Positions 1 to 64,000 of a stretch of 64,000 bases of DNA are shown in pieces. Every line of letters starts with the position of its first letter. The stretch's first letter is position 1. The DNA comes from Sphaerisporangium sp. TRM90804. Lineage in GTDB: Bacteria; Actinomycetota; Actinomycetes; Streptosporangiales; Streptosporangiaceae. The position numbers and the translations under genes were made by a program. The notes under the pieces were generated by a model. The model was not told the DNA's origin. It was given only the letters and a program-made list of their open reading frames with translations, and did not search any database. The stretch spans positions 186,001 to 250,000 of the forward strand of contig NZ_JARWAC010000004.1 in the NCBI RefSeq assembly GCF_029846175.1. The letters are read 5' to 3'.

Positions 1-20
1 TCCGCGATCTTCTCGCCCAT
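1..20 (-). CDS. 5' end of a gene running off the left edge
   Basis: An ATG on the minus strand at 20-18 opens a frame (M-G-E-K-I-A) that leaves the window. A purine-rich GGGAGGG about ten bases upstream is a credible ribosome binding site. The product cannot be identified from six codons. Confidence 0.45.
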
Positions 21-111
21 GGTGGTCGGTCCCTCCCTGCCGTGCCCCGCGCTCGCGCGCCTCTCCCTCCACTGTCGCAATCGGCGCCGGCGAGGGCCGC
101 ACCGAGGTCGG

Positions 112-1125
112 TCAGGCGTCGTAGGCGGCCAGGGCGTGGAAGACCTGCTTGGGCTCCCAGTCCATGTCGGGGTAGGCGGTCCCCTTGCCGCCGGGGAGCA
201 TCTTGACCACCCCGTACGACGACAGGTCCAGATCGTGGCGAGGGTCGGCCCGGTGCGGGGAGTTGTAGGCGGCGAAGGTGAACCAGAAGGCGGCCTCCAC
301 GCCCTCCCGCCGGAAGATCTCCAGCATCTCGTGCAGGTAGGTCACCTGCTCGGCCTCGTCGCGCTGGAAGTCGCCGGTGAGCCGGGGCGGGTCGGCGTCG
401 TGGTCGACGATCGCCCACGCCATGCCGCCCCGGTCGGCGGCCCCCTTGTAGGCGCAGGTGCCGAACTCGGTGACCACCACCGGCTTGCCGTGCCGGAAGT
501 GCCCCCGCAGCTCCTCCAGGTAGCCGGCGGCGTTGCGCCGGTCGCGGTAGCTGTCGACCGCCACGACGTCGAAGGGGCTCCAGTCGATCTGCTCCCAGGG
601 CCCCGCCGCGTAGGTGACCCTGCCGCCGAACCGCCCCCGCGCGACGACCGCCGTCTCGGCCAGGAAGGCGTCGACCTCGTCCGGCAGCGTGCGCAGCCGC
701 TCCCGGGCGAGGGGGTCCCTCATCGAGGAGACCAGGAACTCCAGGCGCTCGGCGTACGTGCGGCCCGGCAGGAAGCCGGCCGCGAAGACGCTCATCTCGC
801 ACCCCGTCACCAGCACCACCTCGGCGCCGCCTGCCCGCAACCGCTCGGCCCGGTCGGCGCAGTCGGCGAAGTACGGGCGCATCCGCTCGCGGGTCATCTC
901 ACACGGGAACGGGGCGAACCACACCTCCAGCCCCGCCTCGGCCGCGTACCGCCCGGCGACGGACAGCCGCTCGGGCAGGCCCCCGGAGACGCGGACGGCG
1001 GTGCAGCCGAGATCGTCGGCGATGATCCGCATCTCGCGCCGGACCGTCTCGGGGTCGAACGACTCCCGCGAGGAGGAGCCGCCCGGGAAGAACCCCGTGT
1101 CGTAGTTGATGCCCTTGCCACGCAT
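112..1125 (-). CDS. TIM-barrel glycoside-hydrolase-like protein
   Basis: This 337-residue protein has no signal peptide, so it probably acts in the cytoplasm. It begins GKGINYDTGF and has an alternating strand/helix pattern typical of a (beta/alpha)8 barrel. Glu110 in VTGCEM and Glu220 in VVVTEFG end predicted strands and are about 110 residues apart. That fits the acid/base and nucleophile pair of retaining clan-A glycosidases, which is an inference. ATG 1125 was chosen because GGAGAGGAT lies just upstream; the open frame continues much further without coding character. It diverges from the oxidoreductase gene at 1336. Similar proteins are sometimes labelled abortive infection proteins, but nothing here supports that role. 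Confidence 0.75.
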   Translation of the reverse strand: MRGKGINYDTGFFPGGSSSRESFDPETVRREMRIIADDLGCTAVRVSGGLPERLSVAGRYAAEAGLEVWFAPFPCEMTRERMRPYFADCADRAERLRAGGAEVVLVTGCEMSVFAAGFLPGRTYAERLEFLVSSMRDPLARERLRTLPDEVDAFLAETAVVARGRFGGRVTYAAGPWEQIDWSPFDVVAVDSYRDRRNAAGYLEELRGHFRHGKPVVVTEFGTCAYKGAADRGGMAWAIVDHDADPPRLTGDFQRDEAEQVTYLHEMLEIFRREGVEAAFWFTFAAYNSPHRADPRHDLDLSSYGVVKMLPGGKGTAYPDMDWEPKQVFHALAAYDA

Positions 1126-1335
1126 GCGCGCCGATCCTCTCCGTCGTGGGCGGAGACGTGGTCGCCGGTCCCGGGCGTCCGGTTCGGTCCCCCGCCGACT
1201 CCAATCTCGCGCACGTCCGTCCCCCGCGCGCGGCGCCCGAGGCTTCCCGGCGCGCGTCCGCCGCCATATCTTGGTCGGGCGTCCGTCCCCCCGCCTCCCG
1301 CTCCGGCGGCCGGCCCGCCCCGCAGAGGAGAAGCC

Positions 1336-2241
1336 GTGAGAAGGCCGTTCCGGTTCGCCGCCGTCATCCGTGAGGCCGAGTCGGCCAAGAGCTGGGCGGA
1401 CCAGGCCCGGCGCCTGGAGGACTCCGGCTTCGAGGTGCTGCTCGTCCCCGACCACCTGGTGGGCGCCCGGTTCGCGCCGGTCGCCGCGCTCGCCGCCGCC
1501 GCGTGCGCCACCAGCAGGCTGCGCGTCGGCACGCTGGTGTTCGCCAACGACTTCCGCCATCCGGCCGTGCTGGCCAAGGAGGCCGCCACCCTCGACGTGC
1601 TGTCGGAGGGCCGGCTGGAGTTCGGCGTCGGCACCGGCTGGATGGCGTCCGACTACGCCTCGGCCGGGCTGCCGCTGGAGACGCCGCGCGTCCGCGTCGC
1701 CCGGCTCGCCGAGGCGATCACCGTGCTCAGGGGGCTGTGGTCGGACGGCCCCTTCACCTTCGAGGGCGAGCACTACCGGGTCACCGAGCTCGACCAGTGG
1801 CCCAAGCCCGTCCAGCGGCCCGGCCCCCGGCTGACGGTCGGCGGCGGCGGGCCCCGCCTGCTGGAGCTCGGCGCGCGGGAGGCCGACGTGCTGAACATCA
1901 CGACGCGTGTCCTGCCCGACGGCTCCGGACCGGACCCCGCCGACAGCGCTCCCGGGGCCTTCCTGGCGAAGCTCGCCGCCGTCCGCGAGGCCGCCGGCGA
2001 CCGCTACGACACGCTGGAGCTCGGCACCACCATCATGCACCTCGGCGTGCGCGAGCCCGGCGCGCCGGCCGCCGCCGACACCCGGGACGACACCCCCCAG
2101 GTGCTGCTCGGCACCCGGCGGGACGTCGTCGACCGCCTCCTGCGCTGGCGCGACGATCACGACGTGTCGTACTACGTGCTGCACGACGAGCCCGACCTCG
2201 ACGCCTTCACCCCGATCGTCGAAGAGCTCGCCGGGCGGTAG
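1336..2241 (+). CDS. LLM-class F420-dependent oxidoreductase
   Basis: The 301-residue protein resembles the bacterial luciferase-like flavin/F420 oxidoreductases of the MSMEG_2516 type. It has the conserved start FRFAAVIREA, then LLVPDHL, a hallmark FGVGTGWM at about residues 95-102 and a glycine-rich GGGGPRLL near residue 170, which fits the family's TIM barrel. The GTG start at 1336 follows AGAGGAGAAG at good spacing. The substrate is unknown. The phosphatase gene begins 20 bases downstream and may be cotranscribed. Confidence 0.85.
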   Translation: MRRPFRFAAVIREAESAKSWADQARRLEDSGFEVLLVPDHLVGARFAPVAALAAAACATSRLRVGTLVFANDFRHPAVLAKEAATLDVLSEGRLEFGVGTGWMASDYASAGLPLETPRVRVARLAEAITVLRGLWSDGPFTFEGEHYRVTELDQWPKPVQRPGPRLTVGGGGPRLLELGAREADVLNITTRVLPDGSGPDPADSAPGAFLAKLAAVREAAGDRYDTLELGTTIMHLGVREPGAPAAADTRDDTPQVLLGTRRDVVDRLLRWRDDHDVSYYVLHDEPDLDAFTPIVEELAGR

Positions 2242-2261
2242 AGGGAGGAGGATGGGCGGTT

Positions 2262-2852
2262 ATGGATGAGCTGATACTTCTGCGGCACGGCGAGACCGAG
2301 TGGAGCCGCGACGGGCTGCACACCGGGCGCACCGACATCCCGCTCACGCCCCGGGGCGAGGAGCAGGCGCGCGCCCTCGCCGGCGCGCTGGAGGGCCTGG
2401 CCGTCTCCCTGGTGCTCACCAGCCCCGCCCTTCGCGCCCGCCGCACGGCGGAGCTCGCCGGCCTCGCGCGGTGCGAGGTCGACACGAACCTGTGGGAGTG
2501 GGACTACGGAGGTTACGAAGGCATCACCACCCGCGACATCCGCAAGACACGGCCGGGGTGGTACCTGTGGCGCGACGGCGTGGTGCCCGGCGACGCCGAG
2601 CACCCGGGCGAGACCGCCCGGCAGGTGGGCGAACGGGCCGACAAGGTGATCGCGCGGATCGCGCAGGCCGAGGGCACCGTGGTGGTGGTCTCCCACGGGC
2701 ATTTCCTGCGCGTGCTGACCGCCCGGTGGCTGGGGCTGCCCCCGCAGGACGGGCGGCTGTTCAAGCTGGACACCGGCACGGTGTCCGTCATGGGGTTCGA
2801 GCACGGCGAGCACGTGGTCACCCGCTGGAACGGGCCGGTGGGCACGCGGTGA
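2262..2852 (+). CDS. histidine phosphatase family protein
   Basis: This 196-residue protein belongs to the phosphoglycerate-mutase-like histidine phosphatases. The N-terminal LLRHGETEW carries the phospho-accepting His9. VVVSHGHFLRVL in the last third supplies the second catalytic histidine. Its length matches single-domain broad-specificity phosphatases (GpmB/CobC type). The start at 2262 follows GGGAGGAGGATGGG. It lies 20 bases after the oxidoreductase gene on the same strand, so the two may share a transcript. The natural substrate cannot be told from sequence. Confidence 0.88.
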   Translation: MDELILLRHGETEWSRDGLHTGRTDIPLTPRGEEQARALAGALEGLAVSLVLTSPALRARRTAELAGLARCEVDTNLWEWDYGGYEGITTRDIRKTRPGWYLWRDGVVPGDAEHPGETARQVGERADKVIARIAQAEGTVVVVSHGHFLRVLTARWLGLPPQDGRLFKLDTGTVSVMGFEHGEHVVTRWNGPVGTR

Positions 2853-2954
2853 CGACGGGGGCCCGGCGGTGCCGGGGCGTAGGCCCGCGGCGGGGTCCGG
2901 CGTTCGGGGTGGCCGGCACGGGAGCGCCGCGGGCGGGGTGGTGAGGGCGCGGCG

Positions 2955-3227
2955 TCAGGCGAGCGGCACCGGCTGTGGCTGCGGACCGCGGCCGGTCAGC
3001 CATTCGAGCACACGCCTGTGGCCGCGGCGGGCGTCCTCGAAGTGACCCCAGCGCCAGTATCGCGGCTGGTCACGCACTCCGGTCACCCAGGTGCGGTAGG
3101 CGACCGACCGGACGCCGTCCTCTTCGGAGGCCGCGGACGCGACTCCGTACGTACGGATCACGACGCGGCCTCCGGGCGCGAAGAGCACGTCGTCGGCCAC
3201 GGGATAAAGCGTCATCTGGTCCAGCAT
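2955..3227 (-). CDS. hypothetical protein, about 90 aa
   Basis: A small basic protein I do not recognise. It begins MLDQMTLYPVADDV, has a Trp-rich middle (YRTWVTG, RYWRWGHFED) and ends in a proline-rich tail. There are no membrane segments and no cysteines. ATG 3227 was preferred, with GTG 3230 as an adjacent in-frame alternative; a GGGGG precedes both. It stands alone between the phosphatase and the DUF397/XRE pair. Confidence 0.65.
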   Translation of the reverse strand: MLDQMTLYPVADDVLFAPGGRVVIRTYGVASAASEEDGVRSVAYRTWVTGVRDQPRYWRWGHFEDARRGHRRVLEWLTGRGPQPQPVPLA

Positions 3228-3348
3228 CACCGGCCCCCGAAATCCTCAGGAAGTGGACATGTCCCCAGTGTGCCGGATCGATGGGCAAGCCCGGTTACGC
3301 CGATGCGCGCTCTCCCGTTAACCGGACGGGCCATATGTGAACAGGATG

Positions 3349-3585
3349 TTAAGCGACCAGGTTGTCGAACTCGCCGTCCTTGACGCCGAGCACGAGCGCC
3401 CGGATCTCGTCGCTGGTGTAGATGAGGGCGGGACCGTCCGGGAAACGGGAGTTCCGGACGGCGACGCCTCCGTCGGGGAGCTTGGCGAGCTCGACGCAGT
3501 TGCCCTGCGAGTTGCTGTGGACGCTCTTCCGCCACGCCACGCCGGTGAGGCTCGTGGCCGGCATTCCGTTATAGGGCTGAGTCAT
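3349..3585 (-). CDS. DUF397 domain protein
   Basis: This 78-residue protein is a DUF397 member. It shows the family signature WRKSVHSNSQGNCVE near the N terminus, followed by VAVRNSRFPDGPALIYT. DUF397 genes nearly always sit beside a DUF5753 XRE regulator in actinomycetes, and here the ATG directly abuts the stop codon of that regulator. In WhiJ- and BldB-type loci such small partners modulate the regulator, and the same role is inferred here. A near-identical arrangement recurs at 22.6-23.7 kb. Confidence 0.9.
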   Translation of the reverse strand: MTQPYNGMPATSLTGVAWRKSVHSNSQGNCVELAKLPDGGVAVRNSRFPDGPALIYTSDEIRALVLGVKDGEFDNLVA

Positions 3586-4452
3586 CTAGATCTCTCTGAG
3601 TATGTCGCCGAGTACCTCGGCGGTGCCCCCAGGCGTTGTGCTCTCGATGCAGAGCTGTTCCATGGCGGTGAGGTAGGGGTCGATGTCCTCACGCTTGTCC
3701 AGGTAGAGGGCACCCCAGAGCTGCTCGACGTAGACCACGTCCGACAGGTCGGACTCGGGGAAACGCAGGATGGTGAACGCTCCACCCTCGGCCGCGTGCA
3801 TGCCGAACTGGAACGGCATCACCTGCAGGGTGATGGCGGGCAGGCTCGCGACCGCCATCAGGTGCTGGACCTGCTCGTACATGATCTCCTTGCCCCCGAT
3901 GGGCCGCCTCAGCGCGGCCTCGTCGATGACGGCCCAGAGTTTGGGCCCGTCGGGGCGGGTGAGACGCTCCTGCCGCTGCATGCGCAGATGCACACGGCGT
4001 TCGATCTCCGCCTCGGGGACGTCCGGATAGCCGAGCCTGATGACCGTCCGGGCGTACGCCGCCGTCTGGAGGAGGCCGGGGACGAACTGCACCTCATAGG
4101 TGCGGATCACCGACGCGGCCTCTTCGAGCCCGACATACGTGGAGAACCATGCGGGGAGCAGATCGCTGTATTTGTGCCACCACCCGGGAGTGTTCGCCTC
4201 GCGGACCATCTCCAGCAGCATGCGCCGGTCGGCGTCGTCGTTGACGCCGTACAGCGTGAGCAGGTCCTCGACGTCACGCGTCTTGAAACCGACCCGGCCG
4301 AGCTCCATCCGGCTGATCTTGGACTCCGAGGCTCGGATGTGGAACCCCGCGACGTCGCGGCTGAGCCCACGAGCCTCGCGCAATCTGCGCAGGCTGGCGC
4401 CCAGCATGATGCGCCGAACCGTTGAGCCGGACCCGGGCGGATCGATGGACAC
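3586..4452 (-). CDS. XRE-family regulator with DUF5753 domain
   Basis: The protein has about 288 residues. An N-terminal helix-turn-helix (LRRLREARGLSRDVAGFHI, then ESKISRMELGRVG) is followed by a DUF5753 ligand-like domain with the hallmark VPGLLQTAAYA and LWAVIDEAALRRP. Such WhiJ-like regulators act with DUF397 partners and RsbW-like ATPases in differentiation or antibiotic control, which is family knowledge. GTG 4452 is chosen because GGGAGG sits seven bases upstream; ATG 4458 and GTG 4482 are in-frame alternatives. A TTGACA and the imperfect inverted repeat GACTGTGAACCAGTC lie just upstream. The gene is divergent from the ATPase gene. Confidence 0.9.
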   Translation of the reverse strand: MSIDPPGSGSTVRRIMLGASLRRLREARGLSRDVAGFHIRASESKISRMELGRVGFKTRDVEDLLTLYGVNDDADRRMLLEMVREANTPGWWHKYSDLLPAWFSTYVGLEEAASVIRTYEVQFVPGLLQTAAYARTVIRLGYPDVPEAEIERRVHLRMQRQERLTRPDGPKLWAVIDEAALRRPIGGKEIMYEQVQHLMAVASLPAITLQVMPFQFGMHAAEGGAFTILRFPESDLSDVVYVEQLWGALYLDKREDIDPYLTAMEQLCIESTTPGGTAEVLGDILREI

Positions 4453-4545
4453 GTGCATTCCTCCCGTTGTGGACTGGTTCACAGTCTGTCAAAGATCGCG
4501 CTTGTGATCCCCTTTCGGCGTTACTCGCATGCCAACCGTAGCGCC

Positions 4546-4616
4546 TGCACGAGACTGCTGCACGTGCATTCGCTCTTGCACCTGCACAGCAGTGTGCAGC
4601 ATCATGATCTCGTGCA
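4546..4616. promoter_or_regulatory. cluster of seven TGCA motifs in a divergent promoter
   Basis: TGCA occurs at 4546, 4559, 4565, 4577, 4583, 4595 and 4613, with the perfect palindrome TGCACGTGCA at 4559-4568. The cluster lies between the XRE gene and the ATPase gene and is a candidate operator for the XRE regulator. Binding is inferred, not shown. Confidence 0.5.
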
Positions 4617-5133
4617 CTCCACGGACCTGACACGTGGGCAGAGCCAGTGGTCGGCCTTCGATTGGTGGCCCCCCGTCGGCTGGTGGCCCCAACCCGCCCG
4701 TGACCTCGCGCCGCCCGGCGCGGGCACCTCCAGCGCCACCTTCGTGCTCGCGCCGCGCGCCGAGTCGGTGCACGCGGCGCGTAGCTTCGCCTCGGGCAGC
4801 CTCATCGGATGGGGCATGGGCGAGGCCGCCGGCGACATGGAACTGGTGGTGTCCGAGCTCGCCACCAACGCGCTGCGCCACGGCCTGGTGCTCGACCCGA
4901 GGAACCTGCGCAGGAGCGGCGCGGAGCCGATCCGCATGTCGATGATCCGCAGGGGCCCGCTCGCCGCCTGCGTCTTCGCCGACCCGGGCTCGGCGGCCCC
5001 GGTCATGCGCCACCCCCAGCCGCTCGAACCCGGCGGCATGGGCCTGCACATCGTGGAGTCGCTGAGCGTGCGCTGGGGCTGGAACCCGCTCACGCCCTGC
5101 GGCAAGCTCGTCTGGGCCGTCCTGCGCGGCTGA
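4612..5133 (+). CDS. RsbW-like ATP-binding protein (HATPase_c_2)
   Basis: A GHKL-fold anti-sigma-factor-type ATPase of about 173 residues. It shows the N box ELVVSELATNALRHG and, later, the glycine-rich GGMGLHIVESL. Phosphatase or kinase partner domains are absent, as usual for the stand-alone RsbW-like proteins that accompany XRE/DUF397 pairs in actinomycetes. The start is uncertain: GTG 4612 and GTG 4594 are both in frame and neither has a clear ribosome binding site, and the TGCA cluster overlaps the region. It diverges from the XRE gene and presumably shares its control region. Confidence 0.8.
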   Translation: MHSTDLTRGQSQWSAFDWWPPVGWWPQPARDLAPPGAGTSSATFVLAPRAESVHAARSFASGSLIGWGMGEAAGDMELVVSELATNALRHGLVLDPRNLRRSGAEPIRMSMIRRGPLAACVFADPGSAAPVMRHPQPLEPGGMGLHIVESLSVRWGWNPLTPCGKLVWAVLRG

Positions 5134-5546
5134 ACGACCGAAAATCGGGACCGGCCGGGCCAAGTCGCCGGAGACGTCCGGCGTTGGATGCCATACTCGA
5201 ACACAACCGACAGCTCCCATCGTCAGCGAAGAACCTCGGAACCTCCACGCCGGAGGCCCTCCCGGGGAGCCAGGCTCCCCCGGCCGCCGGTGCGCCGAGC
5301 CCCTTCGCCCGCACCTCGCCCACACCAGGGCTCCGCCCACGCGGATGCCGGTGAACGGGCGAATCGTCCCCGGGGCCAGAAGCACCGGCCCCCAGGGCAC
5401 CCCGCCCGTACCCGATCCGCGGAGAAAGATGTGATCTCGAGGCTCACGCATCCGGGTCCGATTCCGCAACGCCGATCCCGGCCGGCGGATGCTCTGCATT
5501 ACGGTGGCCTCTTGGCGACTCCCGCGAGACCTTCGAGAGAGCTGTG
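5134..5546. other. 413-base intergenic gap
   Basis: No convincing gene on either strand. The open frames here are arginine/proline-rich shadows. GAGAGAGCTG just before 5544 can serve as the ribosome binding site of the next gene. I see no further structure. Confidence 0.5.
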
Positions 5547-7928
5547 ATGAACGATCACCTGCTCGCCTGGCTGACGACCCTTGACGAGAACCGGCTCGCG
5601 CGCGTCCTGGCGCGCAGGCCCGACGCCCTCGCCGCGCCCTGGCCGCGCCGGCTCGACACGCTCGCCCGGCGCCTGAGCGACACCTTCGCCGTCATGGAGG
5701 TCATGCGCGCCCTGCCGCTGCCGCCGTTGGAGATCCTGCAGGCCAGCCTGGTCGCCGGCACCCGCGCCACCCCCGAGGGGCTCGCCCGCTTCCTCGGCGT
5801 CACCCAGGCGGAGCTGCTCCCCTGGCTCGACGACCTCTACGACCAGGCCCTCGCCTGGCCGGGGCCCGACGGCCGCGTCCACCTCGCCGAGCCCGTGGCC
5901 CGCTGGTGGACCGCCCCCTGCGGGCTCGGGGAGCCGCTCGCCGCCTACCTGGAGTCCTGGACGCTCAACACCGAGGGCCTGCGCCGCATGAGCCGCGCCC
6001 TCGGCGTGCCCGCCCAGGGCGGCAGGCGCCAGCTCGTCGCGCGCGTCACGGCGGCGCTCGCCGACCCCGACCGGCTCACCGCCATGCTCGGCGAGGCCCC
6101 CGACGGCACGGTCAGCCTGCTCGACGAGTTCGCCTGGGACGGGCCGGTGCGCGGCGTCGACGGCAACCGCTTCGTCGCGCCGGAGACGCCCGAGAAGTGG
6201 GCCGCCGACCGGGGCCTGCTGTTCCGCCCCCAGTGGGACATGGCCGAGATGCCGCGCGAGGTGGCCCTCGCGCTGCGCGGCCCCGACTACCACGCGCCGT
6301 TCACGCCCGAGCCTCCCCAGCTCGGCACGGTGCCGGTCGCCCCCGAGGCCGTCGACCACGCCATGTGCCTGGCCGCGCCGCACGCCGTCGACCGCGCCGC
6401 CGCGCTGCTGGAGAACACCGACAAGACGCCCCTGCCTCTGCTGAAGGCCGGCGGCGTCGGCGTCCGCGAGGTGCGCCGCGTCGCCAAGGAGACCGGCTGC
6501 ACCGAGGAGGAGACCCGCCTGCTGCTGGAGGTCTGCGCGGTGGCCCGGCTGCTCGCCCTGGACGAGACCGCCGGCGGGCTGATCCCCACCAAGCGGTTCG
6601 ACGCCTGGCGGCTGGAGGACGCCCCTTCGCGGCTGCGCGCGCTGGTGTCCGCGTGGTGGCGCATGGAGCGCTCGTCGCTGCGCCGCGCCGCCGCCCGCTA
6701 CCCCACCGTGCTCGGGGACGACCCCGCGGGCGAGACCGTCGCCCGGGTGCGCTGGGCCGTGCTGGCGACCCTGGCCACGCTGCCGCGCGACGCCGCCTTC
6801 GCCAGCATGCCCGAACTCGTCCAGGCCGTGCACTGGCGGGCGCCGCTGCTCGACCGGGAGCTGCTGGCCGAGTGCTGCCCGGCCGTGCTCGCCGAGGCGC
6901 GCCTGCTGGGGCTGGCCTCCGGCGACACCCTGACCGACCTCGGCCGGGCGCTGGCCTCGCTCGGCGCCTCCGCCGCCGGCGACGAGCAGGACGAGACCGT
7001 GCCCGAGGTCGAGCGCGACCCCCGCCTCGTCGAGTGCTCGGTGCACGCCCTCGCCGGCGCCCAGCGCACCGCCCTGTTCGGCGCCGACCTGACGGCCGTG
7101 GTCACCGGTCCGCCCGCCGCCGAGCTGTCGAGCCTGCTCGACCGCGCCGCCGACCGCGAGTCGCGCGGGGCCGCCTCGGTGTGGCGGTTCTCCCCGGCGA
7201 GCGTGCGGCGCGCGCTGGACGCCGGCCACTCGGCCGAATCACTGCTGGAGGAGCTGTCGGCGGCCGGCACGGTGCCGCAGCCGCTCACGTACCTGATCAG
7301 GGACGTCGCCCGCCGCCACGGCGAGGTCACGGTCACCACCGTCGGGTGCATCATCCAGGGCTCCGACCCGGCGCTGCTCGCCGAGATCGCCGCCCACCGC
7401 CGTCTCGCCCGGCTCGGCCTGCGCCTGCTGGCCCCCACCGTGCTCGCGGGCGCCGCCCCGGCCGACCGCACCCTGGCCGCGCTCCGCGAGGCCGGGTACG
7501 CCCCCGTGCCGGTGGACGACACCGGGGAGATCGCGGTGCGGCGCGAGCCGCAGGGCGGCCGGCTGATCCTGCTCCCGGGCGGCCGCGTCGCCGAGCTGGA
7601 GGAGGCTCCGCCCTCCATCTTCGACCCGCCGCCCGACCCGCACGAGCACGCCCGCCGCCTGGTGGAGACCCGCGCAGAGGAGCGCCAGGCCGGGCAGACC
7701 TGGGCGGTGATCGGCCGCCTGGCCACCCGCCTGCCCACCGCCCAGCAGTCCCTGCTGGGCTTCGTCGTCGACCGCGGCGTCCGCGCACTGATCACCCTGT
7801 CCGACGGCCTGACCGCCACCATCAGCCACGGCGAGCTGCGCCGCGGCGTGCTCGACGCGTGGTGCGAGGAGGCGGGCGACTACCTGGAGTTCCCGCTTGC
7901 CGAGATCTCCTCGGTGACCAGCGGGTAG
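5547..7928 (+). CDS. helicase-associated (XPB/Ssl2-like) domain protein
   Basis: A large soluble protein of 793 residues, starting MNDHLLAWLTTLDENRLARVLARRPD. It is an actinobacterial helicase-C-terminal-associated protein, in which an N-terminal winged-helix-rich region is followed by an XPB/Ssl2-like domain around residues 560-720 (LTYLIRDVARRHGEV, then a VGCIIQGSDPALLAEI stretch). No Walker A or helicase motor motifs are present, so it is unlikely to unwind DNA by itself. It may act as an accessory to an XPB-type helicase, which is an inference. ATG 5547 is preferred; GTG 5544 is in frame immediately upstream. Confidence 0.8.
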   Translation: MNDHLLAWLTTLDENRLARVLARRPDALAAPWPRRLDTLARRLSDTFAVMEVMRALPLPPLEILQASLVAGTRATPEGLARFLGVTQAELLPWLDDLYDQALAWPGPDGRVHLAEPVARWWTAPCGLGEPLAAYLESWTLNTEGLRRMSRALGVPAQGGRRQLVARVTAALADPDRLTAMLGEAPDGTVSLLDEFAWDGPVRGVDGNRFVAPETPEKWAADRGLLFRPQWDMAEMPREVALALRGPDYHAPFTPEPPQLGTVPVAPEAVDHAMCLAAPHAVDRAAALLENTDKTPLPLLKAGGVGVREVRRVAKETGCTEEETRLLLEVCAVARLLALDETAGGLIPTKRFDAWRLEDAPSRLRALVSAWWRMERSSLRRAAARYPTVLGDDPAGETVARVRWAVLATLATLPRDAAFASMPELVQAVHWRAPLLDRELLAECCPAVLAEARLLGLASGDTLTDLGRALASLGASAAGDEQDETVPEVERDPRLVECSVHALAGAQRTALFGADLTAVVTGPPAAELSSLLDRAADRESRGAASVWRFSPASVRRALDAGHSAESLLEELSAAGTVPQPLTYLIRDVARRHGEVTVTTVGCIIQGSDPALLAEIAAHRRLARLGLRLLAPTVLAGAAPADRTLAALREAGYAPVPVDDTGEIAVRREPQGGRLILLPGGRVAELEEAPPSIFDPPPDPHEHARRLVETRAEERQAGQTWAVIGRLATRLPTAQQSLLGFVVDRGVRALITLSDGLTATISHGELRRGVLDAWCEEAGDYLEFPLAEISSVTSG

Positions 7929-7938
7929 CACCCCGCCC

Positions 7939-10557
7939 TCAGGGGCGCAGGGTGAGGGTGTGCGTGGTGTCGGCGCGCACGGCCCGCTCGGTCTGGCGCA
8001 TGGGAGTCCAGCCGCCGCTCGCCCACAGGTCGGCCTGGTCGTCGTAGTCGGGGTGGAAGGCGTGGCCGGATGCCCCGGTGAGGTTGACCCAGCGGGAGCG
8101 GTCGGGGTCGGCCAGGTCGGCCACCAGGCGCATGGACGGCACCCAGTCGACCTCGTAGCCCACTGCGGCGTTCCAGCCGGTCGCCTCCACGGTGTCGGAG
8201 CCGCCGGAGACGCGCAGCGGGCCGCGGTTGAAGAGCCACTCGACCACGCCGATGCCCGAGGTGCCGAAGGTCTCGTTGGTCAGCTCCAGCGTGTGCAGGT
8301 CGCCCCAGCGCCAGTCGGCGGGCGTGTCGCCCAGCTTGGCGCGCAGCTCGCCGGCCGCGCCGGCCATGGCGGCCTTCAGCGCGTCGTCGCGGGTCTCGGC
8401 CCTGTCCTTGGTGCGCACGTCGTCCCACCAGGGGTCGGACGGCTTGTCGAGCAGGGCGCGCACCACCTCGTACCAGCGGCCCCCGCCGCCGGGACGGCTG
8501 CCGGCGGGCAGCTCGTCGTCGAAGGTGCCGCGCAGCAGGTGGCGCCAGACGGCGTTGAAGTAGGCGGCGCCGGCCGAGTCGCGGTGCTGGGAGAAGTCCC
8601 ACGCCCGCAGCACGGCGAGGATCTCGCCGCCGTCGTCGCCGGGAACGCCCGCCCGCAGCAGGTGCGGCACCAGCGCCGGCGCGAGCAGGTTGGCCGAGTC
8701 CGCCTGGATGTTCGACATGGTGTCGGCCGTGACCTTCCCCGCGGCGACGGCCTGCCCGATGCGCTCGGTGATGCGCTGGGAGCGGTAGCCGTAGGACCAG
8801 TCGGAGGTCAGGTAGGGGCCGGAGCCGGCGGGCGTGGCGGCGTTGTTGGCGGTGACGATGAAGCCCTCGGCGGGGTTGTAGACCCGCGGCAGGTCGTCGA
8901 AGGGCACGAAGCCGGTCCACTCCTGCTTGCCGGTCCAGCCCTTGGCCGGCCACCGGCCGTCGCCTTCGGACCTGATCGGGATGCGGCCGGGCGCCTGGTA
9001 GCCGATGTTGCCGTCGACGTCGGCGTATACCATGTTCTGGGCGGGGGCCTCGAAGAACGACGCCGCCCGCCGGAACTCCTCGAAGTTCGTCGCGGTGTCC
9101 AGCAGGAGCAGGGCGTCGGCCGTCCGGCCCGGGTCGAGGGCGGTCCAGCGCAGCGCGATCTCCGTCCGGCGGCTCGCGGGCTCGCCGGCGTCGGCGGCGG
9201 CGCCGGGAACCGCGTCGCGCGCGTCGCCGAGCACGCCGGAGACGATCGGCCCGTGGGCGGTCGAGCGGACGACCAGCTTCTCCGGCGCGCGGCCGGCGAC
9301 CTTGATCTCCTCGGTGCGGACCTCCATGGGCGTCCACTCCTCACCGGCCTGGTAGGTGTCGCCCTCGGTGCGCTCCAGGTACAGGTCGGTGACGTCGGGG
9401 CCGAGGTTGGTGAAACCCCAGGCGACGCGGTCGTTGCGGCCGATCACCACCCCGGGCAGCCCGGAGAAGGTGTAGCCCACGACGTCGTAGGGGCAGGCCG
9501 CCGACTTCACCCGGCAGTGCAGCCCCGCCTGGTACCAGATCGAGGGGATGCGCGGGCCGAGGTGCGGGTCGTTGGCGAGCAGCGGCTTGCCGGTGGCGGT
9601 GTGGGCGCCGCCCACGACCCAGGAGTTGGAGCCGATGCCCGACTGGTCGGCTCCGCCGGTGCCGACCAGGGAGGGCACCGCGCGCAACGCGCGGGCCGCG
9701 CCGGCCAGCGCCCGCGCGGCGCCGGGCACGGCCGCCGCCGTCCCGCCCGGCTCCACCGGGGTCGCCCGCGACGCGGCCGGCGGGCCGGCGTCCGCCGGGG
9801 AGGCCACGGCGCGGGTGCCGCCCTCCCGCGGGGAGGGGGCGCCGGCGACGATCGGCCGGTGCCGGTCGTAGGGGTAGGACGGGAAGAGCTGGTCGACGCG
9901 GTCGCGGGGCAGGACGAAGGCGTAGATGGCACGCTCCAGCTCGCTGTCCATGTTCGACCGCAGATCCCAGGCCATCGCCTTCAGCCACGCCAGCGAGTCG
10001 GCGGGCGTCCACGGCTCGGGCGTGTACGCGCCGTTGGTCAGCTTGAGCACGGCGTATTCCAGGCTGCGCTGGGCGAACCCGCTGTTCTGACCCATCCAGG
10101 CGTTGACGCCGGCGGCGTAGTCCTGCAGGGCCTGGCGTGTCTGCTCGGAGAGCAGGGGCAGCTCCCGCTCGGCGGTGCGCCGCCAGCCGAGCGTGCGGAC
10201 GACCTTGTCGACCTCCAGGGTGGAGGGGCCGAACAGCTCCGACAGGCGGCCGGCGGTGGTCTTGCGCCGGAAGTCCATCTCCCAGAACCGGTCCTGGGCG
10301 TGCACGTAGCCCTGCGCCATGAACAGGTCGCGCGGGCTGCCGGCGTAGATCTGCGGGATGCCGTACCGGTCGCGCAGCACCGTCACCTCGGCGCTCAGCC
10401 CCGGCAGCGGCAGCTCCCCGTCAAGCCGGGGGAACGACCTGCGCACCGTCCAGGTGACGGTGCCCGCCAGCAGGACGGCCAGCGCGAGCAGGACGGCGAG
10501 GACACGCGCTCCCCAGCGGAGCGGGCGGGGCAGGCGGGCGAAGGGGGCGATCCTCAA
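7939..10557 (-). CDS. penicillin acylase family protein
   Basis: An N-terminal-nucleophile amidohydrolase of 872 residues. One membrane segment (about residues 15-37) is followed by the small chain (YGIPQIYA, YVHAQDRFWEMDF), an Ala/Pro-rich spacer (about 236-300) and the large chain starting at Ser310 in GIGSNSW. In the family this serine becomes the catalytic residue after autoproteolysis, and the downstream NDPHLG motif fits. It probably works outside the membrane on amides such as acyl-homoserine lactones or beta-lactams; the substrate is unknown. The start is TTG 10557 with AAAGG upstream, 12 bases after the ArsR stop, so the two form an operon. Confidence 0.9.
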   Translation of the reverse strand: MRIAPFARLPRPLRWGARVLAVLLALAVLLAGTVTWTVRRSFPRLDGELPLPGLSAEVTVLRDRYGIPQIYAGSPRDLFMAQGYVHAQDRFWEMDFRRKTTAGRLSELFGPSTLEVDKVVRTLGWRRTAERELPLLSEQTRQALQDYAAGVNAWMGQNSGFAQRSLEYAVLKLTNGAYTPEPWTPADSLAWLKAMAWDLRSNMDSELERAIYAFVLPRDRVDQLFPSYPYDRHRPIVAGAPSPREGGTRAVASPADAGPPAASRATPVEPGGTAAAVPGAARALAGAARALRAVPSLVGTGGADQSGIGSNSWVVGGAHTATGKPLLANDPHLGPRIPSIWYQAGLHCRVKSAACPYDVVGYTFSGLPGVVIGRNDRVAWGFTNLGPDVTDLYLERTEGDTYQAGEEWTPMEVRTEEIKVAGRAPEKLVVRSTAHGPIVSGVLGDARDAVPGAAADAGEPASRRTEIALRWTALDPGRTADALLLLDTATNFEEFRRAASFFEAPAQNMVYADVDGNIGYQAPGRIPIRSEGDGRWPAKGWTGKQEWTGFVPFDDLPRVYNPAEGFIVTANNAATPAGSGPYLTSDWSYGYRSQRITERIGQAVAAGKVTADTMSNIQADSANLLAPALVPHLLRAGVPGDDGGEILAVLRAWDFSQHRDSAGAAYFNAVWRHLLRGTFDDELPAGSRPGGGGRWYEVVRALLDKPSDPWWDDVRTKDRAETRDDALKAAMAGAAGELRAKLGDTPADWRWGDLHTLELTNETFGTSGIGVVEWLFNRGPLRVSGGSDTVEATGWNAAVGYEVDWVPSMRLVADLADPDRSRWVNLTGASGHAFHPDYDDQADLWASGGWTPMRQTERAVRADTTHTLTLRP

Positions 10558-10569
10558 CTGCTGTGCCTT

Positions 10570-10932
10570 TCATTGCGCACCGCCGGGCGGGTCGGCGGCG
10601 GGGGTCGTGCCGGAGTGCGGCCCGAGGGAGGGCATGGTATCCAGGTGGCGTTCGAGGGCGTCGAGGTGGCGGGTCCACATGCGCCGGTAGGGCTCCAGCC
10701 ACGCGTGCACCTCGGCCAGCGGCTCGGGGCGCAGCTCGTAGACGTGCCGCTGGGCGTCGGTGCGCATGCGCACCAGCCCCGCCTCCCGCAGGACCCGCAG
10801 GTGCTTGGAGGTGCCCGGCTGGGTGAGGCCCAGCTCCGTAACCAGCTCGCCGACCGCCCTGGGCCGCTCCAGCAACAGGTCGAGGATGCGGCGGCGGTGC
10901 GGTTCCGCGAGCACGGCGAAGGCGGTGGCCAT
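10570..10932 (-). CDS. ArsR-family winged-helix regulator
   Basis: A helix-turn-helix repressor of about 120 residues. It shows MATAFAVLAEPHRRRIL, VGELVTELGLTQPGTSKHLR and the beta-wing VRMRTDAQRHVYEL, the usual ArsR/SmtB layout. The metal-binding Cys-x-Cys motif is absent, so it probably senses something other than a metal, or responds through the partner helix. It overlaps no gene and ends 12 bases before the acylase TTG, which suggests it controls that operon. The start at 10932 is a choice; an ATG at 10956 is also in frame. Confidence 0.88.
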   Translation of the reverse strand: MATAFAVLAEPHRRRILDLLLERPRAVGELVTELGLTQPGTSKHLRVLREAGLVRMRTDAQRHVYELRPEPLAEVHAWLEPYRRMWTRHLDALERHLDTMPSLGPHSGTTPAADPPGGAQ

Positions 10933-10995
10933 GGCCCGTATCGTAACCGCGCCCATGTGGCGCGGCGGGGGACGGCCGGGGCGCAGGTGCGCCGG

Positions 10996-11814
10996 TCAGG
11001 CGTCCGACTTGCGGGCGACCCCGCCGGCCAGCCAGATCTTCTCCGGCCGGTGGACGTTGAGCGGGTTCTCCGGCCGCCACTGGCGGATGTAGACCAGCCC
11101 CGGCTCGACCAGGTCCATGCCGTCGAAGAAGCCGCGGACCTGCGAGAGCGTGCGGTCGGCCTTCTCGGGGCGGTTCAGCACCCGCCGGTAGACGTCGCCG
11201 ATCGGCCCGGCCACCTCGGGGCGGGAGTCGAAGACCGCGTGCACGATGACCAGGTGACTGCCCGGTCCCATCCAGTCGCGCAGCTCGGCCACGCGCTTGA
11301 ACGGATCGTCCTCGTCGGGCAGGTACTGCAGGGCGCTCGTGATCAGGACGGCGACCGGCCGCTCGCGGTCGATCAGCCGCCGCACCACCGGGTCGGCCAC
11401 CAGCTCCACCGGGTGCATGATGTCGCCGTCGACGACGCCGATGCGCTCGTCCGTGGCGAGCAGGGCGCGGGAGTGCGACAGCACCACCGGGTCCCTGGCC
11501 GCGTACACGACGCGGGCGTCGGGGGTCAGCGCGTGGGCGATCTGGTGGGTGTTGCGCTTGTTCGGGATGCCCGACCCGATGTTGACGAACTGCGTGACAC
11601 CCTCGCCGACGAGGTACTTCACCACCCGGGCCTGGAACTCCAGCGCTTCTCTGGCCATGATCCGGATCTCCGGGGCGATGGCGAGGATCTCCTCGGCGGC
11701 CGCCCGGTCGGCGGCGAAGTTGTCCTTGCCGCCGAGGAAGTAGTCGTGGACGCGCGCGATGTTGGGCACGGTGGTGTCCAGACTCGCACCCGTCCGACGG
11801 ACGTCGTCGCTCAC
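10996..11814 (-). CDS. S-adenosyl methyltransferase (DUF574/Methyltransf_19)
   Basis: A 272-residue member of the actinomycete-specific SAM methyltransferase family formerly called DUF574. Characteristic segments include TVPNIARVHDYFLGGKDNF at residues 15-33, the SAM-binding QFVNIGSGIP, then VVYAARDPVVL and ALQYLPD. The family is highly expanded in filamentous actinomycetes and its substrates are unknown. GTG 11814 is the start. It stands alone on the minus strand beside the acylase/ArsR operon. Confidence 0.92.
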   Translation of the reverse strand: MSDDVRRTGASLDTTVPNIARVHDYFLGGKDNFAADRAAAEEILAIAPEIRIMAREALEFQARVVKYLVGEGVTQFVNIGSGIPNKRNTHQIAHALTPDARVVYAARDPVVLSHSRALLATDERIGVVDGDIMHPVELVADPVVRRLIDRERPVAVLITSALQYLPDEDDPFKRVAELRDWMGPGSHLVIVHAVFDSRPEVAGPIGDVYRRVLNRPEKADRTLSQVRGFFDGMDLVEPGLVYIRQWRPENPLNVHRPEKIWLAGGVARKSDA

Positions 11815-12002
11815 GCTCTCACTCCTCAGCCCCGCTGAGACTAAGGGGGTCGCGAGCGCCTTGATATGGCAACTTCTCTCAAAACCCCCCGTGTTCTCCT
11901 AAAACCAACGGAGAACCTCAACATAGGACATGCTACGGGTGAAGAGGGTTTCTGACACTCCACCGATGGATGGAGATGGTTTTCCTCTGCGCCCGGGCAC
12001 CG

Positions 12003-12566
12003 TCATTCCGACAAAGGGGTCAGTTCCACCCCGCTGAAACGCGCCTCGAACCCGCCGCCGAGCGGCGCCGCGCTCATGACGCCGGTCAGTGCGGGCACGC
12101 CGGGCGGGAAGTAGGCCAGCCGCAGCATGGTGACGGGCTCGGCCCCGTTGAGCCCGTACCGCACGATCACGGTGTCCCCCTTCCGCTCCAGTTCGAGGGC
12201 GACCGCGCCGACCGGCCCGGCCGCCGGGGTCATCGACCAGTCGGAGAAGTCCCGGGTGACGACCGTGCTGAGGTTGATCCCGCCGTCGACGTACTCCACG
12301 CCCGCCTTGATCCAGTTCTCGCCGTCGATCCACAGGACGACGCCCGCCTGGTCGTACTGCTCGGCGTAGTCGGCCTCGACGGTGACCCTCAGGCGCAGGT
12401 CGTCCGCGGTCACCTCGCCGAACATGTGGGCGCTGTCGTGGGTGAAGCCGTAGTGCGTGACCCGCCACAGATCGGTGCCGGTGTCCGCCGTGATCCGCAG
12501 GTCGTCGCCGACCGCCCACTTGGCCGGCTCGTTCTCCCAGCGCCACCGGCCGACGTCCACCGTCAT
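12003..12566 (-). CDS. DUF1349 domain protein (concanavalin-like fold)
   Basis: A 187-residue protein of the DUF1349/YesU-like family, a beta-jelly-roll expected to bind or act on carbohydrate. It shows the typical EQYDQAGVVLWIDGENWIK and VVTRDFSDWS segments. It has no signal peptide, so it is intracellular. ATG 12566 is preceded by GAGAAGGAGAACGCG. The CebR-like palindrome 56 bases upstream links it to cellulose or cello-oligosaccharide control, which is an inference. Enzymatic activity is not established for the family. Confidence 0.85.
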   Translation of the reverse strand: MTVDVGRWRWENEPAKWAVGDDLRITADTGTDLWRVTHYGFTHDSAHMFGEVTADDLRLRVTVEADYAEQYDQAGVVLWIDGENWIKAGVEYVDGGINLSTVVTRDFSDWSMTPAAGPVGAVALELERKGDTVIVRYGLNGAEPVTMLRLAYFPPGVPALTGVMSAAPLGGGFEARFSGVELTPLSE

Positions 12567-12621
12567 CGCGTTCTCCTTCTCGGCTGTAGCGAACCTGCCG
12601 CGACCCTACCGGCTCGCTATA

Positions 12622-12635
12622 TGGGAGCGCTCTCA
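12622..12635. promoter_or_regulatory. CebR-like operator
   Basis: TGGGAGCGCTCTCA differs at one position from the CebR box TGGGAGCGCTCCCA known from Streptomyces cellulose regulons. It lies between the DUF1349 gene and the GroES-like gene, upstream of both. Confidence 0.65.
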
Positions 12636-12682
12636 CGCAGCGCGGCACGGCACGGCCACCCTGGTTCACTAAGCTGCGGGGT

Positions 12683-13003
12683 GTGACCGACCCGAAGTTC
12701 GAGATCCAGATGCTCCACGACCGCGTCATGGTCAAGGTCCAGCAGGACTCCGAGGAGCGCCGCAGCTCCGCCGGCATCGTGATCCCCGCGACCGTCACCA
12801 TGGCCAACCGGCTCGTCTGGGGCGAGGTGTGCGGGGTCGGAGCGAACGCCCGGCTGGTCAAGGTGGGCGACCGGGTGCTGTTCAACTCCGACGACCAGTA
12901 CGAGGTGGAGGTGCACGGCCAGGTCTACCTCGTCATGCGCGAGCGCGACCTGCACGCCGTGGCCACGCCGCAGACCGAGCAGGGCACCGGCCTGTACCTG
13001 TGA
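12683..13003 (+). CDS. GroES-like (Cpn10) protein
   Basis: A 106-residue member of the GroES co-chaperonin fold. It contains MLHDRVMVKVQ, SSAGIVIP, VGDRVLFNSDDQYEVEV and a terminal YLVMRERDLHAV, with the order and spacing of Cpn10. The mobile loop is shorter and the sequence diverges from housekeeping GroES, and no groEL is adjacent. It is probably a specialised paralog. GTG 12683 is the start and no clear ribosome binding site precedes it, so the message may be leaderless. Confidence 0.8.
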   Translation: MTDPKFEIQMLHDRVMVKVQQDSEERRSSAGIVIPATVTMANRLVWGEVCGVGANARLVKVGDRVLFNSDDQYEVEVHGQVYLVMRERDLHAVATPQTEQGTGLYL

Positions 13004-13030
13004 GGACCCGCCCCGGCCGGCCCGCTCGGG

Positions 13031-13474
13031 CTACGGGCGGGTGAGGAAGTTCCGGCCGAACTCCACGAGGTCGATGCCGAGGCTCAGCTTGAGCATGAAC
13101 CACACCAGCACGGCGGCGAACGCGAGCGTCACGGCGCTCACCAGGATGCGCACCGCCCAGTTCTGACGCAGCAGCCAGCCGGTCCAGCTCGACAGCGTCT
13201 TCTTGCCGAACTCCAGCACGCGGTGCGCCCACGCGAACTCGGTGGCCAGCAGGGCCAGGCCCGCGAAGACGATCAGCCAGCCGGGGCCGGGCAGCGGCAC
13301 CAGCAGCAGCCCGCCGATGACGAGGGCGGCGCCCACCACGCCGATGACGATCTTCAGCGTGAGGCGGCCGGTGCGGGTCGCCCGCACGCCGTCCAGCCAG
13401 CCTTTGACTCCCCCGTGGCGGGGAGGGCCTGCCAATGCCTCGTCCTGCCGCTCACCGGTCACGGCCACCCACAT
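13031..13474 (-). CDS. PGPGW/TIGR02611 family membrane protein
   Basis: About 147 residues with two or three transmembrane stretches. The signature PLPGPGWLIVFAG gives the family its name, and AWAHRVL follows. The last third holds another hydrophobic segment (LVSAVTLAFAAVLVWFML). The function is unknown; it is an inner-membrane protein common in actinobacteria. ATG 13474 follows CTGGGGGT closely, and the frame extends upstream to 13591 without support. Confidence 0.8.
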   Translation of the reverse strand: MWVAVTGERQDEALAGPPRHGGVKGWLDGVRATRTGRLTLKIVIGVVGAALVIGGLLLVPLPGPGWLIVFAGLALLATEFAWAHRVLEFGKKTLSSWTGWLLRQNWAVRILVSAVTLAFAAVLVWFMLKLSLGIDLVEFGRNFLTRP

Positions 13475-13593
13475 ACCCCCAGAACCGACAGTGTCACCGT
13501 CCACAATAGTTGGCGCTCGGCCATGTCCGCCTCGTCCTTCAGGTGGAGGACGGGTCCCCCGCGGGTCTGGCCGCGGTCCCCGGTACGCCACCC

Positions 13594-13637
13594 GGGCGGC
13601 GCGCGCCCGGCTCCCGCGAGCCGGGCGCGCGCCGCCC
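13594..13637 (-). terminator. 20-bp perfect stem, terminator of the GH74 gene
   Basis: Arms at 13594-13613 and 13618-13637 are perfectly complementary around a CCGC loop. The hairpin begins six bases beyond the GH74 stop codon. It has no T-tract, as is usual for actinomycete terminators. Confidence 0.8.
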
Positions 13638-13642
13638 GCCGA

Positions 13643-16585
13643 TCAACCGGCCGTGCAGGTCACCGGGGACGGGACGCCGTTGGTCCCGGCCCAGGCGCCG
13701 TTGAAGCCGAACGACGTCGAGGCGCCCGCGGCCAGGTTGCCGTTGTATCCGGCGTTGCGCGCGGTGACGCCCGCGCCCGCCTGGGTGACGGTGGCGCTCC
13801 ACGCCTGGCCGACGGTCTGGCCGTCGGCGAACGCCCACCGGACGGTCCAGCCGGTGATCGCGGTCGTGCGGGTGTTGCGCACCGTGACCTCTCCCTGGAA
13901 GCCGCCCTGCCAGGAGTGGGCGATCCGGTAGGTGGCCGTGCAGCCGTCACCGCCCCCGCCGGTCGTGGTGGTGAACGTCACCGGCCCGGACGCCGCGGAG
14001 GAGTTGCCGGCCGCGTCCCGGGCGATCACGTAGAACGTGTGGGCGGTGCCGGCGGACAGGCCGGTGAGCGCGAACGAGGCGCCGGTCGCCGTGCCCACCC
14101 TGACGTCGGTGGCGCCGGCCTCGCGGTACACGTCGTAGCCGGTGACGCCGACGGCGTCGGACGAGGCCGTCCACGTCAGCGTCGCGCCCGTCGCGGTGAT
14201 CGCCGACGCGACCGGGGTGCCGGGCCGCGAGGGGGCGGTGACGTCCGGCGTGCCCGGGTCGGGGTCCGCTCCGGTGCGGTCGCCGTAGATGATCCCCCGG
14301 CCGTTCGTGCCGAGGTAGACCCGGCCGTAGATCCGCGGGTCGCCGGTGAGCGCCTCGCCGATGTTGCCGTACTGGTGCCGGTCGTCGTTGATCCGCACCC
14401 AGCTCGCCCCGGCGTCGTCGGAGCGGAAGACGCCGCGCACGGCGTCGATCTCGGCGACGGTGTAGAGCGCCGGGTAGGTCCTGCCCGGCGCGGCCTTGCC
14501 GAAGCCGATGTTGTCGGCCTCGGCGACGCCCGCCAGCCGGGTGAAGGAGGCGCCGGAGTTCGTCGAGTGCCACAGCCCGTAGACGCCTCCGGCGGTGCCG
14601 CCGGCCAGCCAGACGTCGCCCGCCACGCCGGGCAGCGCCTTGAACCTGCCGCTGGACGGCAGGCCGGTGGCGGCGGTCCTGGCGAAGGTGGCCCCGCCGT
14701 CGGTGCTGACGTAGAAGGCGCCGGCCGAGAACGCGTAGAACTTGTTCTTGTCGACCCGGTCGGCCTCGACGACCGCGTTGGCCGGGACGCCGGAGGCCGC
14801 CGTCCAGCTCGTGCCGAACCCTACGGAGTAGACCACTGGCTGCCCGGCGTCGCCCGGCGCCCAGACGAACCGGGTGCCGTCGGCGTTGGCGGCCACGGTG
14901 CCGCCGTTGTTGACGCCGCCCGGCTCGGTGCCCTGGAACCAGTTGGCGCCCCCGTCGGTGGAGAACGCCACGTGGCTGTCGCCGGGCCGGTCGGCGTCGG
15001 TGAAGTTGCCCGACCTGACCATCACACGCGGGTTGGCCTCGGCGTAGTCGAGGCTGGTCGTGGTGGTGAAGACGGGCGAGGTGAACAGCATCGACGGGAC
15101 CTTGGCGAGGTCGTCGTGGCGGAAGCCCCCGACATCGCCGAGGCCGCTGACCAGCGGCGGCCCGGACGGCGGGCTGATCAGGTCCAGGACGGCGGTCTCC
15201 TCAAGCCCCGCGGCCATCGGCCTGATCGTGAACTGCCCGCCGGTGTCCCACGCGGTGAGGTCGGTGGTGCCGTACACGGTGGCGCCGGTGCCGTACATCA
15301 TGCGGTCGGAGTCGAACGGGTCGATCTCCAGCGACTCGGTCATCCAGCCGAGCTTGGGCGAGGTCTCCGGCGGGGCCGGGTTGACGCCGAAGGTCAGCCA
15401 CGGGGCGGCGGTGATGTCCATCTTGTAGCGGAACGAGCGGTTGGGGTAGCTGGTGAAGTCCCACACCCGCGTCCAGGTCGCCCCGGAGTCGGTGCTGCGG
15501 AAGAAGATGACGTCCGGCCACCAGGAGATCTGGGTGGCGACCATCAGCGTGCCGGGCCGCTGCCGGTCGACGGTCAGGCCGCTGTAGCCGAAGTAGTCGT
15601 CGGCGCTGCTGGAGGGGACCGGGCTGATCTGCGTCCAGGCGCCGGTCGCGGTGGCGTACCGCCACACGTCGCCCTTGGAGCCCTCGTACGGGCCGCCGGT
15701 GTCGCTGGTGGCGATGTAGAGGTAGCCGTTGGCGGTGTCCAGCACGCCCTTGTGCGCGATGTACCCGGTGGGCTGGCCGGCGACCCGCGCCCAGGTGGCG
15801 CCGCCGTCGGTGCTGCGGTAGACGGTGTTGGCCTTGTCGGCGACGCCCACGTAGATGGTCCGCGTCGTGGTGCCCGCGCTGCCGGTGCGCTTGTCGAACG
15901 TCACCCACACCACCCCCTGGTTGTCGCCCAGGTAGGCGTCGCCGGGGCTCTGCACGTACGTCCCCGGGTTGGGGAAGGAGGTGACCTTCGACCAGGTCAC
16001 GCCCGAGTCGGTGCTGCGCCACAGGCCGTTGCCGCTCGGCGCGCCCAGGTACAGGACGCTGTTTCGGTTTGGGTCGACGGCCAGGCGCTCGCCCATGCCG
16101 CGGCCCGGCATGTTGCCGCCGAGCTTGAACGGCAGCCGGCTGGCCTGCCAGGTCGCGCCCTTGTCGCCGGAGCGCAGGACGGCGCCGTTGTTCGGGTCCC
16201 AGGAGTTGGTGTACATGCCGGCGGCGACGTAGACCCTGTCCGGGTCGACCGAGTCGGTGGCGAGGCTGACCACGCCGTTCCACCCCCAGTCGTCGAACCC
16301 GACCCAGTCGAGCAGCGGCGTCCAGGTGCGCGAGCTCTGGTTCCAGCGGTAGGCGCCGCCGATGTCGGTGCGCGCGTAGATCAGGTCCTTCTCGGTCTGG
16401 TTGAAGACGATGCCGGGCACGAATCCGCCGCCGCCGATCTGCGCGTTCTTGAACGTGTACGGGTCGGAGGGCACGGCCGCGGCCCGGTGGGGTTTCGCCG
16501 TGGCCGCCACGGGCGGCGCCTCGACGCCCGACGCGAGACACGCGGCCAGGGCGATCGCGAGCATGCTGAGAAGCTTCCTGCGCAT
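13643..16585 (-). CDS. secreted GH74 xyloglucanase-like enzyme with FnIII and CBM2
   Basis: A 980-residue exported enzyme. The signal peptide (residues 1-30, MRRKLLSMLAIALAACL) is followed by a two-propeller GH74 domain (about 40-770) with repeated STDxGxTW blades. The family's two catalytic aspartates align with Asp74 in ARTDIGGAYR and Asp484 in GLGDVGGF. A fibronectin III domain (about 795-875) and a C-terminal family 2 cellulose-binding module (about 880-980) follow. GH74 enzymes cleave xyloglucan backbones. The start at 16585 has AAGGGA eight bases upstream. A strong hairpin follows the gene. The neighbouring symporter and CBM2 esterase suggest a plant-wall utilisation region. Confidence 0.93.
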   Translation of the reverse strand: MRRKLLSMLAIALAACLASGVEAPPVAATAKPHRAAAVPSDPYTFKNAQIGGGGFVPGIVFNQTEKDLIYARTDIGGAYRWNQSSRTWTPLLDWVGFDDWGWNGVVSLATDSVDPDRVYVAAGMYTNSWDPNNGAVLRSGDKGATWQASRLPFKLGGNMPGRGMGERLAVDPNRNSVLYLGAPSGNGLWRSTDSGVTWSKVTSFPNPGTYVQSPGDAYLGDNQGVVWVTFDKRTGSAGTTTRTIYVGVADKANTVYRSTDGGATWARVAGQPTGYIAHKGVLDTANGYLYIATSDTGGPYEGSKGDVWRYATATGAWTQISPVPSSSADDYFGYSGLTVDRQRPGTLMVATQISWWPDVIFFRSTDSGATWTRVWDFTSYPNRSFRYKMDITAAPWLTFGVNPAPPETSPKLGWMTESLEIDPFDSDRMMYGTGATVYGTTDLTAWDTGGQFTIRPMAAGLEETAVLDLISPPSGPPLVSGLGDVGGFRHDDLAKVPSMLFTSPVFTTTTSLDYAEANPRVMVRSGNFTDADRPGDSHVAFSTDGGANWFQGTEPGGVNNGGTVAANADGTRFVWAPGDAGQPVVYSVGFGTSWTAASGVPANAVVEADRVDKNKFYAFSAGAFYVSTDGGATFARTAATGLPSSGRFKALPGVAGDVWLAGGTAGGVYGLWHSTNSGASFTRLAGVAEADNIGFGKAAPGRTYPALYTVAEIDAVRGVFRSDDAGASWVRINDDRHQYGNIGEALTGDPRIYGRVYLGTNGRGIIYGDRTGADPDPGTPDVTAPSRPGTPVASAITATGATLTWTASSDAVGVTGYDVYREAGATDVRVGTATGASFALTGLSAGTAHTFYVIARDAAGNSSAASGPVTFTTTTGGGGDGCTATYRIAHSWQGGFQGEVTVRNTRTTAITGWTVRWAFADGQTVGQAWSATVTQAGAGVTARNAGYNGNLAAGASTSFGFNGAWAGTNGVPSPVTCTAG

Positions 16586-16814
16586 GAACGGTCCCTTCGT
16601 GGAACGGACGACCGCCATGCACGATCAAGGGGGGACCCTGACCGTCTACTCCGAGCGTGCATGGTGAAGACGAGGCTCCTGACAGCCTCGGCCGCAGGGT
16701 CACACAGCCCCGGCGGGCCCGTCAACATCTCCCGTGAACCGCGTGTGGCGAAGAGCGCACAGCGGACAGGACACACCAGGTGAGACCTGGAAAAATCCGG
16801 GTAGCGGCGGTTCC

Positions 16815-18491
16815 GTGCCTCCACTCCTCACGGTCGCGGCGCCGGACCTCCGCCTCGACGTCAACCTGCTCGACTACGCCGTCCTGGCACTGTATTTCGT
16901 GACCGTCCTGGGCATCGGCCTGGCCGCGCGCCGGGCCGTGAAGACGAGCCTGGACTTCTTCCTGTCCGGACGGTCCCTGCCCGCGTGGATCACCGGCCTG
17001 GCGTTCCTGTCGGCCAACCTGGGCGCGACCGAGATCCTCGGCATGGCGGCCAACGGCGCGCAGTACGGTATCGCGACCGTGCACTACTACTGGATCGGCG
17101 CCGTCCCCGCGATGGTGTTCCTCGGCATCGTGATGATGCCGTTCTACTACCGGTCCAAGGTGCACAGCGTCCCGGACTTCCTGCGCCGTCGGTTCAACGG
17201 CCAGACCCAGCTGCTGAACGCGATCACCTTCGCCATGGCGCAGGTGCTCATCGCCGGGATCAACCTGTACGCGCTGTCGCTGGTGATGGGCGCGCTCCTG
17301 GGCTGGCCGCTGCTGCTGTCGATCGTCGTCTCGGCCGCCATCGTGCTGGCGTACGTCGTGCTCGGCGGCCTGTCCTCGGCGATCTACAACGAGGTGATGC
17401 AGTTCTTCGTCATCCTCGCCGGCCTGATCCCGGTGACGGTGCTCGGCCTGATGAAGGTCGGCGGGTGGTCGGGCCTCACCGAGAGGGTGAAGCAGTCGGC
17501 GCTCGGCGACCCCGGCCTGCACACCTGGGCGAACACCGGCTCCGCCGACGCCAACCCGCTCGGCGCGCACTGGATCGGCATCGTGCTCGGCCTCGGCTTC
17601 GTGCTCTCGTTCGGGTACTGGACGACGAACTTCGCCGAGGTGCAGCGCGGCCTGTCCGCGCGCAACACCAACGCGGCGCGGCTCACGCCGATCGTCGCCG
17701 CCTACCCCAAGCTGTTCATCCCGGTCGTCACCGTGATCCCCGGCCTGGTGGCGCTCGTGCTGTTCAGCGACCTCGGCAAGCCGGACGGCCCGCAGTACAA
17801 CTACGCGATCCCGCTGCTGATGGGCGACCTGCTGCCCAACGGCGTGCTCGGCATCGCCGTCACGGGCCTGCTGGCGTCGTTCATGGCCGGCATGGCCGCC
17901 AACATCAGCGGCTTCAACACCGTCTTCACCTACGACATCTGGAAGTCGCACGTGAAGAAGGACAGGCCCGACGGCTACTACCTGAACCTGGGGCGCTGGG
18001 CGACCGTCGGCGGCGTGGTGCTCGGCATCGGCACGGCGCTGATCGCGGCGGGGTTCAGCAACATCATGAACTACCTGCAGGCGCTGTTCTCCTTCTTCAA
18101 CGCGCCGTTGTTCGCGACCTTCATCGTCGGCCTGTTCTGGCGCCGCATGACCGCGTGGGCCGGCTTCTGGGGACTGCTGTCCGGCACCGTGGTGGCGTTC
18201 GCGTCCTACATCGGGTTCAAGGCGGGGCTGATCGACTTCGGCACCGAGCTGAACGCCACCTTCTGGGGCGCGGGCCTGGCGTTCGGCGTGGACGTCGTGG
18301 TGTCCGTCGTGGTCACGCTGTTCACCACGCCCAAGCCCGAGAGCGAGCTGCGCGGCCTGGTGTACGGGCTCAGCGACGCCTCGCTGGCCGACGACGCGCT
18401 GTCGGGGGACAAGGCCTGGTACCGCTCCCCCGTGGTGCTCGGAATCGGCGCGCTGGCGCTGGCCGGCCTGCTGTACCTGCCGTTCCTGTGA
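16815..18491 (+). CDS. sodium:solute symporter family transporter
   Basis: A multi-spanning membrane protein of about 558 residues in the SSS/SGLT family, with 13-14 hydrophobic segments. It opens LNLLDYAVLALYF-like, then has FLSGRSLPAW, GATEILGMAANGAQYG and NISGFNTVFTYDIW, typical of the sugar-transporting branch (vSGLT-like). It most likely imports a sugar with sodium. GTG 16815 is a plausible start; the frame is open back to 16734. A small membrane gene follows 39 bases downstream. Confidence 0.9.
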   Translation: MPPLLTVAAPDLRLDVNLLDYAVLALYFVTVLGIGLAARRAVKTSLDFFLSGRSLPAWITGLAFLSANLGATEILGMAANGAQYGIATVHYYWIGAVPAMVFLGIVMMPFYYRSKVHSVPDFLRRRFNGQTQLLNAITFAMAQVLIAGINLYALSLVMGALLGWPLLLSIVVSAAIVLAYVVLGGLSSAIYNEVMQFFVILAGLIPVTVLGLMKVGGWSGLTERVKQSALGDPGLHTWANTGSADANPLGAHWIGIVLGLGFVLSFGYWTTNFAEVQRGLSARNTNAARLTPIVAAYPKLFIPVVTVIPGLVALVLFSDLGKPDGPQYNYAIPLLMGDLLPNGVLGIAVTGLLASFMAGMAANISGFNTVFTYDIWKSHVKKDRPDGYYLNLGRWATVGGVVLGIGTALIAAGFSNIMNYLQALFSFFNAPLFATFIVGLFWRRMTAWAGFWGLLSGTVVAFASYIGFKAGLIDFGTELNATFWGAGLAFGVDVVVSVVVTLFTTPKPESELRGLVYGLSDASLADDALSGDKAWYRSPVVLGIGALALAGLLYLPFL

Positions 18492-18530
18492 CGGGCGCCC
18501 ACCCGCTCCCCCTCGTGATCGGAGATCACC

Positions 18531-18815
18531 GTGACCGACGAGACCGGCCGCAAGCGCGCGGCCCGGCTGTTCGACATCCGCCGCATCATCGGCGGCCTGT
18601 TCGTGCTTTACGGCCTGATCCTGACGGTCGCCGGCCTGCTGGACGGCGACGCGGCGATCGCCAAGGCCGAAGGCGTCCGCATCAACCTGTGGATGGGCGT
18701 GGCCATGATCGCCGTCGGCGGCGTGTTCCTCCTCTGGGAGCGGCTGCGCCCGCTGGAGGTCACCCCCGCGAGCCCGGACGAGCCCGGCCCCGACTCCCCC
18801 GGCGACCCGTCGTGA
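18531..18815 (+). CDS. small two-TM protein next to the symporter
   Basis: A 94-residue protein with two membrane segments (IIGGLFVLYGLILTVAGLL and LWMGVAMIAVGGVFLLW) and an acidic proline-rich tail. Such proteins commonly follow SSS-type transporter genes in actinobacteria and may be accessory subunits, which is an inference from position. GTG 18531 follows GGAGATCACC. It is probably cotranscribed with the symporter. Confidence 0.8.
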   Translation: MTDETGRKRAARLFDIRRIIGGLFVLYGLILTVAGLLDGDAAIAKAEGVRINLWMGVAMIAVGGVFLLWERLRPLEVTPASPDEPGPDSPGDPS

Positions 18816-18947
18816 ACCGGCGTCCCGTCAAACTGTAACTTTCAGCCCGCGGAGGGCCGATCCGCAGGTCACGCCGGTGGCGGGCCGGTCGTGCTTCCCG
18901 GGGTGAGCCGCCGGTCCCTACCATCACGGAGACCCCGGAGGTGGAGG

Positions 18948-20048
18948 ATGGCCGTGAGGCGTGCGTTCCTCGCGATCGTGACGGCTTTGGCCGGCGTGCT
19001 GGCGTTCCTGGCGGTCGGCCCGCAGGAGCCCGCCCGGGCCGCGACCGTGCGCGTCATGCCGCTCGGCGACTCCATCACCGGCTCCCCCGGCTGCTGGCGC
19101 TCCATGCTGTGGAACAGGCTCGTCCAGGCCGGGTACTCCGGCCTCGACTTCGTCGGCACCCTGCCGCCGCAGGGCTGCGGCCAGACGCACGACGGTGACA
19201 ACGAGGGGCACGGCGGCGCGCTCGCCACGAACGTGGCCGACCAGAACCAGCTCCCCGGATGGCTGTCCGCCACCCGTCCCGACATCGTGATGATGCACTT
19301 CGGCACCAACGACGTGTGGAGCAACCGGCCCACCCAGACGATCCTGGCCGCGTTCGGCAAGCTGGTCGACCAGATGCGGGCGAGCAACCCCGCGATGAGG
19401 ATCCTGGTCGCGCAGATCATCCCGATGAACCCGAGCACCTGCGGCGAGTGCGCCCAGCGCGCCGTCGCGCTGAACGCGGCGATCCCCGGCTGGGCGCAGT
19501 CGAAGAGCACGGCGCAGTCGCCCATCGTGGTGGTCGACCAGTGGTCCGGTTTCAGCACCTCGTCCGACACCTACGACGGCGTCCACCCCAACAGCGCCGG
19601 CGACCAGAAGATGGCGAACAAGTGGTTCCCCGCCCTGACCGCCTTCCTCGACGGCGCCACACCCACACCCACGCCCACGCCCACGCCGACCGTCACCCCC
19701 ACGGTCACCCCGACCGTGACGCCGACGCCGACCACCACCCCCGCCGGCTGCTCGGCCACCTACCGGATCGCCAACTCCTGGCCCGGCGGCTTCAACGGCG
19801 AGGTGACGGTGACCAACACCCGGCCGTCGCAGATCACCGCCTGGACCGTGCGCTGGACCTTCGCCGACGGCCAGACCATCACCCAGGCGTGGAACGGCAC
19901 CGCCACCCAGTCGGGCGCGGCCGTGACCGTGAAGAACGCCGGCTACAACGGCACCCTGGCCCCCAACGCCTCCACCACCATGGGCTTCGGCGCCACCTGG
20001 ACCGGCGCCAACACCGTCCCCACCCGGGTCGTCTGCACGTCCCCCTGA
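18948..20048 (+). CDS. secreted SGNH/GDSL esterase with CBM2
   Basis: A 366-residue exported protein. The signal peptide (1-31) is followed by an SGNH hydrolase domain with Ser42 in PLGDSIT, Gly/Asn in FGTNDVW (block III, Asn121) and Asp210/His213 in DGVHPNSAG, so the full catalytic set is present. A Thr/Pro linker (about 235-262, encoded by ACCCCCACG-like repeats) leads to a C-terminal CBM2. It is probably a carbohydrate acetylesterase working on plant-wall polymers. ATG 18948 follows GGAGGTGGAGG. The CBM2 resembles the one on the GH74 enzyme. Confidence 0.92.
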   Translation: MAVRRAFLAIVTALAGVLAFLAVGPQEPARAATVRVMPLGDSITGSPGCWRSMLWNRLVQAGYSGLDFVGTLPPQGCGQTHDGDNEGHGGALATNVADQNQLPGWLSATRPDIVMMHFGTNDVWSNRPTQTILAAFGKLVDQMRASNPAMRILVAQIIPMNPSTCGECAQRAVALNAAIPGWAQSKSTAQSPIVVVDQWSGFSTSSDTYDGVHPNSAGDQKMANKWFPALTAFLDGATPTPTPTPTPTVTPTVTPTVTPTPTTTPAGCSATYRIANSWPGGFNGEVTVTNTRPSQITAWTVRWTFADGQTITQAWNGTATQSGAAVTVKNAGYNGTLAPNASTTMGFGATWTGANTVPTRVVCTSP

Positions 20049-20142
20049 CCCATGGGGCCTTCGCACCGACCGGGGAACATCGTTTGAGGGCCGCGCCTAC
20101 ACTCGCTCGACGACGGCTCCGGCGCGACGGCGGGATCGAGAC

Positions 20143-20445
20143 CTACGAGGCCAGCCACTCGGGTGCGTCGTGACCGTCGCCGGTCGGCTCGACGTCGTGC
20201 TCGGGCCGGTTGATCTCGGCCCACACGGCGTCGAGGGAGAGGCCGAGGACGTCGGCGATCGCGGCGATGGTCGGGAAGGCGGGGGTCGCCACTCGGCCCG
20301 ACTCGATCTTCCGGAGGGTCTCCGGTGAGAGACGCGCGTCGAGCGCGGTCTCGAGCATCGAGCGCTCCCCCCTGGCACGACGCAACAGGGCACCGAGGCG
20401 CTGCCCGCGCTCGACGTCCGCGGGTGTGAGCGGCAGTCTGACCAT
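20143..20445 (-). CDS. XRE-family regulator
   Basis: A 100-residue protein with one Cro/C1-type helix-turn-helix (LGALLRRARGE, LSPETLRKIESGRVATPAFPTI). It diverges from the methionine aminopeptidase gene across a 66-base region that contains direct repeats. This XRE/aminopeptidase pairing recurs in actinomycetes, and the regulator probably controls both genes. Confidence 0.88.
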   Translation of the reverse strand: MVRLPLTPADVERGQRLGALLRRARGERSMLETALDARLSPETLRKIESGRVATPAFPTIAAIADVLGLSLDAVWAEINRPEHDVEPTGDGHDAPEWLAS

Positions 20446-20461
20446 GCTTCCAATACTAGTA

Positions 20462-20485
20462 CCGGGATAGTATGGCCGGGATAGT
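20462..20485. promoter_or_regulatory. two CCGGGATAGT direct repeats, 14-bp period
   Basis: CCGGGATAGT occurs at 20462-20471 and again at 20476-20485, next to the palindrome ACTAGT at 20455-20460. The array lies between the divergent XRE and aminopeptidase genes and is a candidate operator. Confidence 0.55.
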
Positions 20486-20511
20486 TATTGGTCACCTGAG
20501 AGAGGCGTCGC

Positions 20512-21294
20512 ATGATCGAGATCCTTAACCCCGCCGAAGTGGCCCGAGCGAGGGAGACGGGCGCCCTGGTCGCGGGCATCTTGCAGACGTTGAAGAGCCG
20601 TTGCGGGGTGGGCACGAACCTCCTGGACATCGACCGGTGGACGAAGATCATGATCGCCGAGGCCGGGGCGTCGTCCTGTTACGTCGACTACGCGCCGTCC
20701 TTCGGACGCGGGCCGTTCGGCCACTACATCTGCACGGCCGTCAACGACGCCGTGCTCCACGGGATGCCCCACGACTACACGCTCGCCGACGGCGACCTGC
20801 TCTCCCTCGACCTCGCCGTCTCCAAGAACGGAATCGCCGCGGACTGCGCCATCAGCTTCATCGTGGGCGGCTCGAAGCCGCCGGAGAGCGTCGCGCTGAT
20901 CGACGCGACCGAACGCGCGCTGCACGCGGGCATAGCCGCGGCCGGCCCCAAGGCCCGCATCGGCGACATCTCCCATGCCATCGGCTCGGTCCTCAGCGAG
21001 GCGGGGTACTCCATCAGCACCGAGTTCGGAGGTCACGGGATCGGATCGACGATGCACCAGGACCCGCACGTCTCGAACACGGGCCGGCCCGGCCGCGGGT
21101 TCAAGCTGCGCCCCGGGCTCCTGCTGGCGCTGGAGCCGTGGGTCATGGCGGACACCAGCGAGCTCGTCACCGACCCCGACGGCTGGACGCTCCGAAGCGC
21201 GACAGGCTGCCGGACCGCCCACAGTGAGCACACGATCGCCATCACCGCCGACGGAGCCGAAATCCTCACCCTGCCGAAGCAGACCCCCTCCTGA
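20512..21294 (+). CDS. map: type I methionine aminopeptidase
   Basis: A 260-residue pita-bread metalloprotease that removes N-terminal methionine. All five metal ligands are identifiable: Asp100, Asp111, His175, Glu208 and Glu239, in LLSLDLAVSKNGIAADCAI, GGHGIG, LALEPW and SEHTIAIT. His83 in VLHG is the expected substrate-binding residue. There is no N-terminal zinc-finger extension. ATG 20512 has GAGAGAGG upstream. Its pairing with an XRE regulator, apart from ribosomal genes, suggests a regulated second copy rather than the housekeeping map. Confidence 0.92.
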   Translation: MIEILNPAEVARARETGALVAGILQTLKSRCGVGTNLLDIDRWTKIMIAEAGASSCYVDYAPSFGRGPFGHYICTAVNDAVLHGMPHDYTLADGDLLSLDLAVSKNGIAADCAISFIVGGSKPPESVALIDATERALHAGIAAAGPKARIGDISHAIGSVLSEAGYSISTEFGGHGIGSTMHQDPHVSNTGRPGRGFKLRPGLLLALEPWVMADTSELVTDPDGWTLRSATGCRTAHSEHTIAITADGAEILTLPKQTPS

Positions 21295-21321
21295 GACCGG
21301 AGTCGCGCTTACTCCTTCGTC

Positions 21322-21996
21322 TCAGCGCTTGAGCGGTGACGGCTGGTCGGCTCCACGCAGGAGGCGCAGTGCCAGCAGGGCGATCCACGTCCACCCGACG
21401 ACGAGGGTGAGGCGCTGCGTCAGCCCGCCGATCGCCACGAACCCCGGCTCCTGTGAGAACCCCAGGCCGGCGACCACGAACCCGGCGAGGAACACCACCG
21501 CGGTCGCCACGGAGTAGACGGCCCACCCCCTGCGCCCGAGGGCTGCGAACCGGACGGCGACCACGCAGCAGGCGGCGGGAAGCGCCACGAAGACGGGAAG
21601 CGAGAACAGATCATGCAGAAAGCCGTCGAGGGTGCCCACCGGCGTCCCGGGCGTCCCGGGCGGATACCCGCTGACCGGATCGGTCGGGAACACCCCCGCC
21701 CCGATCAGCCCGATGCCCACCAGCCCGATGAGCAGCGGCGCCCAGACCCCGCCCCCCAGCCGCCGCAGGGCCGTGCGCAGCCCGAAGGCGAACCCCACGA
21801 ACAGCACCCCGGTGACCACGAAGTTCACGGCCTGCGTCCACCAGAACTCCCCGAGCGCGAGCGCGCTCACCGGATGCCGCACCGGGTCGTACCCCTCCCG
21901 CACCGCCCCTGTGACCAGGAAGACCACGACGAAGAACGCGGCCCCCACCGCCCCACCGCCGAGCAACACCCGTTCCCGCGCCGACCGCTCGTCCAT
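21322..21996 (-). CDS. DUF998 family membrane protein
   Basis: A 224-residue protein with six predicted transmembrane helices. It has the family features GYDPVRHPVSALALGE after helix one and GVFPTDPVSGYPPG in the middle loop. The function is unknown. It is convergent with the aminopeptidase gene and is the last clear chromosomal gene before the broken tRNA. Confidence 0.85.
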   Translation of the reverse strand: MDERSARERVLLGGGAVGAAFFVVVFLVTGAVREGYDPVRHPVSALALGEFWWTQAVNFVVTGVLFVGFAFGLRTALRRLGGGVWAPLLIGLVGIGLIGAGVFPTDPVSGYPPGTPGTPVGTLDGFLHDLFSLPVFVALPAACCVVAVRFAALGRRGWAVYSVATAVVFLAGFVVAGLGFSQEPGFVAIGGLTQRLTLVVGWTWIALLALRLLRGADQPSPLKR

Positions 21997-22172
21997 CGGG
22001 GCACCCTACCAACGCCCCCTTTATCACGACACTCCTTTCACATCCCCACCCGCCCGCCCATCCCACCCCACCAAGCCCCACCGAGCCCGCCGAATCTTGC
22101 CCCCGTACGACCCAAAATGAACAACTCCCCATGCTCACATGGACCCCAACTTGTGGCAGACTCCAGCGTTGC

Positions 22173-22212
22173 GGGGCGGTAGCTCAGCCGGTCAGAGCAG
22201 CGGACTCATAAT
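22173..22212 (+). tRNA. 5' half of tRNA-Met(CAU), interrupted; candidate attL
   Basis: Bases 22173-22212 match an elongator tRNA-Met from position 1 to 39: acceptor strand GGGGCGG, D stem GCTC/GAGC, anticodon loop CTCATAA with CAT at 22207-22209. From position 40 the expected complement of the anticodon stem is lost (ACTTTTCG), and no T-arm or 3' acceptor follows. Integrases often cross over in tRNA anticodon loops, so this is the likely left junction of the element. The 3' half is not in the window. Confidence 0.75.
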
Positions 22213-22232
22213 ACTTTTCGTGTCGATGTGTG

Positions 22233-22260
22233 TGCCCACCTGCGAATACGCAGGTGGGCA
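22233..22260 (+). terminator. 12-bp perfect hairpin just inside the element
   Basis: TGCCCACCTGCG and CGCAGGTGGGCA flank an AATA loop. It lies 20 bases past the tRNA break and would end transcription from the tRNA promoter. Confidence 0.6.
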
Positions 22261-22365
22261 TCTCTGTGAATGCAACCAATCCGTTGCTGTGAATATTTGC
22301 TGGTCAGACGCACCCGAGGTAACGGAAACCTCCCCAAGTAGGCGCCCCGAGGCTTACGGTGGGGT

Positions 22366-22458
22366 CCTCGCCGCCCCTGCGGGTCTTCCCAGGGGCCTGC
22401 GGCGCAGGGCGCCGGCGAGGCTGCGGCCCCGGAGCGATGGCCGGGGATCGACAGCCTC
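22366..22458 (+). other. nested, mutually exclusive hairpins in a 398-base gap
   Basis: In the gene-free stretch 22213-22610, CCTCGCCG (22366-22373) pairs with CGGCGAGG (22413-22420) around two inner stems: CCCCTG/CAGGGG (22374-22379, 22390-22395) and CCTGC/GCAGG (22396-22400, 22404-22408). An alternative stem, GAGGCTG (22417-22423) with CAGCCTC (22452-22458), encloses CCCCGG/CCGGGG and shares bases with the first. No open frame is credible here. Confidence 0.4.
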
Positions 22459-22561
22459 GCCCGCGTTTCTCTTACATGTCGCCAAGGTTTCGTACGTGTT
22501 AACACTTACCTCTGTCGTCTAACCGATCCCATGCGTATGCTCGAAAACGGGTAAACGCGAC

Positions 22562-22598
22562 GAAGCGGGCCCCGGTGGTGGAACCGGGGGCCCGCTTC
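22562..22598 (-). terminator. terminator after the DUF397 gene
   Basis: GAAGCGGGCCCC and GGGGCCCGCTTC form a 12-bp stem, 13 bases beyond the minus-strand DUF397 stop. Confidence 0.75.
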
Positions 22599-22610
22599 GG
22601 TGCTCAGGGC

Positions 22611-22817
22611 TTAGCGGAGCTTGCCGTCTACCACGCCGCCGATGAACGCCTGCCACTCGTTGGCAGTGAAGCGCAGCACCGGGCTGTCGTGAATCTTGCT
22701 GTCGCGGACACCTCGCCCGCCGCCGGGGAGAGCTGCTACCTCGACGCAGTTGCTCCCCTCGCTGCTGCTGTAGGTGCTCTTCCGCCAAGTGAGTGCTTCT
22801 GGCTGGGTAAACGCCAT
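22611..22817 (-). CDS. DUF397 domain protein (element copy)
   Basis: A 68-residue DUF397 protein with WRKSTYSSSEGSNCVEV and VRDSKIHDSPVLRFT. It follows the DUF5753 XRE gene after 12 bases, so the two are cotranscribed, and a hairpin ends the unit. It parallels the chromosomal pair at 3.3-4.5 kb but is clearly diverged from it, so it is not a recent duplication. Confidence 0.9.
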   Translation of the reverse strand: MAFTQPEALTWRKSTYSSSEGSNCVEVAALPGGGRGVRDSKIHDSPVLRFTANEWQAFIGGVVDGKLR

Positions 22818-22829
22818 GTCGTCCTCGCC

Positions 22830-23675
22830 TTACAGGTCGTTGGCAAGTTGCCGGAGATGTGACACCGAGGCCTCCTCGCTGAGCGCCAAGGCGCACACGT
22901 GGTCAAACTTGACGTTATAGCGGATGACCTCCTGTGGCTTCTCCAGGAACACATCCCCCGTGCCTGTTTCTAGATAGACCAGTGTCGCGTCTTCGGTGCT
23001 CGCGTACTCATAGATCACGAACGGCCCAGCCATGGCCGCATGAGCGCCGGCAGCGTCCGGGACCACCTGGATGGCGATGTTGGGGCGAGAGCACATCGCG
23101 ACGATGTGTTCGAGCTGGTGACGCATCACTTCTACGCCGCCGACCTGCTTGCGCAAAGCTGCTTCGTCTATGACCGCCCACAGGTGAGGGGGGTCTTCGC
23201 GTTCGAGGATCTCCTGGCGGGCCAGGCGCGCAGCGACGTGACGGTCGATGACCGCCTGATCGAGCACCTGTCCCCCGCGGAACACCGCGGCGGCGTAGTC
23301 CGCAGTCTGGAGGAGGCCCGGGATGAGGAGCGCCTCGAACATGTGGATCTGGGCGGCCGTGGCCTCGAACTCGGCGACGCTCCCTGGACTGAGAACGTCT
23401 TGATAGTCCACCCACCAGCCGCGCTGGCGTGAGTCTCTCGCTAGGGCGAGAAGCTCTTCGCGTCGCGCTTCATCGGTGACCCCGTAGAGATCAAGAAGGT
23501 CCCGGATGTCGCGGACATCAGGGCGCTTCCACTCGTTTCGTTCGATGCGAGTGACCTTGCTTGGCGCCCATTCGAGCTGGTGGGCGGCCTGCTCGGCGGT
23601 GAGTTTGGCATCTACGCGAAGGGCACGCAGTTCAGCGGAGAGGCGTCTGCGTTTCACTGTGGGGCTGTTGCTCAT
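22830..23675 (-). CDS. XRE-family regulator with DUF5753 (element copy)
   Basis: A 281-residue regulator. The helix-turn-helix (LRALRVDAKLTAEQAAHQL, then PSKVTRIERNEWKRPDV) occupies about residues 12-60. The DUF5753 domain follows with IPGLLQTADYAAAVF and LWAVIDEAALRKQVGG. ATG 23675 has AGGAAGGCGAGCA upstream. As the first gene after the broken tRNA apart from its DUF397 partner, it may govern element maintenance or the neighbouring GntR/ATPase/radical-SAM genes; that role is inferred. Confidence 0.9.
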   Translation of the reverse strand: MSNSPTVKRRRLSAELRALRVDAKLTAEQAAHQLEWAPSKVTRIERNEWKRPDVRDIRDLLDLYGVTDEARREELLALARDSRQRGWWVDYQDVLSPGSVAEFEATAAQIHMFEALLIPGLLQTADYAAAVFRGGQVLDQAVIDRHVAARLARQEILEREDPPHLWAVIDEAALRKQVGGVEVMRHQLEHIVAMCSRPNIAIQVVPDAAGAHAAMAGPFVIYEYASTEDATLVYLETGTGDVFLEKPQEVIRYNVKFDHVCALALSEEASVSHLRQLANDL

Positions 23676-23941
23676 TGCTCGCCTTCCTGCCATCGACTGA
23701 TCGATGGTAAATCCCGGACGCACAGGACAAGGCAGACATTTGGGTTATACAAGTTGGGTCTTGCATTTTCAGTGTGAGGGTACGACGATGGAGCGACCCA
23801 GGCAACTACGCGCAGTACCGAATCGATGACTGACCTTCGGAGGGGTGTAGCGACCGATGAACTCGCCCGTCACCGGAACTGGTCGCCACAAGCGCCAGGG
23901 AAGTCGACAGGCAACCGAAGCTGCCCAGCAGGGGCACGACC

Positions 23942-24193
23942 TCATTCAGCGCTCGGCCACCTCTCCCGAGGGAGGACATAGGTTCCTCGGCCGGAGATCG
24001 GATTCAGAAAGCCCTCTTCGGCCAGCACCTTCACCACTTTGCGCACCGTCCCGAGCGAGACTCCAAGTTCCTGTTGGAGATGGATCAAGCTTGGGATCGG
24101 CATGCGCTCTTTGTATGCACCCTCTTCGATCCGTTCGCGCAGAATCTCGTAAACCTGCTCCCAAACCCTGCGGTCGGCGTCGAAATTGATCAT
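23942..24193 (-). CDS. small GntR-type winged-helix regulator
   Basis: An 83-residue protein that is only a GntR DNA-binding domain: VWEQVYEILRERIEEGAY, LIHLQQELGVSLGTVRKVVKVL and GRGTYVLPRERW. No ligand-binding domain follows. ATG 24193 was chosen because the domain begins there; the open frame upstream to 24448 lacks coding character. It is divergent from the ATPase gene across a region with tandem repeats and probably represses that promoter. Confidence 0.85.
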   Translation of the reverse strand: MINFDADRRVWEQVYEILRERIEEGAYKERMPIPSLIHLQQELGVSLGTVRKVVKVLAEEGFLNPISGRGTYVLPRERWPSAE

Positions 24194-24243
24194 GAAGCAG
24201 ACCGTAGTAGACCTCAACCTTGCCCATCCTGGCGAGGCAAGGC

Positions 24244-24275
24244 ATGCCCTTTCGTAGCAGTTCGTAGCAGGGCAT
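24244..24275. promoter_or_regulatory. tandem TTCGTAGCAG repeat inside an inverted repeat
   Basis: TTCGTAGCAG occurs twice head to tail (24251-24260 and 24261-24270), bracketed by ATGCCC (24244-24249) and GGGCAT (24270-24275). It lies between the divergent GntR and ATPase genes and is a candidate operator. Confidence 0.5.
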
Positions 24276-24389
24276 GGCACGCAGTATTCGAAACTCTCCC
24301 GGGCATCCGCCCGGGAAGCCGGACAGGCGCGGTGGTGCCGATTCCATCGCAGAGCACCACCGCGCCCCACGGCTCTCTCCGGAGACCCC

Positions 24390-24806
24390 ATGCATCCACC
24401 GTTAGAAGCCTGCTGGGACCTTCCCCAGGACGTCGCGGCTCTCAGCAAGGTCCGCGAGATCGTTCACAGCACTCTCCACGCCTGGGGACTCGGCGGGGTG
24501 GCCGACGACATTGTGATCGTCGTCAGCGAGCTGTGTGCCAACGCCATGAGCTACGGGCAGCCGCCCATCACGCTCACCCTGCACTTGGTCGATCAGCACA
24601 TCGACGGCGAAGTGACCGACGGGGGCGCCGTCTTCGTGCCGCCGCAACGCTCGGCGCCGGATGACCCGTCACACCTGCTGGTGACCCTCTCAGAGCGCGG
24701 CCGTGGCCTTGTCATGGTCTCCAGCCTGACCACTGCCTGGGGGTTCAGCCCCGCACCCCGGGGCGGGAAGACGGTGTGGTTCACCAGCTCACTCGGAAGG
24801 CACTGA
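24390..24806 (+). CDS. RsbW-like ATP-binding protein (element copy)
   Basis: A 138-residue HATPase_c_2 protein with the N box IVIVVSELCANAMSYG and the later glycine-rich SERGRGLVMVSSL. It resembles anti-sigma-factor kinases of the RsbW type. The radical SAM gene begins 38 bases downstream on the same strand, so the two, plus the methyltransferase gene, probably form one transcript controlled by the divergent GntR. The start ATG 24390 follows CTCCGGAGACCCC. Confidence 0.88.
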   Translation: MHPPLEACWDLPQDVAALSKVREIVHSTLHAWGLGGVADDIVIVVSELCANAMSYGQPPITLTLHLVDQHIDGEVTDGGAVFVPPQRSAPDDPSHLLVTLSERGRGLVMVSSLTTAWGFSPAPRGGKTVWFTSSLGRH

Positions 24807-24844
24807 CCCCGCACAACCCACCACAACACCAGAGCGAGGGAACG

Positions 24845-25759
24845 ATGGTCACGACCGACTTCTTATGGCTGGAGATCACCGGCAAGTGCCAACTCTCCTG
24901 CACGCACTGCTACGCCGACTCCGGCCCGTCAGGCACCCACGGCACGATGCGGTTACCGGACTGGGTGGACGCGATCGACCAGGCCGCGGCCATGGGTACT
25001 CGGATGGTGCAGTTCATCGGCGGCGAGCCGATCCTGCACCCCGACCTTCCCGCGCTGGTGAGTCACGCGGTCGACGCGGATCTGCGGGTCGAGGTGTACA
25101 GCAACCTCGTTCACGTGCCGGACTCCATGTGGGAGGTGTTCCGGCACCCGCAGGTGCAGTTGGCCACCTCGTTCTACACGCTCGACCCCGCCGTGCACGC
25201 GCAAATCACTGGCCGCAACACGATGACCCGGACCCTGTCCAACATCCGCAAAGCCCGGTCTTACGAGATTCCGCTGCGTGTCGGCCTGATCGATGTGGTG
25301 GACGGGCAGCGCATCGAGGACGCCAAGGCGGTCCTCTCCCAGTTCGGGGTCACCGATGTCGGCGTCGACCGGATGCGGCTCCTCGGCCGGCCCGCGCGAA
25401 CCGCGTGCGACGCCTCGGAGTTGTGCGGTAGGTGCGGGGACGGGGTCGCGGCGATCCTCCCGGACGGCACTGTCACCCCGTGCCCTCTGAGCCGGTGGCT
25501 GTCGGCTGGTCGACTCCCCACTACGCCCCTGGCTGAGCTGGCGGCCCGCGCCCGGGACATCGCCGAGCGGGAGATCATGCCTGCTCTCCCCCACGCGTGC
25601 CGGCCGCCATGCGAACCGCAGTGCAACCCCGGGTGCGACCCGAGCATGACTTCCCCGGGGGGTGGCGACGGGTGTCGGCCTGCGCAAAACTGCAATCCGA
25701 ACCAGCAGTGCAAGCCGCAGGTCAACCCGTGCAAGCCCGACGTTTCCTGTCGGCCGTAA
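24845..25759 (+). CDS. radical SAM protein with SPASM-like cysteines and a nine-fold CxP tail
   Basis: A 304-residue radical S-adenosylmethionine enzyme. Cys15, Cys19 and Cys22 in CQLSCTHC bind the catalytic [4Fe-4S] cluster, and GGEP at residues 59-62 is the SAM-binding motif. Cys188, Cys194, Cys197 and Cys213 in a SPASM-like segment (ELCGRCGDG, TVTPCP) probably hold a second cluster. From residue 252 the tail carries nine cysteines (252, 256, 260, 264, 277, 283, 289, 296, 302), every one in a Cys-x-Pro triplet. SPASM proteins usually modify peptides. The substrate is unknown, and no obvious precursor gene is adjacent. ATG 24845 follows GAGGGA. The methyltransferase gene starts ten bases after the stop. 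Confidence 0.88.
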   Translation: MVTTDFLWLEITGKCQLSCTHCYADSGPSGTHGTMRLPDWVDAIDQAAAMGTRMVQFIGGEPILHPDLPALVSHAVDADLRVEVYSNLVHVPDSMWEVFRHPQVQLATSFYTLDPAVHAQITGRNTMTRTLSNIRKARSYEIPLRVGLIDVVDGQRIEDAKAVLSQFGVTDVGVDRMRLLGRPARTACDASELCGRCGDGVAAILPDGTVTPCPLSRWLSAGRLPTTPLAELAARARDIAEREIMPALPHACRPPCEPQCNPGCDPSMTSPGGGDGCRPAQNCNPNQQCKPQVNPCKPDVSCRP

Positions 25760-25769
25760 GGGGCGCGTC

Positions 25770-26933
25770 ATGTCCACGCGAACGCATGCCCGCGAGCATG
25801 AGCATGTAGCGGCGCTGTCGGCCTATCTGATCGGCGCCGGAGTGCTGGACCCGTCCGAGCCGGACAGCCGCACGTGGCTGGCGGGGCTGCGAGCCGTCCC
25901 TCGGCATCACTTCGTCCCGGCGCGGGCATGGGCCCAACCGCAGGACGACCGAGGCGAGCACCTGATCGACCGCGTCCTCGACCCCGCGGCGTGGTGGGAC
26001 GCCGTCTACTCCAACACGGCGATCATCACCCAGCGCGGAGACGGCGACGCAGACATCACCGACACCGACGCGTTGCCGTCGTCCTCGCTGTCGTGCCCCC
26101 ACGTGGCGATGGAAATGCTCCGGCTGCTGGATGTCGCCGACCACCATAAGTTGCTGGAGATCGGCACCGGCACCGGATGGACGTCCGCGATGCTGAGCTG
26201 GCGCCTCGGCGATGACCAGGTGGTCACGGTCGAGGTTGACCCCGACGTCGCCGCCGCGGCAGGGAAGGCTCTGGCTGTCGCGGGCCACTGCCCGGCGATC
26301 GTCGTAGGAGACGGCGTTGTCGGCCACCCCGAGCGGGCGCCCTACGACCGGGTACACGTCACTTGCGGGGTCCAGGAGCTGCCGTACGCGTGGGTGGAGC
26401 AGACCCGCCCCGGCGGGGTCATCGTGGCCCCGTGGACCGCCGGCCACGGCCAGTGGGCCGAGCTGGTACGTCTGGACGTGCTGGACGACGGCACCGCCGC
26501 CGGCCGGTTCCGCGGGGGCGCGACGTTCATGATGATGCGCTCCCAAAGGACGCAGCGGACGTGGCCCGCCTACGAGGACGACGGCTCCACGTCGATCTCC
26601 CGGTTTGACCCGCGCGCCCTTTCCGAATCGTGGGGCCGGGGCTTCGGTCTCCATCTGGCGGCCACTGCGCCGCACGTTGTGGTGACCAGCTCCGGGTGGG
26701 AGGCGTTCGACGGCGACCCGGTGTGGGTGATGCGGCTCCGCGGGGGCGACGCGTGGGCCATCGCTTGCGTCTACCCCGACCGAGCCGAGATCGAAGTCAC
26801 CCAAGGCGGCGCCACGCGCCTATGGGACGACCTGCACGACACGTACATGGGGTGGCTACGCGCAGGCCAGCCTGGATCGGATCGGTACATGCTGACCGTC
26901 ACCCCTGACGGTCAGCGCGTTCACCGACGCTGA
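25770..26933 (+). CDS. PIMT-like SAM methyltransferase
   Basis: A 387-residue protein related to protein-L-isoaspartate O-methyltransferase. Its core has SCPHVAMEMLRLL, motif I LLEIGTGTGW (residues 128-137), VVTVEVDPD and the product-loop segment YDRVHVTCGVQELP. An extra C-terminal domain of about 130 residues follows. PIMT homologs of this size are common partners in actinomycete peptide-maturation loci such as the FxLD and ATP-grasp systems. Coupling to the radical SAM gene (ten-base gap) suggests both act on the same product. The start ATG 25770 has only a weak GGGGCGCGTC upstream. Confidence 0.87.
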   Translation: MSTRTHAREHEHVAALSAYLIGAGVLDPSEPDSRTWLAGLRAVPRHHFVPARAWAQPQDDRGEHLIDRVLDPAAWWDAVYSNTAIITQRGDGDADITDTDALPSSSLSCPHVAMEMLRLLDVADHHKLLEIGTGTGWTSAMLSWRLGDDQVVTVEVDPDVAAAAGKALAVAGHCPAIVVGDGVVGHPERAPYDRVHVTCGVQELPYAWVEQTRPGGVIVAPWTAGHGQWAELVRLDVLDDGTAAGRFRGGATFMMMRSQRTQRTWPAYEDDGSTSISRFDPRALSESWGRGFGLHLAATAPHVVVTSSGWEAFDGDPVWVMRLRGGDAWAIACVYPDRAEIEVTQGGATRLWDDLHDTYMGWLRAGQPGSDRYMLTVTPDGQRVHRR

Positions 26934-27013
26934 ACCTCCCGACCCCCGGCGTCTGACGCGCGCCGGGATGCCCAGCAGGCCGCTACCCACCCTTTCGGGC
27001 GGTCTTCTGGAAG

Positions 27014-27054
27014 GGGGCCCCGAGGTTGACTCCGCCCGTGTCCCTCGGGGCCCC
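27014..27054. terminator. bidirectional terminator between convergent genes
   Basis: GGGGCCCCGAGG (27014-27025) and CCTCGGGGCCCC (27043-27054) form a 12-bp stem between the methyltransferase gene and the convergent GntR gene. Confidence 0.8.
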
Positions 27055-27056
27055 AC

Positions 27057-27560
27057 CTACATCTCAGACGGCCTGTCGGGCTCGGGCCAGCGCTCCTGCG
27101 GGGATGCGTAAGATCCGCGCTGCGGCTGCGTGTACACCCAGCCCTGCTCACGGAGCAGGCTGACCGCTCGGCGCACGGTCTCGCGGGCGACCTCATAGCG
27201 CTGCATGAGCGTCGTCTCCGAAGGGATGGGCCTGCGCGGCTGGATGGCGCCGCCGGCGATCTGGTCGGCGATGTCTCGGGCGATCTTCCGGAACATCGGC
27301 AGGTCACGGTCGCGCTGCCTGGCCTGCTCACCGGCCGGGCCGGCGAAGGTGCCTTCGTTGGGAACGGTGTGGACTACACCGTCTTCGCGCAGTAGGGCCA
27401 CGGCTCGGCGGGCGGTGGTCCGGGCGATCCCGAACTCGCGCTGTAGCTCTGCTTCGCTGGGCAGCGCCTCGCCAGGCTTGATCTCTCCGGCGGTCAAACG
27501 CTGCCGGAGGATCTCGGCTACCTGCACGTAGATGTGCCTGTCCCCTTCGTGATCGAGCAC
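27057..27560 (-). CDS. GntR regulator with two tandem winged helices
   Basis: A 167-residue protein made of two GntR DNA-binding domains (about residues 8-72 and 88-150) and nothing else. The first has LPSEAELQREFGIARTTARR and the second IPSETTLMQRYEVARETVRR, each with a wing ending in a GT/GS-[FY] strand. Two DNA-reading heads on one chain could bind repeated operators. The divergent promoter beside it and the 29.7 kb promoter both hold paired GTANNCATAC motifs. KorSA-type GntR proteins control transfer genes in actinomycete integrative elements, and a similar role is inferred. The start is GTG 27560. Confidence 0.87.
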   Translation of the reverse strand: MLDHEGDRHIYVQVAEILRQRLTAGEIKPGEALPSEAELQREFGIARTTARRAVALLREDGVVHTVPNEGTFAGPAGEQARQRDRDLPMFRKIARDIADQIAGGAIQPRRPIPSETTLMQRYEVARETVRRAVSLLREQGWVYTQPQRGSYASPQERWPEPDRPSEM

Positions 27561-27573
27561 GGTCGCACGCTAG

Positions 27574-27629
27574 GCGTACGCATACGTGGGTCATCGTCGC
27601 GCTACACCTGCTTGAGCGTATCCATACGT
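27574..27629. promoter_or_regulatory. paired GTANNCATAC operator sites, 42-bp spacing
   Basis: GCGTACGCATACGT (27574-27587) and GCGTATCCATACGT (27616-27629) match at 12 of 14 bases and lie 42 bp apart, about four helical turns. They sit between the tandem GntR gene and the divergent 59-residue gene. Confidence 0.55.
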
Positions 27630-27670
27630 TCGATAGACGAAGAGATACGACTAGACGTACTGTCGCTGGC

Positions 27671-27850
27671 ATGGTCCTGGAGACACGCGAACTCGCGGAG
27701 TGCCGCGACGTCCACCTCGGAGAAGACGGCGTATGGCGAGCCGTCCACTCCTCCTCCGGCCAGCCCGTCAGCGGCCCCACCTGGAGCGAGCTGACTGCTG
27801 ACGCGTGCGCCGCTCGGATCATCCAGAGTTGGCGAAAGGCCATGCGTTGA
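27671..27850 (+). CDS. small hypothetical protein, 59 aa
   Basis: A 59-residue frame starting MVLETRELAECRDVHLGED and containing GVWRAVHSSSG and a helical end AARIIQSWRKAMR. There is no recognised domain. It reads divergently from the tandem GntR gene, directly behind the paired operator sites, and its TGA overlaps the TTG start of the next gene. That coupling supports it being real. No good ribosome binding site is visible. Confidence 0.65.
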   Translation: MVLETRELAECRDVHLGEDGVWRAVHSSSGQPVSGPTWSELTADACAARIIQSWRKAMR

Positions 27851-28128
27851 GCGCCACCCCAGACGGCGCCCCGGAGACGCGGCGGTGCGAGCACTGCCAC
27901 GCCGAGATCTACTACACCCGGCCCACCGAGATTTACCCGGAGGGCCTGTGGTGGTCCACCGTCTCTCAGGGGTTGAGCACCCGGGCTGGTTGCCCGTCCC
28001 GGCCTCCGGTATGGGGATACGCGCAGCGCCACGAGCCGACGCCCGCACCCAAGCCTGCACCCGTGCCGCCAGCCGCCCAGGAGCCCCGACGCAGGCGCTG
28101 GGCCGTCTCTAAGCCCTCGGCCGGGTAG
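27847..28128 (+). CDS. small protein with a CxxC motif, 93 aa
   Basis: Starts at TTG 27847, overlapping the previous stop (TTGA), which implies translational coupling. The 93-residue product has RRCEHCHAEIYYT near the N terminus, a WWSTVS segment, one more cysteine (RAGCPS) and a proline-rich basic tail. It resembles the small zinc-ribbon-like proteins of actinomycete integrative elements. The function is unknown; three or four ligands may bind zinc. Confidence 0.6.
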   Translation: MSATPDGAPETRRCEHCHAEIYYTRPTEIYPEGLWWSTVSQGLSTRAGCPSRPPVWGYAQRHEPTPAPKPAPVPPAAQEPRRRRWAVSKPSAG

Positions 28129-28335
28129 GCATAACCCCGACCACCGAGGCCACCTGGAACTCCAACAGGTTCACCGTCCGACGCCAACGGTCACTCCGTT
28201 CGCCGCGTCCAACCTCGGCATCAACCGCCGCGCCAGGCCAAGCAATCTGTTACTCAACGGCAAGGAGACCTCATGCTGCCTCCCTCCCCCCGGCGGGCAC
28301 ATACTGTACGAGGGAGACCGAGGGGAGGTGGCGGC

Positions 28336-28794
28336 ATGGCGCACGTACAAGACGTAGCGGCGTACATCCTGGGGAAACTCGGCCCGATGACGGCGATGAA
28401 GCTCCAGAAGCTGTGCTACTACTCCTACGGCTACCACCTCGCGTGGGAGGGGCGCCCCCTGTTCCCCGAGCACTTCGAGGCGTGGGCCAACGGCCCTGTC
28501 TCCCCGTACCTGTACGGCAGGCACCGCGGCCGGTTCCAACTCTCCGTCGGTGACATTGCCGGCGACCCGAGCGTGCTGGACGACGGGGAGCGTGAGTCCG
28601 TCGACATCGTCATTGCCAACCTGGGTGGGATGTCGGCGCACGACCTGTCCACGATGACTCACCGCGAACCGCCCTGGGTGAACGCCCGCCGGCGTGCCAA
28701 CGTGGGCGTCCTGGACCGCAGCAACGAGGTCTTGGACAACGAAGAGATCTACACGTTCTTCGATGCCCTCGTCTCATCAGATGAAGAGGCGTGA
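28336..28794 (+). CDS. Panacea-domain antitoxin-like protein
   Basis: A 152-residue protein with the Panacea (SocA/GepA-like) signature: MKLQKLCYYSYGYHLAWEG, then EAWANGPVSPYLY. Panacea domains neutralise a wide range of unrelated toxins in PanAT pairs, where the partner gene is adjacent. The next gene overlaps this one by 14 bases. ATG 28336 follows GGGAGGTGGCGGC; an upstream ATG at 28273 with AAGGAG is an in-frame alternative giving 21 more residues. Confidence 0.85.
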   Translation: MAHVQDVAAYILGKLGPMTAMKLQKLCYYSYGYHLAWEGRPLFPEHFEAWANGPVSPYLYGRHRGRFQLSVGDIAGDPSVLDDGERESVDIVIANLGGMSAHDLSTMTHREPPWVNARRRANVGVLDRSNEVLDNEEIYTFFDALVSSDEEA

Positions 28795-29245
28795 CAAGCA
28801 GGTTTCCGCTCAACTCGGCACGCTGAAGGGGCGTAAGCCCTTCAAGCGCTCCACCTCGGTGTTGCCTGACGCGGAGACCTCGCCCGAGCGGATCTGCTGG
28901 CGGTTCTGCCACGTCGACCATGACGGCCCGTGGGGGTTCGGCAAGATGGACGCCACGACCCTGCGGGAGCTGCTCGACAAGCTGATGCAGTTCGAGTCGA
29001 TGAAGGTCAACGAGGTGTTCAGCAACGGCGAGGAGCCCGGCAAGCACTACGAAGTCGACCGGATCCCCAATGCCGCGGCGAGGGAACGGCTCGAAGAGCT
29101 GCGGCTGTCCGACATGACGAAGATCTCGCGTCTGCGTCTGGGCGGGAAGGTGCGGCTGTACGGGTTCATGGAGGGAAACTGCTTCCACGTGGTCTGGTGG
29201 GATCCCGAGCACCAGATTTGGCCAAGCGTGAAGCGAAACACCTGA
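28781..29245 (+). CDS. probable toxin partner of the Panacea protein
   Basis: A 154-residue basic protein whose ATG lies inside the end of the Panacea gene. The central and C-terminal part (RICWRFCHVDHDGPWGF, RLRLGGKVRLYGFMEG, FHVVWWDPEHQIWPS) has the alternating beta-strand pattern of small RelE/barnase-like nucleases, but no known toxin family is certain. The toxin role follows mainly from gene order and overlap. A 19-bp two-part hairpin terminator ends the unit. Confidence 0.65.
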   Translation: MKRRDKQVSAQLGTLKGRKPFKRSTSVLPDAETSPERICWRFCHVDHDGPWGFGKMDATTLRELLDKLMQFESMKVNEVFSNGEEPGKHYEVDRIPNAAARERLEELRLSDMTKISRLRLGGKVRLYGFMEGNCFHVVWWDPEHQIWPSVKRNT

Positions 29246-29252
29246 CAATGAC

Positions 29253-29296
29253 GAAGCGGCCCCGCGGTCTCCATGAGAGACCAGCGGGGCCGCTTC
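29253..29296. terminator. strong terminator after the Panacea operon
   Basis: GAAGCGGCCCCGC (29253-29265) pairs with GCGGGGCCGCTTC (29284-29296), and an inner GGTCTC/GAGACC continues the stem. It can serve both the plus-strand pair and the convergent minus-strand gene ending at 29305. Confidence 0.85.
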
Positions 29297-29304
29297 GGTG
29301 TCGG

Positions 29305-29685
29305 CTAGGTGGTGGGCATCCCGAGTTGGTGAGCGCGCTTGGTTAGCTCGTCGGCCATCTCTCGTTGGGCTGCGGCCTTTTCCTGAAGGGCTTTTCGCCT
29401 CTTGGGGTCGCCCTCTTCCTCGGCAGAGCGGTCTGTCTCGACTGCGGCGGAGCGTAGCCCGGCGATGAGTTTCACCGGCGGCACGCGCTCAGGGGGCTCT
29501 GATCCAGGGGCGTACAGGAGCCAGTCGAGGATCTTCACCAGCTCTTTGGTTCTGTCCCCGGTGTTCTGGTTGCTGAGGATGCCGAAGCCTTCCCACCGCG
29601 GGCCATCCATCCGCAGGTGGCGCCCTGGGTACTTGGGTTGGTTCGGCACGAGATCACGGTAACCGTACGTGCTCGCAGGTAGCAA
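29305..29685 (-). CDS. hypothetical protein, 126 aa
   Basis: A soluble charged protein that I do not recognise. The N-terminal half has GPRWEGFGILSNQNTG and ELVKILDWLLYAPG. The C-terminal half is a likely coiled coil (KRRKALQEKAAAQREMADEL). It starts at TTG 29685 with GGAGGAGT at good spacing. It diverges from the DUF2637 operon across the repeated GTAGACATAC operator, so it is probably coregulated with the transfer genes. Confidence 0.7.
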   Translation of the reverse strand: MLPASTYGYRDLVPNQPKYPGRHLRMDGPRWEGFGILSNQNTGDRTKELVKILDWLLYAPGSEPPERVPPVKLIAGLRSAAVETDRSAEEEGDPKRRKALQEKAAAQREMADELTKRAHQLGMPTT

Positions 29686-29705
29686 CGTGCACTCCTCCTC
29701 CTTGT

Positions 29706-29742
29706 GGGTGTAGACATACCTACGTTAGGGTGTAGACATACC
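29706..29742. promoter_or_regulatory. two GGGTGTAGACATACC repeats, 22-bp period
   Basis: The 15-mer occurs identically at 29706-29720 and 29728-29742, two helical turns apart, between the divergent 29685 and 29762 genes. Its core GTAGACATAC matches the GTANNCATAC motif at 27.6 kb. Confidence 0.65.
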
Positions 29743-29761
29743 ACAAAGCAATGGAGGAGTC

Positions 29762-30766
29762 GTGATCCAGCACATGGAGCCGCAAGAGTCGAGATCGCCG
29801 CGGCGGCTCCGAATGCCGCGACTTCGGCGCCCCCGCCCCTTCAAGAACGACGCGCTTACGCCGCCCCACCCCACCCCGGAAGCGTCGACCCGCCTAGCCA
29901 AGCCTTCCTCTCGGATCACCATCAAGCAGGTGTCCCGCACTGGTTGGGACACAGCCGCCGTCATCGCTCTCGCGGTCGGCGTACTCGTGATCGTCGCCGT
30001 CGGCCTACGCGTCGGCATGGGCGCTCTTGAGGACTCCGCGCTCGCCGCGCACATCGACGCCGAGGCAGCCGGGCTGTACTGGATCGGGGTCGACGGACTG
30101 ATCGTGGTGGCCATCATCGCCGCCCTCGTCCTGCGCAACGTGCCCGGCGCCCGCCGCTACTGCCTCGGGGTAGTCGCCTTCTTCACCACAGCGTCAGGCC
30201 TCTTGCAGTACCTGCACGGCCTCGGCTGGTTCACCCCGGATCGGGTGACCGGATCTGTTCGACCACTGCCGTGGGGCGTCGTTCTAGTGATTGCGCTGCT
30301 GGTCATCGGGACCATCTTCTGTGGCACTCATCTGTTCGTGCACGTGCTCCGGCACATGTTCCCCGGATCGCCCCCTGAGCAGGCAGTTCAGAGCATCACC
30401 ACCCCCACGACGGAGCACCCGGCGGACAGTGGCAAGGATCTCGACGACCACCACCCCAAGGGCGGTCCGGCCGATTCCGACACCGAGCGGGAAGTCCGCA
30501 AGTGGTTCGCCGCCGTCGCGGTCGGCTTGCTCATCGACGCAGGAGCCAAGCCCGTCCGCAAGCGCCTGGCCCAGGAGTTCGGGATCGCCGAAAGGCAAGC
30601 GGGCTACGTCATCGCTGACGTGATCCGTGAACGGGAGGAAGCGGCCGAGCGGGTAGCCAAGCAAGCCGCCATAACCACCCAGCCGCCGACCGTTCCGGTG
30701 GTGTCCTCAGCAAAGGTTCCGGCAGAAGTCGGGCCGGTCAACGGCTCGGCCCCCTCGCGGCCGTGA
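29762..30766 (+). CDS. DUF2637 membrane protein (Spd-like, conjugative spread)
   Basis: A 334-residue protein. A basic Pro-rich N terminus precedes four transmembrane helices (about residues 64-200) and a cytoplasmic C-terminal part with a helix-turn-helix-like segment (VRKRLAQEFGIAERQAGYVIADVIRE, about residues 260-290). DUF2637 proteins sit beside FtsK-like translocases in actinomycete integrative conjugative elements and are linked to intramycelial spread. GTG 29762 follows ATGGAGGAGTC. It heads an operon of coupled genes ending with the translocase and is controlled by the repeats just upstream. Confidence 0.85.
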   Translation: MIQHMEPQESRSPRRLRMPRLRRPRPFKNDALTPPHPTPEASTRLAKPSSRITIKQVSRTGWDTAAVIALAVGVLVIVAVGLRVGMGALEDSALAAHIDAEAAGLYWIGVDGLIVVAIIAALVLRNVPGARRYCLGVVAFFTTASGLLQYLHGLGWFTPDRVTGSVRPLPWGVVLVIALLVIGTIFCGTHLFVHVLRHMFPGSPPEQAVQSITTPTTEHPADSGKDLDDHHPKGGPADSDTEREVRKWFAAVAVGLLIDAGAKPVRKRLAQEFGIAERQAGYVIADVIREREEAAERVAKQAAITTQPPTVPVVSSAKVPAEVGPVNGSAPSRP

Positions 30767-30801
30767 TGACGCCTCTACCTCACGCATCAAGGAGCAGCAT
30801 C

Positions 30802-30984
30802 GTGATCCTTTTAGCGATCCTCACCGGCATGATCGTCGCCCTGATGTGGACGCGTCAGACCAAGTGGTACGAGCTACTGCTGCTCGGCGGCTGGGGCCTG
30901 CTCGCCGCGACCACCGATCTGGGGGCGATCCCTGCGGGCTGGTTGGCGGGGATCAACAACCTGATCGCCGGGTGGTTCTCATGA
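30802..30984 (+). CDS. small two-TM protein, 60 aa
   Basis: A 60-residue hydrophobic protein with two membrane helices (ILLAILTGMIVALMW; LLLLGGWGLLAATTDLG). GTG 30802 was chosen because AAGGAG lies seven bases upstream; ATG 30766, overlapping the previous stop, is an in-frame alternative. Its stop overlaps the next start (ATGA). It is probably one of the small spread proteins of the transfer operon. Confidence 0.7.
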   Translation: MILLAILTGMIVALMWTRQTKWYELLLLGGWGLLAATTDLGAIPAGWLAGINNLIAGWFS

Positions 30985-31244
30985 ACCCGGACACCCGGAA
31001 GTTCATGGCCCGCTGGTGGGAGTTCCGTCCCACCAGCGTGGGTGTTCTCCTCATGACCGCCGGAACTGTGCTGTGGAAAGCAGTCGTCGACTGGCCGATC
31101 TGGGCTTGCGTCGCGGTCATCGTCGGTTTCTGGGCCTTGGCTGCGGCCCTGGTCGCGCGCCTGGAGTTGCAGAACGAGGCCGCCCAACCCGCCGAGCAGG
31201 GCGAAAGCAAGGACAAGCCCGATGCTGAGACGGCCACGTCGTGA
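30981..31244 (+). CDS. small two-TM protein, 87 aa
   Basis: An 87-residue protein. A basic-aromatic start MNPDTRKFMARWWEFRP precedes two membrane helices (GVLLMTAGTVLWKAVV; ACVAVIVGFWALAAALVA) and an acidic tail. Start and stop overlap both neighbours (ATGA, GTGA), so its translation is coupled within the transfer operon. No known family is recognised. Confidence 0.75.
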   Translation: MNPDTRKFMARWWEFRPTSVGVLLMTAGTVLWKAVVDWPIWACVAVIVGFWALAAALVARLELQNEAAQPAEQGESKDKPDAETATS

Positions 31245-32179
31245 CCGGGATGGAAGTCGTCGCGATGCTCGCCGCCGGCGGGGTCGTGTACGCCGTGACC
31301 CGCCACACCGAGAAGGGGAAAAGGATCCGCGCTACCCGCTCGGGAAAGCGGGCCGGGCGTCTTCCTCGCAAATCTCGGCTGGTCGTGATGTACAACAACA
31401 CCGGCGCGAAGAAGCTGGAATCCGACGACGCAGCGACCGCAGCCGCCGAGTTGGCCGGCCGGGTAATCGGCCGGGGTAGCAGCAGGGCGTGGCGTGCGGC
31501 ACGGACGACGAGTGAGCGCCGGTGGGCCCAGCGGGAAACCGTGCGCCCGGCGGAGACCGTGCTGGACAAGTGGCGCACCGTCCACCACTCCCGGCCCCGC
31601 CGGACTAGGCCGCGTCGGCGCAAGCTCTCGGACTGGTTCAAGCCCGCCAAAGACGAATCCGCGCCGCCACCTCAGGAAACACCCCCACCGGACCAGCCGC
31701 GTGAACCGGTCCCGCCGCGTGAACGGCCGCGCGCAATCCCCGACCCCGACCCGGCGCCGCAGCGCCCGATCCCCAAGTTCGCAGGAGACCCCGAAATGTC
31801 CACCCCCGCCTTTCCCGACGCCCCGCCGCTAGTCGCGGCCCCGCCTGACTGGGCGGCGCTCATCGCCCGGGTGACCGACTTCGAACCGGAGAACGACACC
31901 GCCTTGATGCGATGGATGGCCAGCGAAGCCGCAGGTGTCGTCGCCTACGCCGAGGCCCTGGAGCAGGCCCGGGCGAACTGCGTCGCCGTGATCGGACTGG
32001 ATCCCTCGTCGGTCAGCGGCATCGGCGTGTACAGCGAGCACATGTCGGAGGCGGCCGACCGTGTGACGGGCGCTCTGGCCCGGTTCAAGGCCGTGTACCG
32101 CGAGGTGCTCGAACTCGCCTCTTCTGGCGTGGTGATGCCCTACAGGGGCCGCTGGATGACCGGCGGCGGCGAGGAATGA
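31241..32179 (+). CDS. transfer-operon protein with GRWxTGxE C terminus
   Basis: A 312-residue protein. An N-terminal hydrophobic stretch (EVVAMLAAGGVVYAV) is followed by a very basic, proline-rich region (about 60-190) and a helical C-terminal domain ending MPYRGRWMTGGGEE. It starts at GTG 31241 inside the previous stop and its own stop overlaps the translocase ATG, so it is stoichiometrically linked to the translocase. The last motif recurs in the protein at 34488-35033. The function is unknown; a membrane adaptor for the translocase is an inference. Confidence 0.75.
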   Translation: MTGMEVVAMLAAGGVVYAVTRHTEKGKRIRATRSGKRAGRLPRKSRLVVMYNNTGAKKLESDDAATAAAELAGRVIGRGSSRAWRAARTTSERRWAQRETVRPAETVLDKWRTVHHSRPRRTRPRRRKLSDWFKPAKDESAPPPQETPPPDQPREPVPPRERPRAIPDPDPAPQRPIPKFAGDPEMSTPAFPDAPPLVAAPPDWAALIARVTDFEPENDTALMRWMASEAAGVVAYAEALEQARANCVAVIGLDPSSVSGIGVYSEHMSEAADRVTGALARFKAVYREVLELASSGVVMPYRGRWMTGGGEE

Positions 32180-34341
32180 ACGCGACCGAAGTCCAAGAGA
32201 TAGAAGCGGCGCCAGTAGCCCGCGCGCCGCGGCTGCTTAGCCGGGCGGTGGGGGCGACGCTGGGCCGCGCGGTCCGGTGGGTGCAGGACGATGAGGTCCG
32301 CCGCGGCCCCCACCTGCTGGCACCGGCCGTCTACGGGGTCGCCGCAGCAGCTCACTCGTGGGAGATCCCCGCCGTTTACGGGCTCCCCGCCACGGCGCTG
32401 GCTGCGCTAGGCGCCTACACGCGGGCGATGAACCTGCCTGACGGCGGAGAACCCGTCCGAGTGGGTGTGGCTGCTCTCGCGGCCGGCGGGTGGGTGACGG
32501 CCGCCACCCAGTGGGGTGTGGCCGCGGGCCCGTACAACCTGATGACATGGCTCGCCGCAGCGACGTACGGCCTCACGTACTGGGCGTACCGGCGCGACCC
32601 CGGGGTGCGGGAGATGCTCGCATGGCAGCAGGCCCGGGAGGACTGGTACATCAAGGCGTCCATGTACGGGCTGTCGGGGGCGCACCTGGTGGACTGGCAG
32701 GAAACCAGGCTCGGTGAACAGTTCGACATCGACACCGTCGGCACCGGGCACTTGGCGTCCACGCTGGTCGGCGCGGCGCTGGAGGAACGCATCGCCGAGA
32801 AGGAGAAGCTCCCCGCGTCCCGGGTGAAGACCAGGCGGGGCCATATCGCCGGCCGAATGACGATCAGTCTCCGCTACAAGGACCCGTGGGCCGACCCCCT
32901 GCCGCACCCGCTGCTGGACTCCGCGCCGGAGATCCCGCTCCCGGCGGTCGCCGACGCGCGCGAGCCGGTCATCATCGGCATGGACCCCGAGACCGGCCGG
33001 GCGTTGCAGATCCCCCTGTGGGACGAAGACGGCGCGAAGCGCGTGATGATCGTGGCCATCACGCGGGGCGGCAAGACCGTGCTCCTATCGGACCTGCTGG
33101 AACGCACAACCGCAGCCGACAACGTCTTCACCATCGGCATCAACGTCTCCAAGGCCAAGGAGATGCGGCGTTGGAGACCAGCCCTCGGGGCGTCCGCCTG
33201 CGGCCCGGACGAGCGGGTCAAGGCTCTGCGGATCCTTGAGTTGGTGCGGGCCATCATCGACTGGCGCGGCGCACAGGAGACCGACGAAGCGGTCTTCGTC
33301 CCCCGGCGCTCCCAGCCGTTGGTGGTCGTCGGGATCGATGAGATGGACACCCTTGTCGCCGAGTCCGACGGCATCGGCATGGCGATCCGCCGCGAGGTCG
33401 CCTACATCGTGTCCAAGGGCGGCAGCGAAGGCGTGGCCCTGGTCGCCGCAGGCCAGCGAGGCGTGGTCTCCCACTTCGGGTCCGGCGACATCAAGCGCAT
33501 GTTCGACGTCTTCGCCATGCTGAAGTCCGCGGGCGAGGGCGAGATCCGGCACGTCCTCGGCGAACTGGGGTTGACGATGCCCAGCATGATGACCTACGGC
33601 GAGGGCCACCCGGGCGTCGCCTTGGTAACCGACCTCGCCGGGCACTGGACCGCGGGCCGGACGTGGCGCCTGGACCAGCTCCCCGACATCGACCGCCTCG
33701 CCGTCGACCGGCAGCCATGCCCATTGGAGCCGGCGTTGGTGGAGTTCCTCGGCGACAAGCTGACCGCGGTCACCGGGGCCGGGCCGCTCAAGCCGCGGCC
33801 ACGCCGTCCCGTTCCTGTCGTCACGGAGGCGCCCATGCACGTCGAAGAGCAGCTCCCGCAGGACCGTGCTGCTGCACAGCGGGCGACAGCGCGAGCCCGC
33901 CTAAGGGAGATCGCCGTCCCGCCCACGGTGCAGCTCTCCCCCGCCGAGGCCACGGCGGCTGCCGTGGCGCGCCGGCGGCAGGCGGCTGAGCAGACCCACA
34001 TGAGCGCGGAGGTCCGGTCCCTGCTGCTTCGCCTCATCTCCGCGCCGGAGGGGACGACGACACGGGCGGCCGAGAAGGCGATGCAGGACGACCTCGGTTT
34101 GGAGGTCGGGGTGTCGAAGACCGGTGCGTGGCGGTGCCTGGACGCTCTGCGCTTCGAGGGCGTCGCGGAGCTACGCGGCAAGGGCCGGGCAGCGCGCTGG
34201 CACCTCGCGGCCACCGTCCCCACGGACACACCCCCGGAGCTTCCTGCGGATCCAGTGTTCGACCACGAGCGCGCTGTCGAAGCGGCCGAGGAAGCCGTCG
34301 AAGAGGAAGTCCTCGACCACCCCGACGATCACAGGGAGTGA
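32176..34341 (+). CDS. FtsK/TraB-like DNA translocase
   Basis: A 721-residue transfer ATPase. Hydrophobic segments in the first 140 residues probably anchor it. The motor has a Walker A variant AITRGGKT (Lys300, Thr301) and a Walker B strand VVVGIDEMD (Asp388, Glu389), then SKGGSEGVALVAAGQRG. A winged-helix-like C terminus (about 600-690) may read clt-type DNA repeats, as TraB does. Such proteins move double-stranded DNA between mycelia in actinomycete conjugation. ATG 32176 overlaps the previous stop (ATGA). The first Walker A glycine is Ala, which is unusual. Confidence 0.9.
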   Translation: MNATEVQEIEAAPVARAPRLLSRAVGATLGRAVRWVQDDEVRRGPHLLAPAVYGVAAAAHSWEIPAVYGLPATALAALGAYTRAMNLPDGGEPVRVGVAALAAGGWVTAATQWGVAAGPYNLMTWLAAATYGLTYWAYRRDPGVREMLAWQQAREDWYIKASMYGLSGAHLVDWQETRLGEQFDIDTVGTGHLASTLVGAALEERIAEKEKLPASRVKTRRGHIAGRMTISLRYKDPWADPLPHPLLDSAPEIPLPAVADAREPVIIGMDPETGRALQIPLWDEDGAKRVMIVAITRGGKTVLLSDLLERTTAADNVFTIGINVSKAKEMRRWRPALGASACGPDERVKALRILELVRAIIDWRGAQETDEAVFVPRRSQPLVVVGIDEMDTLVAESDGIGMAIRREVAYIVSKGGSEGVALVAAGQRGVVSHFGSGDIKRMFDVFAMLKSAGEGEIRHVLGELGLTMPSMMTYGEGHPGVALVTDLAGHWTAGRTWRLDQLPDIDRLAVDRQPCPLEPALVEFLGDKLTAVTGAGPLKPRPRRPVPVVTEAPMHVEEQLPQDRAAAQRATARARLREIAVPPTVQLSPAEATAAAVARRRQAAEQTHMSAEVRSLLLRLISAPEGTTTRAAEKAMQDDLGLEVGVSKTGAWRCLDALRFEGVAELRGKGRAARWHLAATVPTDTPPELPADPVFDHERAVEAAEEAVEEEVLDHPDDHRE

Positions 34342-34344
34342 CGA

Positions 34345-34381
34345 GAATTGGACCAGCGAACCCCTTCTGGGAATTGGACCA
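34345..34381 (+). repeat. GAATTGGACCA direct repeat, 26-bp period
   Basis: GAATTGGACCA occurs at 34345-34355 and 34371-34381, just after the translocase stop, and an inverted relative (ATGGTCC) follows near 34421. It may be a regulatory or clt-like DNA site; this is a guess from position. Confidence 0.35.
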
Positions 34382-34487
34382 AGCCCCTCCCCCACCGGTC
34401 GTATAGGGACCATCTCGGGGCAATGGTCCGATTGTCTGCCCGTCGTCGCTGTCCTCACTCAAAGTCACCGAACGTGGGTGACTCGAC

Positions 34488-35033
34488 GTGAGTTGGACTG
34501 GGCACGCCGAGGTCCTGGCCGACACCTCGGACCTAGGTGTTGAGGCCGGGTTGATGGCTGGTCGGTGTGAGGCGACGGGTCTTGACCATCGATCGTTTAG
34601 CGGGATCATCGGCGCCACGTTGGCGCTGGGCTCGTCTCCGGCCGACGGGATCGATCTTCCTTGGGGGTCCGATCGGGAGTTGATCACCGCCATATGTGAT
34701 CTTCTCGACGAGATCGCGGATCGGTGGTCCCGGTATGTCCGGCTACGCCACCAGGCGGCCACGGCGCGGGCACGGGCACGCGTCATGCTCGCGCGGACCG
34801 ACAACAGCCGCGACATCGCCACCTTGAACGCCACCATCATTGACTGCAATACCTGCCTGGAAACCCTGGAATCGCTTGCGCCGCGACTCCGAGCAGCATC
34901 CCGGCGCCTCAACGCCACACCCCACGAACTCGGCGAAACCTACGCCGCGGTGTACCGCCTCATCGCCGCCGGACGACAAATGCCCGTCGACGGCCGCTGG
35001 ATCACCGGAGAGGAAACCCATGTCGTCCAATGA
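34488..35033 (+). CDS. hypothetical helical protein with GRWxTGxE C terminus
   Basis: A 181-residue, mostly helical protein without membrane segments or a known domain. The last 25 residues (VYRLIAAGRQMPVDGRWITGEE) resemble the end of the 31241-32179 product, which suggests shared ancestry of the C-terminal domain. The start is GTG 34488. It overlaps the whiB gene by 14 bases, so the two are translationally coupled. Confidence 0.65.
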   Translation: MSWTGHAEVLADTSDLGVEAGLMAGRCEATGLDHRSFSGIIGATLALGSSPADGIDLPWGSDRELITAICDLLDEIADRWSRYVRLRHQAATARARARVMLARTDNSRDIATLNATIIDCNTCLETLESLAPRLRAASRRLNATPHELGETYAAVYRLIAAGRQMPVDGRWITGEETHVVQ

Positions 35034-35289
35034 CTTAGCCGACCTGTTCGCCGTCGCTGATCACCTGGGCTGGATGCGGTGGTCGTCCTGCGGTGAGACC
35101 GACCCGGACCTCTTTCACCCGGAGGACAGCAATGCCGCCCAGGCCGAGCAGGCGAAGTCCGTGTGTCGGCGGTGCCCGGTCCGGGACGAGTGCTTGGACT
35201 ATGCCTTGGGCAACCGTGAGGAGTTCGGCGTCTGGGGCGGACTCAGCCCGGTCGAGCGGCGCCGACTCCAACTCGGGGCAGTGGCGTGA
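35020..35289 (+). CDS. WhiB-family iron-sulfur regulator
   Basis: An 89-residue WhiB-like protein. Four cluster-binding cysteines are present (Cys24, and Cys49-x2-Cys52-x5-Cys58 in VCRRCPVRDEC), followed by the family's turn GVWGGLSPVERR and a basic end. WhiB proteins bind a [4Fe-4S] cluster and act with the principal sigma factor. Phage and element copies often interfere with host WhiB control. ATG 35020 follows GAGAGGAAACCC. The integrase gene overlaps its stop. Confidence 0.92.
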   Translation: MSSNDLADLFAVADHLGWMRWSSCGETDPDLFHPEDSNAAQAEQAKSVCRRCPVRDECLDYALGNREEFGVWGGLSPVERRRLQLGAVA

Positions 35290-36287
35290 TGCCTACAGTC
35301 CTGCCAGGCGAGGTCGTCGGGTCCGTGCTCGAAGCTCCGCGGCCCGGGCGCCGGGAGCCTTTGTGGGAGCAGCAGTTGCGGGGCGAGGTGATGCTACTTG
35401 GGCCGTCGGTTCAGCAGATGGTGTGGGCGTGGCTGCTTCATCAGCGTTCTGAGCACACACGGGCAGCGTACGGGCGTGACCTTCGGGAGTGGCTGGCGTT
35501 CTGCAACGAGCGTGACCTTGATCCGCTCATGGTGACCCGCGGCCACGGTGACGCCTACCGAGGATGGTTGCAGCAGGTTCACGGACTGGCCGCCCGGTCG
35601 GCGGCTCGGAAGCTCGCCGCGGTGTCGTCCTGGTACTCCTACTTGGTTGAGGAGTCGGTGATTGACGCGAACCGCTTCAAGGGGGCGCGCCGGCCGGAGA
35701 CCAACCGCAAGGAGTCCAAGACGGTCGGGTTGACCGAGTCAGAGGCCCGTGCGGTGATCCGGGCCGCCGCCTTGGATCACGGGCGGGAGCGTCTTCGCAC
35801 GGCCGCGATCATCGCGCTCATGATCTCGGTTGGTCCGCGAGTCGCCGAAGTGGTCGATCTTCAGGTGAGTTCCCTCGGCTACGAGCGCGGCATGCGCACG
35901 GTGCGGATCGTCGGCAAGGGCGAGAAGATCCGGACCCGGCAGTTGCCGTCGGAGGCCGGCGTGGCGATCGACGCTTACCTCGCGGTCCGCGGTAGGACTC
36001 CGGGGCCGTTGTTTGTCACGGCGACAGGTAAGGCGATGCATACCCGTGACATCGCGCATGTCGTGAAGCGGGTTGCCCGGCAGGCTGGGCTGTTCATGCC
36101 GGAACGGGTGACGCCGCACACGCTTCGGCATACTTTCGCCACTCTGGCCGAGGAGCGTGGTTCGTCCGTCCGGCAGATACAAGACGCTCTTGGTCACGCT
36201 TCGGCGGATACGACCGAGATTTACCTGCACGCACCGAAGCGACTAGAAAATGACCCTTCCGTCCAGGTTGCGAGGGTCCTCTGGTGA
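35289..36287 (+). CDS. int: tyrosine recombinase (integrase)
   Basis: A 332-residue XerC/D-like tyrosine recombinase. An N-terminal SAM-like core-binding domain (about 35-125, EHTRAAYGRDLREWL) precedes the catalytic domain. The full set is present: Arg184 (GPRVAE), Lys210 (GKGEK), His277-x2-Arg280 (HTLRHTF), His303 (LGH) and Tyr312 (EIYLH). The start is ATG 35289 or the overlapping GTG 35286, coupled to whiB. A copy of the tRNA anticodon-loop core lies 18 bases past the stop codon, where attP would be expected. It is presumably the enzyme that inserted the element. Confidence 0.93.
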   Translation: MPTVLPGEVVGSVLEAPRPGRREPLWEQQLRGEVMLLGPSVQQMVWAWLLHQRSEHTRAAYGRDLREWLAFCNERDLDPLMVTRGHGDAYRGWLQQVHGLAARSAARKLAAVSSWYSYLVEESVIDANRFKGARRPETNRKESKTVGLTESEARAVIRAAALDHGRERLRTAAIIALMISVGPRVAEVVDLQVSSLGYERGMRTVRIVGKGEKIRTRQLPSEAGVAIDAYLAVRGRTPGPLFVTATGKAMHTRDIAHVVKRVARQAGLFMPERVTPHTLRHTFATLAEERGSSVRQIQDALGHASADTTEIYLHAPKRLENDPSVQVARVLW

Positions 36288-36304
36288 ACCCCCCGATAAC
36301 GCCG

Positions 36305-36312
36305 ATTATGAG
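36305..36312 (-). other. candidate att core next to int (CTCATAAT, inverted)
   Basis: ATTATGAG is the reverse complement of the tRNA core CTCATAAT at 22205-22212. It lies 18 bases beyond the int stop and is flanked by the imperfect palindrome ATAACGCCGATTAT (36296-36309). The orientation is opposite to the tRNA copy. Confidence 0.45.
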
Positions 36313-36415
36313 CCGGTCCCGACGATCTTGTGCGAGAGGTCCCCCGAGCGGCGCCCTGTAGTTGCGCGCACAACCATCGATCATCACACTCGATTCACAA
36401 CCCACAGGAGAGACC

Positions 36416-36715
36416 ATGAACAAGACTCAGCTCGTCAACGCCGTCACCGAGAGGGTCGCCGACAAGGACGCAGCAGCCGAGACCGTCAACGCAATCATCG
36501 ACGTGATCCAGGACGCGGTCGCGTCCGGCGAGAAGGTGACGATCCCCGGCTTCGGGACGTTCGAGCCGGTTCACAAGCCGGCGCGGGAAGCGCGGAACCC
36601 GTCGACCGGTGAGCCGGTGTCCGTGGCGGAGACGTGGGCGCCGAAGTTCAAACCGGGTGCCGGGTTCAAGGCCCTGGTTCACGAGGGCGGCCGGGGTGGG
36701 CTCATCCCCGCCTAG
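36416..36715 (+). CDS. HU-family DNA-bending protein
   Basis: A 99-residue histone-like protein. MNKTQLVNAVTERV, then VTIPGFGTFEPVHKPAREARNPSTGEP, match HU with its DNA-inserting arm and proline. There is no long lysine-rich tail, unlike the actinomycete HupS type. ATG 36416 follows AGGAGAGACC. Its position beside int suggests it helps fold the recombination complex, as IHF does for lambda, which is an inference. Confidence 0.9.
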   Translation: MNKTQLVNAVTERVADKDAAAETVNAIIDVIQDAVASGEKVTIPGFGTFEPVHKPAREARNPSTGEPVSVAETWAPKFKPGAGFKALVHEGGRGGLIPA

Positions 36716-36933
36716 CCCGCTTCGCCCCCAGAACCTCTTCGCCCTAAGCGTACGGCTCACGCCGTCGAAGGCACATTCAACGATCAGGGGTGTTGGGCGT
36801 ACCGAAAGGTGTGGGCTATTACCCCGCTTACGGGCTCGCAAAATCGCTGAAGTGACTCGTGGCAGCACTGCCCGGCCTAGTCTCTGGGGGCGACTGGAAG
36901 TGGTTTGTTCCCTGCCCTACCGGGGTGTGACGG

Positions 36934-36959
36934 ATGGCTTGCCTCAAAAGGCGAGCCAT
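36934..36959. terminator. hairpin between the HU gene and a 40-aa ORF
   Basis: ATGGCTTGCCT and AGGCGAGCCAT form an 11-bp stem with one wobble around a CAAA loop. The roughly 300 bases between HU and this point hold no credible gene. Confidence 0.55.
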
Positions 36960-37014
36960 TTGTGGCAATGAGCAGTACAGCCCTGCTCCACCTCGACGGA
37001 ATGGAGAACTTGCC

Positions 37015-37137
37015 ATGACCCCAGAACCGGTCCAGCGGAGCCGTTGGTGGTGGCTCCCGGGAACGCTGTCGGCGATCGTCTCATCCGCGAGACTCGCTTA
37101 CGAATTCCTTCGCGATCACCATTACCTGTCAAGGTAG
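37015..37137 (+). CDS. very small protein, 40 aa
   Basis: A 40-residue frame, MTPEPVQRSRWWWLPG..., with a Trp-rich amphipathic middle and the end REFLRDHHYLSR-like (YEFLRDHHYLSR). GGAG lies eight bases upstream and a perfect 12-bp terminator follows its stop by five bases, so the unit looks complete. The function is unknown; a membrane-interacting peptide is possible. Confidence 0.5.
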   Translation: MTPEPVQRSRWWWLPGTLSAIVSSARLAYEFLRDHHYLSR

Positions 37138-37142
37138 GCAAG

Positions 37143-37172
37143 GAGCCCCGCCCCGATCATGGGGCGGGGCTC
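37143..37172 (+). terminator. 12-bp GC terminator
   Basis: GAGCCCCGCCCC and GGGGCGGGGCTC flank a GATCAT loop, directly after the 40-residue ORF. Confidence 0.8.
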
Positions 37173-37232
37173 TGTGTCTTGTACCAGTTTGCGCGAGGAG
37201 TATCACGCCCGGGTGGCGGGGCGTTCGCATGA

Positions 37233-37485
37233 TCAGCCGCGAGCGAGGGCGCGGAGGGCGAGCTGGGCGGCGTACCGGTCGTCTACGGTGGCCCACCATT
37301 CGTGCCGGTCCATCTGTACGACTAGGGCGAGACGTGCGGCGCGAGCTTCCTCCACCGCGGTCGTCTGCTCCTCGGTGAGCCGGCCGGGAGTCAGGGAAGT
37401 CGCTGATCCGTTCCACTTCGGCGTGGGCGGCGTCGTAGTCGCGTTGGAGCTTCAGCAGATCCTCGGGTGGTTCGTACTCGGCCAT
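37233..37485 (-). pseudogene. frameshifted small coiled-coil protein gene
   Basis: ATG 37485, behind GGAGGGACTGC, opens MAEYEPPEDLLKLQRDYDAA. Around 37390-37402 coding sense moves one base forward into another frame (LTEEQTTAVEEARAARLALVV, DRHEWWATVDDRYAAQLA) that ends at TGA 37235-37233. Together the parts make a natural protein of about 84 residues. Either the gene is broken, or there is a sequencing error or a +1 shift. The function of the intact form is unknown. Confidence 0.6.
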
Positions 37486-37650
37486 GCAGTCCCTCCGTGG
37501 TGCAGCACTGAGGAGCCTACGAGTCGTGGTTGCCGCGGGGTGAGGCGCCCCGCCGTTCCTGGAGTGCCAGGTGCAACAGGCGCCATCCTGCACCCTTCAC
37601 GCGACGTCGTCTGAGTGGACAACACGAACAACAACACCCAAAGGGGCGCC

Positions 37651-37806
37651 ATGGTAGATAGCGGCAGTTACGGGCCTAACGGTCCGTGGGCGCAGGCAAG
37701 CGGGGGTAGAGACAGCGGCCTCTCGTGCGGCTGCTTTGTCTTCATCGTGTTTATGATCTTTGCCGTGGTGGTGCTTGTAGACTCCATCATCAAGCTCGGT
37801 TGGTAA
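37651..37806 (+). CDS. small single-TM protein, 51 aa
   Basis: MVDSGSYGPNGPW leads a Gly/Ser-rich start. Two cysteines (LSCGCF) precede one membrane helix (VFIVFMIFAVVVLVDSII). ATG 37651 has AAAGGGG five bases upstream; GTG 37615 is an in-frame alternative. It could be a small phage-encoded membrane effector, and nothing more can be said. Confidence 0.5.
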   Translation: MVDSGSYGPNGPWAQASGGRDSGLSCGCFVFIVFMIFAVVVLVDSIIKLGW

Positions 37807-38215
37807 CAGATTCACCGAGGCTCCAATCCGCCACCGGCGACAGCACGGGGATCGCTGGCTCTTGGTCTGCGGATCCTGTCTGCCAGCCACGGAGGCGCTG
37901 GTGGGCACAGACGGCATCAAGCCTGCTTCACAGGCACTTCGTCATAGCAGGACGGCATGGTTTCGTCCGCAACGTATCGCCTGTTTCGCCCGATCCATAT
38001 GTGACGTCGCCACCGGGGGGTGGCGGCGAGGGCGGCGTTGCGGCCCTCTTGCCGCGAGGGTGTGAGAGGGCTTTGCCATGCCTTGACCTGCGGTTTCCTA
38101 CCATTCCCGCGTGTCAAAGTGGGTCGGCCCCGGGCGGGTCGAGATGTTGCGACCCCTCGCAGGGGCGATGAGGACTCCATGAGGAAGCCGAAGCACTCGC
38201 CCCAGAACGCGAAGA
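37807..38215. other. 409-base stretch without a convincing gene
   Basis: Short frames exist on both strands (for example 38180-37917 minus, arginine-rich) but none has a good start and coding character together. The coding direction switches here from plus (accessory part) to minus (phage part). Confidence 0.45.
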
Positions 38216-38251
38216 AGCGCCCTCGCCCACCCGAGGGTGAACGAGGGCGCT
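38216..38251 (-). terminator. terminator at the end of the minus-strand phage genes
   Basis: AGCGCCCTCG and CGAGGGCGCT form a 10-bp stem about 20 bases past the stop of the 38271-38483 gene. Confidence 0.65.
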
Positions 38252-38270
38252 GTCTTCGCGGCGGGTGGGG

Positions 38271-38483
38271 CTACCACCACATCCACTTCACGTTGTGTCT
38301 GTGCCGCGTCGGCTCGGGCTCCTCGCCACGCAGGAGCGCGAGCCGTACCCGTTGGCGGGCTTGCCGTTCCGGGTAGTTGCAGTCCTTGCCGATCCCTGCG
38401 TAGGAGCCGCCTGCGGTCCAGGTGGCATGGCGACCGTCTTCTTCCTGGATGCGGATCGGCATGGTGTTGTCGGTGCGGGACAT
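38271..38483 (-). CDS. small basic phage protein, 70 aa
   Basis: A 70-residue protein, MSRTDNTMPIRIQEEDGRH, with CNYPERQARQRVRLALLR and a Trp-rich end KWMWW. It is the last minus-strand gene of the phage block and a hairpin follows it. No family is recognised. It is likely real because of its position and start, but expression is unproven. Confidence 0.5.
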   Translation of the reverse strand: MSRTDNTMPIRIQEEDGRHATWTAGGSYAGIGKDCNYPERQARQRVRLALLRGEEPEPTRHRHNVKWMWW

Positions 38484-38522
38484 TGCGGACCTCTCGGGCC
38501 CGCCGGACTCTCCGGCGTGGCC

Positions 38523-38714
38523 CTAACAGTCCGCGCCGGAGAACCTGCCGCTCATGATCGCCTCTTGGTGGTCGATGCCAGGGAGGAAGCCGCAGTCAGC
38601 ACACTGGGGCGGCATGACACACCAGCCCACCCACTCCTCGGACCCATCCAGACGTTCAGGTTCGATCTCCCCGCCGCACTCTGGGCAGGCGTCCTGCAAG
38701 GTGCCAGGCTTCAC
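38523..38714 (-). CDS. small zinc-ribbon protein, 63 aa
   Basis: Two Cys-x2-Cys knuckles (ACPECGGEI and QCADCGFLPG) about 28 residues apart, with an additional Cys, make a zinc ribbon. GTG 38714 follows GAGAGGATGAGCTC. Zinc-ribbon miniproteins of this size are common in actinophages; the role is unknown. Confidence 0.65.
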   Translation of the reverse strand: MKPGTLQDACPECGGEIEPERLDGSEEWVGWCVMPPQCADCGFLPGIDHQEAIMSGRFSGADC

Positions 38715-39252
38715 GAGCTCATCCTCTCAAGGAGATCTCGCAGCTCAGGACCATTTCCGGGATGTGCCGCAAATGGTCTCCCCTCTTGTCGTCCGGCCCG
38801 GCTCGAACGGGCAGCGCTCCTACCCCGCCTTCCGACGGGGAGCCACGGTTTCTCGCAGCAGAGGCGGACGTCCGGGATTTTTGAGGAGGCTCCCGGCGGG
38901 CCTCGGGTGGCACCTACGCGGGCTTACCCCGTTTCAGTGCCGACTCGGCTATCCGGTTTCCCGGAAGAGGTCCCCTGGACCACTTGTCGCCGAGGCGTAA
39001 CCGCACCGAAGCGCGGCGGCCAGCAATGCTTACGTGCGGAGGAGCCCGTCTCCTCCGCCGGTTCGCGGACCAGGTCTCGCTAGCAGCTCATCTGCAGGTT
39101 CGCCACCGTTGAGGGTCCTGCCGTTCGGGCGACGCCAGGCGATCACCCCTGACGCTCCTCACCAATGTGAGGTACCACAACAGGCTACAGCGACGGCCTG
39201 GAGTTTGATTCGTTCCTTTCGGTCTCCCGAAGGGTTATCAAACAGGCGGCGG
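38715..39252. other. 538-base stretch without a convincing gene
   Basis: One basic frame (38913-38719 minus, 64 codons) is open but looks like a shadow. On the minus strand, GCCCGTTCGAGCCGGGC (38798-38814) resembles a tRNA T-arm without a matching tRNA body. Nothing else is recognisable. Confidence 0.4.
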
Positions 39253-39540
39253 CTACTCCTGGGGCGGGGTGGCCGGGTTCTCCGCGTCGAGCCCTTCCAG
39301 GCCGGCGACCCGCTCCTCCAGGGCCGTGAAATCCACGGCCGGGTTGGCGGCCTTGATGTCAGCGATGTCCTGCCGGATGCCGGTCACGGCGGTGTCGATA
39401 CGCGCCACGATGGCGTCAAGGTCTTCCTGCTTACCCATGATTGCTTCTGCCTTTCTGTCTAGACGAGACTGCGCCTGCTCGATACAGGCCAGCCGTTCGG
39501 GAATGCGCGACAAGTCACGCAAGAGCTTTCGGAGACGCAC
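39253..39540 (-). CDS. small coiled-coil phage protein, 95 aa
   Basis: A 95-residue helical protein with heptad-like IVARIDTAVTGIRQDIADI and LEERVAGLEGL, an acidic C terminus and no membrane segment. It lies downstream of the holin gene. GTG 39540 is the start; ATG 39438 (MGKQEDLDAIV) is an alternative that gives just the coiled coil. Similar proteins follow lysis cassettes in actinophages; the role is unknown. Confidence 0.65.
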   Translation of the reverse strand: MRLRKLLRDLSRIPERLACIEQAQSRLDRKAEAIMGKQEDLDAIVARIDTAVTGIRQDIADIKAANPAVDFTALEERVAGLEGLDAENPATPPQE

Positions 39541-39576
39541 GGCCCCACCAGCCCTTCTTGACGAAGATGGGAGCGC

Positions 39577-39933
39577 TCAGGCGGCCAAGCCGTACTTGTC
39601 GCGGGGCGACACGTTCTGCCGGACGAAAGCCGACACCGCGACCGCGACGAACGACATGATCACCGTGGTCTGCGCCTCCGCGAGATGCGCGCCGAACGCC
39701 AGAGCCAGCGTCAGGATCGCCTGCGCCAGACCCAGCACCGCGGCCTGCACACTGGAGCCGCCATCAGCCGCGCGAGTCGCCCACGCGACCACCAGACCAA
39801 CGACGGCCGCGGCCAACGCGTTGACGGTCGCGGTCTGCGCCTGCGTCAAAGGCAGCCAGAACGTCACCACCATCTGAAGCGCGGCACTGAACAAGCCAAG
39901 CCATAGAGACGGCTCTCTGCCGAAGAACTTCAT
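39577..39933 (-). CDS. holin
   Basis: A 118-residue membrane protein with two to three hydrophobic helices (LWLGLFSAALQMVVTFWL; AAAVVGLVVAWAT; MSFVAVAVSAFV) and a short charged C terminus. It follows the amidase endolysin gene by about 50 bases. ATG 39933 has GAGGAGGGGCGA upstream. Size, topology and place in the lysis cassette identify it as the holin that lets the endolysin reach the wall. Confidence 0.8.
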   Translation of the reverse strand: MKFFGREPSLWLGLFSAALQMVVTFWLPLTQAQTATVNALAAAVVGLVVAWATRAADGGSSVQAAVLGLAQAILTLALAFGAHLAEAQTTVIMSFVAVAVSAFVRQNVSPRDKYGLAA

Positions 39934-39983
39934 TCGCCCCTCCTCGGGGGACAGGACCCGCCGGCGGCGGGACGAAAGGGGGA

Positions 39984-40745
39984 TCAGCGGCGCAGGAGCG
40001 CGGCCCACGTCTTCTCGCCGATGATCGAATCCGGGGTGAGCTTCTCGGCCTTCTGGAAGGCGATGACGCCGGCCTTCAGGTCTGGGTCGTACTTCTGGGA
40101 CAGCAGGTCCTGGGGTGGGAACCCGCGGGCCCCGAGTAGCCATCGGAGCGTCTTGACGTCCCAGTTCTCATCACCAGGACGCAGCAGCGGCAGAGCTTTC
40201 ACGAGTTTCTCCGTCCAGGTGAACGCCGGGGTGAATGCGGTGCCGGTCATCAGGAGCGCGACGCTGGTCCGGAAGCTGCCCATGTTGATCGAGTGCGGGT
40301 CGATCTTGCTTGTGTTGACTTCCTTGTGGCCCTTAACCCGCGACGGGGGAAGGTCGAACTCCTTGCAGAGTTCGGCGCACAACCGCTTGTAGGAGTCGAG
40401 TTGCTTCTCCGGCCAGGGCGCTCGCCCGTCGTTCTCCGCTTCGATGCCGATGGAGTTGGAGTTGGTGTGGTTGGCGCTGATCGACGGGGCGTTGTGCCAG
40501 CACCGGCCGGCGGCGACGATGAAGATGGTGCCGTCGCGGCGCAGCCAGATCTGCGACAGCGGACCTTCCAGTCCGGGCCGGCCGTCGCGGACCACATGCA
40601 GGTCGTCCCATCCGGCGGTGTGGTGTGCCACGACCCCCTGAACAGCGGGTTGCGGACCGTGTCCGCGGGTTCTCCAGCCAGAGCACTCGACCACCGGGTA
40701 CCCGGTGCGGCGTGCGACAGCGGCGAGCTGGGTGAGCCACGGCAT
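39984..40745 (-). CDS. endolysin: N-acetylmuramoyl-L-alanine amidase with PG-binding domain
   Basis: A 253-residue lysin. The Amidase_2/PGRP-like domain (about 10-165) has VVAHHTAG (His41/His42), CWHNAP (His84) and KGHKEVN...KIDPH (His140, Asp149), consistent with the zinc-binding set. A peptidoglycan-binding domain of type 1 follows (about 185-253, WDVKTLRWLLGARGF and GVIAFQKAEKL). It cleaves the amide bond between MurNAc and the stem peptide during host lysis. There is no signal peptide, so it depends on the holin. Its start overlaps the previous stop (TGATG). Confidence 0.92.
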   Translation of the reverse strand: MPWLTQLAAVARRTGYPVVECSGWRTRGHGPQPAVQGVVAHHTAGWDDLHVVRDGRPGLEGPLSQIWLRRDGTIFIVAAGRCWHNAPSISANHTNSNSIGIEAENDGRAPWPEKQLDSYKRLCAELCKEFDLPPSRVKGHKEVNTSKIDPHSINMGSFRTSVALLMTGTAFTPAFTWTEKLVKALPLLRPGDENWDVKTLRWLLGARGFPPQDLLSQKYDPDLKAGVIAFQKAEKLTPDSIIGEKTWAALLRR

Positions 40746-41062
40746 CAGACGGACTCCAGTCGCTTCCGTCGGGCGTCGCGCCAGGTGCGGATGATGATGA
40801 CCAGCCGCCACGCCAGCACGACGGGGATCAAGGCAAAGGACGCCATGCGGGCGATCGCGAACCACGAGCCCTCGGGGATGATCAGGCGGAGCGCCCACAA
40901 CGTCAGACACAAACCGAGGGCGCTCTGGAACGCTGCGACGTGACGTCCTTGCGGTGTCTGCCACCAGCGGGCCAGAAGCATTTGCGCGATCACGCAGGCG
41001 TCCGCGAGCAGGGCTGAGAGCACCACTAGGACCGTCCCGGCGGCGTAAAGCTGCTCAGTCAC
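40745..41062 (-). CDS. small membrane protein of the lysis region, 105 aa
   Basis: About 105 residues with three hydrophobic helices (TVLVVLSALLADACVIAQMLL; LGLCLTLWALRLII; ASFALIPVVLAWRLVIIIRT) and a basic end. It sits directly before the endolysin. GTG 41062 with GGGGGCAAGC upstream is preferred over ATG 41083. It is a possible second holin or pinholin. Confidence 0.65.
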   Translation of the reverse strand: MTEQLYAAGTVLVVLSALLADACVIAQMLLARWWQTPQGRHVAAFQSALGLCLTLWALRLIIPEGSWFAIARMASFALIPVVLAWRLVIIIRTWRDARRKRLESV

Positions 41063-41261
41063 GCTTGCCCCCAAACGCGTCATCCATGATCTCTTGGAAG
41101 CCGTTGGCCTCGCGTAATCTGCGGAGCCGTTCGGCGATCGTCAGGGTGTGAGTGGCCCGTTCACGAGCGTTTTGGCGGTCACGTAGAGCGCGTTCACAGG
41201 ACGCCTCTGCTAGGCGGGCCGCCTCATCGATGTCGGGCCGGTCGTCGTCGCTTGGCCTCAT
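41055..41261 (-). CDS. small charged helical protein, 68 aa
   Basis: A 68-residue helical protein rich in Arg, Glu and Ala (ARLAEASCERALRDRQNARE; AERLRRLREANGF), without a membrane segment. It overlaps the gene before it (ATGA) and the one after it, so all three are translationally coupled. The function is unknown; it might be a cytoplasmic partner for the flanking membrane proteins. Confidence 0.6.
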   Translation of the reverse strand: MRPSDDDRPDIDEAARLAEASCERALRDRQNARERATHTLTIAERLRRLREANGFQEIMDDAFGGKRD

Positions 41262-41596
41262 TCGCCTGCCTCAACTTGGCGTGTCCGTATCTCCTGGAGC
41301 AGAGCGGCAGCGACTTGAGCGCCCTCGGTGCTGGCCAGTAACGCAGCACGGATTTCCTCGGCGTAGGCCTGCCGGGTCGTTTCATGGGCCGCGTGTTCGG
41401 ATTCCCAGAAGCGTCGCCACTGGTCAGCGTCGTCGTTGGCCTCTTTGACGCGGGCGTCTCGGTCAGCGCGGACGTCCTCGACCACGGATCGGTGGACGAG
41501 GACGCCTTTCAAGACGAAGCCAACAGTGGTGAAGATCACCGCTAGGGCGATAGCGACTAGGGATCCTTGGACCCATGGGATTGTCGCCAGGTCCAC
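41258..41596 (-). CDS. membrane-anchored coiled-coil protein, 112 aa
   Basis: One N-terminal transmembrane helix (GSLVAIALAVIFTTVGFVL) is followed by a long charged helix (DVRADRDARVKEANDDADQWRRF). This topology resembles phage spanin- or Rz-like proteins, but actinophages infect hosts without a classical outer membrane, so the role is open. Confidence 0.65.
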   Translation of the reverse strand: MDLATIPWVQGSLVAIALAVIFTTVGFVLKGVLVHRSVVEDVRADRDARVKEANDDADQWRRFWESEHAAHETTRQAYAEEIRAALLASTEGAQVAAALLQEIRTRQVEAGE

Positions 41597-41670
41597 TCAG
41601 CGTCGCCTTTCGATATGCGTGAGTGCCGCCCGCGCGGAGGTGGATGCGCGAGCGGCACGATCGTGGGTGC

Positions 41671-42090
41671 TTAGCCGGCCATGAGGCCGGAGTCTGTGAG
41701 TGCCTCGATGATCTGGTTGATCTTGTTGCGGTTCGCCTGCACGTCCGCACGCAACGCGTTGTAGTTGTTCGCGTTCGGAGTCCCGCCGATGTCCCCGTCA
41801 GCGGCCATGCCACCCAGCTCCGACACCGAATCCGCCACCGGGACCTCGGGGATCTCCTGCGGCGCAAGGCTGTAATCCGACCCATCCGCCCCCCGCCAGT
41901 ACGGCTCATCGTCCTTGCCGTAGATCTGGCCACCGCTGGGCGGCGGGGATGGGGTCGTCCGGTTCGGCAGTTCCCACCCGGCCGATGCCTTGGTGAGAGG
42001 GGCGCGCTTCTGGCCGGCGGAGAACTGGCTGGCTTGGGCGCGGGCGAGGTCGCCGACATCGTCCTCGATGCCCTTGCGGTAGTCCGACAT
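41671..42090 (-). CDS. minor tail-associated protein, 139 aa
   Basis: A soluble 139-residue protein, MSDYRKGIEDDVGDLARAQ, with a Pro-rich middle and the end NANNYNALRADVQANRNKINQIIEAL, which looks like a short trimeric coiled coil. Its start overlaps the stop of the tail protein upstream (ATGA), so it belongs to the tail-tip module. No enzymatic motif is seen. Confidence 0.7.
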   Translation of the reverse strand: MSDYRKGIEDDVGDLARAQASQFSAGQKRAPLTKASAGWELPNRTTPSPPPSGGQIYGKDDEPYWRGADGSDYSLAPQEIPEVPVADSVSELGGMAADGDIGGTPNANNYNALRADVQANRNKINQIIEALTDSGLMAG

Positions 42091-43928
42091 CAGTCCTCCT
42101 CTGGTAGCTCTGCGAAGGTCAGCACGCAGGTCTCCTGGTCAGAGCCTTTGGACGGCGGGGTGAAGGCCATCCCGACGACACGCCAGGACTTCGCGAACGA
42201 CGCGACACCGTCCTCGATGGGCCACCAATGGTTGACGAGCATCAACGTCACCGTGTCGCCCAGGTTCCCCGGCCCGTAGGACGTGTTCGCTGGTAGGCGG
42301 ACCGTCGCTTGGTGGATGCGGACCGCGCCTGCCCTGTTGGTCGCCCACCAGGTGGCGTAGTCGTCGAGCGTGTCGACGTCGCTGACGCTGCCGTAGTCGA
42401 CCGTGACGTCTAGCCCGGCCCATCCGGCGTCGATGTGGGCCTGCGCGAGCACCACGGCAGACACCAGCGGCTCAGAAGTGGTGCTTGCGTCATCGTTAAT
42501 GGACTCGCCGCGGGTCTGGAACGCGGTGCCGCCACGCAACGGGTCGATGTCCTCTTGCCAACTCAGGACAGCGCCTGGCTGCTGAAACTTGTGGCTGGTG
42601 GCATCGTTGCCGAGCTTGGGATACCCCCACACCCAGTGCCGGGTACGGGACCCGTCCTCGTTGGCGATGACTTGGATAGCCCACTCGAAACCGGCGTCCA
42701 CGTTGGCCAGCTCGGTGAGCCGTTCCCCGTAGGTGGAGGACTCCGACGCCAGGTAGGTGCGGTCCCGGACGACTCCGGAGGTGCCGGACTGCAACTCCAG
42801 TCCGATGTCGTAGCGGGGTGTGGACTGCATCTCGGTGAGCAGGGCGCGGGCGATCGCGATCTGGTCGTCCGAGCTGTACGTCAGGTCCTCGCGGATCTTG
42901 ACCTTGGTGAGGTACGACTCCAGGCTCGACCCGCTGATGCTCACCTGGATGGGCCCGCTGCCCTGCCAGGACACCGAGGCCGACCAGATGATGTAGCTGC
43001 CCCAGATGATCCCGTTGCGGTAGACGTGGACCACGGTCCGCCCGGGACCGGTGGACAGGTCCTCAGGGTGCCGGGGCACGATCCGCGCGACCTTCGCCGC
43101 GGTCACCGCGTCGGTGATGTTCACCGTCGCGCCAAACGTCCCGGGCTCGCCGATACGCCTCTCGTAGGAGACGCCGTGCAGGTCGAGGTCCTTGGCGATC
43201 AGCTCATCCGTCAGCAGGTCCGCGAACTCGTAGGTGTAGTGGACGACTCGCTCGCCGGACGGGAGTGCGGGGACTGACGGCGGCGGGGTGGGTGGGTTGC
43301 CTCCCCCGCCTTGCGACTCCCCTGGGACGACGACGGTGAATCCGTGGATGCCCTGAGCAAGCCGGTCTGAGTCGAAGACCTCGATACCTGTAGCGCCGGG
43401 GGTGTCGATACCCCGGGAGACCAGGGTCGAGGACACGCCACCGGAGGAGGATGCAAAGCCTTCCTCGGTGAACCCGTCAGGTGTGCTCCACTCAGGCGGG
43501 CCAGAGACGGACCGTCCGGTCGCGTACCGCAGCTGCGTACCCGTGCCCGCGGGCAGGGTAACGCTCGGGGTGGGCGCCTCGGTCCCGGTGTTGGTCAGGA
43601 AGGCGATGCGGGGCGTGGCTGCTGACGCACCGGACATCGACACGATCTGCACGACACCCGCGCCGCCGGCACCCTGGGTGAAGGTGTACGAGGACGGGTT
43701 GGTCCCTGTGCCGATGCGCGTCCACACGTTGGTGCGGAACGTGACCCCGGGGGCGAACGCGTTGGCCTCGGACAGGAGCGTCCACCCGCCCGACGGGGCC
43801 ACCATGCCACTGGCCCGGTCCGAGGAGTGCCACGCGATCAGCCGGTCCCCGGAGACCGTTGACGGGGCCGGGCAGGAGAACGACGTGACCCCGGTGGCGC
43901 CGATCTTTGTGGCGTCGCGGACGGGCAT
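42090..43928 (-). CDS. minor tail protein (tail-tip/baseplate), 612 aa
   Basis: A 612-residue protein. The N-terminal 200 residues look like a beta-sandwich adhesin (GGWTLLSEAN, YATGRSVSGPP). After a Gly/Pro linker, the rest resembles siphophage minor tail proteins that follow the distal tail protein, such as the ReqiPepy/gp37-like family (RIGEPGTFGATVNITDA, IIWGSYIIWSASVSWQG). It lies directly after the distal tail gene. ATG 43928 has GGGGGTGCGC upstream. The N-terminal domain may recognise the host surface. Confidence 0.75.
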   Translation of the reverse strand: MPVRDATKIGATGVTSFSCPAPSTVSGDRLIAWHSSDRASGMVAPSGGWTLLSEANAFAPGVTFRTNVWTRIGTGTNPSSYTFTQGAGGAGVVQIVSMSGASAATPRIAFLTNTGTEAPTPSVTLPAGTGTQLRYATGRSVSGPPEWSTPDGFTEEGFASSSGGVSSTLVSRGIDTPGATGIEVFDSDRLAQGIHGFTVVVPGESQGGGGNPPTPPPSVPALPSGERVVHYTYEFADLLTDELIAKDLDLHGVSYERRIGEPGTFGATVNITDAVTAAKVARIVPRHPEDLSTGPGRTVVHVYRNGIIWGSYIIWSASVSWQGSGPIQVSISGSSLESYLTKVKIREDLTYSSDDQIAIARALLTEMQSTPRYDIGLELQSGTSGVVRDRTYLASESSTYGERLTELANVDAGFEWAIQVIANEDGSRTRHWVWGYPKLGNDATSHKFQQPGAVLSWQEDIDPLRGGTAFQTRGESINDDASTTSEPLVSAVVLAQAHIDAGWAGLDVTVDYGSVSDVDTLDDYATWWATNRAGAVRIHQATVRLPANTSYGPGNLGDTVTLMLVNHWWPIEDGVASFAKSWRVVGMAFTPPSKGSDQETCVLTFAELPEED

Positions 43929-43954
43929 GCGCACCCCCGCCCCTGGTCAGCTAG

Positions 43955-45022
43955 CTACATGTAGGCGGAGGAGAACAGCAACTCGATCGGGTTTGACCCG
44001 CCCGAGTCGGCGGTGTAGGCGATGCGGTTCGTGCCTGCGGCGAGGGTCCACTCCTCAACCGGCACCGACAGAGACGACAAGGCATCCATGCGGTCGGCGC
44101 CGTCCAACAGGACAGTGCCAGCGTTGGTGTCGACGAGGAGTTGCTCGCCGTCGTCGAGGTCGATGCCGAAGCGCAGGATCCGGCCCAAGGTCTCGTTCTC
44201 GATCACGGGGTCGACCACCGGGCCATTGATTTTGATCAGCGGCGAGGTGGCGATGTCGCCGTCGTTAACGCAGTAGTCCGTCCCGTCCGCCGGGACGGTG
44301 ACGGACTGCTGCTGGAGGTCGTACCGGCGCGGGTCGGCGGCCACCCAGCGGACCGACACGGCGGTGAACTGCTGCCCGTAGTGCTGCACCGACATCAGCC
44401 GGGAGGTGACCTTGGCCTTCGCCCGGAGCGTCTCCGAGTCGGTCCGGATCACCAAATCCAGTTCTGAGCCGTCCTCAGACAGGTTGAGGACGCGCCGCAG
44501 GTCACGGCGGCTGGTGAGGAACGCGCCCGCATCATCAGACACCGCGATGACCGCTGACACGGTGCGCTGCTGTGCGTAGTCTCGGCCCGGCCACGACCCG
44601 TGCCGGGCTGCCCGGGGCGCGTTACCCGAGTCGACCTCGGGCAGGTCATCCCAACCCTCCGGGCCCGGCTCCAGAATCCAGTACGGCGCGACGCCGAACA
44701 CCATGCGAGCCCACTCGATCTGCCACGGCCCCGTGAGGAGCTGCCCCGGCAGGATCGGAGCGTCCGCCGACAGCGCCGGGAACCGTGACGTCGTGACGAA
44801 AGTGGGCAAGGTGACGTTGCCGGACCACGTCAGTTCGAACGCCGGGAACGACGAGGTCGTGACGAACGCGGGCAGAGAAATCGCGATCGACGGCGACGAC
44901 GCCACCAGCGGCGGGAACGACGACGCGGTGACGAACGCGCCCAGGGAGACGGCGGCGTTCTCTACCCGAGCTGGGCGGACGATGCGGGATGAGGTGAGGT
45001 TGCCACGTCCAAGCCGTGCCAC
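43955..45022 (-). CDS. distal-tail-like protein with FVTxSxFP repeats
   Basis: A 355-residue siphophage tail component (Dit/Phage_tail-like). The C-terminal half has the belt-forming pattern (AFLTSRRDLRRVLNL, VSVRWVAADPRRYDL) typical of that family. The first 85 residues hold three copies of F-V-T-x-S-x-F-P (FVTASSFPPL, FVTTSSFPAF, FVTTSRFPAL) about 24 residues apart, which is unusual. The start is GTG 45022. The protein probably forms the ring that connects the tail tube to the tip. Confidence 0.75.
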   Translation of the reverse strand: MARLGRGNLTSSRIVRPARVENAAVSLGAFVTASSFPPLVASSPSIAISLPAFVTTSSFPAFELTWSGNVTLPTFVTTSRFPALSADAPILPGQLLTGPWQIEWARMVFGVAPYWILEPGPEGWDDLPEVDSGNAPRAARHGSWPGRDYAQQRTVSAVIAVSDDAGAFLTSRRDLRRVLNLSEDGSELDLVIRTDSETLRAKAKVTSRLMSVQHYGQQFTAVSVRWVAADPRRYDLQQQSVTVPADGTDYCVNDGDIATSPLIKINGPVVDPVIENETLGRILRFGIDLDDGEQLLVDTNAGTVLLDGADRMDALSSLSVPVEEWTLAAGTNRIAYTADSGGSNPIELLFSSAYM

Positions 45023-45031
45023 CGGGCCCCC

Positions 45032-45703
45032 TTACCAGTTAGAGGCGCGGTGAACAGCAGTCCGGTTGACCACGTGGACGGCGAGCCTCGGCGGTTCCGG
45101 TGCCGGGACGATCTCCACAGCGGCCCACGACCACGACGGCGCACTGGCCCCGAAAGCATCCAGGTTGAACGTCACCGTGGACCCAGGCGACGCCGTGTTA
45201 GACGCCTTGACGACCCGCATGGAACTTTGGTTGCTGACCGCGCTGTCAGTGGACGTCGGCGAGCCGAGCCCGTTTCCATCGTTCGAGCCGCACAGCCCAC
45301 GGGACCCGGCGACAGTGGACACGTAGCCGTTGACCGTGACGTTGTTGGTCGACGACGTACCCGACCCTGAAGCACCGATCGGGGACGTCAAGTCCGCCCC
45401 GGTGACAACGTCGAGCTTGAAGACTCGCGTGGTCGACGCAACCCAGGTCGCGGTGACCGTCATCCCAGTGCGGGCCGCAAGGAGCGGCGCCGTGTAGATG
45501 CTGACCGCGCCGCTCCCGCCCTGCTTCTGTAGGGTCCAGGTGAGTGCGGCCCCGTTGTTGGTGATGCTGTTGGGCCCAACGTTGGACATGGTTGTCGCGA
45601 CGAGCAGGGAGCTATCCGGCGGGTCGAACGATGCCGTGGTCAGCAAAGTAGCGCTGAATGAACCGGTGATCGCAGGCGATGACGCATCGATGGCGACTGC
45701 CAC
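45032..45703 (-). CDS. phage tail beta-sandwich protein, 223 aa
   Basis: A 223-residue Ser/Thr/Val-rich protein with an immunoglobulin- or lectin-like pattern (AALTWTLQKQGGSGAVSIYTAPLL-type strands, WSWAAVEIVPAPE end). Its N terminus (TGSFSATLLTTASFDPP) echoes the FVTxSxFP repeat of the next gene. It is likely a minor tail or adhesin subunit. The start is GTG 45703. Confidence 0.65.
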   Translation of the reverse strand: MAVAIDASSPAITGSFSATLLTTASFDPPDSSLLVATTMSNVGPNSITNNGAALTWTLQKQGGSGAVSIYTAPLLAARTGMTVTATWVASTTRVFKLDVVTGADLTSPIGASGSGTSSTNNVTVNGYVSTVAGSRGLCGSNDGNGLGSPTSTDSAVSNQSSMRVVKASNTASPGSTVTFNLDAFGASAPSWSWAAVEIVPAPEPPRLAVHVVNRTAVHRASNW

Positions 45704-45706
45704 GCG

Positions 45707-46183
45707 TCAGCACCTTTCGAAGAGCATGCTGGCGCGGACGCCCACACCGGCGGGAGCGGTGCACCGGATGACGAACCCTTCGCCAAGCGGCGAGTCCGGG
45801 GTCGTCCCGAGCGGTCCGTCGTAGTACAGGGTGCCGCCGTTGGGGGTGAGGGTGATCGCCTCGATCACGCTGATCGTGGTCGGCTCAGTCGTCCAGTTCT
45901 TCGCGGCGCTGAACCCGGTAGAGGCGTGGCGGCCGTAGTTCTGGTAGATCGTGGCGCTCGTGCTGTTCGTGCCAGGAGGATTCGCTCCGAACGTGCACAA
46001 GCAGACCTCTACCAGCACCGGGACGGCGCTCGCTGAGACTCCGAGGAACGACACCCGGTACTTCAGCAGGTCAACGCCGTGGTTCGCCGTGGTCGCACCG
46101 CTCTTCACCCCAAGGATGCTCTTGGCGCTGGTCGTAAGGGTGATCTCACCCTCGGTCGTGATGGAGTAGCCGCTCTTGGCCAC
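45707..46183 (-). CDS. phage tail protein, 158 aa
   Basis: A beta-rich 158-residue protein (GYSITTEGEITLTT, KYRVSFLGVSASAVPVLVEVC). GTG 46183 follows GGGAGGCCCG. It lies between tail genes in the same orientation and ends three bases before the next start, so it is cotranscribed. It is a likely minor tail or capsid-decoration subunit; no family is recognised. Confidence 0.65.
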   Translation of the reverse strand: MAKSGYSITTEGEITLTTSAKSILGVKSGATTANHGVDLLKYRVSFLGVSASAVPVLVEVCLCTFGANPPGTNSTSATIYQNYGRHASTGFSAAKNWTTEPTTISVIEAITLTPNGGTLYYDGPLGTTPDSPLGEGFVIRCTAPAGVGVRASMLFERC

Positions 46184-46241
46184 CGGGCCTCCCAGGGCAT
46201 AGAAAAGCCCCGGCCACATGGGCTCAGGGCGGAAGAAAGAA

Positions 46242-46703
46242 TCAGGCGGCTACGAGCTGGTTAGCCCACACACCGTCAGCGGCAATCGCAACGGACAACG
46301 TCCCATCCTGAGTTGCGTAGTCCCCCCCGAAAGTCCGCAGCAGGACCGCACGGTTAGACAAGCCAGGCACGTAGAACAGCCCGCCACGGACCGCAGTGAG
46401 CGTGGAGTTCTCCCACTCGACCGGTGAGGTGAACGTCCACCGCGCGGTACCGGGCTCGCCCGACAGTTCCTCGAAAACCGCTCCGGCAAGGGCGATGCCG
46501 CCTGCGCTGTACCCGGTGCCGACGATCTCGGAGGCGTTCAGCGGGCTGGTGCCGTACGCCGGCGCGGACTGCGAGAAGTTCGGCACCAGCGAGTTCGTGA
46601 ACAAGGCAAGCTTGAAGGCCGCCGCGTCCGAAAGGTCGAGCGCTAGATCGTTGTTGAGCGCGTCGACGATGGTGTCTACGAAGACCCCGTCAGTAATCGC
46701 CAC
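46242..46703 (-). CDS. phage structural protein, 153 aa
   Basis: A 153-residue protein beginning MAITDGVFVDTIVDALNNDL, then FKLALFTNSLVPNF and a beta-rich end. Proteins with this opening occur as minor structural components near the tail tip of actinophages. The start is GTG 46703, and it overlaps the upstream gene by 14 bases. Confidence 0.7.
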   Translation of the reverse strand: MAITDGVFVDTIVDALNNDLALDLSDAAAFKLALFTNSLVPNFSQSAPAYGTSPLNASEIVGTGYSAGGIALAGAVFEELSGEPGTARWTFTSPVEWENSTLTAVRGGLFYVPGLSNRAVLLRTFGGDYATQDGTLSVAIAADGVWANQLVAA

Positions 46704-46926
46704 CGGGGCTCCCCAGGTTGATCCTCACGTCACGCCGACCGGAGGCGTGCTCGGTGGTTTCGTGACCGTTCTGGTCTCGGACGGTCTGTGCCACGGGACG
46801 GCCTTCGTCATCCCGGTGGACTGTCACTTCGTCCTTGGTGGCGTAGGTGCGGCTCGACTGCCGGACGCCCTTGTCCTTGAGCCACTCGGCGTACGGCCCG
46901 TCCCGCTGGGGGTCGTATTCAGGCAT
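46690..46926 (-). CDS. small hydrophilic phage protein, 78 aa
   Basis: A 78-residue acidic/basic protein, MPEYDPQRDGPYAEWLKDKG, with VTVHRDDEGRPVAQTVRDQ. It has no hydrophobic core typical of an enzyme. It is the first minus-strand gene after the plus-strand lipoprotein gene, and its stop overlaps the next start. The function is unknown. Confidence 0.65.
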   Translation of the reverse strand: MPEYDPQRDGPYAEWLKDKGVRQSSRTYATKDEVTVHRDDEGRPVAQTVRDQNGHETTEHASGRRDVRINLGSPGGDY

Positions 46927-46960
46927 GCGGAAAGCCCTCTCGGTGAAGCCGGAATGAGAA

Positions 46961-46980
46961 AGGCCGCACATAGGCGGCCT
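46961..46980 (-). terminator. weak hairpin AGGCCGC/GCGGCCT
   Basis: A 7-bp stem with a six-base loop lies upstream of the 46926 start, followed by TTTC on the minus strand. It may limit read-through from the tape measure gene. Confidence 0.45.
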
Positions 46981-47085
46981 CGGTTCGATTACAGGTGGGC
47001 ACTATCCGGCCCCGCTGCGCGTTTGGAACGTGCGAAGATGCGGATCGTCCGCAGAGGATCACGCCAAGTGACTCAGGAGCCCCCC

Positions 47086-47664
47086 GTGAAGACCACCCAC
47101 ACCCTCGCAACCGTGTTCGTCGCCGCTCTGACGCTGGCAGCGTGCGGTTCACCTCAGGTGACCAGCACTCCAGACGCCGTCGTCACCGACACCAAATCGG
47201 CAGAAGCGGCGATCAGCATGCCGTCCCCCACCCCATCGGCCGCCGCAACGCAGGCCGGGTTAGGCGACACGATCACCGTCGCGGGCTCCGACGCCGGCTC
47301 GAAGGTCGCCGTGAAGCTCAACAAAGTGATCAAAAGGGCTGTCCCGGCGGACGAGTTCACCAAGCCGGACAACGGCTCCCGGTTCTTCGCCATCGAGTTC
47401 GCTCTGCAAAACCTCGGCACCGTGGTCTACGACGACTCCCCCAGCAACGGCACCGCGATCATTGACACCGAAGGGCAGCAGTACACCCCCACCATCGCCG
47501 ACGTCCAAGGTGGCGTGGAGTACAGCTCCGTCACCGTGTCCCCCGGCGACAAGCGCCGCGGCCTGGTGGTCTTCGAGGTCCCCCAGGGGGCGCAGATCCA
47601 GACAGTGCAACTCGCTCTCGACAGCGGATTCGCCAATCAGACTGCTGAATGGCGAATCCGCTGA
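47086..47664 (+). CDS. lipoprotein with DUF4352-like domain (moron)
   Basis: A 192-residue secreted lipoprotein on the strand opposite to all surrounding tail genes. The signal peptide ends in the lipobox LAAC (Cys20). A Thr/Ser/Pro linker and an immunoglobulin-like DUF4352/telokin-like domain (about 70-190; AVKLNKVIKRAVP, RFFAIEFALQNLGT, RRGLVVFEVPQG) follow. GTG 47086 is preceded by AGGAGCCCCCC. Prophage genes placed like this are usually expressed in the lysogen. A surface role such as superinfection exclusion is an inference. It stops seven bases before the convergent tape measure gene ends. Confidence 0.88.
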   Translation: MKTTHTLATVFVAALTLAACGSPQVTSTPDAVVTDTKSAEAAISMPSPTPSAAATQAGLGDTITVAGSDAGSKVAVKLNKVIKRAVPADEFTKPDNGSRFFAIEFALQNLGTVVYDDSPSNGTAIIDTEGQQYTPTIADVQGGVEYSSVTVSPGDKRRGLVVFEVPQGAQIQTVQLALDSGFANQTAEWRIR

Positions 47665-47671
47665 CGAGTGC

Positions 47672-50600
47672 TCACCGCCGGAGCCGGGCCCGGCTCCCCA
47701 GGATGTACGACAGGTCATCGGCGATGGCGTACGGAGACTGCTCGGGGGTGACCGGCATGTGCTCGATGTTGACGAGCGGCCCTCCGTCTCCGCCGCGGGT
47801 CGGGGCTTCGGCGATGGCCTGCCACTGCCGGTCGGTGAGAACCGGCTCGGGCCGCCCGGTGCCGTTGTGTACCACCGACGTGCCCATCGGCAGGAACCCG
47901 CCCGAGTCGAACAGCGACGGCGGCCGGCCGATGAGCATTGCCGAACGTGCCGCGACCTCGCGGACATGCGCTCCGGTGTACGGCGCCTCAATGATTTTGT
48001 TGTTACCGGAGTACATCCACACGTGCCCGTCGTGCGGGAAGCCCAAGTCGCCCGGCTGAGGCTTCTTCACCGGCTTGACCCACGGAATCTGGCCGTAGGT
48101 CGTCCGCGGGATGTCCCCCACGCCCGCGGACTGCCACGCCCGCATGACTAGGCCCGAGCAGTCGAAGGTGTTCGGGCCGGTCGCTCCCCACTGGTACGGC
48201 TTGCCGAGCTGCGCCCGCGCGAACGCGACGGCCTTACCGCCGTCGCCTGAACCGGTGTCGTTGTCACCGATCCACTTGATCACGTTCCCGATCATCTGCT
48301 TGGGCGCTTCAACGAGCATCTCGCCCCACCGGGACCCGCCCATGGCCTTACCCGCCTGATCGAGCAACGGGTTGAGGAAGGCCTCGGCGCCGGCCTTGAG
48401 CCCGCCGGCGAGCATGTCGCGGATGTCACCGATGATGCCACCGCCAGCGAACGCGCCAGCGAAGCCGGGGTCGCCTGCGACGCCGAGGAATCTGGCCACG
48501 CCTCCGACGCCGCCCGAGCGGGCTGCGGCGTTCGCGCCGTGGACATACTTCTCCCCAACTGCCCGCGTCCACTCCGGCCGCATGATGGCCTCGCCGCCGG
48601 AGACGGCCGCGAAGCCGACGTCCTTCCCGGGCGTGTACCCCGGGTAGATGCCGCCCTTGGCGAATGCGCTGATCGGCTGAAGCCGTTTGTCCTTCAACCC
48701 CAGGATGTCGGCGACCGCGTTCCAGACGGTGACGATGCCCTTGTTGTAGACGGTGTTGATGATGAACTCGACCGGCTTCTTCGCCGCGTCCTGGATGCCC
48801 TGCCACGCCTTGCTGATCGCCTCGACACCCGTCTGGAATCCCTTCGGGATGTCCTCGGTGACGACCTTGACCAGGGTGTCGAAGACAGGCTTGATGACCT
48901 TGTCCCACGCGCCCTTGATGATCTCGCCGACCTTGTTGAACACCGGCTGGACCACGTTGGTGTGGAACCACAAGATCTTGGGCCCGAGGGTATTGGTCAG
49001 GAAGTTCCACAACGCCTGAAGCGCAGGCTGGATGACGTTCGTCCAGGCCGCCTTGATGGCCGAGCTGATGAAGTCCCAGGTGGGCTTGATGATCGTGTTC
49101 CACAGCCACAGGATCTTCGGAGCAAGCGTGACGGTGATGAAGTTCCACAACGCCTGCAACGCCGGTTGGATGACACCGGTCCACGCCGACCGGATGGCAG
49201 CGGAGATCCCGTCCCACGCGGGCTTGATGACGTTGTTCCACAGGGCCGTGAACACCGGCATCAGAACGGTCGTGATGAACGTCCAGATCGCCTGGAGGGC
49301 GGGCTGGATGACGTTCGTCCACGCTGCGGAGATCGCGGTCTTGATGGCCTCCCAGACGGACGTCACGACGGTGCGGAACGTCTCCGAGTTGTTCCAGGCG
49401 TAGATCAGCGCCGCGACCAGGGCAGTGATCGCGATGACGATCAGCCCGATGGGGTTGGCGTTGAGTGCGGCGTTGAGCAGCCATTGGACGGCTGTCCACG
49501 CGACGGTCGCCGCCCGCACGATGGCCGAAGCCGCTGCGGCCGCGATTTGCCGGGCCGCGGCGACACCAGCCTGAACAGCGATCGCCGCGTACTGGAAAGC
49601 GACCCGGCCCAGCCCGACCGCAGCGGTAGCCGCAGCCCTGCCCGCGGTGACGATCGCGGTGCCCGCGGTCTTAGCCGCCGCACCTGCTCGCGAAGCAGCG
49701 ACTTGGATACCGCTCCATGCCGCGGACGCGCCCTTCGCGGTCGCCGCACCGGCTGTTCTCGCTGCGTTTGCGATGGTCGTGGCTGACGTCCGGGCGACGC
49801 TCGCCGCCTTGGACGCCGCGGTCTGGATGCCCGTCCAGACCGCGGACCCAGCCTTGCTGGCGCCGGTGCCAGCGGTCTTTGCTGCGGACGCTATGCCGCC
49901 GGCCGCCCTCTTGACGACGTCCTTGGCCTTGCTTGCGGCGTCACCGAGACCACCCCACACCGTCTTGGCGCCGTTGATGATGCTCTTAGTGGTCTCGATC
50001 GACTTCTTGACCCCGTCGACGACCGTGGTGATGCCCCGCCACGCGGCGAACGCAGTAGCCACGCCCAGTGCGGCGAGGGCAAACGCCCGCAAGGTTTCGG
50101 GGTCGAGCCCGGCGATGTAGGTCGTGATGTCGACCAAGACGTCCAGCACGTTGGCGCCGTCGCCCGAGAAGCCCGAGAACAGTTTGCCGAAGATCGTGGC
50201 AACGTTCTGGATGACTGTGCCGACCTTGGGCAGGTTCTCGCGGGCGTAGGCGATGAACGCCTTGAACTCCTCAGACGCGCCGAGCCCCTTGCCCCACTTG
50301 GCGAAAGCCGCGGTGCCCTTCTCGATGCCGCCGACGACGTCCTTAGAGAAGGGCAGGAACGCCTTGATGATCCCGGCGATCCCTGTGCCGACGTTCATCA
50401 TCGACTTGCCGAGCCCTGTGATCGCGCCCGGCGCTTCCTTCGACAACTGATCGAAGAAGTCGGTCCAGAACTTCCCGCCCAGGGCCTTGGTGGCGGTCTT
50501 CTCCAGGCTTACGAGCGCCCCAGCCGTCCCCTGGATCAACGGAGTGAGGGGCTTGAACATCGCCCGCATGAACTTCAGGCCGCCCGTGATCACGGGCAGG

Positions 50601-52042
50601 ACCGCAGGCTCCAGCTTCTCCTGCCACGCCAAGTAGGCGTCCTTGAAGGCTTTGATCTGCTTGGCCGCGGCCTTCGCCGCGGGTGACAGCGCGGCCATCT
50701 TGGTTACCAGTCCGCTGGTGGCCTGTGCTTCCTTGGCGGCGGCAGCGGCCTGCTGAAGGCGCAGCACACGGAGCTGCGCTTCGGCCTGAGAGACCTGCCG
50801 GTTCGCCGCCGCCAGCCGATCCTTAGCCGCCGTGACCTGCTTAGATCCTTCGATCCCGGCCTTGTCCGCAGCGGCCTGGTCTTCCTTCAGCCGCTTGGTT
50901 CGGGTCCGCTGGTCTTCGAGCCGCTGCACCGACTGCCGGTAATTGAGTTCGGCGCGCTTGCGCTCCAGCTCATCGGCCTTGGGGTCCGCGCGGACCTCGG
51001 CCAGCCGCTTGCGCGCCTCTTCGACGCTGAGTGCCGCGTCTTCCTCGGCCAGCGCCGCGTCCTTGACCGAGCGGGCCAGGTCCTCGATCGCCCGCTTAGC
51101 GTCGATCCGGGCCTGCGTCAGGTCCGCTTCCGCTTGGCGCGCGGTCTTCTTGGCGTCGGTGATGCGCTGCTCGGCAAGCACCAGTTGCAGGCTGTTCGAC
51201 GCCGCCTCTGCCGCCACACCAGCTGCGGATTTGGTTGCCTTCGCAGCAGATTCAGTGGCCTGCTCCTGCTGCTGCAACGCTTCATTAATCCGGCCGACCG
51301 TCGACGTGGCGACCGCTCCGAAGGCGCCGAACCCCGCGCCAGCCGCGGCCAGCGGCCCCGACAGGGCGAGCAGCCCGGCGCCGAGGGACGCTCCCACCGG
51401 GATGGCCGCCAGGCTGGCGATCGCTGCGGCGACAAGACCGATGGAAGCGAGAGCCCCCGACACATCCACGTCGATCCGCGGGCGTGCGGTCTTGGCGTCC
51501 AGGTCCGACACCGCGGCTTGCAGAGCCCTCAGCTCGGCGAGAGCCGAAGCGATGTCGACACGGACGTCCGCGGAGACGTTCTTGCCGTCCAGCGCCTCCA
51601 GCTCGCGTTGGATGGCTGCGACTTCGGCGAGCGCTGCGCCGGCGTCCAGGTCGACGCCGACTGTTTTGCTGGACAGCTCCTGCATCCGGGTCCGAAGACC
51701 CGCCAGGGCGGCGTCGGCGGCCGTGGTGTCGGCGTCGACCTCCGCCTTGGGCAGCGACTGGAACGCCGACCGAAGCCGTGCCTGGAAACCGCGGGCAAAC
51801 GCGCCCGCGACTTCCTCGCCGTCCCGAGGTGCCCGCTGCTGCTGCTTACGGGTCTCCTCGCGCAGCGGCTCGTAGACGCCCTTGAGCGAGTCCTGAATGC
51901 CCCGCTGCATGTCCCGGCCGATGTCCTGGCCGAGCTTGTAAGCGCCGCCGAGGACTTGCTTCTTCAGGTCAGTGATGAAGCCTCGGGCGGAAGGGACGAC
52001 CGGGACGATCACATCGCCAGCGGTGAATTCCCCTCCAGCCAC
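47672..52042 (-). CDS. tape measure protein with C-terminal NlpC/P60 peptidase
   Basis: A 1456-residue protein. The N-terminal part is helical with a coiled coil (about residues 290-420) and several hydrophobic segments. About 900-1090 holds roughly four repeats of a 42-residue unit built on [15 protein letters not shown]. The C terminus (about 1270-1370) is an NlpC/P60 domain with Cys1295 in FDCSGL and His1340 in DGHVWMYSG. It sets tail length and its peptidase probably opens the wall during DNA entry. At about 0.15 nm per residue it would span roughly 200 nm, which is only a rough guide. The start is GTG 52042. Confidence 0.93.
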
Positions 52043-52083
52043 AGCGCACCCCCGACCTTTCGGATAGGAGCCGCGAGACCGGC

Positions 52084-52623
52084 CTACGAGTCGGGAGTGT
52101 TGGGTACCTGCCGCCGTACCACGGCGGGCTGGGCTTCCTCACCGAGGACTTCGCCCTCGATGTACGCGCCCTGAATGCGGCGGAACAGCAACTCCCGCTG
52201 CGCCGCGCTGAGCTGCCGCTTCTTTGCCACCTTGGGCTTCACGCCCGGCCGGGGAACCGGGTCAGGCGCCTTCCCGGCCTTCTTGCCTGCCTGGAGACGC
52301 AGCGTGGTGTACCGCAGGTACCGAACCGCGTCGATCAGCTCGGCGAGCAGCATCTCCGTTTTTGACCACTGACCGGTCGATGGGTCTGCCGTCTGCGACG
52401 CTTCTTTCAGCTCGCCGTCGGACATGGCGTCACGGAGCGCCGTTTTGAACGCCGACTCGGGCGGAAGCCGCCGAATCATCACGCCGAGACGCCGCCAGGT
52501 GAGACGACTGAGCCCACCACCTGGCCTGTAGACATCGCGGATGTCTTGGCCGTTGCAGTGGAAGATGAGGTCGCCTTCTAGCGCCTCCGCGTGCTCCTCG
52601 ATGAGCGCTTGGAGGCCTTGGAT
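52084..52623 (-). CDS. tail-assembly chaperone extension made by -1 frameshift
   Basis: This is the second reading frame of the G/GT-type tail chaperone. Beginning at the slip site (base 52623 is read twice), it continues [34 protein letters not shown] and [13 protein letters not shown], ending in TGA at 52084. The frame is open across the whole overlap, although no start codon is near its beginning. The fusion would have 285 residues. The internal ATG at 52482 is not needed. The extended form normally binds the tape measure during assembly. Confidence 0.85.
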
Positions 52624-52940
52624 TCCCCCGGCTTGACGCCGTAGAAGGCCGAACAGGCATCGATGGTCATGCCGAGCTTCTTCGACGACATCGGCTTCTC
52701 AGCGAACCGCTCGTAATCGTCGCCGAGCAGTTCCGCCATGAATGCCTTCATGCCTTCGCCCTCGGAGAGATCCGCAGCGATCTTCCAATCCGCCTGCTCA
52801 GGCGGGAGCATCTGGAACATCTCGCCGCCGTGCCGGAAGGTGAAGACACTTTCCAGCGCCTCTTCCTCAACAGCATCGGCGTCGAAGTGGACGACCGGTT
52901 CGCCGTCCTGGGTGATGAGCTTCGGCTGCGTCTGAGCCAT
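52578..52940 (-). CDS. tail-assembly chaperone (gpG-like), 120 aa
   Basis: A 120-residue helical protein, MAQTQPKLITQDGEPVVHF, with EGMKAFMAELLGDDYERF. It lies between the major tail and tape measure genes, the universal position of tail chaperones. A GGGGGAA slip site near its end lets some ribosomes shift into the -1 frame and produce the longer form. Its ATG overlaps the stop of the major tail gene (TGATG). Confidence 0.87.
   Translation of the reverse strand: MAQTQPKLITQDGEPVVHFDADAVEEEALESVFTFRHGGEMFQMLPPEQADWKIAADLSEGEGMKAFMAELLGDDYERFAEKPMSSKKLGMTIDACSAFYGVKPGESKASKRSSRSTRRR
52623..52629 (-). other. programmed -1 frameshift slip site GGGGGAA
   Basis: On the minus strand the zero-frame codons are CCG GGG GAA; sliding back one base over GGGGGAA gives GGG GGA and joins the second frame. 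The arrangement X-XXY-YYZ is typical of tail-chaperone slip sites. Confidence 0.75.
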
Positions 52941-53521
52941 CAGGAGTTGACCTCCGTCAGCTCAGGCGCCAAATAGGAGCGGTAGCTGATGTTGTTTGCA
53001 GAGTCCGGGTAAGCCGTGACGGTGATCTCGTAACCCTGCATCTCGCCGTTGGCCGCCGTGGTGTCGCCTCGGTCGGTGATCTCACCCTCAGGGACGAAGA
53101 TCCGCTCGAAGTTGTCACCGTCGTAGATGTCGAAGATCCACGCCCGGCGGTCCGGGGTCGCGCTGCCAGACTCCGCGAAGGTGGTCACACCGTCGGTCGG
53201 GTCGAGGTCGGCAACGTCCTTGCGGAACATCAGGCTGCGGACGATGGGGCGCCGGGTCTCCCACATCGTGAACTGGAACGTACGAGTCGAGCTGGTGATC
53301 ACCGTGCGGAACGGGCTGGTCTGTCCCCATGCAGTGAACGACTCGGAGTCCTCGTCGAACCCCATGGCGAGACCGTCGTCGGAGATGGCGCCGATCGCCA
53401 TCCACGGCGAACCGGGGGCGTTGCGCGGGTCGAGAGGCTGAGCGGTGCCCAGCGGAGCCGCCCACGCACCTCCATCAGCACCGACAACGGCCAGGTCGTC
53501 GGCGCGAGCAATCGTAACCAT
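52940..53521 (-). CDS. major tail tube protein
   Basis: A 193-residue beta-rich protein, MVTIARADDLAVVGADGGAW, with DDGLAMGFDEDSESFTAWG and the end YEITVTAYPDSANNISYRSYL. The pattern matches the tail tube/major tail protein of actinophage siphoviruses, and the position before the chaperone fits. ATG 53521 follows AAGGGATCTTCG. A T-tailed hairpin lies just upstream, so it may have its own promoter. Confidence 0.85.
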   Translation of the reverse strand: MVTIARADDLAVVGADGGAWAAPLGTAQPLDPRNAPGSPWMAIGAISDDGLAMGFDEDSESFTAWGQTSPFRTVITSSTRTFQFTMWETRRPIVRSLMFRKDVADLDPTDGVTTFAESGSATPDRRAWIFDIYDGDNFERIFVPEGEITDRGDTTAANGEMQGYEITVTAYPDSANNISYRSYLAPELTEVNS

Positions 53522-53543
53522 CGAAGATCCCTTCAATGCAAAA

Positions 53544-53568
53544 AGCCCCGGCCGGCAGGCACGGGGCT
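53544..53568 (-). terminator. intrinsic terminator before the major tail gene
   Basis: On the minus strand AGCCCCG...CGGGGCT forms a 7-bp stem with an 11-base loop and is followed by TTTTT. It ends the head/connector transcript. Confidence 0.7.
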
Positions 53569-53584
53569 GAAGTGATGGCTGAGA

Positions 53585-53962
53585 TCAGGCCGGATGGACC
53601 GTGATCCTGTAGGTGGCACCGACACGGCGCAGATTGGTGTTGTCGTAAGGCAGTCGCCGTGGATCGGTTAGCGTCTCGACCCGGGCGACCACCGCATCGC
53701 CCTGGCGGCGCCTGACGAAAAGGTTGTGCAGGCACCACTGCACGTGCAGGGCCCCGCTCCAGGCACGGTCACGGGTGGAGTCGAAGAAGTCGACGTCGAC
53801 CGTGGCGCGGGTGATGCGGAACCCGTCGTATGAGCCACCGATCTTCATGACTTTCGCCACGGGCAACAGGGTGTCGAGATTGGCCGGGGTCTCCGTCATA
53901 CCGCGGGTGTCGTCCACGTTGGCTTCGATCCACGTGGCGACCAGCGCCTCCACGTCGATCAC
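53585..53962 (-). CDS. tail terminator protein
   Basis: A 125-residue protein, MIDVEALVATWIEANVDD, with FRITRATVDVDFFDSTRDRAW and VARVETLTDPRRLPYDN. This is the alpha-beta layout of siphophage tail terminators (gpU-like) that cap the tube. It comes just before the major tail gene, as expected. GTG 53962 overlaps the previous stop. Confidence 0.75.
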   Translation of the reverse strand: MIDVEALVATWIEANVDDTRGMTETPANLDTLLPVAKVMKIGGSYDGFRITRATVDVDFFDSTRDRAWSGALHVQWCLHNLFVRRRQGDAVVARVETLTDPRRLPYDNTNLRRVGATYRITVHPA

Positions 53963-54291
53963 TCGGACGTCACCCGATCTGCGGCGCGGCCCATGACGCG
54001 CTGGCCTTCGCCGACGCGAGCGTTTCCGAATTCGACCGCCGCGGCGTGACCGGCAGAGTTGCGGACCATGGCCCAGGCCCGGTCAGCCGTCCCCAGCTTG
54101 ATCGGGCACTTGTCCTGCCCGGACTCCACCGAGAACGAGGCCGCGTACTCGCCAGAATCACGGGGAGGGTCCGCCACGGCGTAGCTCTCGACGACTCGGG
54201 CCCGGGTCGTCATCTCGCGTTCCATCTGCTTGGAGCGCAGGATGAGCCCGATGCCCTTGTTGTTCGGCCGGAATGAGGCTCGTTGAGCCAC
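53959..54291 (-). CDS. head-tail connector / HK97 gp10-like protein
   Basis: A 110-residue basic protein, beginning at GTG 54291 with GGGGAGGGGCT upstream. REMTTRARVVESYAVADP and GEYAASFSVES match the neck/tail-completion proteins of the HK97 gp10 type. Its order between the closure and terminator proteins supports this. The end overlaps the next start (GTGA). Confidence 0.7.
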   Translation of the reverse strand: MAQRASFRPNNKGIGLILRSKQMEREMTTRARVVESYAVADPPRDSGEYAASFSVESGQDKCPIKLGTADRAWAMVRNSAGHAAAVEFGNARVGEGQRVMGRAADRVTSE

Positions 54292-54302
54292 AGCCCCTCC
54301 CC

Positions 54303-54644
54303 TCAGCCGGTTACGCGTTCGAGCTGGAGTTGAATCCCAGCCCGGGTCCCGGTCAATGGCGACGCCCACGGCAGCGGAGCGCCCTCCACGTTGTAGACCG
54401 CTCCCCAGACCCGGACCCGGCTGATGTTCGTGGCGACCGTCCCGTACGGAGCGAGCACCGTCACCCGTTCCGCGGTCTGGACCTGGGCGTCTTCGTTCTC
54501 GGTGCTGCCGGTGGGCCACACCGCGCAGCCCTCGACCTCGGTCTCGACGTCCGGGCCAGGACGGTAGTTGCCTGCGCTGTCCCGGACCGGGGTCCCCGGG
54601 GTGAGAACCACGATGGTGACGCCCTGCGGCAGTGGGAGCGGCAT
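54303..54644 (-). CDS. head closure protein
   Basis: A 113-residue beta-rich protein, MPLPLPQGVTIVVLTPGTPV, with GCAVWPTGSTENEDAQ and TVLAPYGTVATNISRVRVWG. The sequence is typical of head-completion (stopper) proteins. ATG 54644 overlaps the previous stop (TGATG); GTG 54653 is an in-frame alternative. Confidence 0.72.
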   Translation of the reverse strand: MPLPLPQGVTIVVLTPGTPVRDSAGNYRPGPDVETEVEGCAVWPTGSTENEDAQVQTAERVTVLAPYGTVATNISRVRVWGAVYNVEGAPLPWASPLTGTRAGIQLQLERVTG

Positions 54645-55051
54645 CAGCGCCACCCGACATCAGTCCACAGCCGCGAGTCCGGCCACCCCTCGGGATCGGC
54701 GTCCAACGGCCACGTCGCCGCCGGGGACGCAGCGGCCGGCGTCGGGTCGACGGTGAACGCTCCCCCACGACCGGCCAGCCTTTTCAGCGCCGCGGTTTCG
54801 GCCTTGGTCATGTACAGCCCAGCCTGCGGGCGTTGCACCGTGTACGGGCCCACCGTCTCACTGCTGACACCCTGCGGGTTGGCGTAAGCCCGTCCCGCCA
54901 TGGCCAGCACAATCGCGCTCGCGCCAGCGGGCAGCGGCGTGACCACCGACTCCGCGTAAGCGGTCGCCTGCGCGATCAGCAGGTCAGCCCGATCAGCGTT
55001 GATCTCCGTGAGGTCCAGGTACAGGGCTAGGTCGACAGCAGTGACCGCCAC
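54644..55051 (-). CDS. head-tail adaptor protein
   Basis: A 135-residue helical protein, MAVTAVDLALYLDLTEINADRA-like start, then LIAQATAYAESVV and MTKAETAALKRLAG. It resembles the gp6/gp15-type adaptors that bind the portal. GTG 55051 is the start. It lies between the glycosyltransferase and the closure protein, in the order usual for siphophage connectors. Confidence 0.75.
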   Translation of the reverse strand: MAVTAVDLALYLDLTEINADRADLLIAQATAYAESVVTPLPAGASAIVLAMAGRAYANPQGVSSETVGPYTVQRPQAGLYMTKAETAALKRLAGRGGAFTVDPTPAAASPAATWPLDADPEGWPDSRLWTDVGWR

Positions 55052-55060
55052 GGGTCCTCC

Positions 55061-56182
55061 TTAGAGAGCCTCGATGGCTTCCACCCACGCCGCCAAATCC
55101 TGCGCCGGGTCGAGATCCTTGGACCGCTGGAACGCCCGGTCGGACGCGGCCTGCCACTCCGCGGGGTTGTCTAGCGCCCGGATCGAAGCCACCCACGCGT
55201 CGATGTCGTCCACGTCGCAGAAGATGCCGGCGTCGCCGAGGGACTCCGACAGGCCCGCCGTGGGGTTCGCGATGACCGGGATACCACTGGCCATGGCCTC
55301 GACACCGACCCGGCCCCACGACTCCACATGGGACGGCACCAGCAGGACCCGGGTACGGGCGTACACCTGGTCCCGCATCTGCTCGGACGGCACCTGCTCG
55401 ATCACGTCCACGTTCGGCAGGTCCCGCAGGATCTGCTGCCCGTAGGCCCCCTGAACCGCCAGGAATCGGTGCTCGGGGAGCCGCGACGCGACCTTCCAGA
55501 ACAAGTCACCGCCCTTGGCGGAGTTCAGGTTGATCAGCGTGATCCGGTCACCCGGCTTGGTGGCGTAGTCCTGAGCGAAGACTGGCGGTCGTACCACCAT
55601 GCCCCGCGTCGGGCGCGTCCACTTGGGACGCTCCGCGAACAGCGCCTCGGCCTCGGCCTGCAAATGCAGGCTGTTGTAGACGACCATCGCGGTCGTCCCC
55701 GACGCGATGTTCTTGAAGATCACCGGCGCCGGGTTGTGCGCCAACGCCACGAACGGGATGCCGTACCCGCGTGCCAGCGCCGCCGCAGACGGCACGTTCT
55801 CGTACTGGGAGATCACCACGTCCGCGTGGCGGATCGCGGAACCGAAGTCAAGCCGCGACGCCAGCGGGATGACCAGGACCCCGTCGAGCATGTACGGATC
55901 CCGCGCCTTGCCGTACCGCGACAACCACACCTCGACCCGATGCCCGCGCGCCGCGAGCGGGCGCAGCATCGAGAAGAGCGCCATCTCTCCGCCGGCGTTG
56001 TGGTGCGGAGGCGCCGAGTGGATCCGCACAATGATCCGCTTCGGCGACTCCGCCTTCTCCATGGGCGGGGCCTGGACAGCAGCGGAGGGCGGAACCTGCT
56101 CGGCGCCGCCCTCCGTCTCAACCTTGGCTGCTCGTGCTCGTTTCGGCGGAGGAGCACCATCCGCCCTCCGACGAGGCGGCAT
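55061..56182 (-). CDS. GT4-type glycosyltransferase in the head operon
   Basis: A 373-residue GT-B glycosyltransferase. A basic Pro/Ala-rich N terminus (1-46) precedes the N-terminal Rossmann half (RIIVRIHSAPPHHNAGGEM, YENVPSAAALARGYG). The C-terminal half has the nucleotide-sugar motif ESWGRVGVEAMASGIPVIA with the E-x7-E pair. It starts inside the capsid gene stop (TGATG), so its translation is coupled to the major capsid protein. In some actinophages such enzymes glycosylate capsid or tail proteins, and that role is inferred here. No signal peptide is present. Confidence 0.88.
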   Translation of the reverse strand: MPPRRRADGAPPPKRARAAKVETEGGAEQVPPSAAVQAPPMEKAESPKRIIVRIHSAPPHHNAGGEMALFSMLRPLAARGHRVEVWLSRYGKARDPYMLDGVLVIPLASRLDFGSAIRHADVVISQYENVPSAAALARGYGIPFVALAHNPAPVIFKNIASGTTAMVVYNSLHLQAEAEALFAERPKWTRPTRGMVVRPPVFAQDYATKPGDRITLINLNSAKGGDLFWKVASRLPEHRFLAVQGAYGQQILRDLPNVDVIEQVPSEQMRDQVYARTRVLLVPSHVESWGRVGVEAMASGIPVIANPTAGLSESLGDAGIFCDVDDIDAWVASIRALDNPAEWQAASDRAFQRSKDLDPAQDLAAWVEAIEAL

Positions 56183-57138
56183 CAGGAGACGTAGCCCGCG
56201 GAGGTGTACTTCACGAACGCCTCGACGTCGCCCACGACGAAGCCGTAGAACGCCTCCGCCAGGAGCAGCACAAGGTTCTCCTGGAAGGCGCTGTGCACTC
56301 CGCCCTCCTCGTCCACGTACGTGGCTTCCTTGGAGATGCGGACGGTGATGTCCATACCGACGCCGTACGCCGCCTGCGACCAGTCGCCGCCGATCGCCCG
56401 CAGACCCGTGTCGGAGCTGGTGGACTGCCGGCGGTGCTTGCCCGACACCGCACGCGAGTACGCCAGGTCCTCACCGATCAGGGTTCCGGCCGAAGCGGCA
56501 CCGGTGCCGGCCGTGGTGGTGTCCACGAAGATCGGGCGGCCGTTGGTGTCGGTGGCCAGGAGAAGCTGAGGCTTCAGCCGCGGGTCCGCGGCGAAACCGG
56601 TGAAGTCCCAGTCGTCGTCGACGACCTCCGCCATGCCGTTGACCAGGTCGGCGTACACGCCGCCGGCGGAGTCCGCGGCGGTGCCGAGGGCCTGCCACTT
56701 GGTGGTCTCGATCAGGTGGTCCGGGAACGGGCCGGACGCTCCCTTCATCGACTTGCCGTGGATGGCGGCGTAGTCGAAGGCCCGCGCGAACGCGGTCGGC
56801 AGGTCGTTCTGAAGCTGCGTCCACAGGCCGCCCGCGTTGGTCATGACGACCTCTTCAGCGACCGGGATGAGAACAGCGAGCTTCTTGGCGGTCATCTGCT
56901 TGACGTCGATACCGCCGCTGGACAGCGGCTTACGGGCGCCCTGCCCCACCCAGTCAGCGGTGGGAACGTCCATCGGGACCGGGATGGACGTGGTGGCGTC
57001 GATGGCCAGCGGGGCACGCCGCGCGAGCGACATGATCGCGGACTGCTCCACCGACTTCTCGAAGATCGGGGCGGTGATGGTCCGCGGCAGCAGTGCATCG
57101 TTGACATCGGAAAGCAGCAGAGGGTCAGTGGCGACCAT
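56182..57138 (-). CDS. major capsid protein (HK97 fold)
   Basis: A 318-residue capsid protein. ITAPIFEKSVEQSAIMSLARR is the usual N-arm, followed by IPVPMDVPTADWVGQGARKP (E-loop region) and a P/A-domain end YVDEEGGVHSAFQENLV. It resembles the family of phage major capsid proteins found next to a scaffold. ATG 57138 lies 13 bases after the scaffold stop, and the glycosyltransferase start overlaps its own stop. Confidence 0.9.
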   Translation of the reverse strand: MVATDPLLLSDVNDALLPRTITAPIFEKSVEQSAIMSLARRAPLAIDATTSIPVPMDVPTADWVGQGARKPLSSGGIDVKQMTAKKLAVLIPVAEEVVMTNAGGLWTQLQNDLPTAFARAFDYAAIHGKSMKGASGPFPDHLIETTKWQALGTAADSAGGVYADLVNGMAEVVDDDWDFTGFAADPRLKPQLLLATDTNGRPIFVDTTTAGTGAASAGTLIGEDLAYSRAVSGKHRRQSTSSDTGLRAIGGDWSQAAYGVGMDITVRISKEATYVDEEGGVHSAFQENLVLLLAEAFYGFVVGDVEAFVKYTSAGYVS

Positions 57139-57151
57139 GAGGCGTTACCTT

Positions 57152-57775
57152 TCAGCGGCCCTTAGCGAGCCGCGATTTGACGAACCCCGCGAATTGGTCT
57201 TCGGGGGTTGCGGATCGTGGGGAATTGGCGCTGGACGCCTGCGTCCTGTCAGGGGCCGGGCGCTTGCGCTCCGGCTCGGACGCCTTCTTCGCCAGATGGG
57301 GCTTGCGTTCCAGCAGGTCAGCCAGATCGGCCTTGATCTGCGCGGCGTCGATCTCGCCTTCCTCGTCGGAGTAGGTCGCGAGGTCCAGGAACGCCATCGC
57401 GTCCTCTGGGTCGGCGAACCGATCAGTGGCCAACGCGCGGACCTCGGCCCGCACGGCGCGCTGAAGCAGCCCGGCGACGCGCTTTTCGGCGCCCTCGGCG
57501 CGAGCGACGGCCTTCTCGGTGTCGCTCTTGTCCCTGTCCTGGAACTCCTGGAGCTGCTTCTCAAGCTCGCGTCGAGCCCGATCCGCTTCACGCCTGGCCT
57601 TCTCGGCTTCGCGCCGCGCCTTGCGTTCCTGCTCCAGTGCCGCCTTACCGGCGGTACCAAGCTTCCCTTCGTCGCCCTGGGGGTCCTCCGTCGCGGAGTT
57701 GTCCTCGGTGGGCTCGGCGGCACCCTGCTGGGTGTCGTCGTCGGTGGGCTCGGGGGTGTTGTCGTTGTCAGCCAT
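57152..57775 (-). CDS. capsid scaffolding protein
   Basis: A 207-residue acidic then strongly helical protein. After an Asp/Glu/Thr-rich N terminus, a long coiled coil (EQERKARREAEKARREAD, about 45-105) is followed by a basic C-terminal tail with RSATPEDQFAGF. This is the classical scaffold layout, just upstream of the capsid gene. ATG 57775 follows AAGGAAGGCCGCG. The scaffold is expected to be removed before packaging; no protease is visible in the window. Confidence 0.85.
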   Translation of the reverse strand: MADNDNTPEPTDDDTQQGAAEPTEDNSATEDPQGDEGKLGTAGKAALEQERKARREAEKARREADRARRELEKQLQEFQDRDKSDTEKAVARAEGAEKRVAGLLQRAVRAEVRALATDRFADPEDAMAFLDLATYSDEEGEIDAAQIKADLADLLERKPHLAKKASEPERKRPAPDRTQASSANSPRSATPEDQFAGFVKSRLAKGR

Positions 57776-57852
57776 CGCGGCCTTCCTTGGGCCCCCGCCA
57801 TCGCGGCTAAGGGCATGGGTGATCACCCGCGCGATAGCGACGGGGGCATGAG

Positions 57853-57876
57853 AAAGGCCCGCGCAGCGGCGGGCCT
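57853..57876 (-). terminator. terminator between the MuF-like and scaffold genes
   Basis: AAGGCCCGC and GCGGGCCTT form a 9-bp stem with a six-base loop, 17 bases past the MuF-like stop. Confidence 0.65.
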
Positions 57877-57892
57877 TAAGGGGGTGGGGTGG

Positions 57893-58609
57893 TTAGCGGC
57901 CTTCGACCGCGCGGCGGAACGCCTTCAACTTGTTCCGCTCGCCCTTGGTGGAGTCCTCGTACATGCGGCGCCACTCGGCGACATCGGCCGGCGGCTCCCA
58001 CGTCTGCCCCTCGAACACCGGGGCGGCCGTACAGGAGCACGAGTTGTGAGCTTGGAAGTCAGCGGTCTGCTCGGACTGGTAGACAGCCCCGCGTATTGCC
58101 AGCATTCGGCAGAAGGCGCAGGCGTTCGGCGCGGCCACGCGGAACCATCCGATGGCCTGCGGGTCTTCATCGACCGCGGCGAGGACAGCCTCGCGGCCGA
58201 CGTCCGCCACGATCTTCTGAGCCGCGCCGCCCGCCTTGTCTTCAGCTACGCGTAGCCGCTCCTCGATGGGCGCAGGAGCCTGCTGTTCGGGGATCCACAG
58301 GTCTTTGGTGGCCCACCGCAGACTGGCCTCGACCTTCTCCCGTGGAGGCGCGTCAGGCATGGGGAACGTGAACCGGCCACCGACCCGCGCGAGGTCACGT
58401 TCCTCGTCGTAGTAGTCGCCCGCCAGGGTCGCCGACATGGCCGCGTACTCGCCGAGCAGCAGCTCAACAGCCGCGATCCACTGAGGGATCGTCGTCGCGA
58501 ATGCGCCGAGCCGGATGATCGCCCACAGTTCGGCGAATTCACGCAGCAGCTCAGCGAGCAACCCGCGCTGCGCGGCCTGCTGCTCAGCGGCTCTACTCGC
58601 CTGCGACAC
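57893..58609 (-). CDS. MuF-like minor head protein
   Basis: A 238-residue protein of the phage head morphogenesis/minor head family. The C-terminal half has CAFCRMLAIRGAVY and FQAHNSCSCTAAPVF, a conserved Cys/His cluster of MuF/VG15-like proteins. The gene overlaps the portal stop by 17 bases, the usual portal-MuF order. GTG 58609 is the start. It may be injected with the DNA; no toxin domain is fused. Confidence 0.85.
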   Translation of the reverse strand: MSQASRAAEQQAAQRGLLAELLREFAELWAIIRLGAFATTIPQWIAAVELLLGEYAAMSATLAGDYYDEERDLARVGGRFTFPMPDAPPREKVEASLRWATKDLWIPEQQAPAPIEERLRVAEDKAGGAAQKIVADVGREAVLAAVDEDPQAIGWFRVAAPNACAFCRMLAIRGAVYQSEQTADFQAHNSCSCTAAPVFEGQTWEPPADVAEWRRMYEDSTKGERNKLKAFRRAVEGR

Positions 58610-60008
58610 CGGCAGCCTCTGCCGCCCGAGCGGCGTTTATCCGCTGCCCAACCTGCGTGAGAAGCTGCCGTCCCTGCGACCGTTTCTGATCCGCCTGGAC
58701 ACGTCGACGCTGGCCGTCGGAAAGGCCGACCAGTTCCATGGTCACCTCCGAGCCTGCGGGGAGGACGCCCGCTTGCACGAGCTTGACCGCGGCGTCGGTC
58801 TGCGCGGCCACCGTCGGAGTCGCGGGGTTGCGCCACACGCATTCGATGCGCTTGGCCCGGTCAGGCAGGTCGCCCGTCTTGATGAGCAGGGCGAGCCGCA
58901 TGGCGTTGGCCCATGGCCCGTCCAGCAGTCGCTGTTTCCGCTCGGCCCGCTTCACAAGCTGCGCCTCGGTGGAGCGGATCGCGTCGGCTGACGCGGGGTT
59001 GTCGGTGGTGTAGCCCAGGTAGTGCGGCGGCAGACCAAGCTGCGTTGCCATGATTCGGGCGTACAGGTCAACGATCCGGGTGTACGCGGACGGGTCGTAG
59101 GCGGCGAACTGGCCGACCTGCGGGATCTCGCCGTCCTCGTCCCGCTCCAGCGCAAGGACGCGGCCGATGTACGTCTCCCACGCCGACTTCGCGTTGCCTT
59201 CCGCGTCTTGGAACGCGCTTTCGGATGCGCCGAGGATGTACCGCTGCGGCGCGGCGTAGAACTCGCGCGCCACCTCCATCCCCAGCAGCGTCCGGCACGC
59301 CGCATCGGTGATCGACATCACAGCTTGCGTGATCTCCGAGTGCCCGATCCGGTCCGCAGTGCGCTGCCGGTTCGCCATCCGGACCACCGGGACGATTCCC
59401 AGGTCGTGGTCATCGCGGTCGATCACGACCCAGCCGGTGTTGGTCTGCACGACGTGGATCGAGGAGTTCGGCAGGTACAACACCGCGGCGTCCTCGTCAT
59501 CGAGCTTGTACACCCGAAGCGCCGCGGTAGTGACCCGCGCCCGCGCGTCGTAGAAGATCGTCATGTCGAGCGGCGATTCCACGCTGATCAGCGGCGGGCA
59601 GTCATCGCCCCCGCAGTCACCCGACCCGACTGCGATGTACGCCCGGCCGTAGATCAGGGCGTCCAGATGCCCGAGCTGCGACTCATGGGCAAGCTCGTTG
59701 GCCTCCCACAGCTCCATCAGCTCATCCGACGAGTCCGGTTCGCCCTTGTACCGCAGCGCCTCGATATCCAGGCGCTGCTCCAAGGCGTCCACGCCGATCT
59801 GCGGCCACCCGATGACGGTGTGCAGGCCGCGGAGCTGCGGCGGAATCGAAATCCCCAGGTCCCGGACAAGCTGCTCGCCGTTGTAGTACGCGTCCCGCAA
59901 TTCCAGCGGGTACCGCCGCGCCATCAACTCCGCGCGCAACGCGTTCAGGACATTGGTTTCGTCATCCGACAGCGCGAGAAGCGGCAGCTCGGGGATCACG
60001 GCAGCCAA
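58593..60008 (-). CDS. portal protein (SPP1 gp6-like)
   Basis: A 471-residue portal. LRDAYYNGEQLVRDLGISIPP near the N terminus, then LDALIYGRAYIAVGSG and the wing/stem pattern IVDLYARIMATQLGLPPHYLGY, match the SPP1-type family. It forms the dodecameric DNA gate of the capsid and docks the terminase. The start is TTG 60008, with GGGGG five bases upstream. It comes ten bases after the large terminase stop. Confidence 0.92.
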   Translation of the reverse strand: MAAVIPELPLLALSDDETNVLNALRAELMARRYPLELRDAYYNGEQLVRDLGISIPPQLRGLHTVIGWPQIGVDALEQRLDIEALRYKGEPDSSDELMELWEANELAHESQLGHLDALIYGRAYIAVGSGDCGGDDCPPLISVESPLDMTIFYDARARVTTAALRVYKLDDEDAAVLYLPNSSIHVVQTNTGWVVIDRDDHDLGIVPVVRMANRQRTADRIGHSEITQAVMSITDAACRTLLGMEVAREFYAAPQRYILGASESAFQDAEGNAKSAWETYIGRVLALERDEDGEIPQVGQFAAYDPSAYTRIVDLYARIMATQLGLPPHYLGYTTDNPASADAIRSTEAQLVKRAERKQRLLDGPWANAMRLALLIKTGDLPDRAKRIECVWRNPATPTVAAQTDAAVKLVQAGVLPAGSEVTMELVGLSDGQRRRVQADQKRSQGRQLLTQVGQRINAARAAEAAGVAGE

Positions 60009-60018
60009 GAAGACCCCC

Positions 60019-61758
60019 TCACCTAAGTACGATCACTCGGCCCTTGCCGGACGAGCGGGACCTCTTCTGCCATTCATGACTGTTCAGCAGCATCCGCCGC
60101 ATCATTCGCGCGCCCACTGTGCACACCGCCAAGTCGATCTTTCTCTTGGACTCGCGGTGCTCCTTGCCGATGCTCACGCCCCACCGGTTCACCCGGCGGC
60201 GTGCATTGACAACGTGCTGACGCAGTACCTTGTGACCGTCGTGGGCCAGTTGGCGTTCGAGGACGTCGGACGCGGTGCGCTCGCACGCTGTGGTGAACTG
60301 CTCCTGGCGAGCCGGAGACCGCATGTCCCACATCACGGCGTGCCGGCCAGGACCCACCTTGACTGCGTGCAGCATCAGCTTGGCGCCATAGCGTTCGGCC
60401 CAGGCGTCGATGTAGCGGTCCCAGTAGCGTTCGCCCTGGTCATCCTCGCCTGATCCAGGGTCGGCGAAGAACGCCAGCACCTTGTATCTTTCGAAGACGT
60501 CATCGACGACCGCATTGACCTCGTCCCGCGGGACGTTCCATACCGCTTTGGGATCAAGACCGGGTGGACGTTGCCAAACGCCAAGGGTCCCTACATATCC
60601 GTCTGCGACCCGTGCGGCAACGAGCCCAGTGGCATCGTCGCTTTTGGACCCGTCGAAGAACATGACGATCTCATCGCCGTCGAGTAGTACTCGGTCGAAG
60701 TCCCCGCAGGCATCCCAGAGATGCGGTGCCAACCAGGCGTCCTCCGCGGCGTTGATCTGGTTGTACCAGTACCTCCGCGACCTGCCAGGCGGGTTTTTCG
60801 GATCAAGAATCGACCGCACGATGCGGCTCTTGTTGAGCCAAACCGAGTCGCCGCGGATCGCGTCCACGACCGCAGGGGCAGCTTCTGCCGACAGCGGCGC
60901 CTCCGGGGGGGCTTCTAGCGAGTCATACAGGATTCGTGAGGCCAACGAGCGGCCCGACTCCACCAACTCGTATGCCGTGCGTTCCCGTTCGGCGACACTA
61001 TCCTGGCCATCCTCGTAGGCATTGGTGATCGACAGGTACCGCGCGGATCCGTCAGCAGACTTAGCAGCATTTCGCTCGATAACGTCGGCCATGTCATGGC
61101 CCGAGTTGCTCGCCGTCCAGTGGTGTGTTTCGTTCTTCACGACGAAGGTCGCCCGGGCGCCCTCAAGCGTCGCTGGTGACGATGTAACTGCTTCTATGAG
61201 CTGCGCCCCTTTGTGGGCGTAGACCACTTCCTTGCCGATGTCGAGTTGGAACTCCTCCTTGGCCCGCTTAGTGAACAGGCCAGGGAACAGGCGCATGGTG
61301 TTCTTGGTCTGCTGTTGGCTGACCGCAGCCACCTGAATCCACGCATCCGGATGCGGCGCCCCCAAGGGCTGCCCTTCCGGGATGCCAAGAAGGTTGCCCG
61401 CACGAGCCAACTCCCCTGTGGGGCGAGACGGGCCTACGAACTCCACCGCAGACCACGTCGCCAAGACCGGGTCCTTGCCCCAACCCTTGAGACGCTGTAG
61501 AACGCCCTGATCGAACAACCACTCACCGTTAGCGTCGACCGCGTACCACCACAGCGTCAACCGCGCCTGTTCGTTGGTGTAGCGCCAGGGCTTCCCCGCC
61601 GAGTGCTGTAGATACAGGCGGGTCCACGCGAGTGCGTGCCAACCCAGCGTCAACTCGGGAAGAACCCACCGGCCGGACTCGTCAGTACGCCACGACGGCC
61701 CAATCTTGATCGGCTCGAAGCGGTAACCCTTATCCGCCGAGAGCAGCGCGGTAGTCAT
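60019..61758 (-). CDS. terminase large subunit
   Basis: A 579-residue packaging motor. The ATPase part has the Walker-A-like RLKGWGKDP (Lys95) and the B-type segment VVKNETHHW (Glu210). The nuclease part starts with MFFDGSKSDDATG (Asp369, first metal aspartate) and includes LAFFADPG. The variant Walker A is characteristic of actinophage large terminases. It overlaps the small subunit gene by 29 bases. Confidence 0.92.
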   Translation of the reverse strand: MTTALLSADKGYRFEPIKIGPSWRTDESGRWVLPELTLGWHALAWTRLYLQHSAGKPWRYTNEQARLTLWWYAVDANGEWLFDQGVLQRLKGWGKDPVLATWSAVEFVGPSRPTGELARAGNLLGIPEGQPLGAPHPDAWIQVAAVSQQQTKNTMRLFPGLFTKRAKEEFQLDIGKEVVYAHKGAQLIEAVTSSPATLEGARATFVVKNETHHWTASNSGHDMADVIERNAAKSADGSARYLSITNAYEDGQDSVAERERTAYELVESGRSLASRILYDSLEAPPEAPLSAEAAPAVVDAIRGDSVWLNKSRIVRSILDPKNPPGRSRRYWYNQINAAEDAWLAPHLWDACGDFDRVLLDGDEIVMFFDGSKSDDATGLVAARVADGYVGTLGVWQRPPGLDPKAVWNVPRDEVNAVVDDVFERYKVLAFFADPGSGEDDQGERYWDRYIDAWAERYGAKLMLHAVKVGPGRHAVMWDMRSPARQEQFTTACERTASDVLERQLAHDGHKVLRQHVVNARRRVNRWGVSIGKEHRESKRKIDLAVCTVGARMMRRMLLNSHEWQKRSRSSGKGRVIVLR

Positions 61759-62152
61759 CGAGCACCGTCACGCCGGCCTCCTCGTCATCAGGTCGCCGAC
61801 GCTCAAGCTCAAGACGCGCTCGTCGGCGCGCCCCCTCCGTGGTGAGAAGCTCCGTCATCGCCCCCATGACAGCGGCGAACATCTGAGCTGAGAACCGGGA
61901 CGCGTTGAGATTCCGCGTCATCGCCTCGGCGACATACCGAGCCACCTGCCAGTCGGAAGGCTGATAGAACTTCGCCTGGCCCGAGACCGCCAGGGACACG
62001 TACCAATCCTGCGCGATGGGATGCCACAACTCATCAGGCTCCGGCCGCTCCACCTCAGTGGCTGGTACGCGGACCGACTCAACCTCCCCGCCTTCCTTGT
62101 TCCGACGGCGACGTTCCGACGACCGCTTTGGAACTGGGCCTCTAGCGCCCAT
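61730..62152 (-). CDS. terminase small subunit-like protein
   Basis: A 140-residue protein. MGARGPVPKRSSERRRRN is the basic start typical of phage small terminases (P27-like), followed by WHPIAQDWYVSLAVSGQAKFYQ and a helical end. It precedes and overlaps the large subunit. ATG 62152 has TTGGAGG upstream; the frame is open further upstream to 62185. Confidence 0.87.
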   Translation of the reverse strand: MGARGPVPKRSSERRRRNKEGGEVESVRVPATEVERPEPDELWHPIAQDWYVSLAVSGQAKFYQPSDWQVARYVAEAMTRNLNASRFSAQMFAAVMGAMTELLTTEGARRRARLELERRRPDDEEAGVTVLDDYRAALGG

Positions 62153-62331
62153 GATGGCCACCTCCAAGGGGGTGAGACGCCACAAGACGCCTTTCGAGAG
62201 GGATCACGAACAGCGAGGACTCATGGGCCTGGAAACCCGTACAGGACCGCTCTGGCTATACCTGCCGAGCTTGGACAAACCGGGCATAGGGGGCATATCC
62301 CCAGAGGGTGCCTTAATGGGACATATATGCT

Positions 62332-62517
62332 TCACGAAGCGTGACTGTTTGTCGTCACGTCAAGCTCCGCGCCGAGGTGACGTCTCAGGATTCCATGTAC
62401 GACGGCCCATCGGATCGAGCCTTGGTGCTCTACTGCCTCACGTGTCGGTGCACATGGGCAGTCATACGCGGTGGTGTGCTCGGCCTCTTCGCGTTGAGGC
62501 ATGAGGTGTAGTGCCAT
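62332..62517 (-). CDS. small phage protein, 61 aa
   Basis: A 61-residue protein, MALHLMPQREEAEHTTAYDCPC, with WAVVHGILRRHLGAELD. The sequence CPCAPTREAVEHQG looks like the small conserved proteins that precede the terminase genes in actinophages. It has an in-frame ATG at 62517 but no strong ribosome binding site. The 179 bases between it and the small terminase hold no gene. Confidence 0.6.
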   Translation of the reverse strand: MALHLMPQREEAEHTTAYDCPCAPTREAVEHQGSIRWAVVHGILRRHLGAELDVTTNSHAS

Positions 62518-62521
62518 GGTG

Positions 62522-62770
62522 TTAGTCGTCTTCGTCGTCGACTGACACGAACTGTTGGCTGTCGTTGATGCGTTCGGCTGCCTTGATGAGGGCGTACTGG
62601 CTGAGCCAGTCAAGGCTGTGGCTGTCGGAGATGACGACCTTGGGGATGCCGTCTGGGCCTATGACCTTGGCGATGACGATGGCGTCGGAGACCAGGTCGT
62701 CTGTGCGTAGGTCGAGGGTGAGGCCGAGGCCGTCGATGACTGGGCCGGCGGGTTGGTCTGTCACGCTCAT
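62522..62770 (-). CDS. hypothetical phage protein, 82 aa
   Basis: A small acidic protein of 82 residues, MSVTDQPAGPVIDGLGLTL, with VSDAIVIAKVIGPDGIPKVV and DWLSQYALIKAAERI. There is no membrane segment. ATG 62770 follows GAGAGGCGGG. It ends four bases before the next gene and probably belongs to the same early/late transcript. The function is unknown. Confidence 0.7.
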   Translation of the reverse strand: MSVTDQPAGPVIDGLGLTLDLRTDDLVSDAIVIAKVIGPDGIPKVVISDSHSLDWLSQYALIKAAERINDSQQFVSVDDEDD

Positions 62771-62858
62771 CCCGCCTCTCGCTGAGCTGGGATGATTACA
62801 GTTCGGGGTTTGCGACCTGCACCGGAACGCTGACCTTCGCTGCTGATGTGACGTTGTG

Positions 62859-63065
62859 TTACCGGTTGCGGCGGTCGCCGGGCCACATCCCTGTCGCGGT
62901 TCGGTGCAGTGTTGCGCAGTAAGCCGCGGCTCGGGGGCCGAGGTACTTCCGGAGCTGGGTACTGCATCTGCGGTGGTCACCGGAGGTGTTCCAGCGGATC
63001 TTCGCCGCGCCGCGGCCGGTGAGCCAGTACGACTTCAGGGTGGTGGCGTTTCCTCTGCGTGCCAT
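62859..63065 (-). CDS. small basic phage protein, 68 aa
   Basis: A 68-residue basic protein, MARRGNATTLKSYWLTGRGAAKI, with WNTSGDHRRCSTQLRKYLG and TATGMWPGDRRNR. Short proteins with this exact layout are frequent in actinophage genomes near the packaging genes. ATG 63065 follows GAGAGGTGACCCAC. The role is unknown; it might bind nucleic acid. Confidence 0.72.
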   Translation of the reverse strand: MARRGNATTLKSYWLTGRGAAKIRWNTSGDHRRCSTQLRKYLGPRAAAYCATLHRTATGMWPGDRRNR

Positions 63066-63094
63066 GTGGGTCACCTCTCACACGGGGTGTGGGT

Positions 63095-64000
63095 CTACTT
63101 CCTCCGCTTCATCTCGGGGTAGTAGATCTCCAGGTTCTCGCCGGCGTCTTCGACCTTGGACATGGCGTCGCTGAATGCCTGCTGGTGGGGGCCGGCGATG
63201 ATGAGGCCCCAGGAGTCGTCGTCTGCGGTGATGCGGAGCTGGTCTGTGGGGCTGTTGCCGCCGTAGTCGCCGATGAGTTCCACGGTGACTTTGCCGGCGT
63301 TGGTGGTGACGGTTTCCTTGGTGACGATGTCGTCGTCGGCGAGAGAGTCGTCGTCGTCGTCCCCGCCGTCGATGACGATGTCGATGGCGTGGGCGAGTTT
63401 GGCGTACGAGCGGGGGTTGAGTTCCACGTCTGTGGGGTATCCGTCGTCGCCGATGTGGCGGATGCCGAACTTGTTGTCGTCGGTGATGTGGATGTCGGCG
63501 TCGCCGTACCCGGTGTCTACTCGGGTGGCGGCTTGGACGCGGGTGAATGCCTGGTCGAGTTGGTCGGCGTCTTTGCGGTTGAGGTGGACCGGGGTGGTGT
63601 TCTGGAGTTCCTCGGCTGAGGGGTCGTCGTTGGGGGGTAGACGCAGGGATGCGGTTCCGGGGCCTTCGTTGCGGATCAGGGCGGCGAAGGTGGAGCGGGG
63701 TCGGCCTTGGGCGTCGGTTTCGATGCTCTTGACCCATGCCTCTTCGCCCGCGCCGGCGGCTTCGCTGGCCAGGTCCGACAGGTTGTACTTCAGGTCGTTG
63801 ACGGCGTTCCGGGTCAGGGAGACGCTGTGTTTGCCTGTGGAGATGGAGACGCTGCCGTCGGGGTGGTAGTCCAGGGCGATCTCTTTGCCGTCCCTGACTG
63901 CGACGGTTGACGTTGCGGCAGCGTCTGGCATGCCGCGCCGGCGGGGTGGTTCGTCGTCGCTGTCGGGGCCGCCGTTGGAGTGGGCGAATTTGCCGTCGTA
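63095..64000 (-). CDS. hypothetical phage protein, 5' end outside the window
   Basis: An acidic protein open to the right edge. The first in-window ATG (63931) has no ribosome binding site, and the codons before it (HSNGGPDSDDEPPRRRG) look coding, so the true start is probably beyond 64000. Features include HPDGSVSISTGKHSVSL, DADIHITDDNKFG and an Asp-rich DGGDDDDDSLADDD. It has repeated beta-rich segments and no enzyme motif. The function is unknown. Confidence 0.7.
   Translation of the reverse strand, partial: YDGKFAHSNGGPDSDDEPPRRRGMPDAAATSTVAVRDGKEIALDYHPDGSVSISTGKHSVSLTRNAVNDLKYNLSDLASEAAGAGEEAWVKSIETDAQGRPRSTFAALIRNEGPGTASLRLPPNDDPSAEELQNTTPVHLNRKDADQLDQAFTRVQAATRVDTGYGDADIHITDDNKFGIRHIGDDGYPTDVELNPRSYAKLAHAIDIVIDGGDDDDDSLADDDIVTKETVTTNAGKVTVELIGDYGGNSPTDQLRITADDDSWGLIIAGPHQQAFSDAMSKVEDAGENLEIYYPEMKRRK

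Follow-up and report, generated by a model that had tools for sequence, protein, structure and literature searches.

The locus studied here raises the question of what part is played by the cysteine-rich tail of a radical SAM enzyme (rSAM) whose gene is followed, ten bases past its stop codon, by the ATG at 25770 of a PIMT-like methyltransferase (MT). Both genes lie in the window—that is, the whole stretch of 64,000 nucleotides that was analysed (Table 1)—where the rSAM frame, as read from the sequence, extends from an ATG at 24845 to a stop at 25759. The first-pass annotation had described the cluster motif C15/C19/C22, a SPASM-like set of cysteines, a tail whose nine cysteines all lie in Cys-x-Pro (CxP) triplets, and the ten-base spacing, all of which held; and had offered three roles for that tail: the binding of metal or of extra Fe-S clusters, the docking of a partner, or service as a built-in substrate. 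The last of the three has the best support, since the tail varies together with the enzyme encoded downstream and no recurrent separate precursor was found. We favor, at a probability of roughly 0.56, the reading that the rSAM would be a peptide-modifying enzyme of the SkfB/SPASM-Twitch type, with its substrate fused at its own C-terminus.

Table 1. Coordinates of the features discussed, numbered from the first nucleotide of the window.
Feature	Position	Strand	Evidence
DUF397 protein, presumably BldB-like	22611..22817	-	
XRE-DUF5753 regulator	22830..23675	-	
Short GntR-type regulator, divergent, local neighbour	23942..24193	-	
HATPase_c_2 protein, regulatory neighbour	24390..24806	+	HATPase_c_2 51 (Pfam)
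rSAM enzyme, 304 aa; Twitch-like auxiliary site, CxP tail at the C-terminus	24845..25759	+	
rSAM cluster motif C15-x3-C19-x2-C22	24887..24910	+	sequence; conservation
Auxiliary-site Cys C194, C197, C213, hairpin of Twitch-like domain	25424..25483	+	
CxP tail, C252 to end, nine CxP, proposed fused substrate	25598..25756	+	
Asp275-Gly276-Cys277 (DGC) in tail, GGGDGC, proposed MT target	25667..25675	+	
PIMT-like (PAMT-type) O-methyltransferase (MT) with C-terminal domain, 387 aa	25770..26933	+	

The radical SAM core and its auxiliary site

The window rSAM matched the Pfam Radical_SAM model at 67.4 bits and the SPASM model at 20.3 bits, the latter slightly below the cut-off of 21.5. In a structure alignment, which took in 114 of the 123 eligible rows, the SAM-cluster cysteines C15, C19, and C22 were kept in 112, 113, and 114 of the rows, respectively, and C194, C197, and C213—the only other conserved cysteines of the core—in 113, 114, and 114. 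C194 and C197 are separated by two residues and followed by C213, the tail then beginning at C252, whose column holds a Cys in 109 of the 114 rows. The first tail Cys stands after the helix 229–247, at 34 to 61 residues (median 42) downstream of C213, in which position C252 is probably the last ligand of the auxiliary cluster.

The closest solved fold was that of SkfB (Foldseek E 1.4e-15; TM 0.66 by query length), which protein was also the best sequence match in the PDB. The marks of SPASM/Twitch enzymes, a CxxxCxxC motif and a radical SAM barrel, were both present, and the layout of auxiliary cysteines in that group, around a hairpin and after helix a2', appears to be matched by C194/C197, C213, and C252. 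A Twitch-type auxiliary site is shared with SkfB and the SPASM/Twitch sactisynthases, as described in PMC6231123; unlike SkfB, however, the window rSAM has no N-terminal RRE domain, and its substrate is proposed to be fused at the C-terminus. We found no match to the RRE/PqqD domain, characteristic of sactipeptide synthases, in the rSAM; and no N-terminal extra domain appeared in the predicted structure, whose first strand begins at residue 6.

If, as one possibility, the tail were a cofactor scaffold, its CxP cysteines would ligate the auxiliary cluster, and perhaps an extra Fe-S cluster or other metal, with the tail itself remaining unmodified. The distance between C213 and the first tail Cys is near the Twitch layout CX33CXC of SkfB (PMC6231123), and both the presence of only three other conserved core cysteines beyond the SAM cluster and the constancy of the C252 column are in keeping with that role; which role would nevertheless account for C252 and not for tails that hold from 1 to 13 CxP at varied spacing (a single one in 3 of 130 relatives), and would leave the MT-linked Asp, the Ser motif linked to one of the kinases, and the internal repeats described below unexplained. 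In addition, the tail beyond residue 254 is predicted to be disordered, the pLDDT being below 50 for residues 255–257 and 259–304, though with the caveat that AlphaFold leaves Fe-S clusters unmodelled. A scaffold in this exclusive sense is, in our estimation, unlikely; but since the first CxP is probably an Fe-S ligand, metal binding and a built-in substrate may both hold.

Tail sequence and the downstream partner gene

The nine tail cysteines of the window rSAM (252, 256, 260, 264, 277, 283, 289, 296, and 302) exemplify a family trait: 665 of the 677 tail cysteines across 130 family members, the window rSAM included, stand in CxP, as do 216 of 218 in a held-out set of 55 Streptomyces proteins. 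The tail sequence is hypervariable between genera; in seven Lentzea, the one genus analysed for selection, pN/pS was 0.127 for the tail versus 0.185 for the core, and the tail is there under purifying selection as a protein. Internal near-repeats occur in the tails of L141, L159, L163, and L200, and were seen by eye in those of the viral contigs L270 and L275, such repeated tails looking like multi-core precursors. The first-pass annotation had named the absence of the tail in close relatives as grounds for refutation, which absence we encountered once, in a tailless and partnerless rSAM copy of 263 aa in two Mycobacterium abscessus prophage records; nearly all of the sampled members otherwise carry a tail.

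The sulfatase motif is C/S-x-P-x-R, to which the CxP triplets bear a similarity, and anaerobic sulfatase-maturating enzymes (anSME) figure among the structural matches from rank 27 onward. The rSAM might on that account be supposed to make formylglycine at the CxP cysteines; yet anSME is weak by sequence match, and an Arg stands at +4 in just 25 of 881 CxP. With C-x-P-x-R not being enriched, we rejected the sulfatase-maturating reading, which has very little probability.

The recurrent partner is the gene directly downstream of the rSAM, which encodes either a PIMT-like MT, an APH-fold kinase with catalytic-type residues kept (kinase A), or an APH-like kinase (kinase B) that in 39 of its 51 loci is accompanied by an AAA ATPase gene. 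Partners were sought in an interval reaching 1.5 kb upstream and 2.5 kb downstream of the end of the rSAM—on the same strand for the MT and kinase A, on either strand for kinase B and the AAA ATPase—and were labelled by a match scoring above 120 to a profile built on the first set. The window MT matched Pfam PCMT (PF01135) at 89.6 bits (cut-off 20.3) and TIGR04188 nearly end to end (profile positions 13–363 of 363) at 281.9 bits, which score, like the 265.7 bits of the MT at L032, does not reach the curated cut-off of 380. The TIGR04188 model is that of the ATP-grasp peptide maturase system methyltransferase. The part aligned by canonical PIMTs is limited to about residues 98–259 of the window MT, which carries an extra C-terminal domain. 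The motif WxxxGxP, which PMC13001092 places in the C-terminal domain of lasso, grasp, and imiditide PIMTs, appears in the window MT as WLRAGQP (residues 362–368) and occurs in 12 of the 53 family MTs (shuffled sequences, 9%); residue by residue, the Gly is found in 53 of them, the Trp in 43, and the Pro in 13.

Might a stand-alone rSAM and a protein-repair PIMT be neighbours by chance, the tail being low-complexity drift? Hypervariability between genera and predicted disorder would suit such a reading, to which we give almost no credence, as it is contradicted by the counts: the MT lies downstream of the rSAM in 60 of 138 loci and in 32 of 57 held-out loci, the frames lying no more than 150 bases apart in all but three loci, where the rSAM is broken; CxP is retained in 98% of the tail cysteines; the Lentzea tails are under selection; and the MT fits the RiPP-type PIMT model almost throughout.

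As judged from the sequences, the tail tracks the type of downstream partner, in a correlation where both follow descent. The motif D[GSNT], chosen after inspection of the first set, was present in 53 of 56 tails with an MT, 7 of 47 with kinase B, 7 of 13 with kinase A, and 1 of 14 with no partner (at a stricter cut, 52 of 56 for the MT versus 4 of 47 for kinase B). In the held-out loci, for which the prediction had been fixed beforehand, all 31 MT tails contained the motif, as did 8 of 12 partnerless tails, that set holding a single kinase B locus and so no contrast between MT and kinase B; in the viral contigs, scored by eye, the motif occurred in 10 of 10 MT tails and 0 of 3 kinase B tails. 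Its position is likewise nonrandom, D[GSNT] preceding a CxP by at most two residues in 78 of 87 MT tails (mean 34.3 and maximum 47 in 300 shuffles), and the Asp so placed is aspartimide-prone; L118, with an adjoining MT, has GGGGGC and no Asp. Among 24 kinase A tails, S-x-C-x-P occurred near the end in 18 (shuffled mean 2.2, maximum 7) and D[GSNT] in 14, while in kinase B tails neither D[GSNT] before CxP nor a late S-x-C-x-P was enriched over shuffles, and a clear target residue was not apparent.

When the tail was excluded from tree building, the partner changed at least six times, with the MT in several places, and partner and tail both followed the resulting tree. Within a mostly kinase B clade (95*), L180_MT has a tail with GDGD; the neighbour closest to it, L127_KinB, which joins it at an unstarred 81, has a tail without D; in clade f19, where MT and kinase B are closely mixed, two of the three kinase B members (L090 and L095) carry D[GSNT]. 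Only four independent pairs of MT versus kinase B stand on well-supported branches, the motif being concordant with the partner in an average of 2.2 of them and discordant in 0.0, numbers at which a sign test cannot reach significance. Kinase A forms one clade, so that its Ser motif may represent a single event.

To look for a free CxP precursor, the loci were scanned in six frames for peptides dense in CxP, and no recurring family emerged, the 86 loose matches being by eye out-of-frame noise and broken rSAM copies; nor, among the clustered neighbour genes (called approximately), did any small gene apart from DUF397 recur beside the pair. If, alternatively, the tail were a docking or targeting tail recruiting the MT or kinase, which would then act on another target, tail type would be expected to track partner type as well, and the want of recurrent downstream product genes would be congruent. 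The covarying residue, however, is the very one that the partner would be expected to attack—Asp in the case of a PIMT, Ser in that of a kinase—and lies near a CxP; docking would not require Cys; and in several RiPP classes the PIMT homologues take substrates that are cyclic or form a hairpin (PMC13001092). We hold docking to be rather improbable.

In the fused-substrate reading that we prefer, C252 would probably complete the Twitch-like auxiliary Fe-S site, and the flexible remainder of the tail may fold back into the barrel, with the rSAM modifying it at or beside the CxP cysteines; the likeliest chemistry would be a sactionine-like crosslink from Cys-S to carbon that closes small loops. 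The enzyme encoded next door would then modify a residue within a loop: the PIMT-like MT might methylate an Asp that precedes a CxP, which in the window rSAM is D275 of GGGDGC, and so yield aspartimide or isoAsp, and in the relatives the APH-fold kinase could act on the conserved Ser or elsewhere in the tail. Somewhat more tentatively, we propose a new RiPP-like class of the Actinobacteria, in which the tail of the rSAM maturase would be the precursor, making the class a radical counterpart of borosins, and the second enzymes—the proposed aspartimide-forming methyltransferase and APH-fold kinases—would be swappable and matched to tail types.

Comparison with known peptide-modifying systems

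Borosins consist of a methyltransferase fused to the precursor. The likeness to the present case is one of layout alone, the modifying enzyme and the proposed substrate being on one chain; in place of the alpha-N-methyltransferase fusion by which borosins are defined, the enzyme here is an rSAM of different fold and chemistry.

Lee et al. 2023 (Adv Sci, PMC10787088) described 249 two-gene rSAM-PAMT clusters with no neighbouring precursor or substrate gene. Those clusters, like the window, comprise an adjacent rSAM and a PAMT with a C-terminal domain, and very probably include the family of the window rSAM; our proposal differs in taking the rSAM's own CxP tail as the substrate and in adding kinase partners. 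If correct, the tail would be the substrate missing from the 249 pairs, and a direct test of the question would take two genes and a mass spectrometer. The same text gives TxDGC as the core motif in most lanthipeptide precursors that accompany PAMTs, which motif resembles the GGGDGC of the window tail. The PIMTs of pamtides/imiditides, lanthipeptides, lasso peptides, and graspetides share with the window MT a PIMT homologue plus extra C-terminal domain, and their target Asp lies within a ring or hairpin in several classes (PMC13001092). In pamtides and imiditides the precursor gene is separate; at the present loci none was found next to the PAMT, and an rSAM with a fused tail is present instead. 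Searches of the open PMC library brought up no publication on rSAM enzymes with CxP tails; within that literature, a substrate fused to its enzyme would be a layout new to the radical SAM RiPP enzymes, and the alternative partners would be naturally occurring variants in which to study how second tailoring enzymes and substrates are matched.

Surrounding genes and distribution of the family

Neighbour genes were called by GC3, and are thus approximate, with clusters counted when present in at least six loci. The recurrent ones were the MT, kinase A, kinase B, the AAA ATPase, several XRE types, DUF397, HATPase, and a few rarer types; an ABC-type ATPase cluster (10 loci) and a GntR-type cluster (13 loci) occurred in mixed places and strands. 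None of the clustered genes was a constant exporter or protease, so there is no support for a released product. The first-pass annotation had grouped an ATPase with the rSAM and MT under a GntR-controlled divergent promoter and suggested a check of their co-occurrence with the tail. The tail and the MT do recur with the rSAM, and a divergent GntR gene is indeed present; but by tblastn the window HATPase has a counterpart upstream in only 19 of 178 other loci and the short GntR gene in 3 of 178. We consequently rejected both as constant functional parts, the rSAM and MT being the real recurrent set and the other two local neighbours.

Further upstream, the DUF397 protein, which we take to be BldB-like, lies beside an XRE-DUF5753 regulator that would be WhiJ-like, and the HATPase_c_2 protein, small and of anti-sigma type, would be AbaA-like; these would correspond to the types found at the BldB/WhiJ/AbaA loci of Streptomyces, the names being applied here by likeness. 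In that literature (PMC10294661, PMC4255298), AbaA-like proteins figure among the possible antisigma factors, and the words "radical" and "methyltransferase" are absent from the BldB paper.

That the pair lies within a mobile element, as already suggested in the first pass, finds support in the integrase and phage head genes that share the stretch with the rSAM. Neither direct repeats nor a missing tRNA half that would mark the ends was found within the next 84 kb, and one exact pattern for that half, searched genome-wide, gave no match.

A scan of genome contigs with the single rSAM protein retrieved no relative; with an alignment, 383 matches were obtained, of which 80 were kept. Nine duplicate loci were dropped before counting, as were, for want of an intact core by pattern, L063, L087, L091, L092, L096, L113, L140 (whose sequence nonetheless reads intact), and L176; from the held-out set, three duplicates were dropped together with L230 and L255, which were broken or had an odd length. 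In one genus, Streptomyces, 56 of 295 genomes contained family matches, as did 30 of 149 relatives, the window genome being counted among the 30. The family is carried by chromosomes, plasmids, and prophages. Approximately 127 plasmid records contained a match (25 Streptomyces, 2 Amycolatopsis, 2 Embleya, and many others with distant rSAMs), of which six were sampled; and the analysis took in the 21 close members (L258–L278) of the 32 viral loci, with the 11 distant ones (L279–L289) left out. Among the former, the tails of L259 and L260 were identical to those of L141 and L139, respectively.

Distribution of the family and conservation of the tail

We detected the rSAM, a radical SAM protein whose C-terminal tail starts at C252 and holds nine Cys-x-Pro (CxP) units, in 30 of the 149 relatives searched and, at the level of the class, in at least 32 of 394 genomes (the window's own genome counted in both instances), the latter figure being a lower bound since five candidates were scored per genome. 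Matches were present in 56 of the 295 genomes of a single genus, Streptomyces; on Streptomyces, Embleya, and Amycolatopsis plasmids; and on 21 viral contigs. We assembled 138 non-redundant loci, in 130 of which the pattern used recognized both core and tail as intact. The CxP tail, singled out by the first-pass annotation in this one protein, proved to be a family trait: 665 of the 677 tail cysteines of the 130 intact members lie in CxP units, which number from 1 to 13 per tail and whose middle residue is almost unconstrained. The tail is hypervariable when genera are compared; among the seven Lentzea copies, purifying selection on it is at least as strong as on the core (pN/pS 0.127 vs. 0.185). 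Tailless relatives, which that annotation had envisaged, do exist to a limited extent: nearly all the other members are tailed, and a tailless orphan rSAM occurs in two Mycobacterium abscessus prophage records (prophi68-1 and prophiGD04-1; locus L290, 2071-2862), where it has no annotated adjacent methyltransferase or kinase and lies near the integrase and a weak 2OG-oxygenase match. A near-invariant tail, of the CTPPQFLPMCGPCGPCVPSVGHCDP type, characterizes a subgroup from mostly Streptomyces genomes (L111, L112, L231-L235, L237, L239, L242, and L263), which loci lack any of the usual partner genes.

Partner genes and tail motifs

Downstream of the rSAM lay the PIMT-like methyltransferase (MT) in 60 of the 138 loci, the APH-like kinase B in 51—39 of them accompanied, on one strand or the other, by a short AAA ATPase—kinase A in 13, and none of the three in 14, one of which lies at a contig end. 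A representative kinase B (L031) matched PF01636. The Pfam and NCBIfam searches with a representative kinase A (L085) gave no match; its model (mean pLDDT 92) matched spectinomycin and aminoglycoside phosphotransferases, and the catalytic-type residues K48, E64, D158, N163, and D175 are kept in 13 or 12 of the 13 sequences. Clustering of the neighbor genes, for which the gene calls were approximate, yielded no further constant partner and no prominent protease cluster, and an ABC-type ATPase cluster in 10 loci with mixed positions and strands. Upstream, regulators of several types (XRE, DUF397, HATPase) are recurrent, none of them being constant by this clustering; the ATPase and the GntR gene noted earlier are local neighbors of the pair and not constant members of the set. 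In L134, the rSAM has a long tail with multiple CxP units and is followed (5123-5701) by a 2OG-Fe(II) oxygenase (PF13640, 28.2 bits), possibly another partner type acting on the tail.

Tail type and partner type covary. The dipeptides D[GSNT], which are aspartimide-prone, were present in 53/56 MT tails of the first set, 7/47 kinase B, 7/13 kinase A, and 1/14 partnerless tails. In a hold-out whose prediction was recorded beforehand (60 Streptomyces loci, 57 of them new and 55 with an intact tail), D[GSNT] occurred in all 31 MT tails, and S-x-C-x-P in 9/11 kinase A vs. 6/31 MT tails; the only kinase B locus was without D[GSNT] (0/1), so that the hold-out offers no MT-vs.-kinase B contrast, and 8 of 12 partnerless tails contained the dipeptide, partly after the last CxP. 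In the viral contigs, whose tails we read by eye, D[GSNT] was found in 10/10 MT and 0/3 kinase B tails, and S-x-C-x-P in both kinase A tails. When the CxP units were fixed and the free residues permuted within each tail (300 shuffles), a D[GSNT] at most two residues before a CxP, observed in 78/87 MT tails, had a shuffled mean of 34.3 and a maximum of 47, while S-x-C-x-P near the tail end, observed in 18/24 kinase A tails, had a mean of 2.2 and a maximum of 7; kinase B tails were enriched in neither arrangement. Among the 100 D[GSNT]-holding inter-Cys loops of the MT tails, 81 have a Cys-to-Cys length of 7 to 9 residues.

Over all rows, the association between motif and partner has a Fisher p of about 1e-19, which value ignores descent. 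On the tree of the rSAM core minus tail (130 rows), kinase A forms a single clade, so that the Ser motif of these tails may have arisen once. MT and kinase B loci are intermingled on it, and the tree requires at least six switches between the three partner types. L180, an MT locus within a mostly kinase B clade, has GDGD in its tail, and its nearest neighbor, the kinase B locus L127 (joined at 81, not starred), has a tail without Asp. In the f19 clade, the MT members (L104, L109, and L114) have acidic tails, and D[GSNT] is present in two of the three kinase B tails (L090 and L095), a counter-example to the match. The independent-pair test on supported branches comprised four pairs, in which the motif agreed in 2.2 on average and opposed in 0.0; with four pairs only, significance is out of the test's reach. 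A tail that merely recruited the partner enzyme, which would then act on another target, predicts this same covariation, and we judge that alternative quite improbable; the support for our reading of the tail as a substrate is comparative throughout.

Predicted fold and proposed mechanism

AlphaFold2, with an alignment of 114 sequences, predicted a confident core (pLDDT of 90-98 in ten-residue blocks as far as residue 240) followed by a tail that is disordered (under 50 for residues 255-257 and 259-304). Among solved folds, the sactisynthase SkfB comes closest (E 1.4e-15, TM 0.66 by query length, 22% identity), ahead of SuiB, BlsE, DesII, EpeE, CteB, PqqE, and anSME; it is likewise the best sequence match. 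As described in PMC6231123, the SkfB Twitch cluster has as ligands one Cys that follows the hairpin and a CxC past helix a2', another conserved Cys preceding the hairpin; in our rSAM, C194/C197 and C213 lie at the hairpin, and C252, the cysteine of the first CxP, comes after helix 229-247. Because this position parallels the SkfB Twitch cysteines, C252 is probably an auxiliary-cluster ligand, and the rest of the tail would begin beside that site. An unmodified tail whose CxP cysteines hold an auxiliary cluster or other metal would account well for the first CxP, and we regard that explanation of the tail as unlikely. The same paper places RRE-type peptide-binding domains in SkfB, SuiB, and CteB, unlike which the rSAM starts straight with the barrel; with a fused substrate such a domain would be unnecessary. 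In CteB, moreover, one ligand of the auxiliary cluster comes from a substrate Cys (PMC6231123), a precedent for a tail Cys reaching the auxiliary site here.

If the tail is indeed the substrate, the rSAM would, judging from its fold class, place a radical on a residue of the tail and link that residue to a CxP sulfur, or else modify the CxP unit in some other way. Through this modification, or through the tail's own loop, an Asp would then be presented to the MT. According to PMC13001092, a cyclic or hairpin substrate is required by most RiPP PIMTs; the imiditide PIMTs, by that account and by PMC11285071, accept linear peptides. The MT would next form an aspartimide or isoAsp at D275 (the Asp of the tail's DGC), for which step the kinase loci would substitute a phosphotransfer. 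Since exporter and protease are not constant neighbors, a product retained inside the cell or on the enzyme is just as likely as one secreted as a peptide. The family very probably covers the 249 two-gene rSAM and PAMT clusters reported as having no identifiable neighboring precursor or substrate gene (Lee et al., 2023; PMC10787088). A 2026 review devoted to aspartimide RiPPs uses neither "radical" nor "rSAM" in its main text, and our searches of the open-access literature yielded no account of the CxP tail.

The locus and the surrounding mobile element

The window spans positions 186001-250000 of its contig in a genome of 8.3 Mb, where rSAM and MT are single-copy at the search thresholds applied. 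As had been noted, ten bases separate the two genes; a purine-rich stretch, read in the sequence, precedes each, and both could be ribosome-binding sites. An identical rSAM is encoded by L070 and L187 (the same-genus genome G002 and a Sphaerisporangium perillae record). Upstream lie an HATPase_c_2 gene and, divergently, an XRE-DUF5753 gene, a DUF397 gene, and a short gene of the GntR type. The DUF397, XRE, and HATPase domains we take to be the counterparts of the names BldB, WhiJ, and AbaA. These window genes resemble the gene sets of the BldB/WhiJ/AbaA loci in PMC10294661 and PMC4255298, the latter including AbaA-like proteins among possible antisigma factors; the presence of such genes upstream suggests a developmental or stress-type control.

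Features of the rSAM-MT locus and of the mobile element
Feature	Coordinates	Strand	Remarks
tRNA-Met(CAT)-like 5' half	22173-22212		broken at anticodon; by eye, no ARAGORN call
rSAM	24845-25759		304 aa
MT	25770-26933		387 aa
tRNA-Ala	31865-31954		ARAGORN call, among long open frames
Tyrosine integrase	35286-36287		
Major head protein	56185-57138	minus	tailed-phage head module
Portal	58596-60008	minus	tailed-phage head module
Terminase	60022-61758	minus	tailed-phage head module

The tRNA-Met(CAT)-like half is probably the left junction of a mobile element; no matching 3' half turned up in the 84 kb that follow or in a genome-wide search with a single exact pattern. The tRNA-Ala call is probably spurious. 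Third-position GC at 35286-61758 is mostly below that of the chromosome on the left side. On a Streptomyces plasmid, a gene annotated as the cyclophane-containing RiPP N-acetyltransferase HaaN lies near an rSAM-MT pair (L034, 5422-5895).
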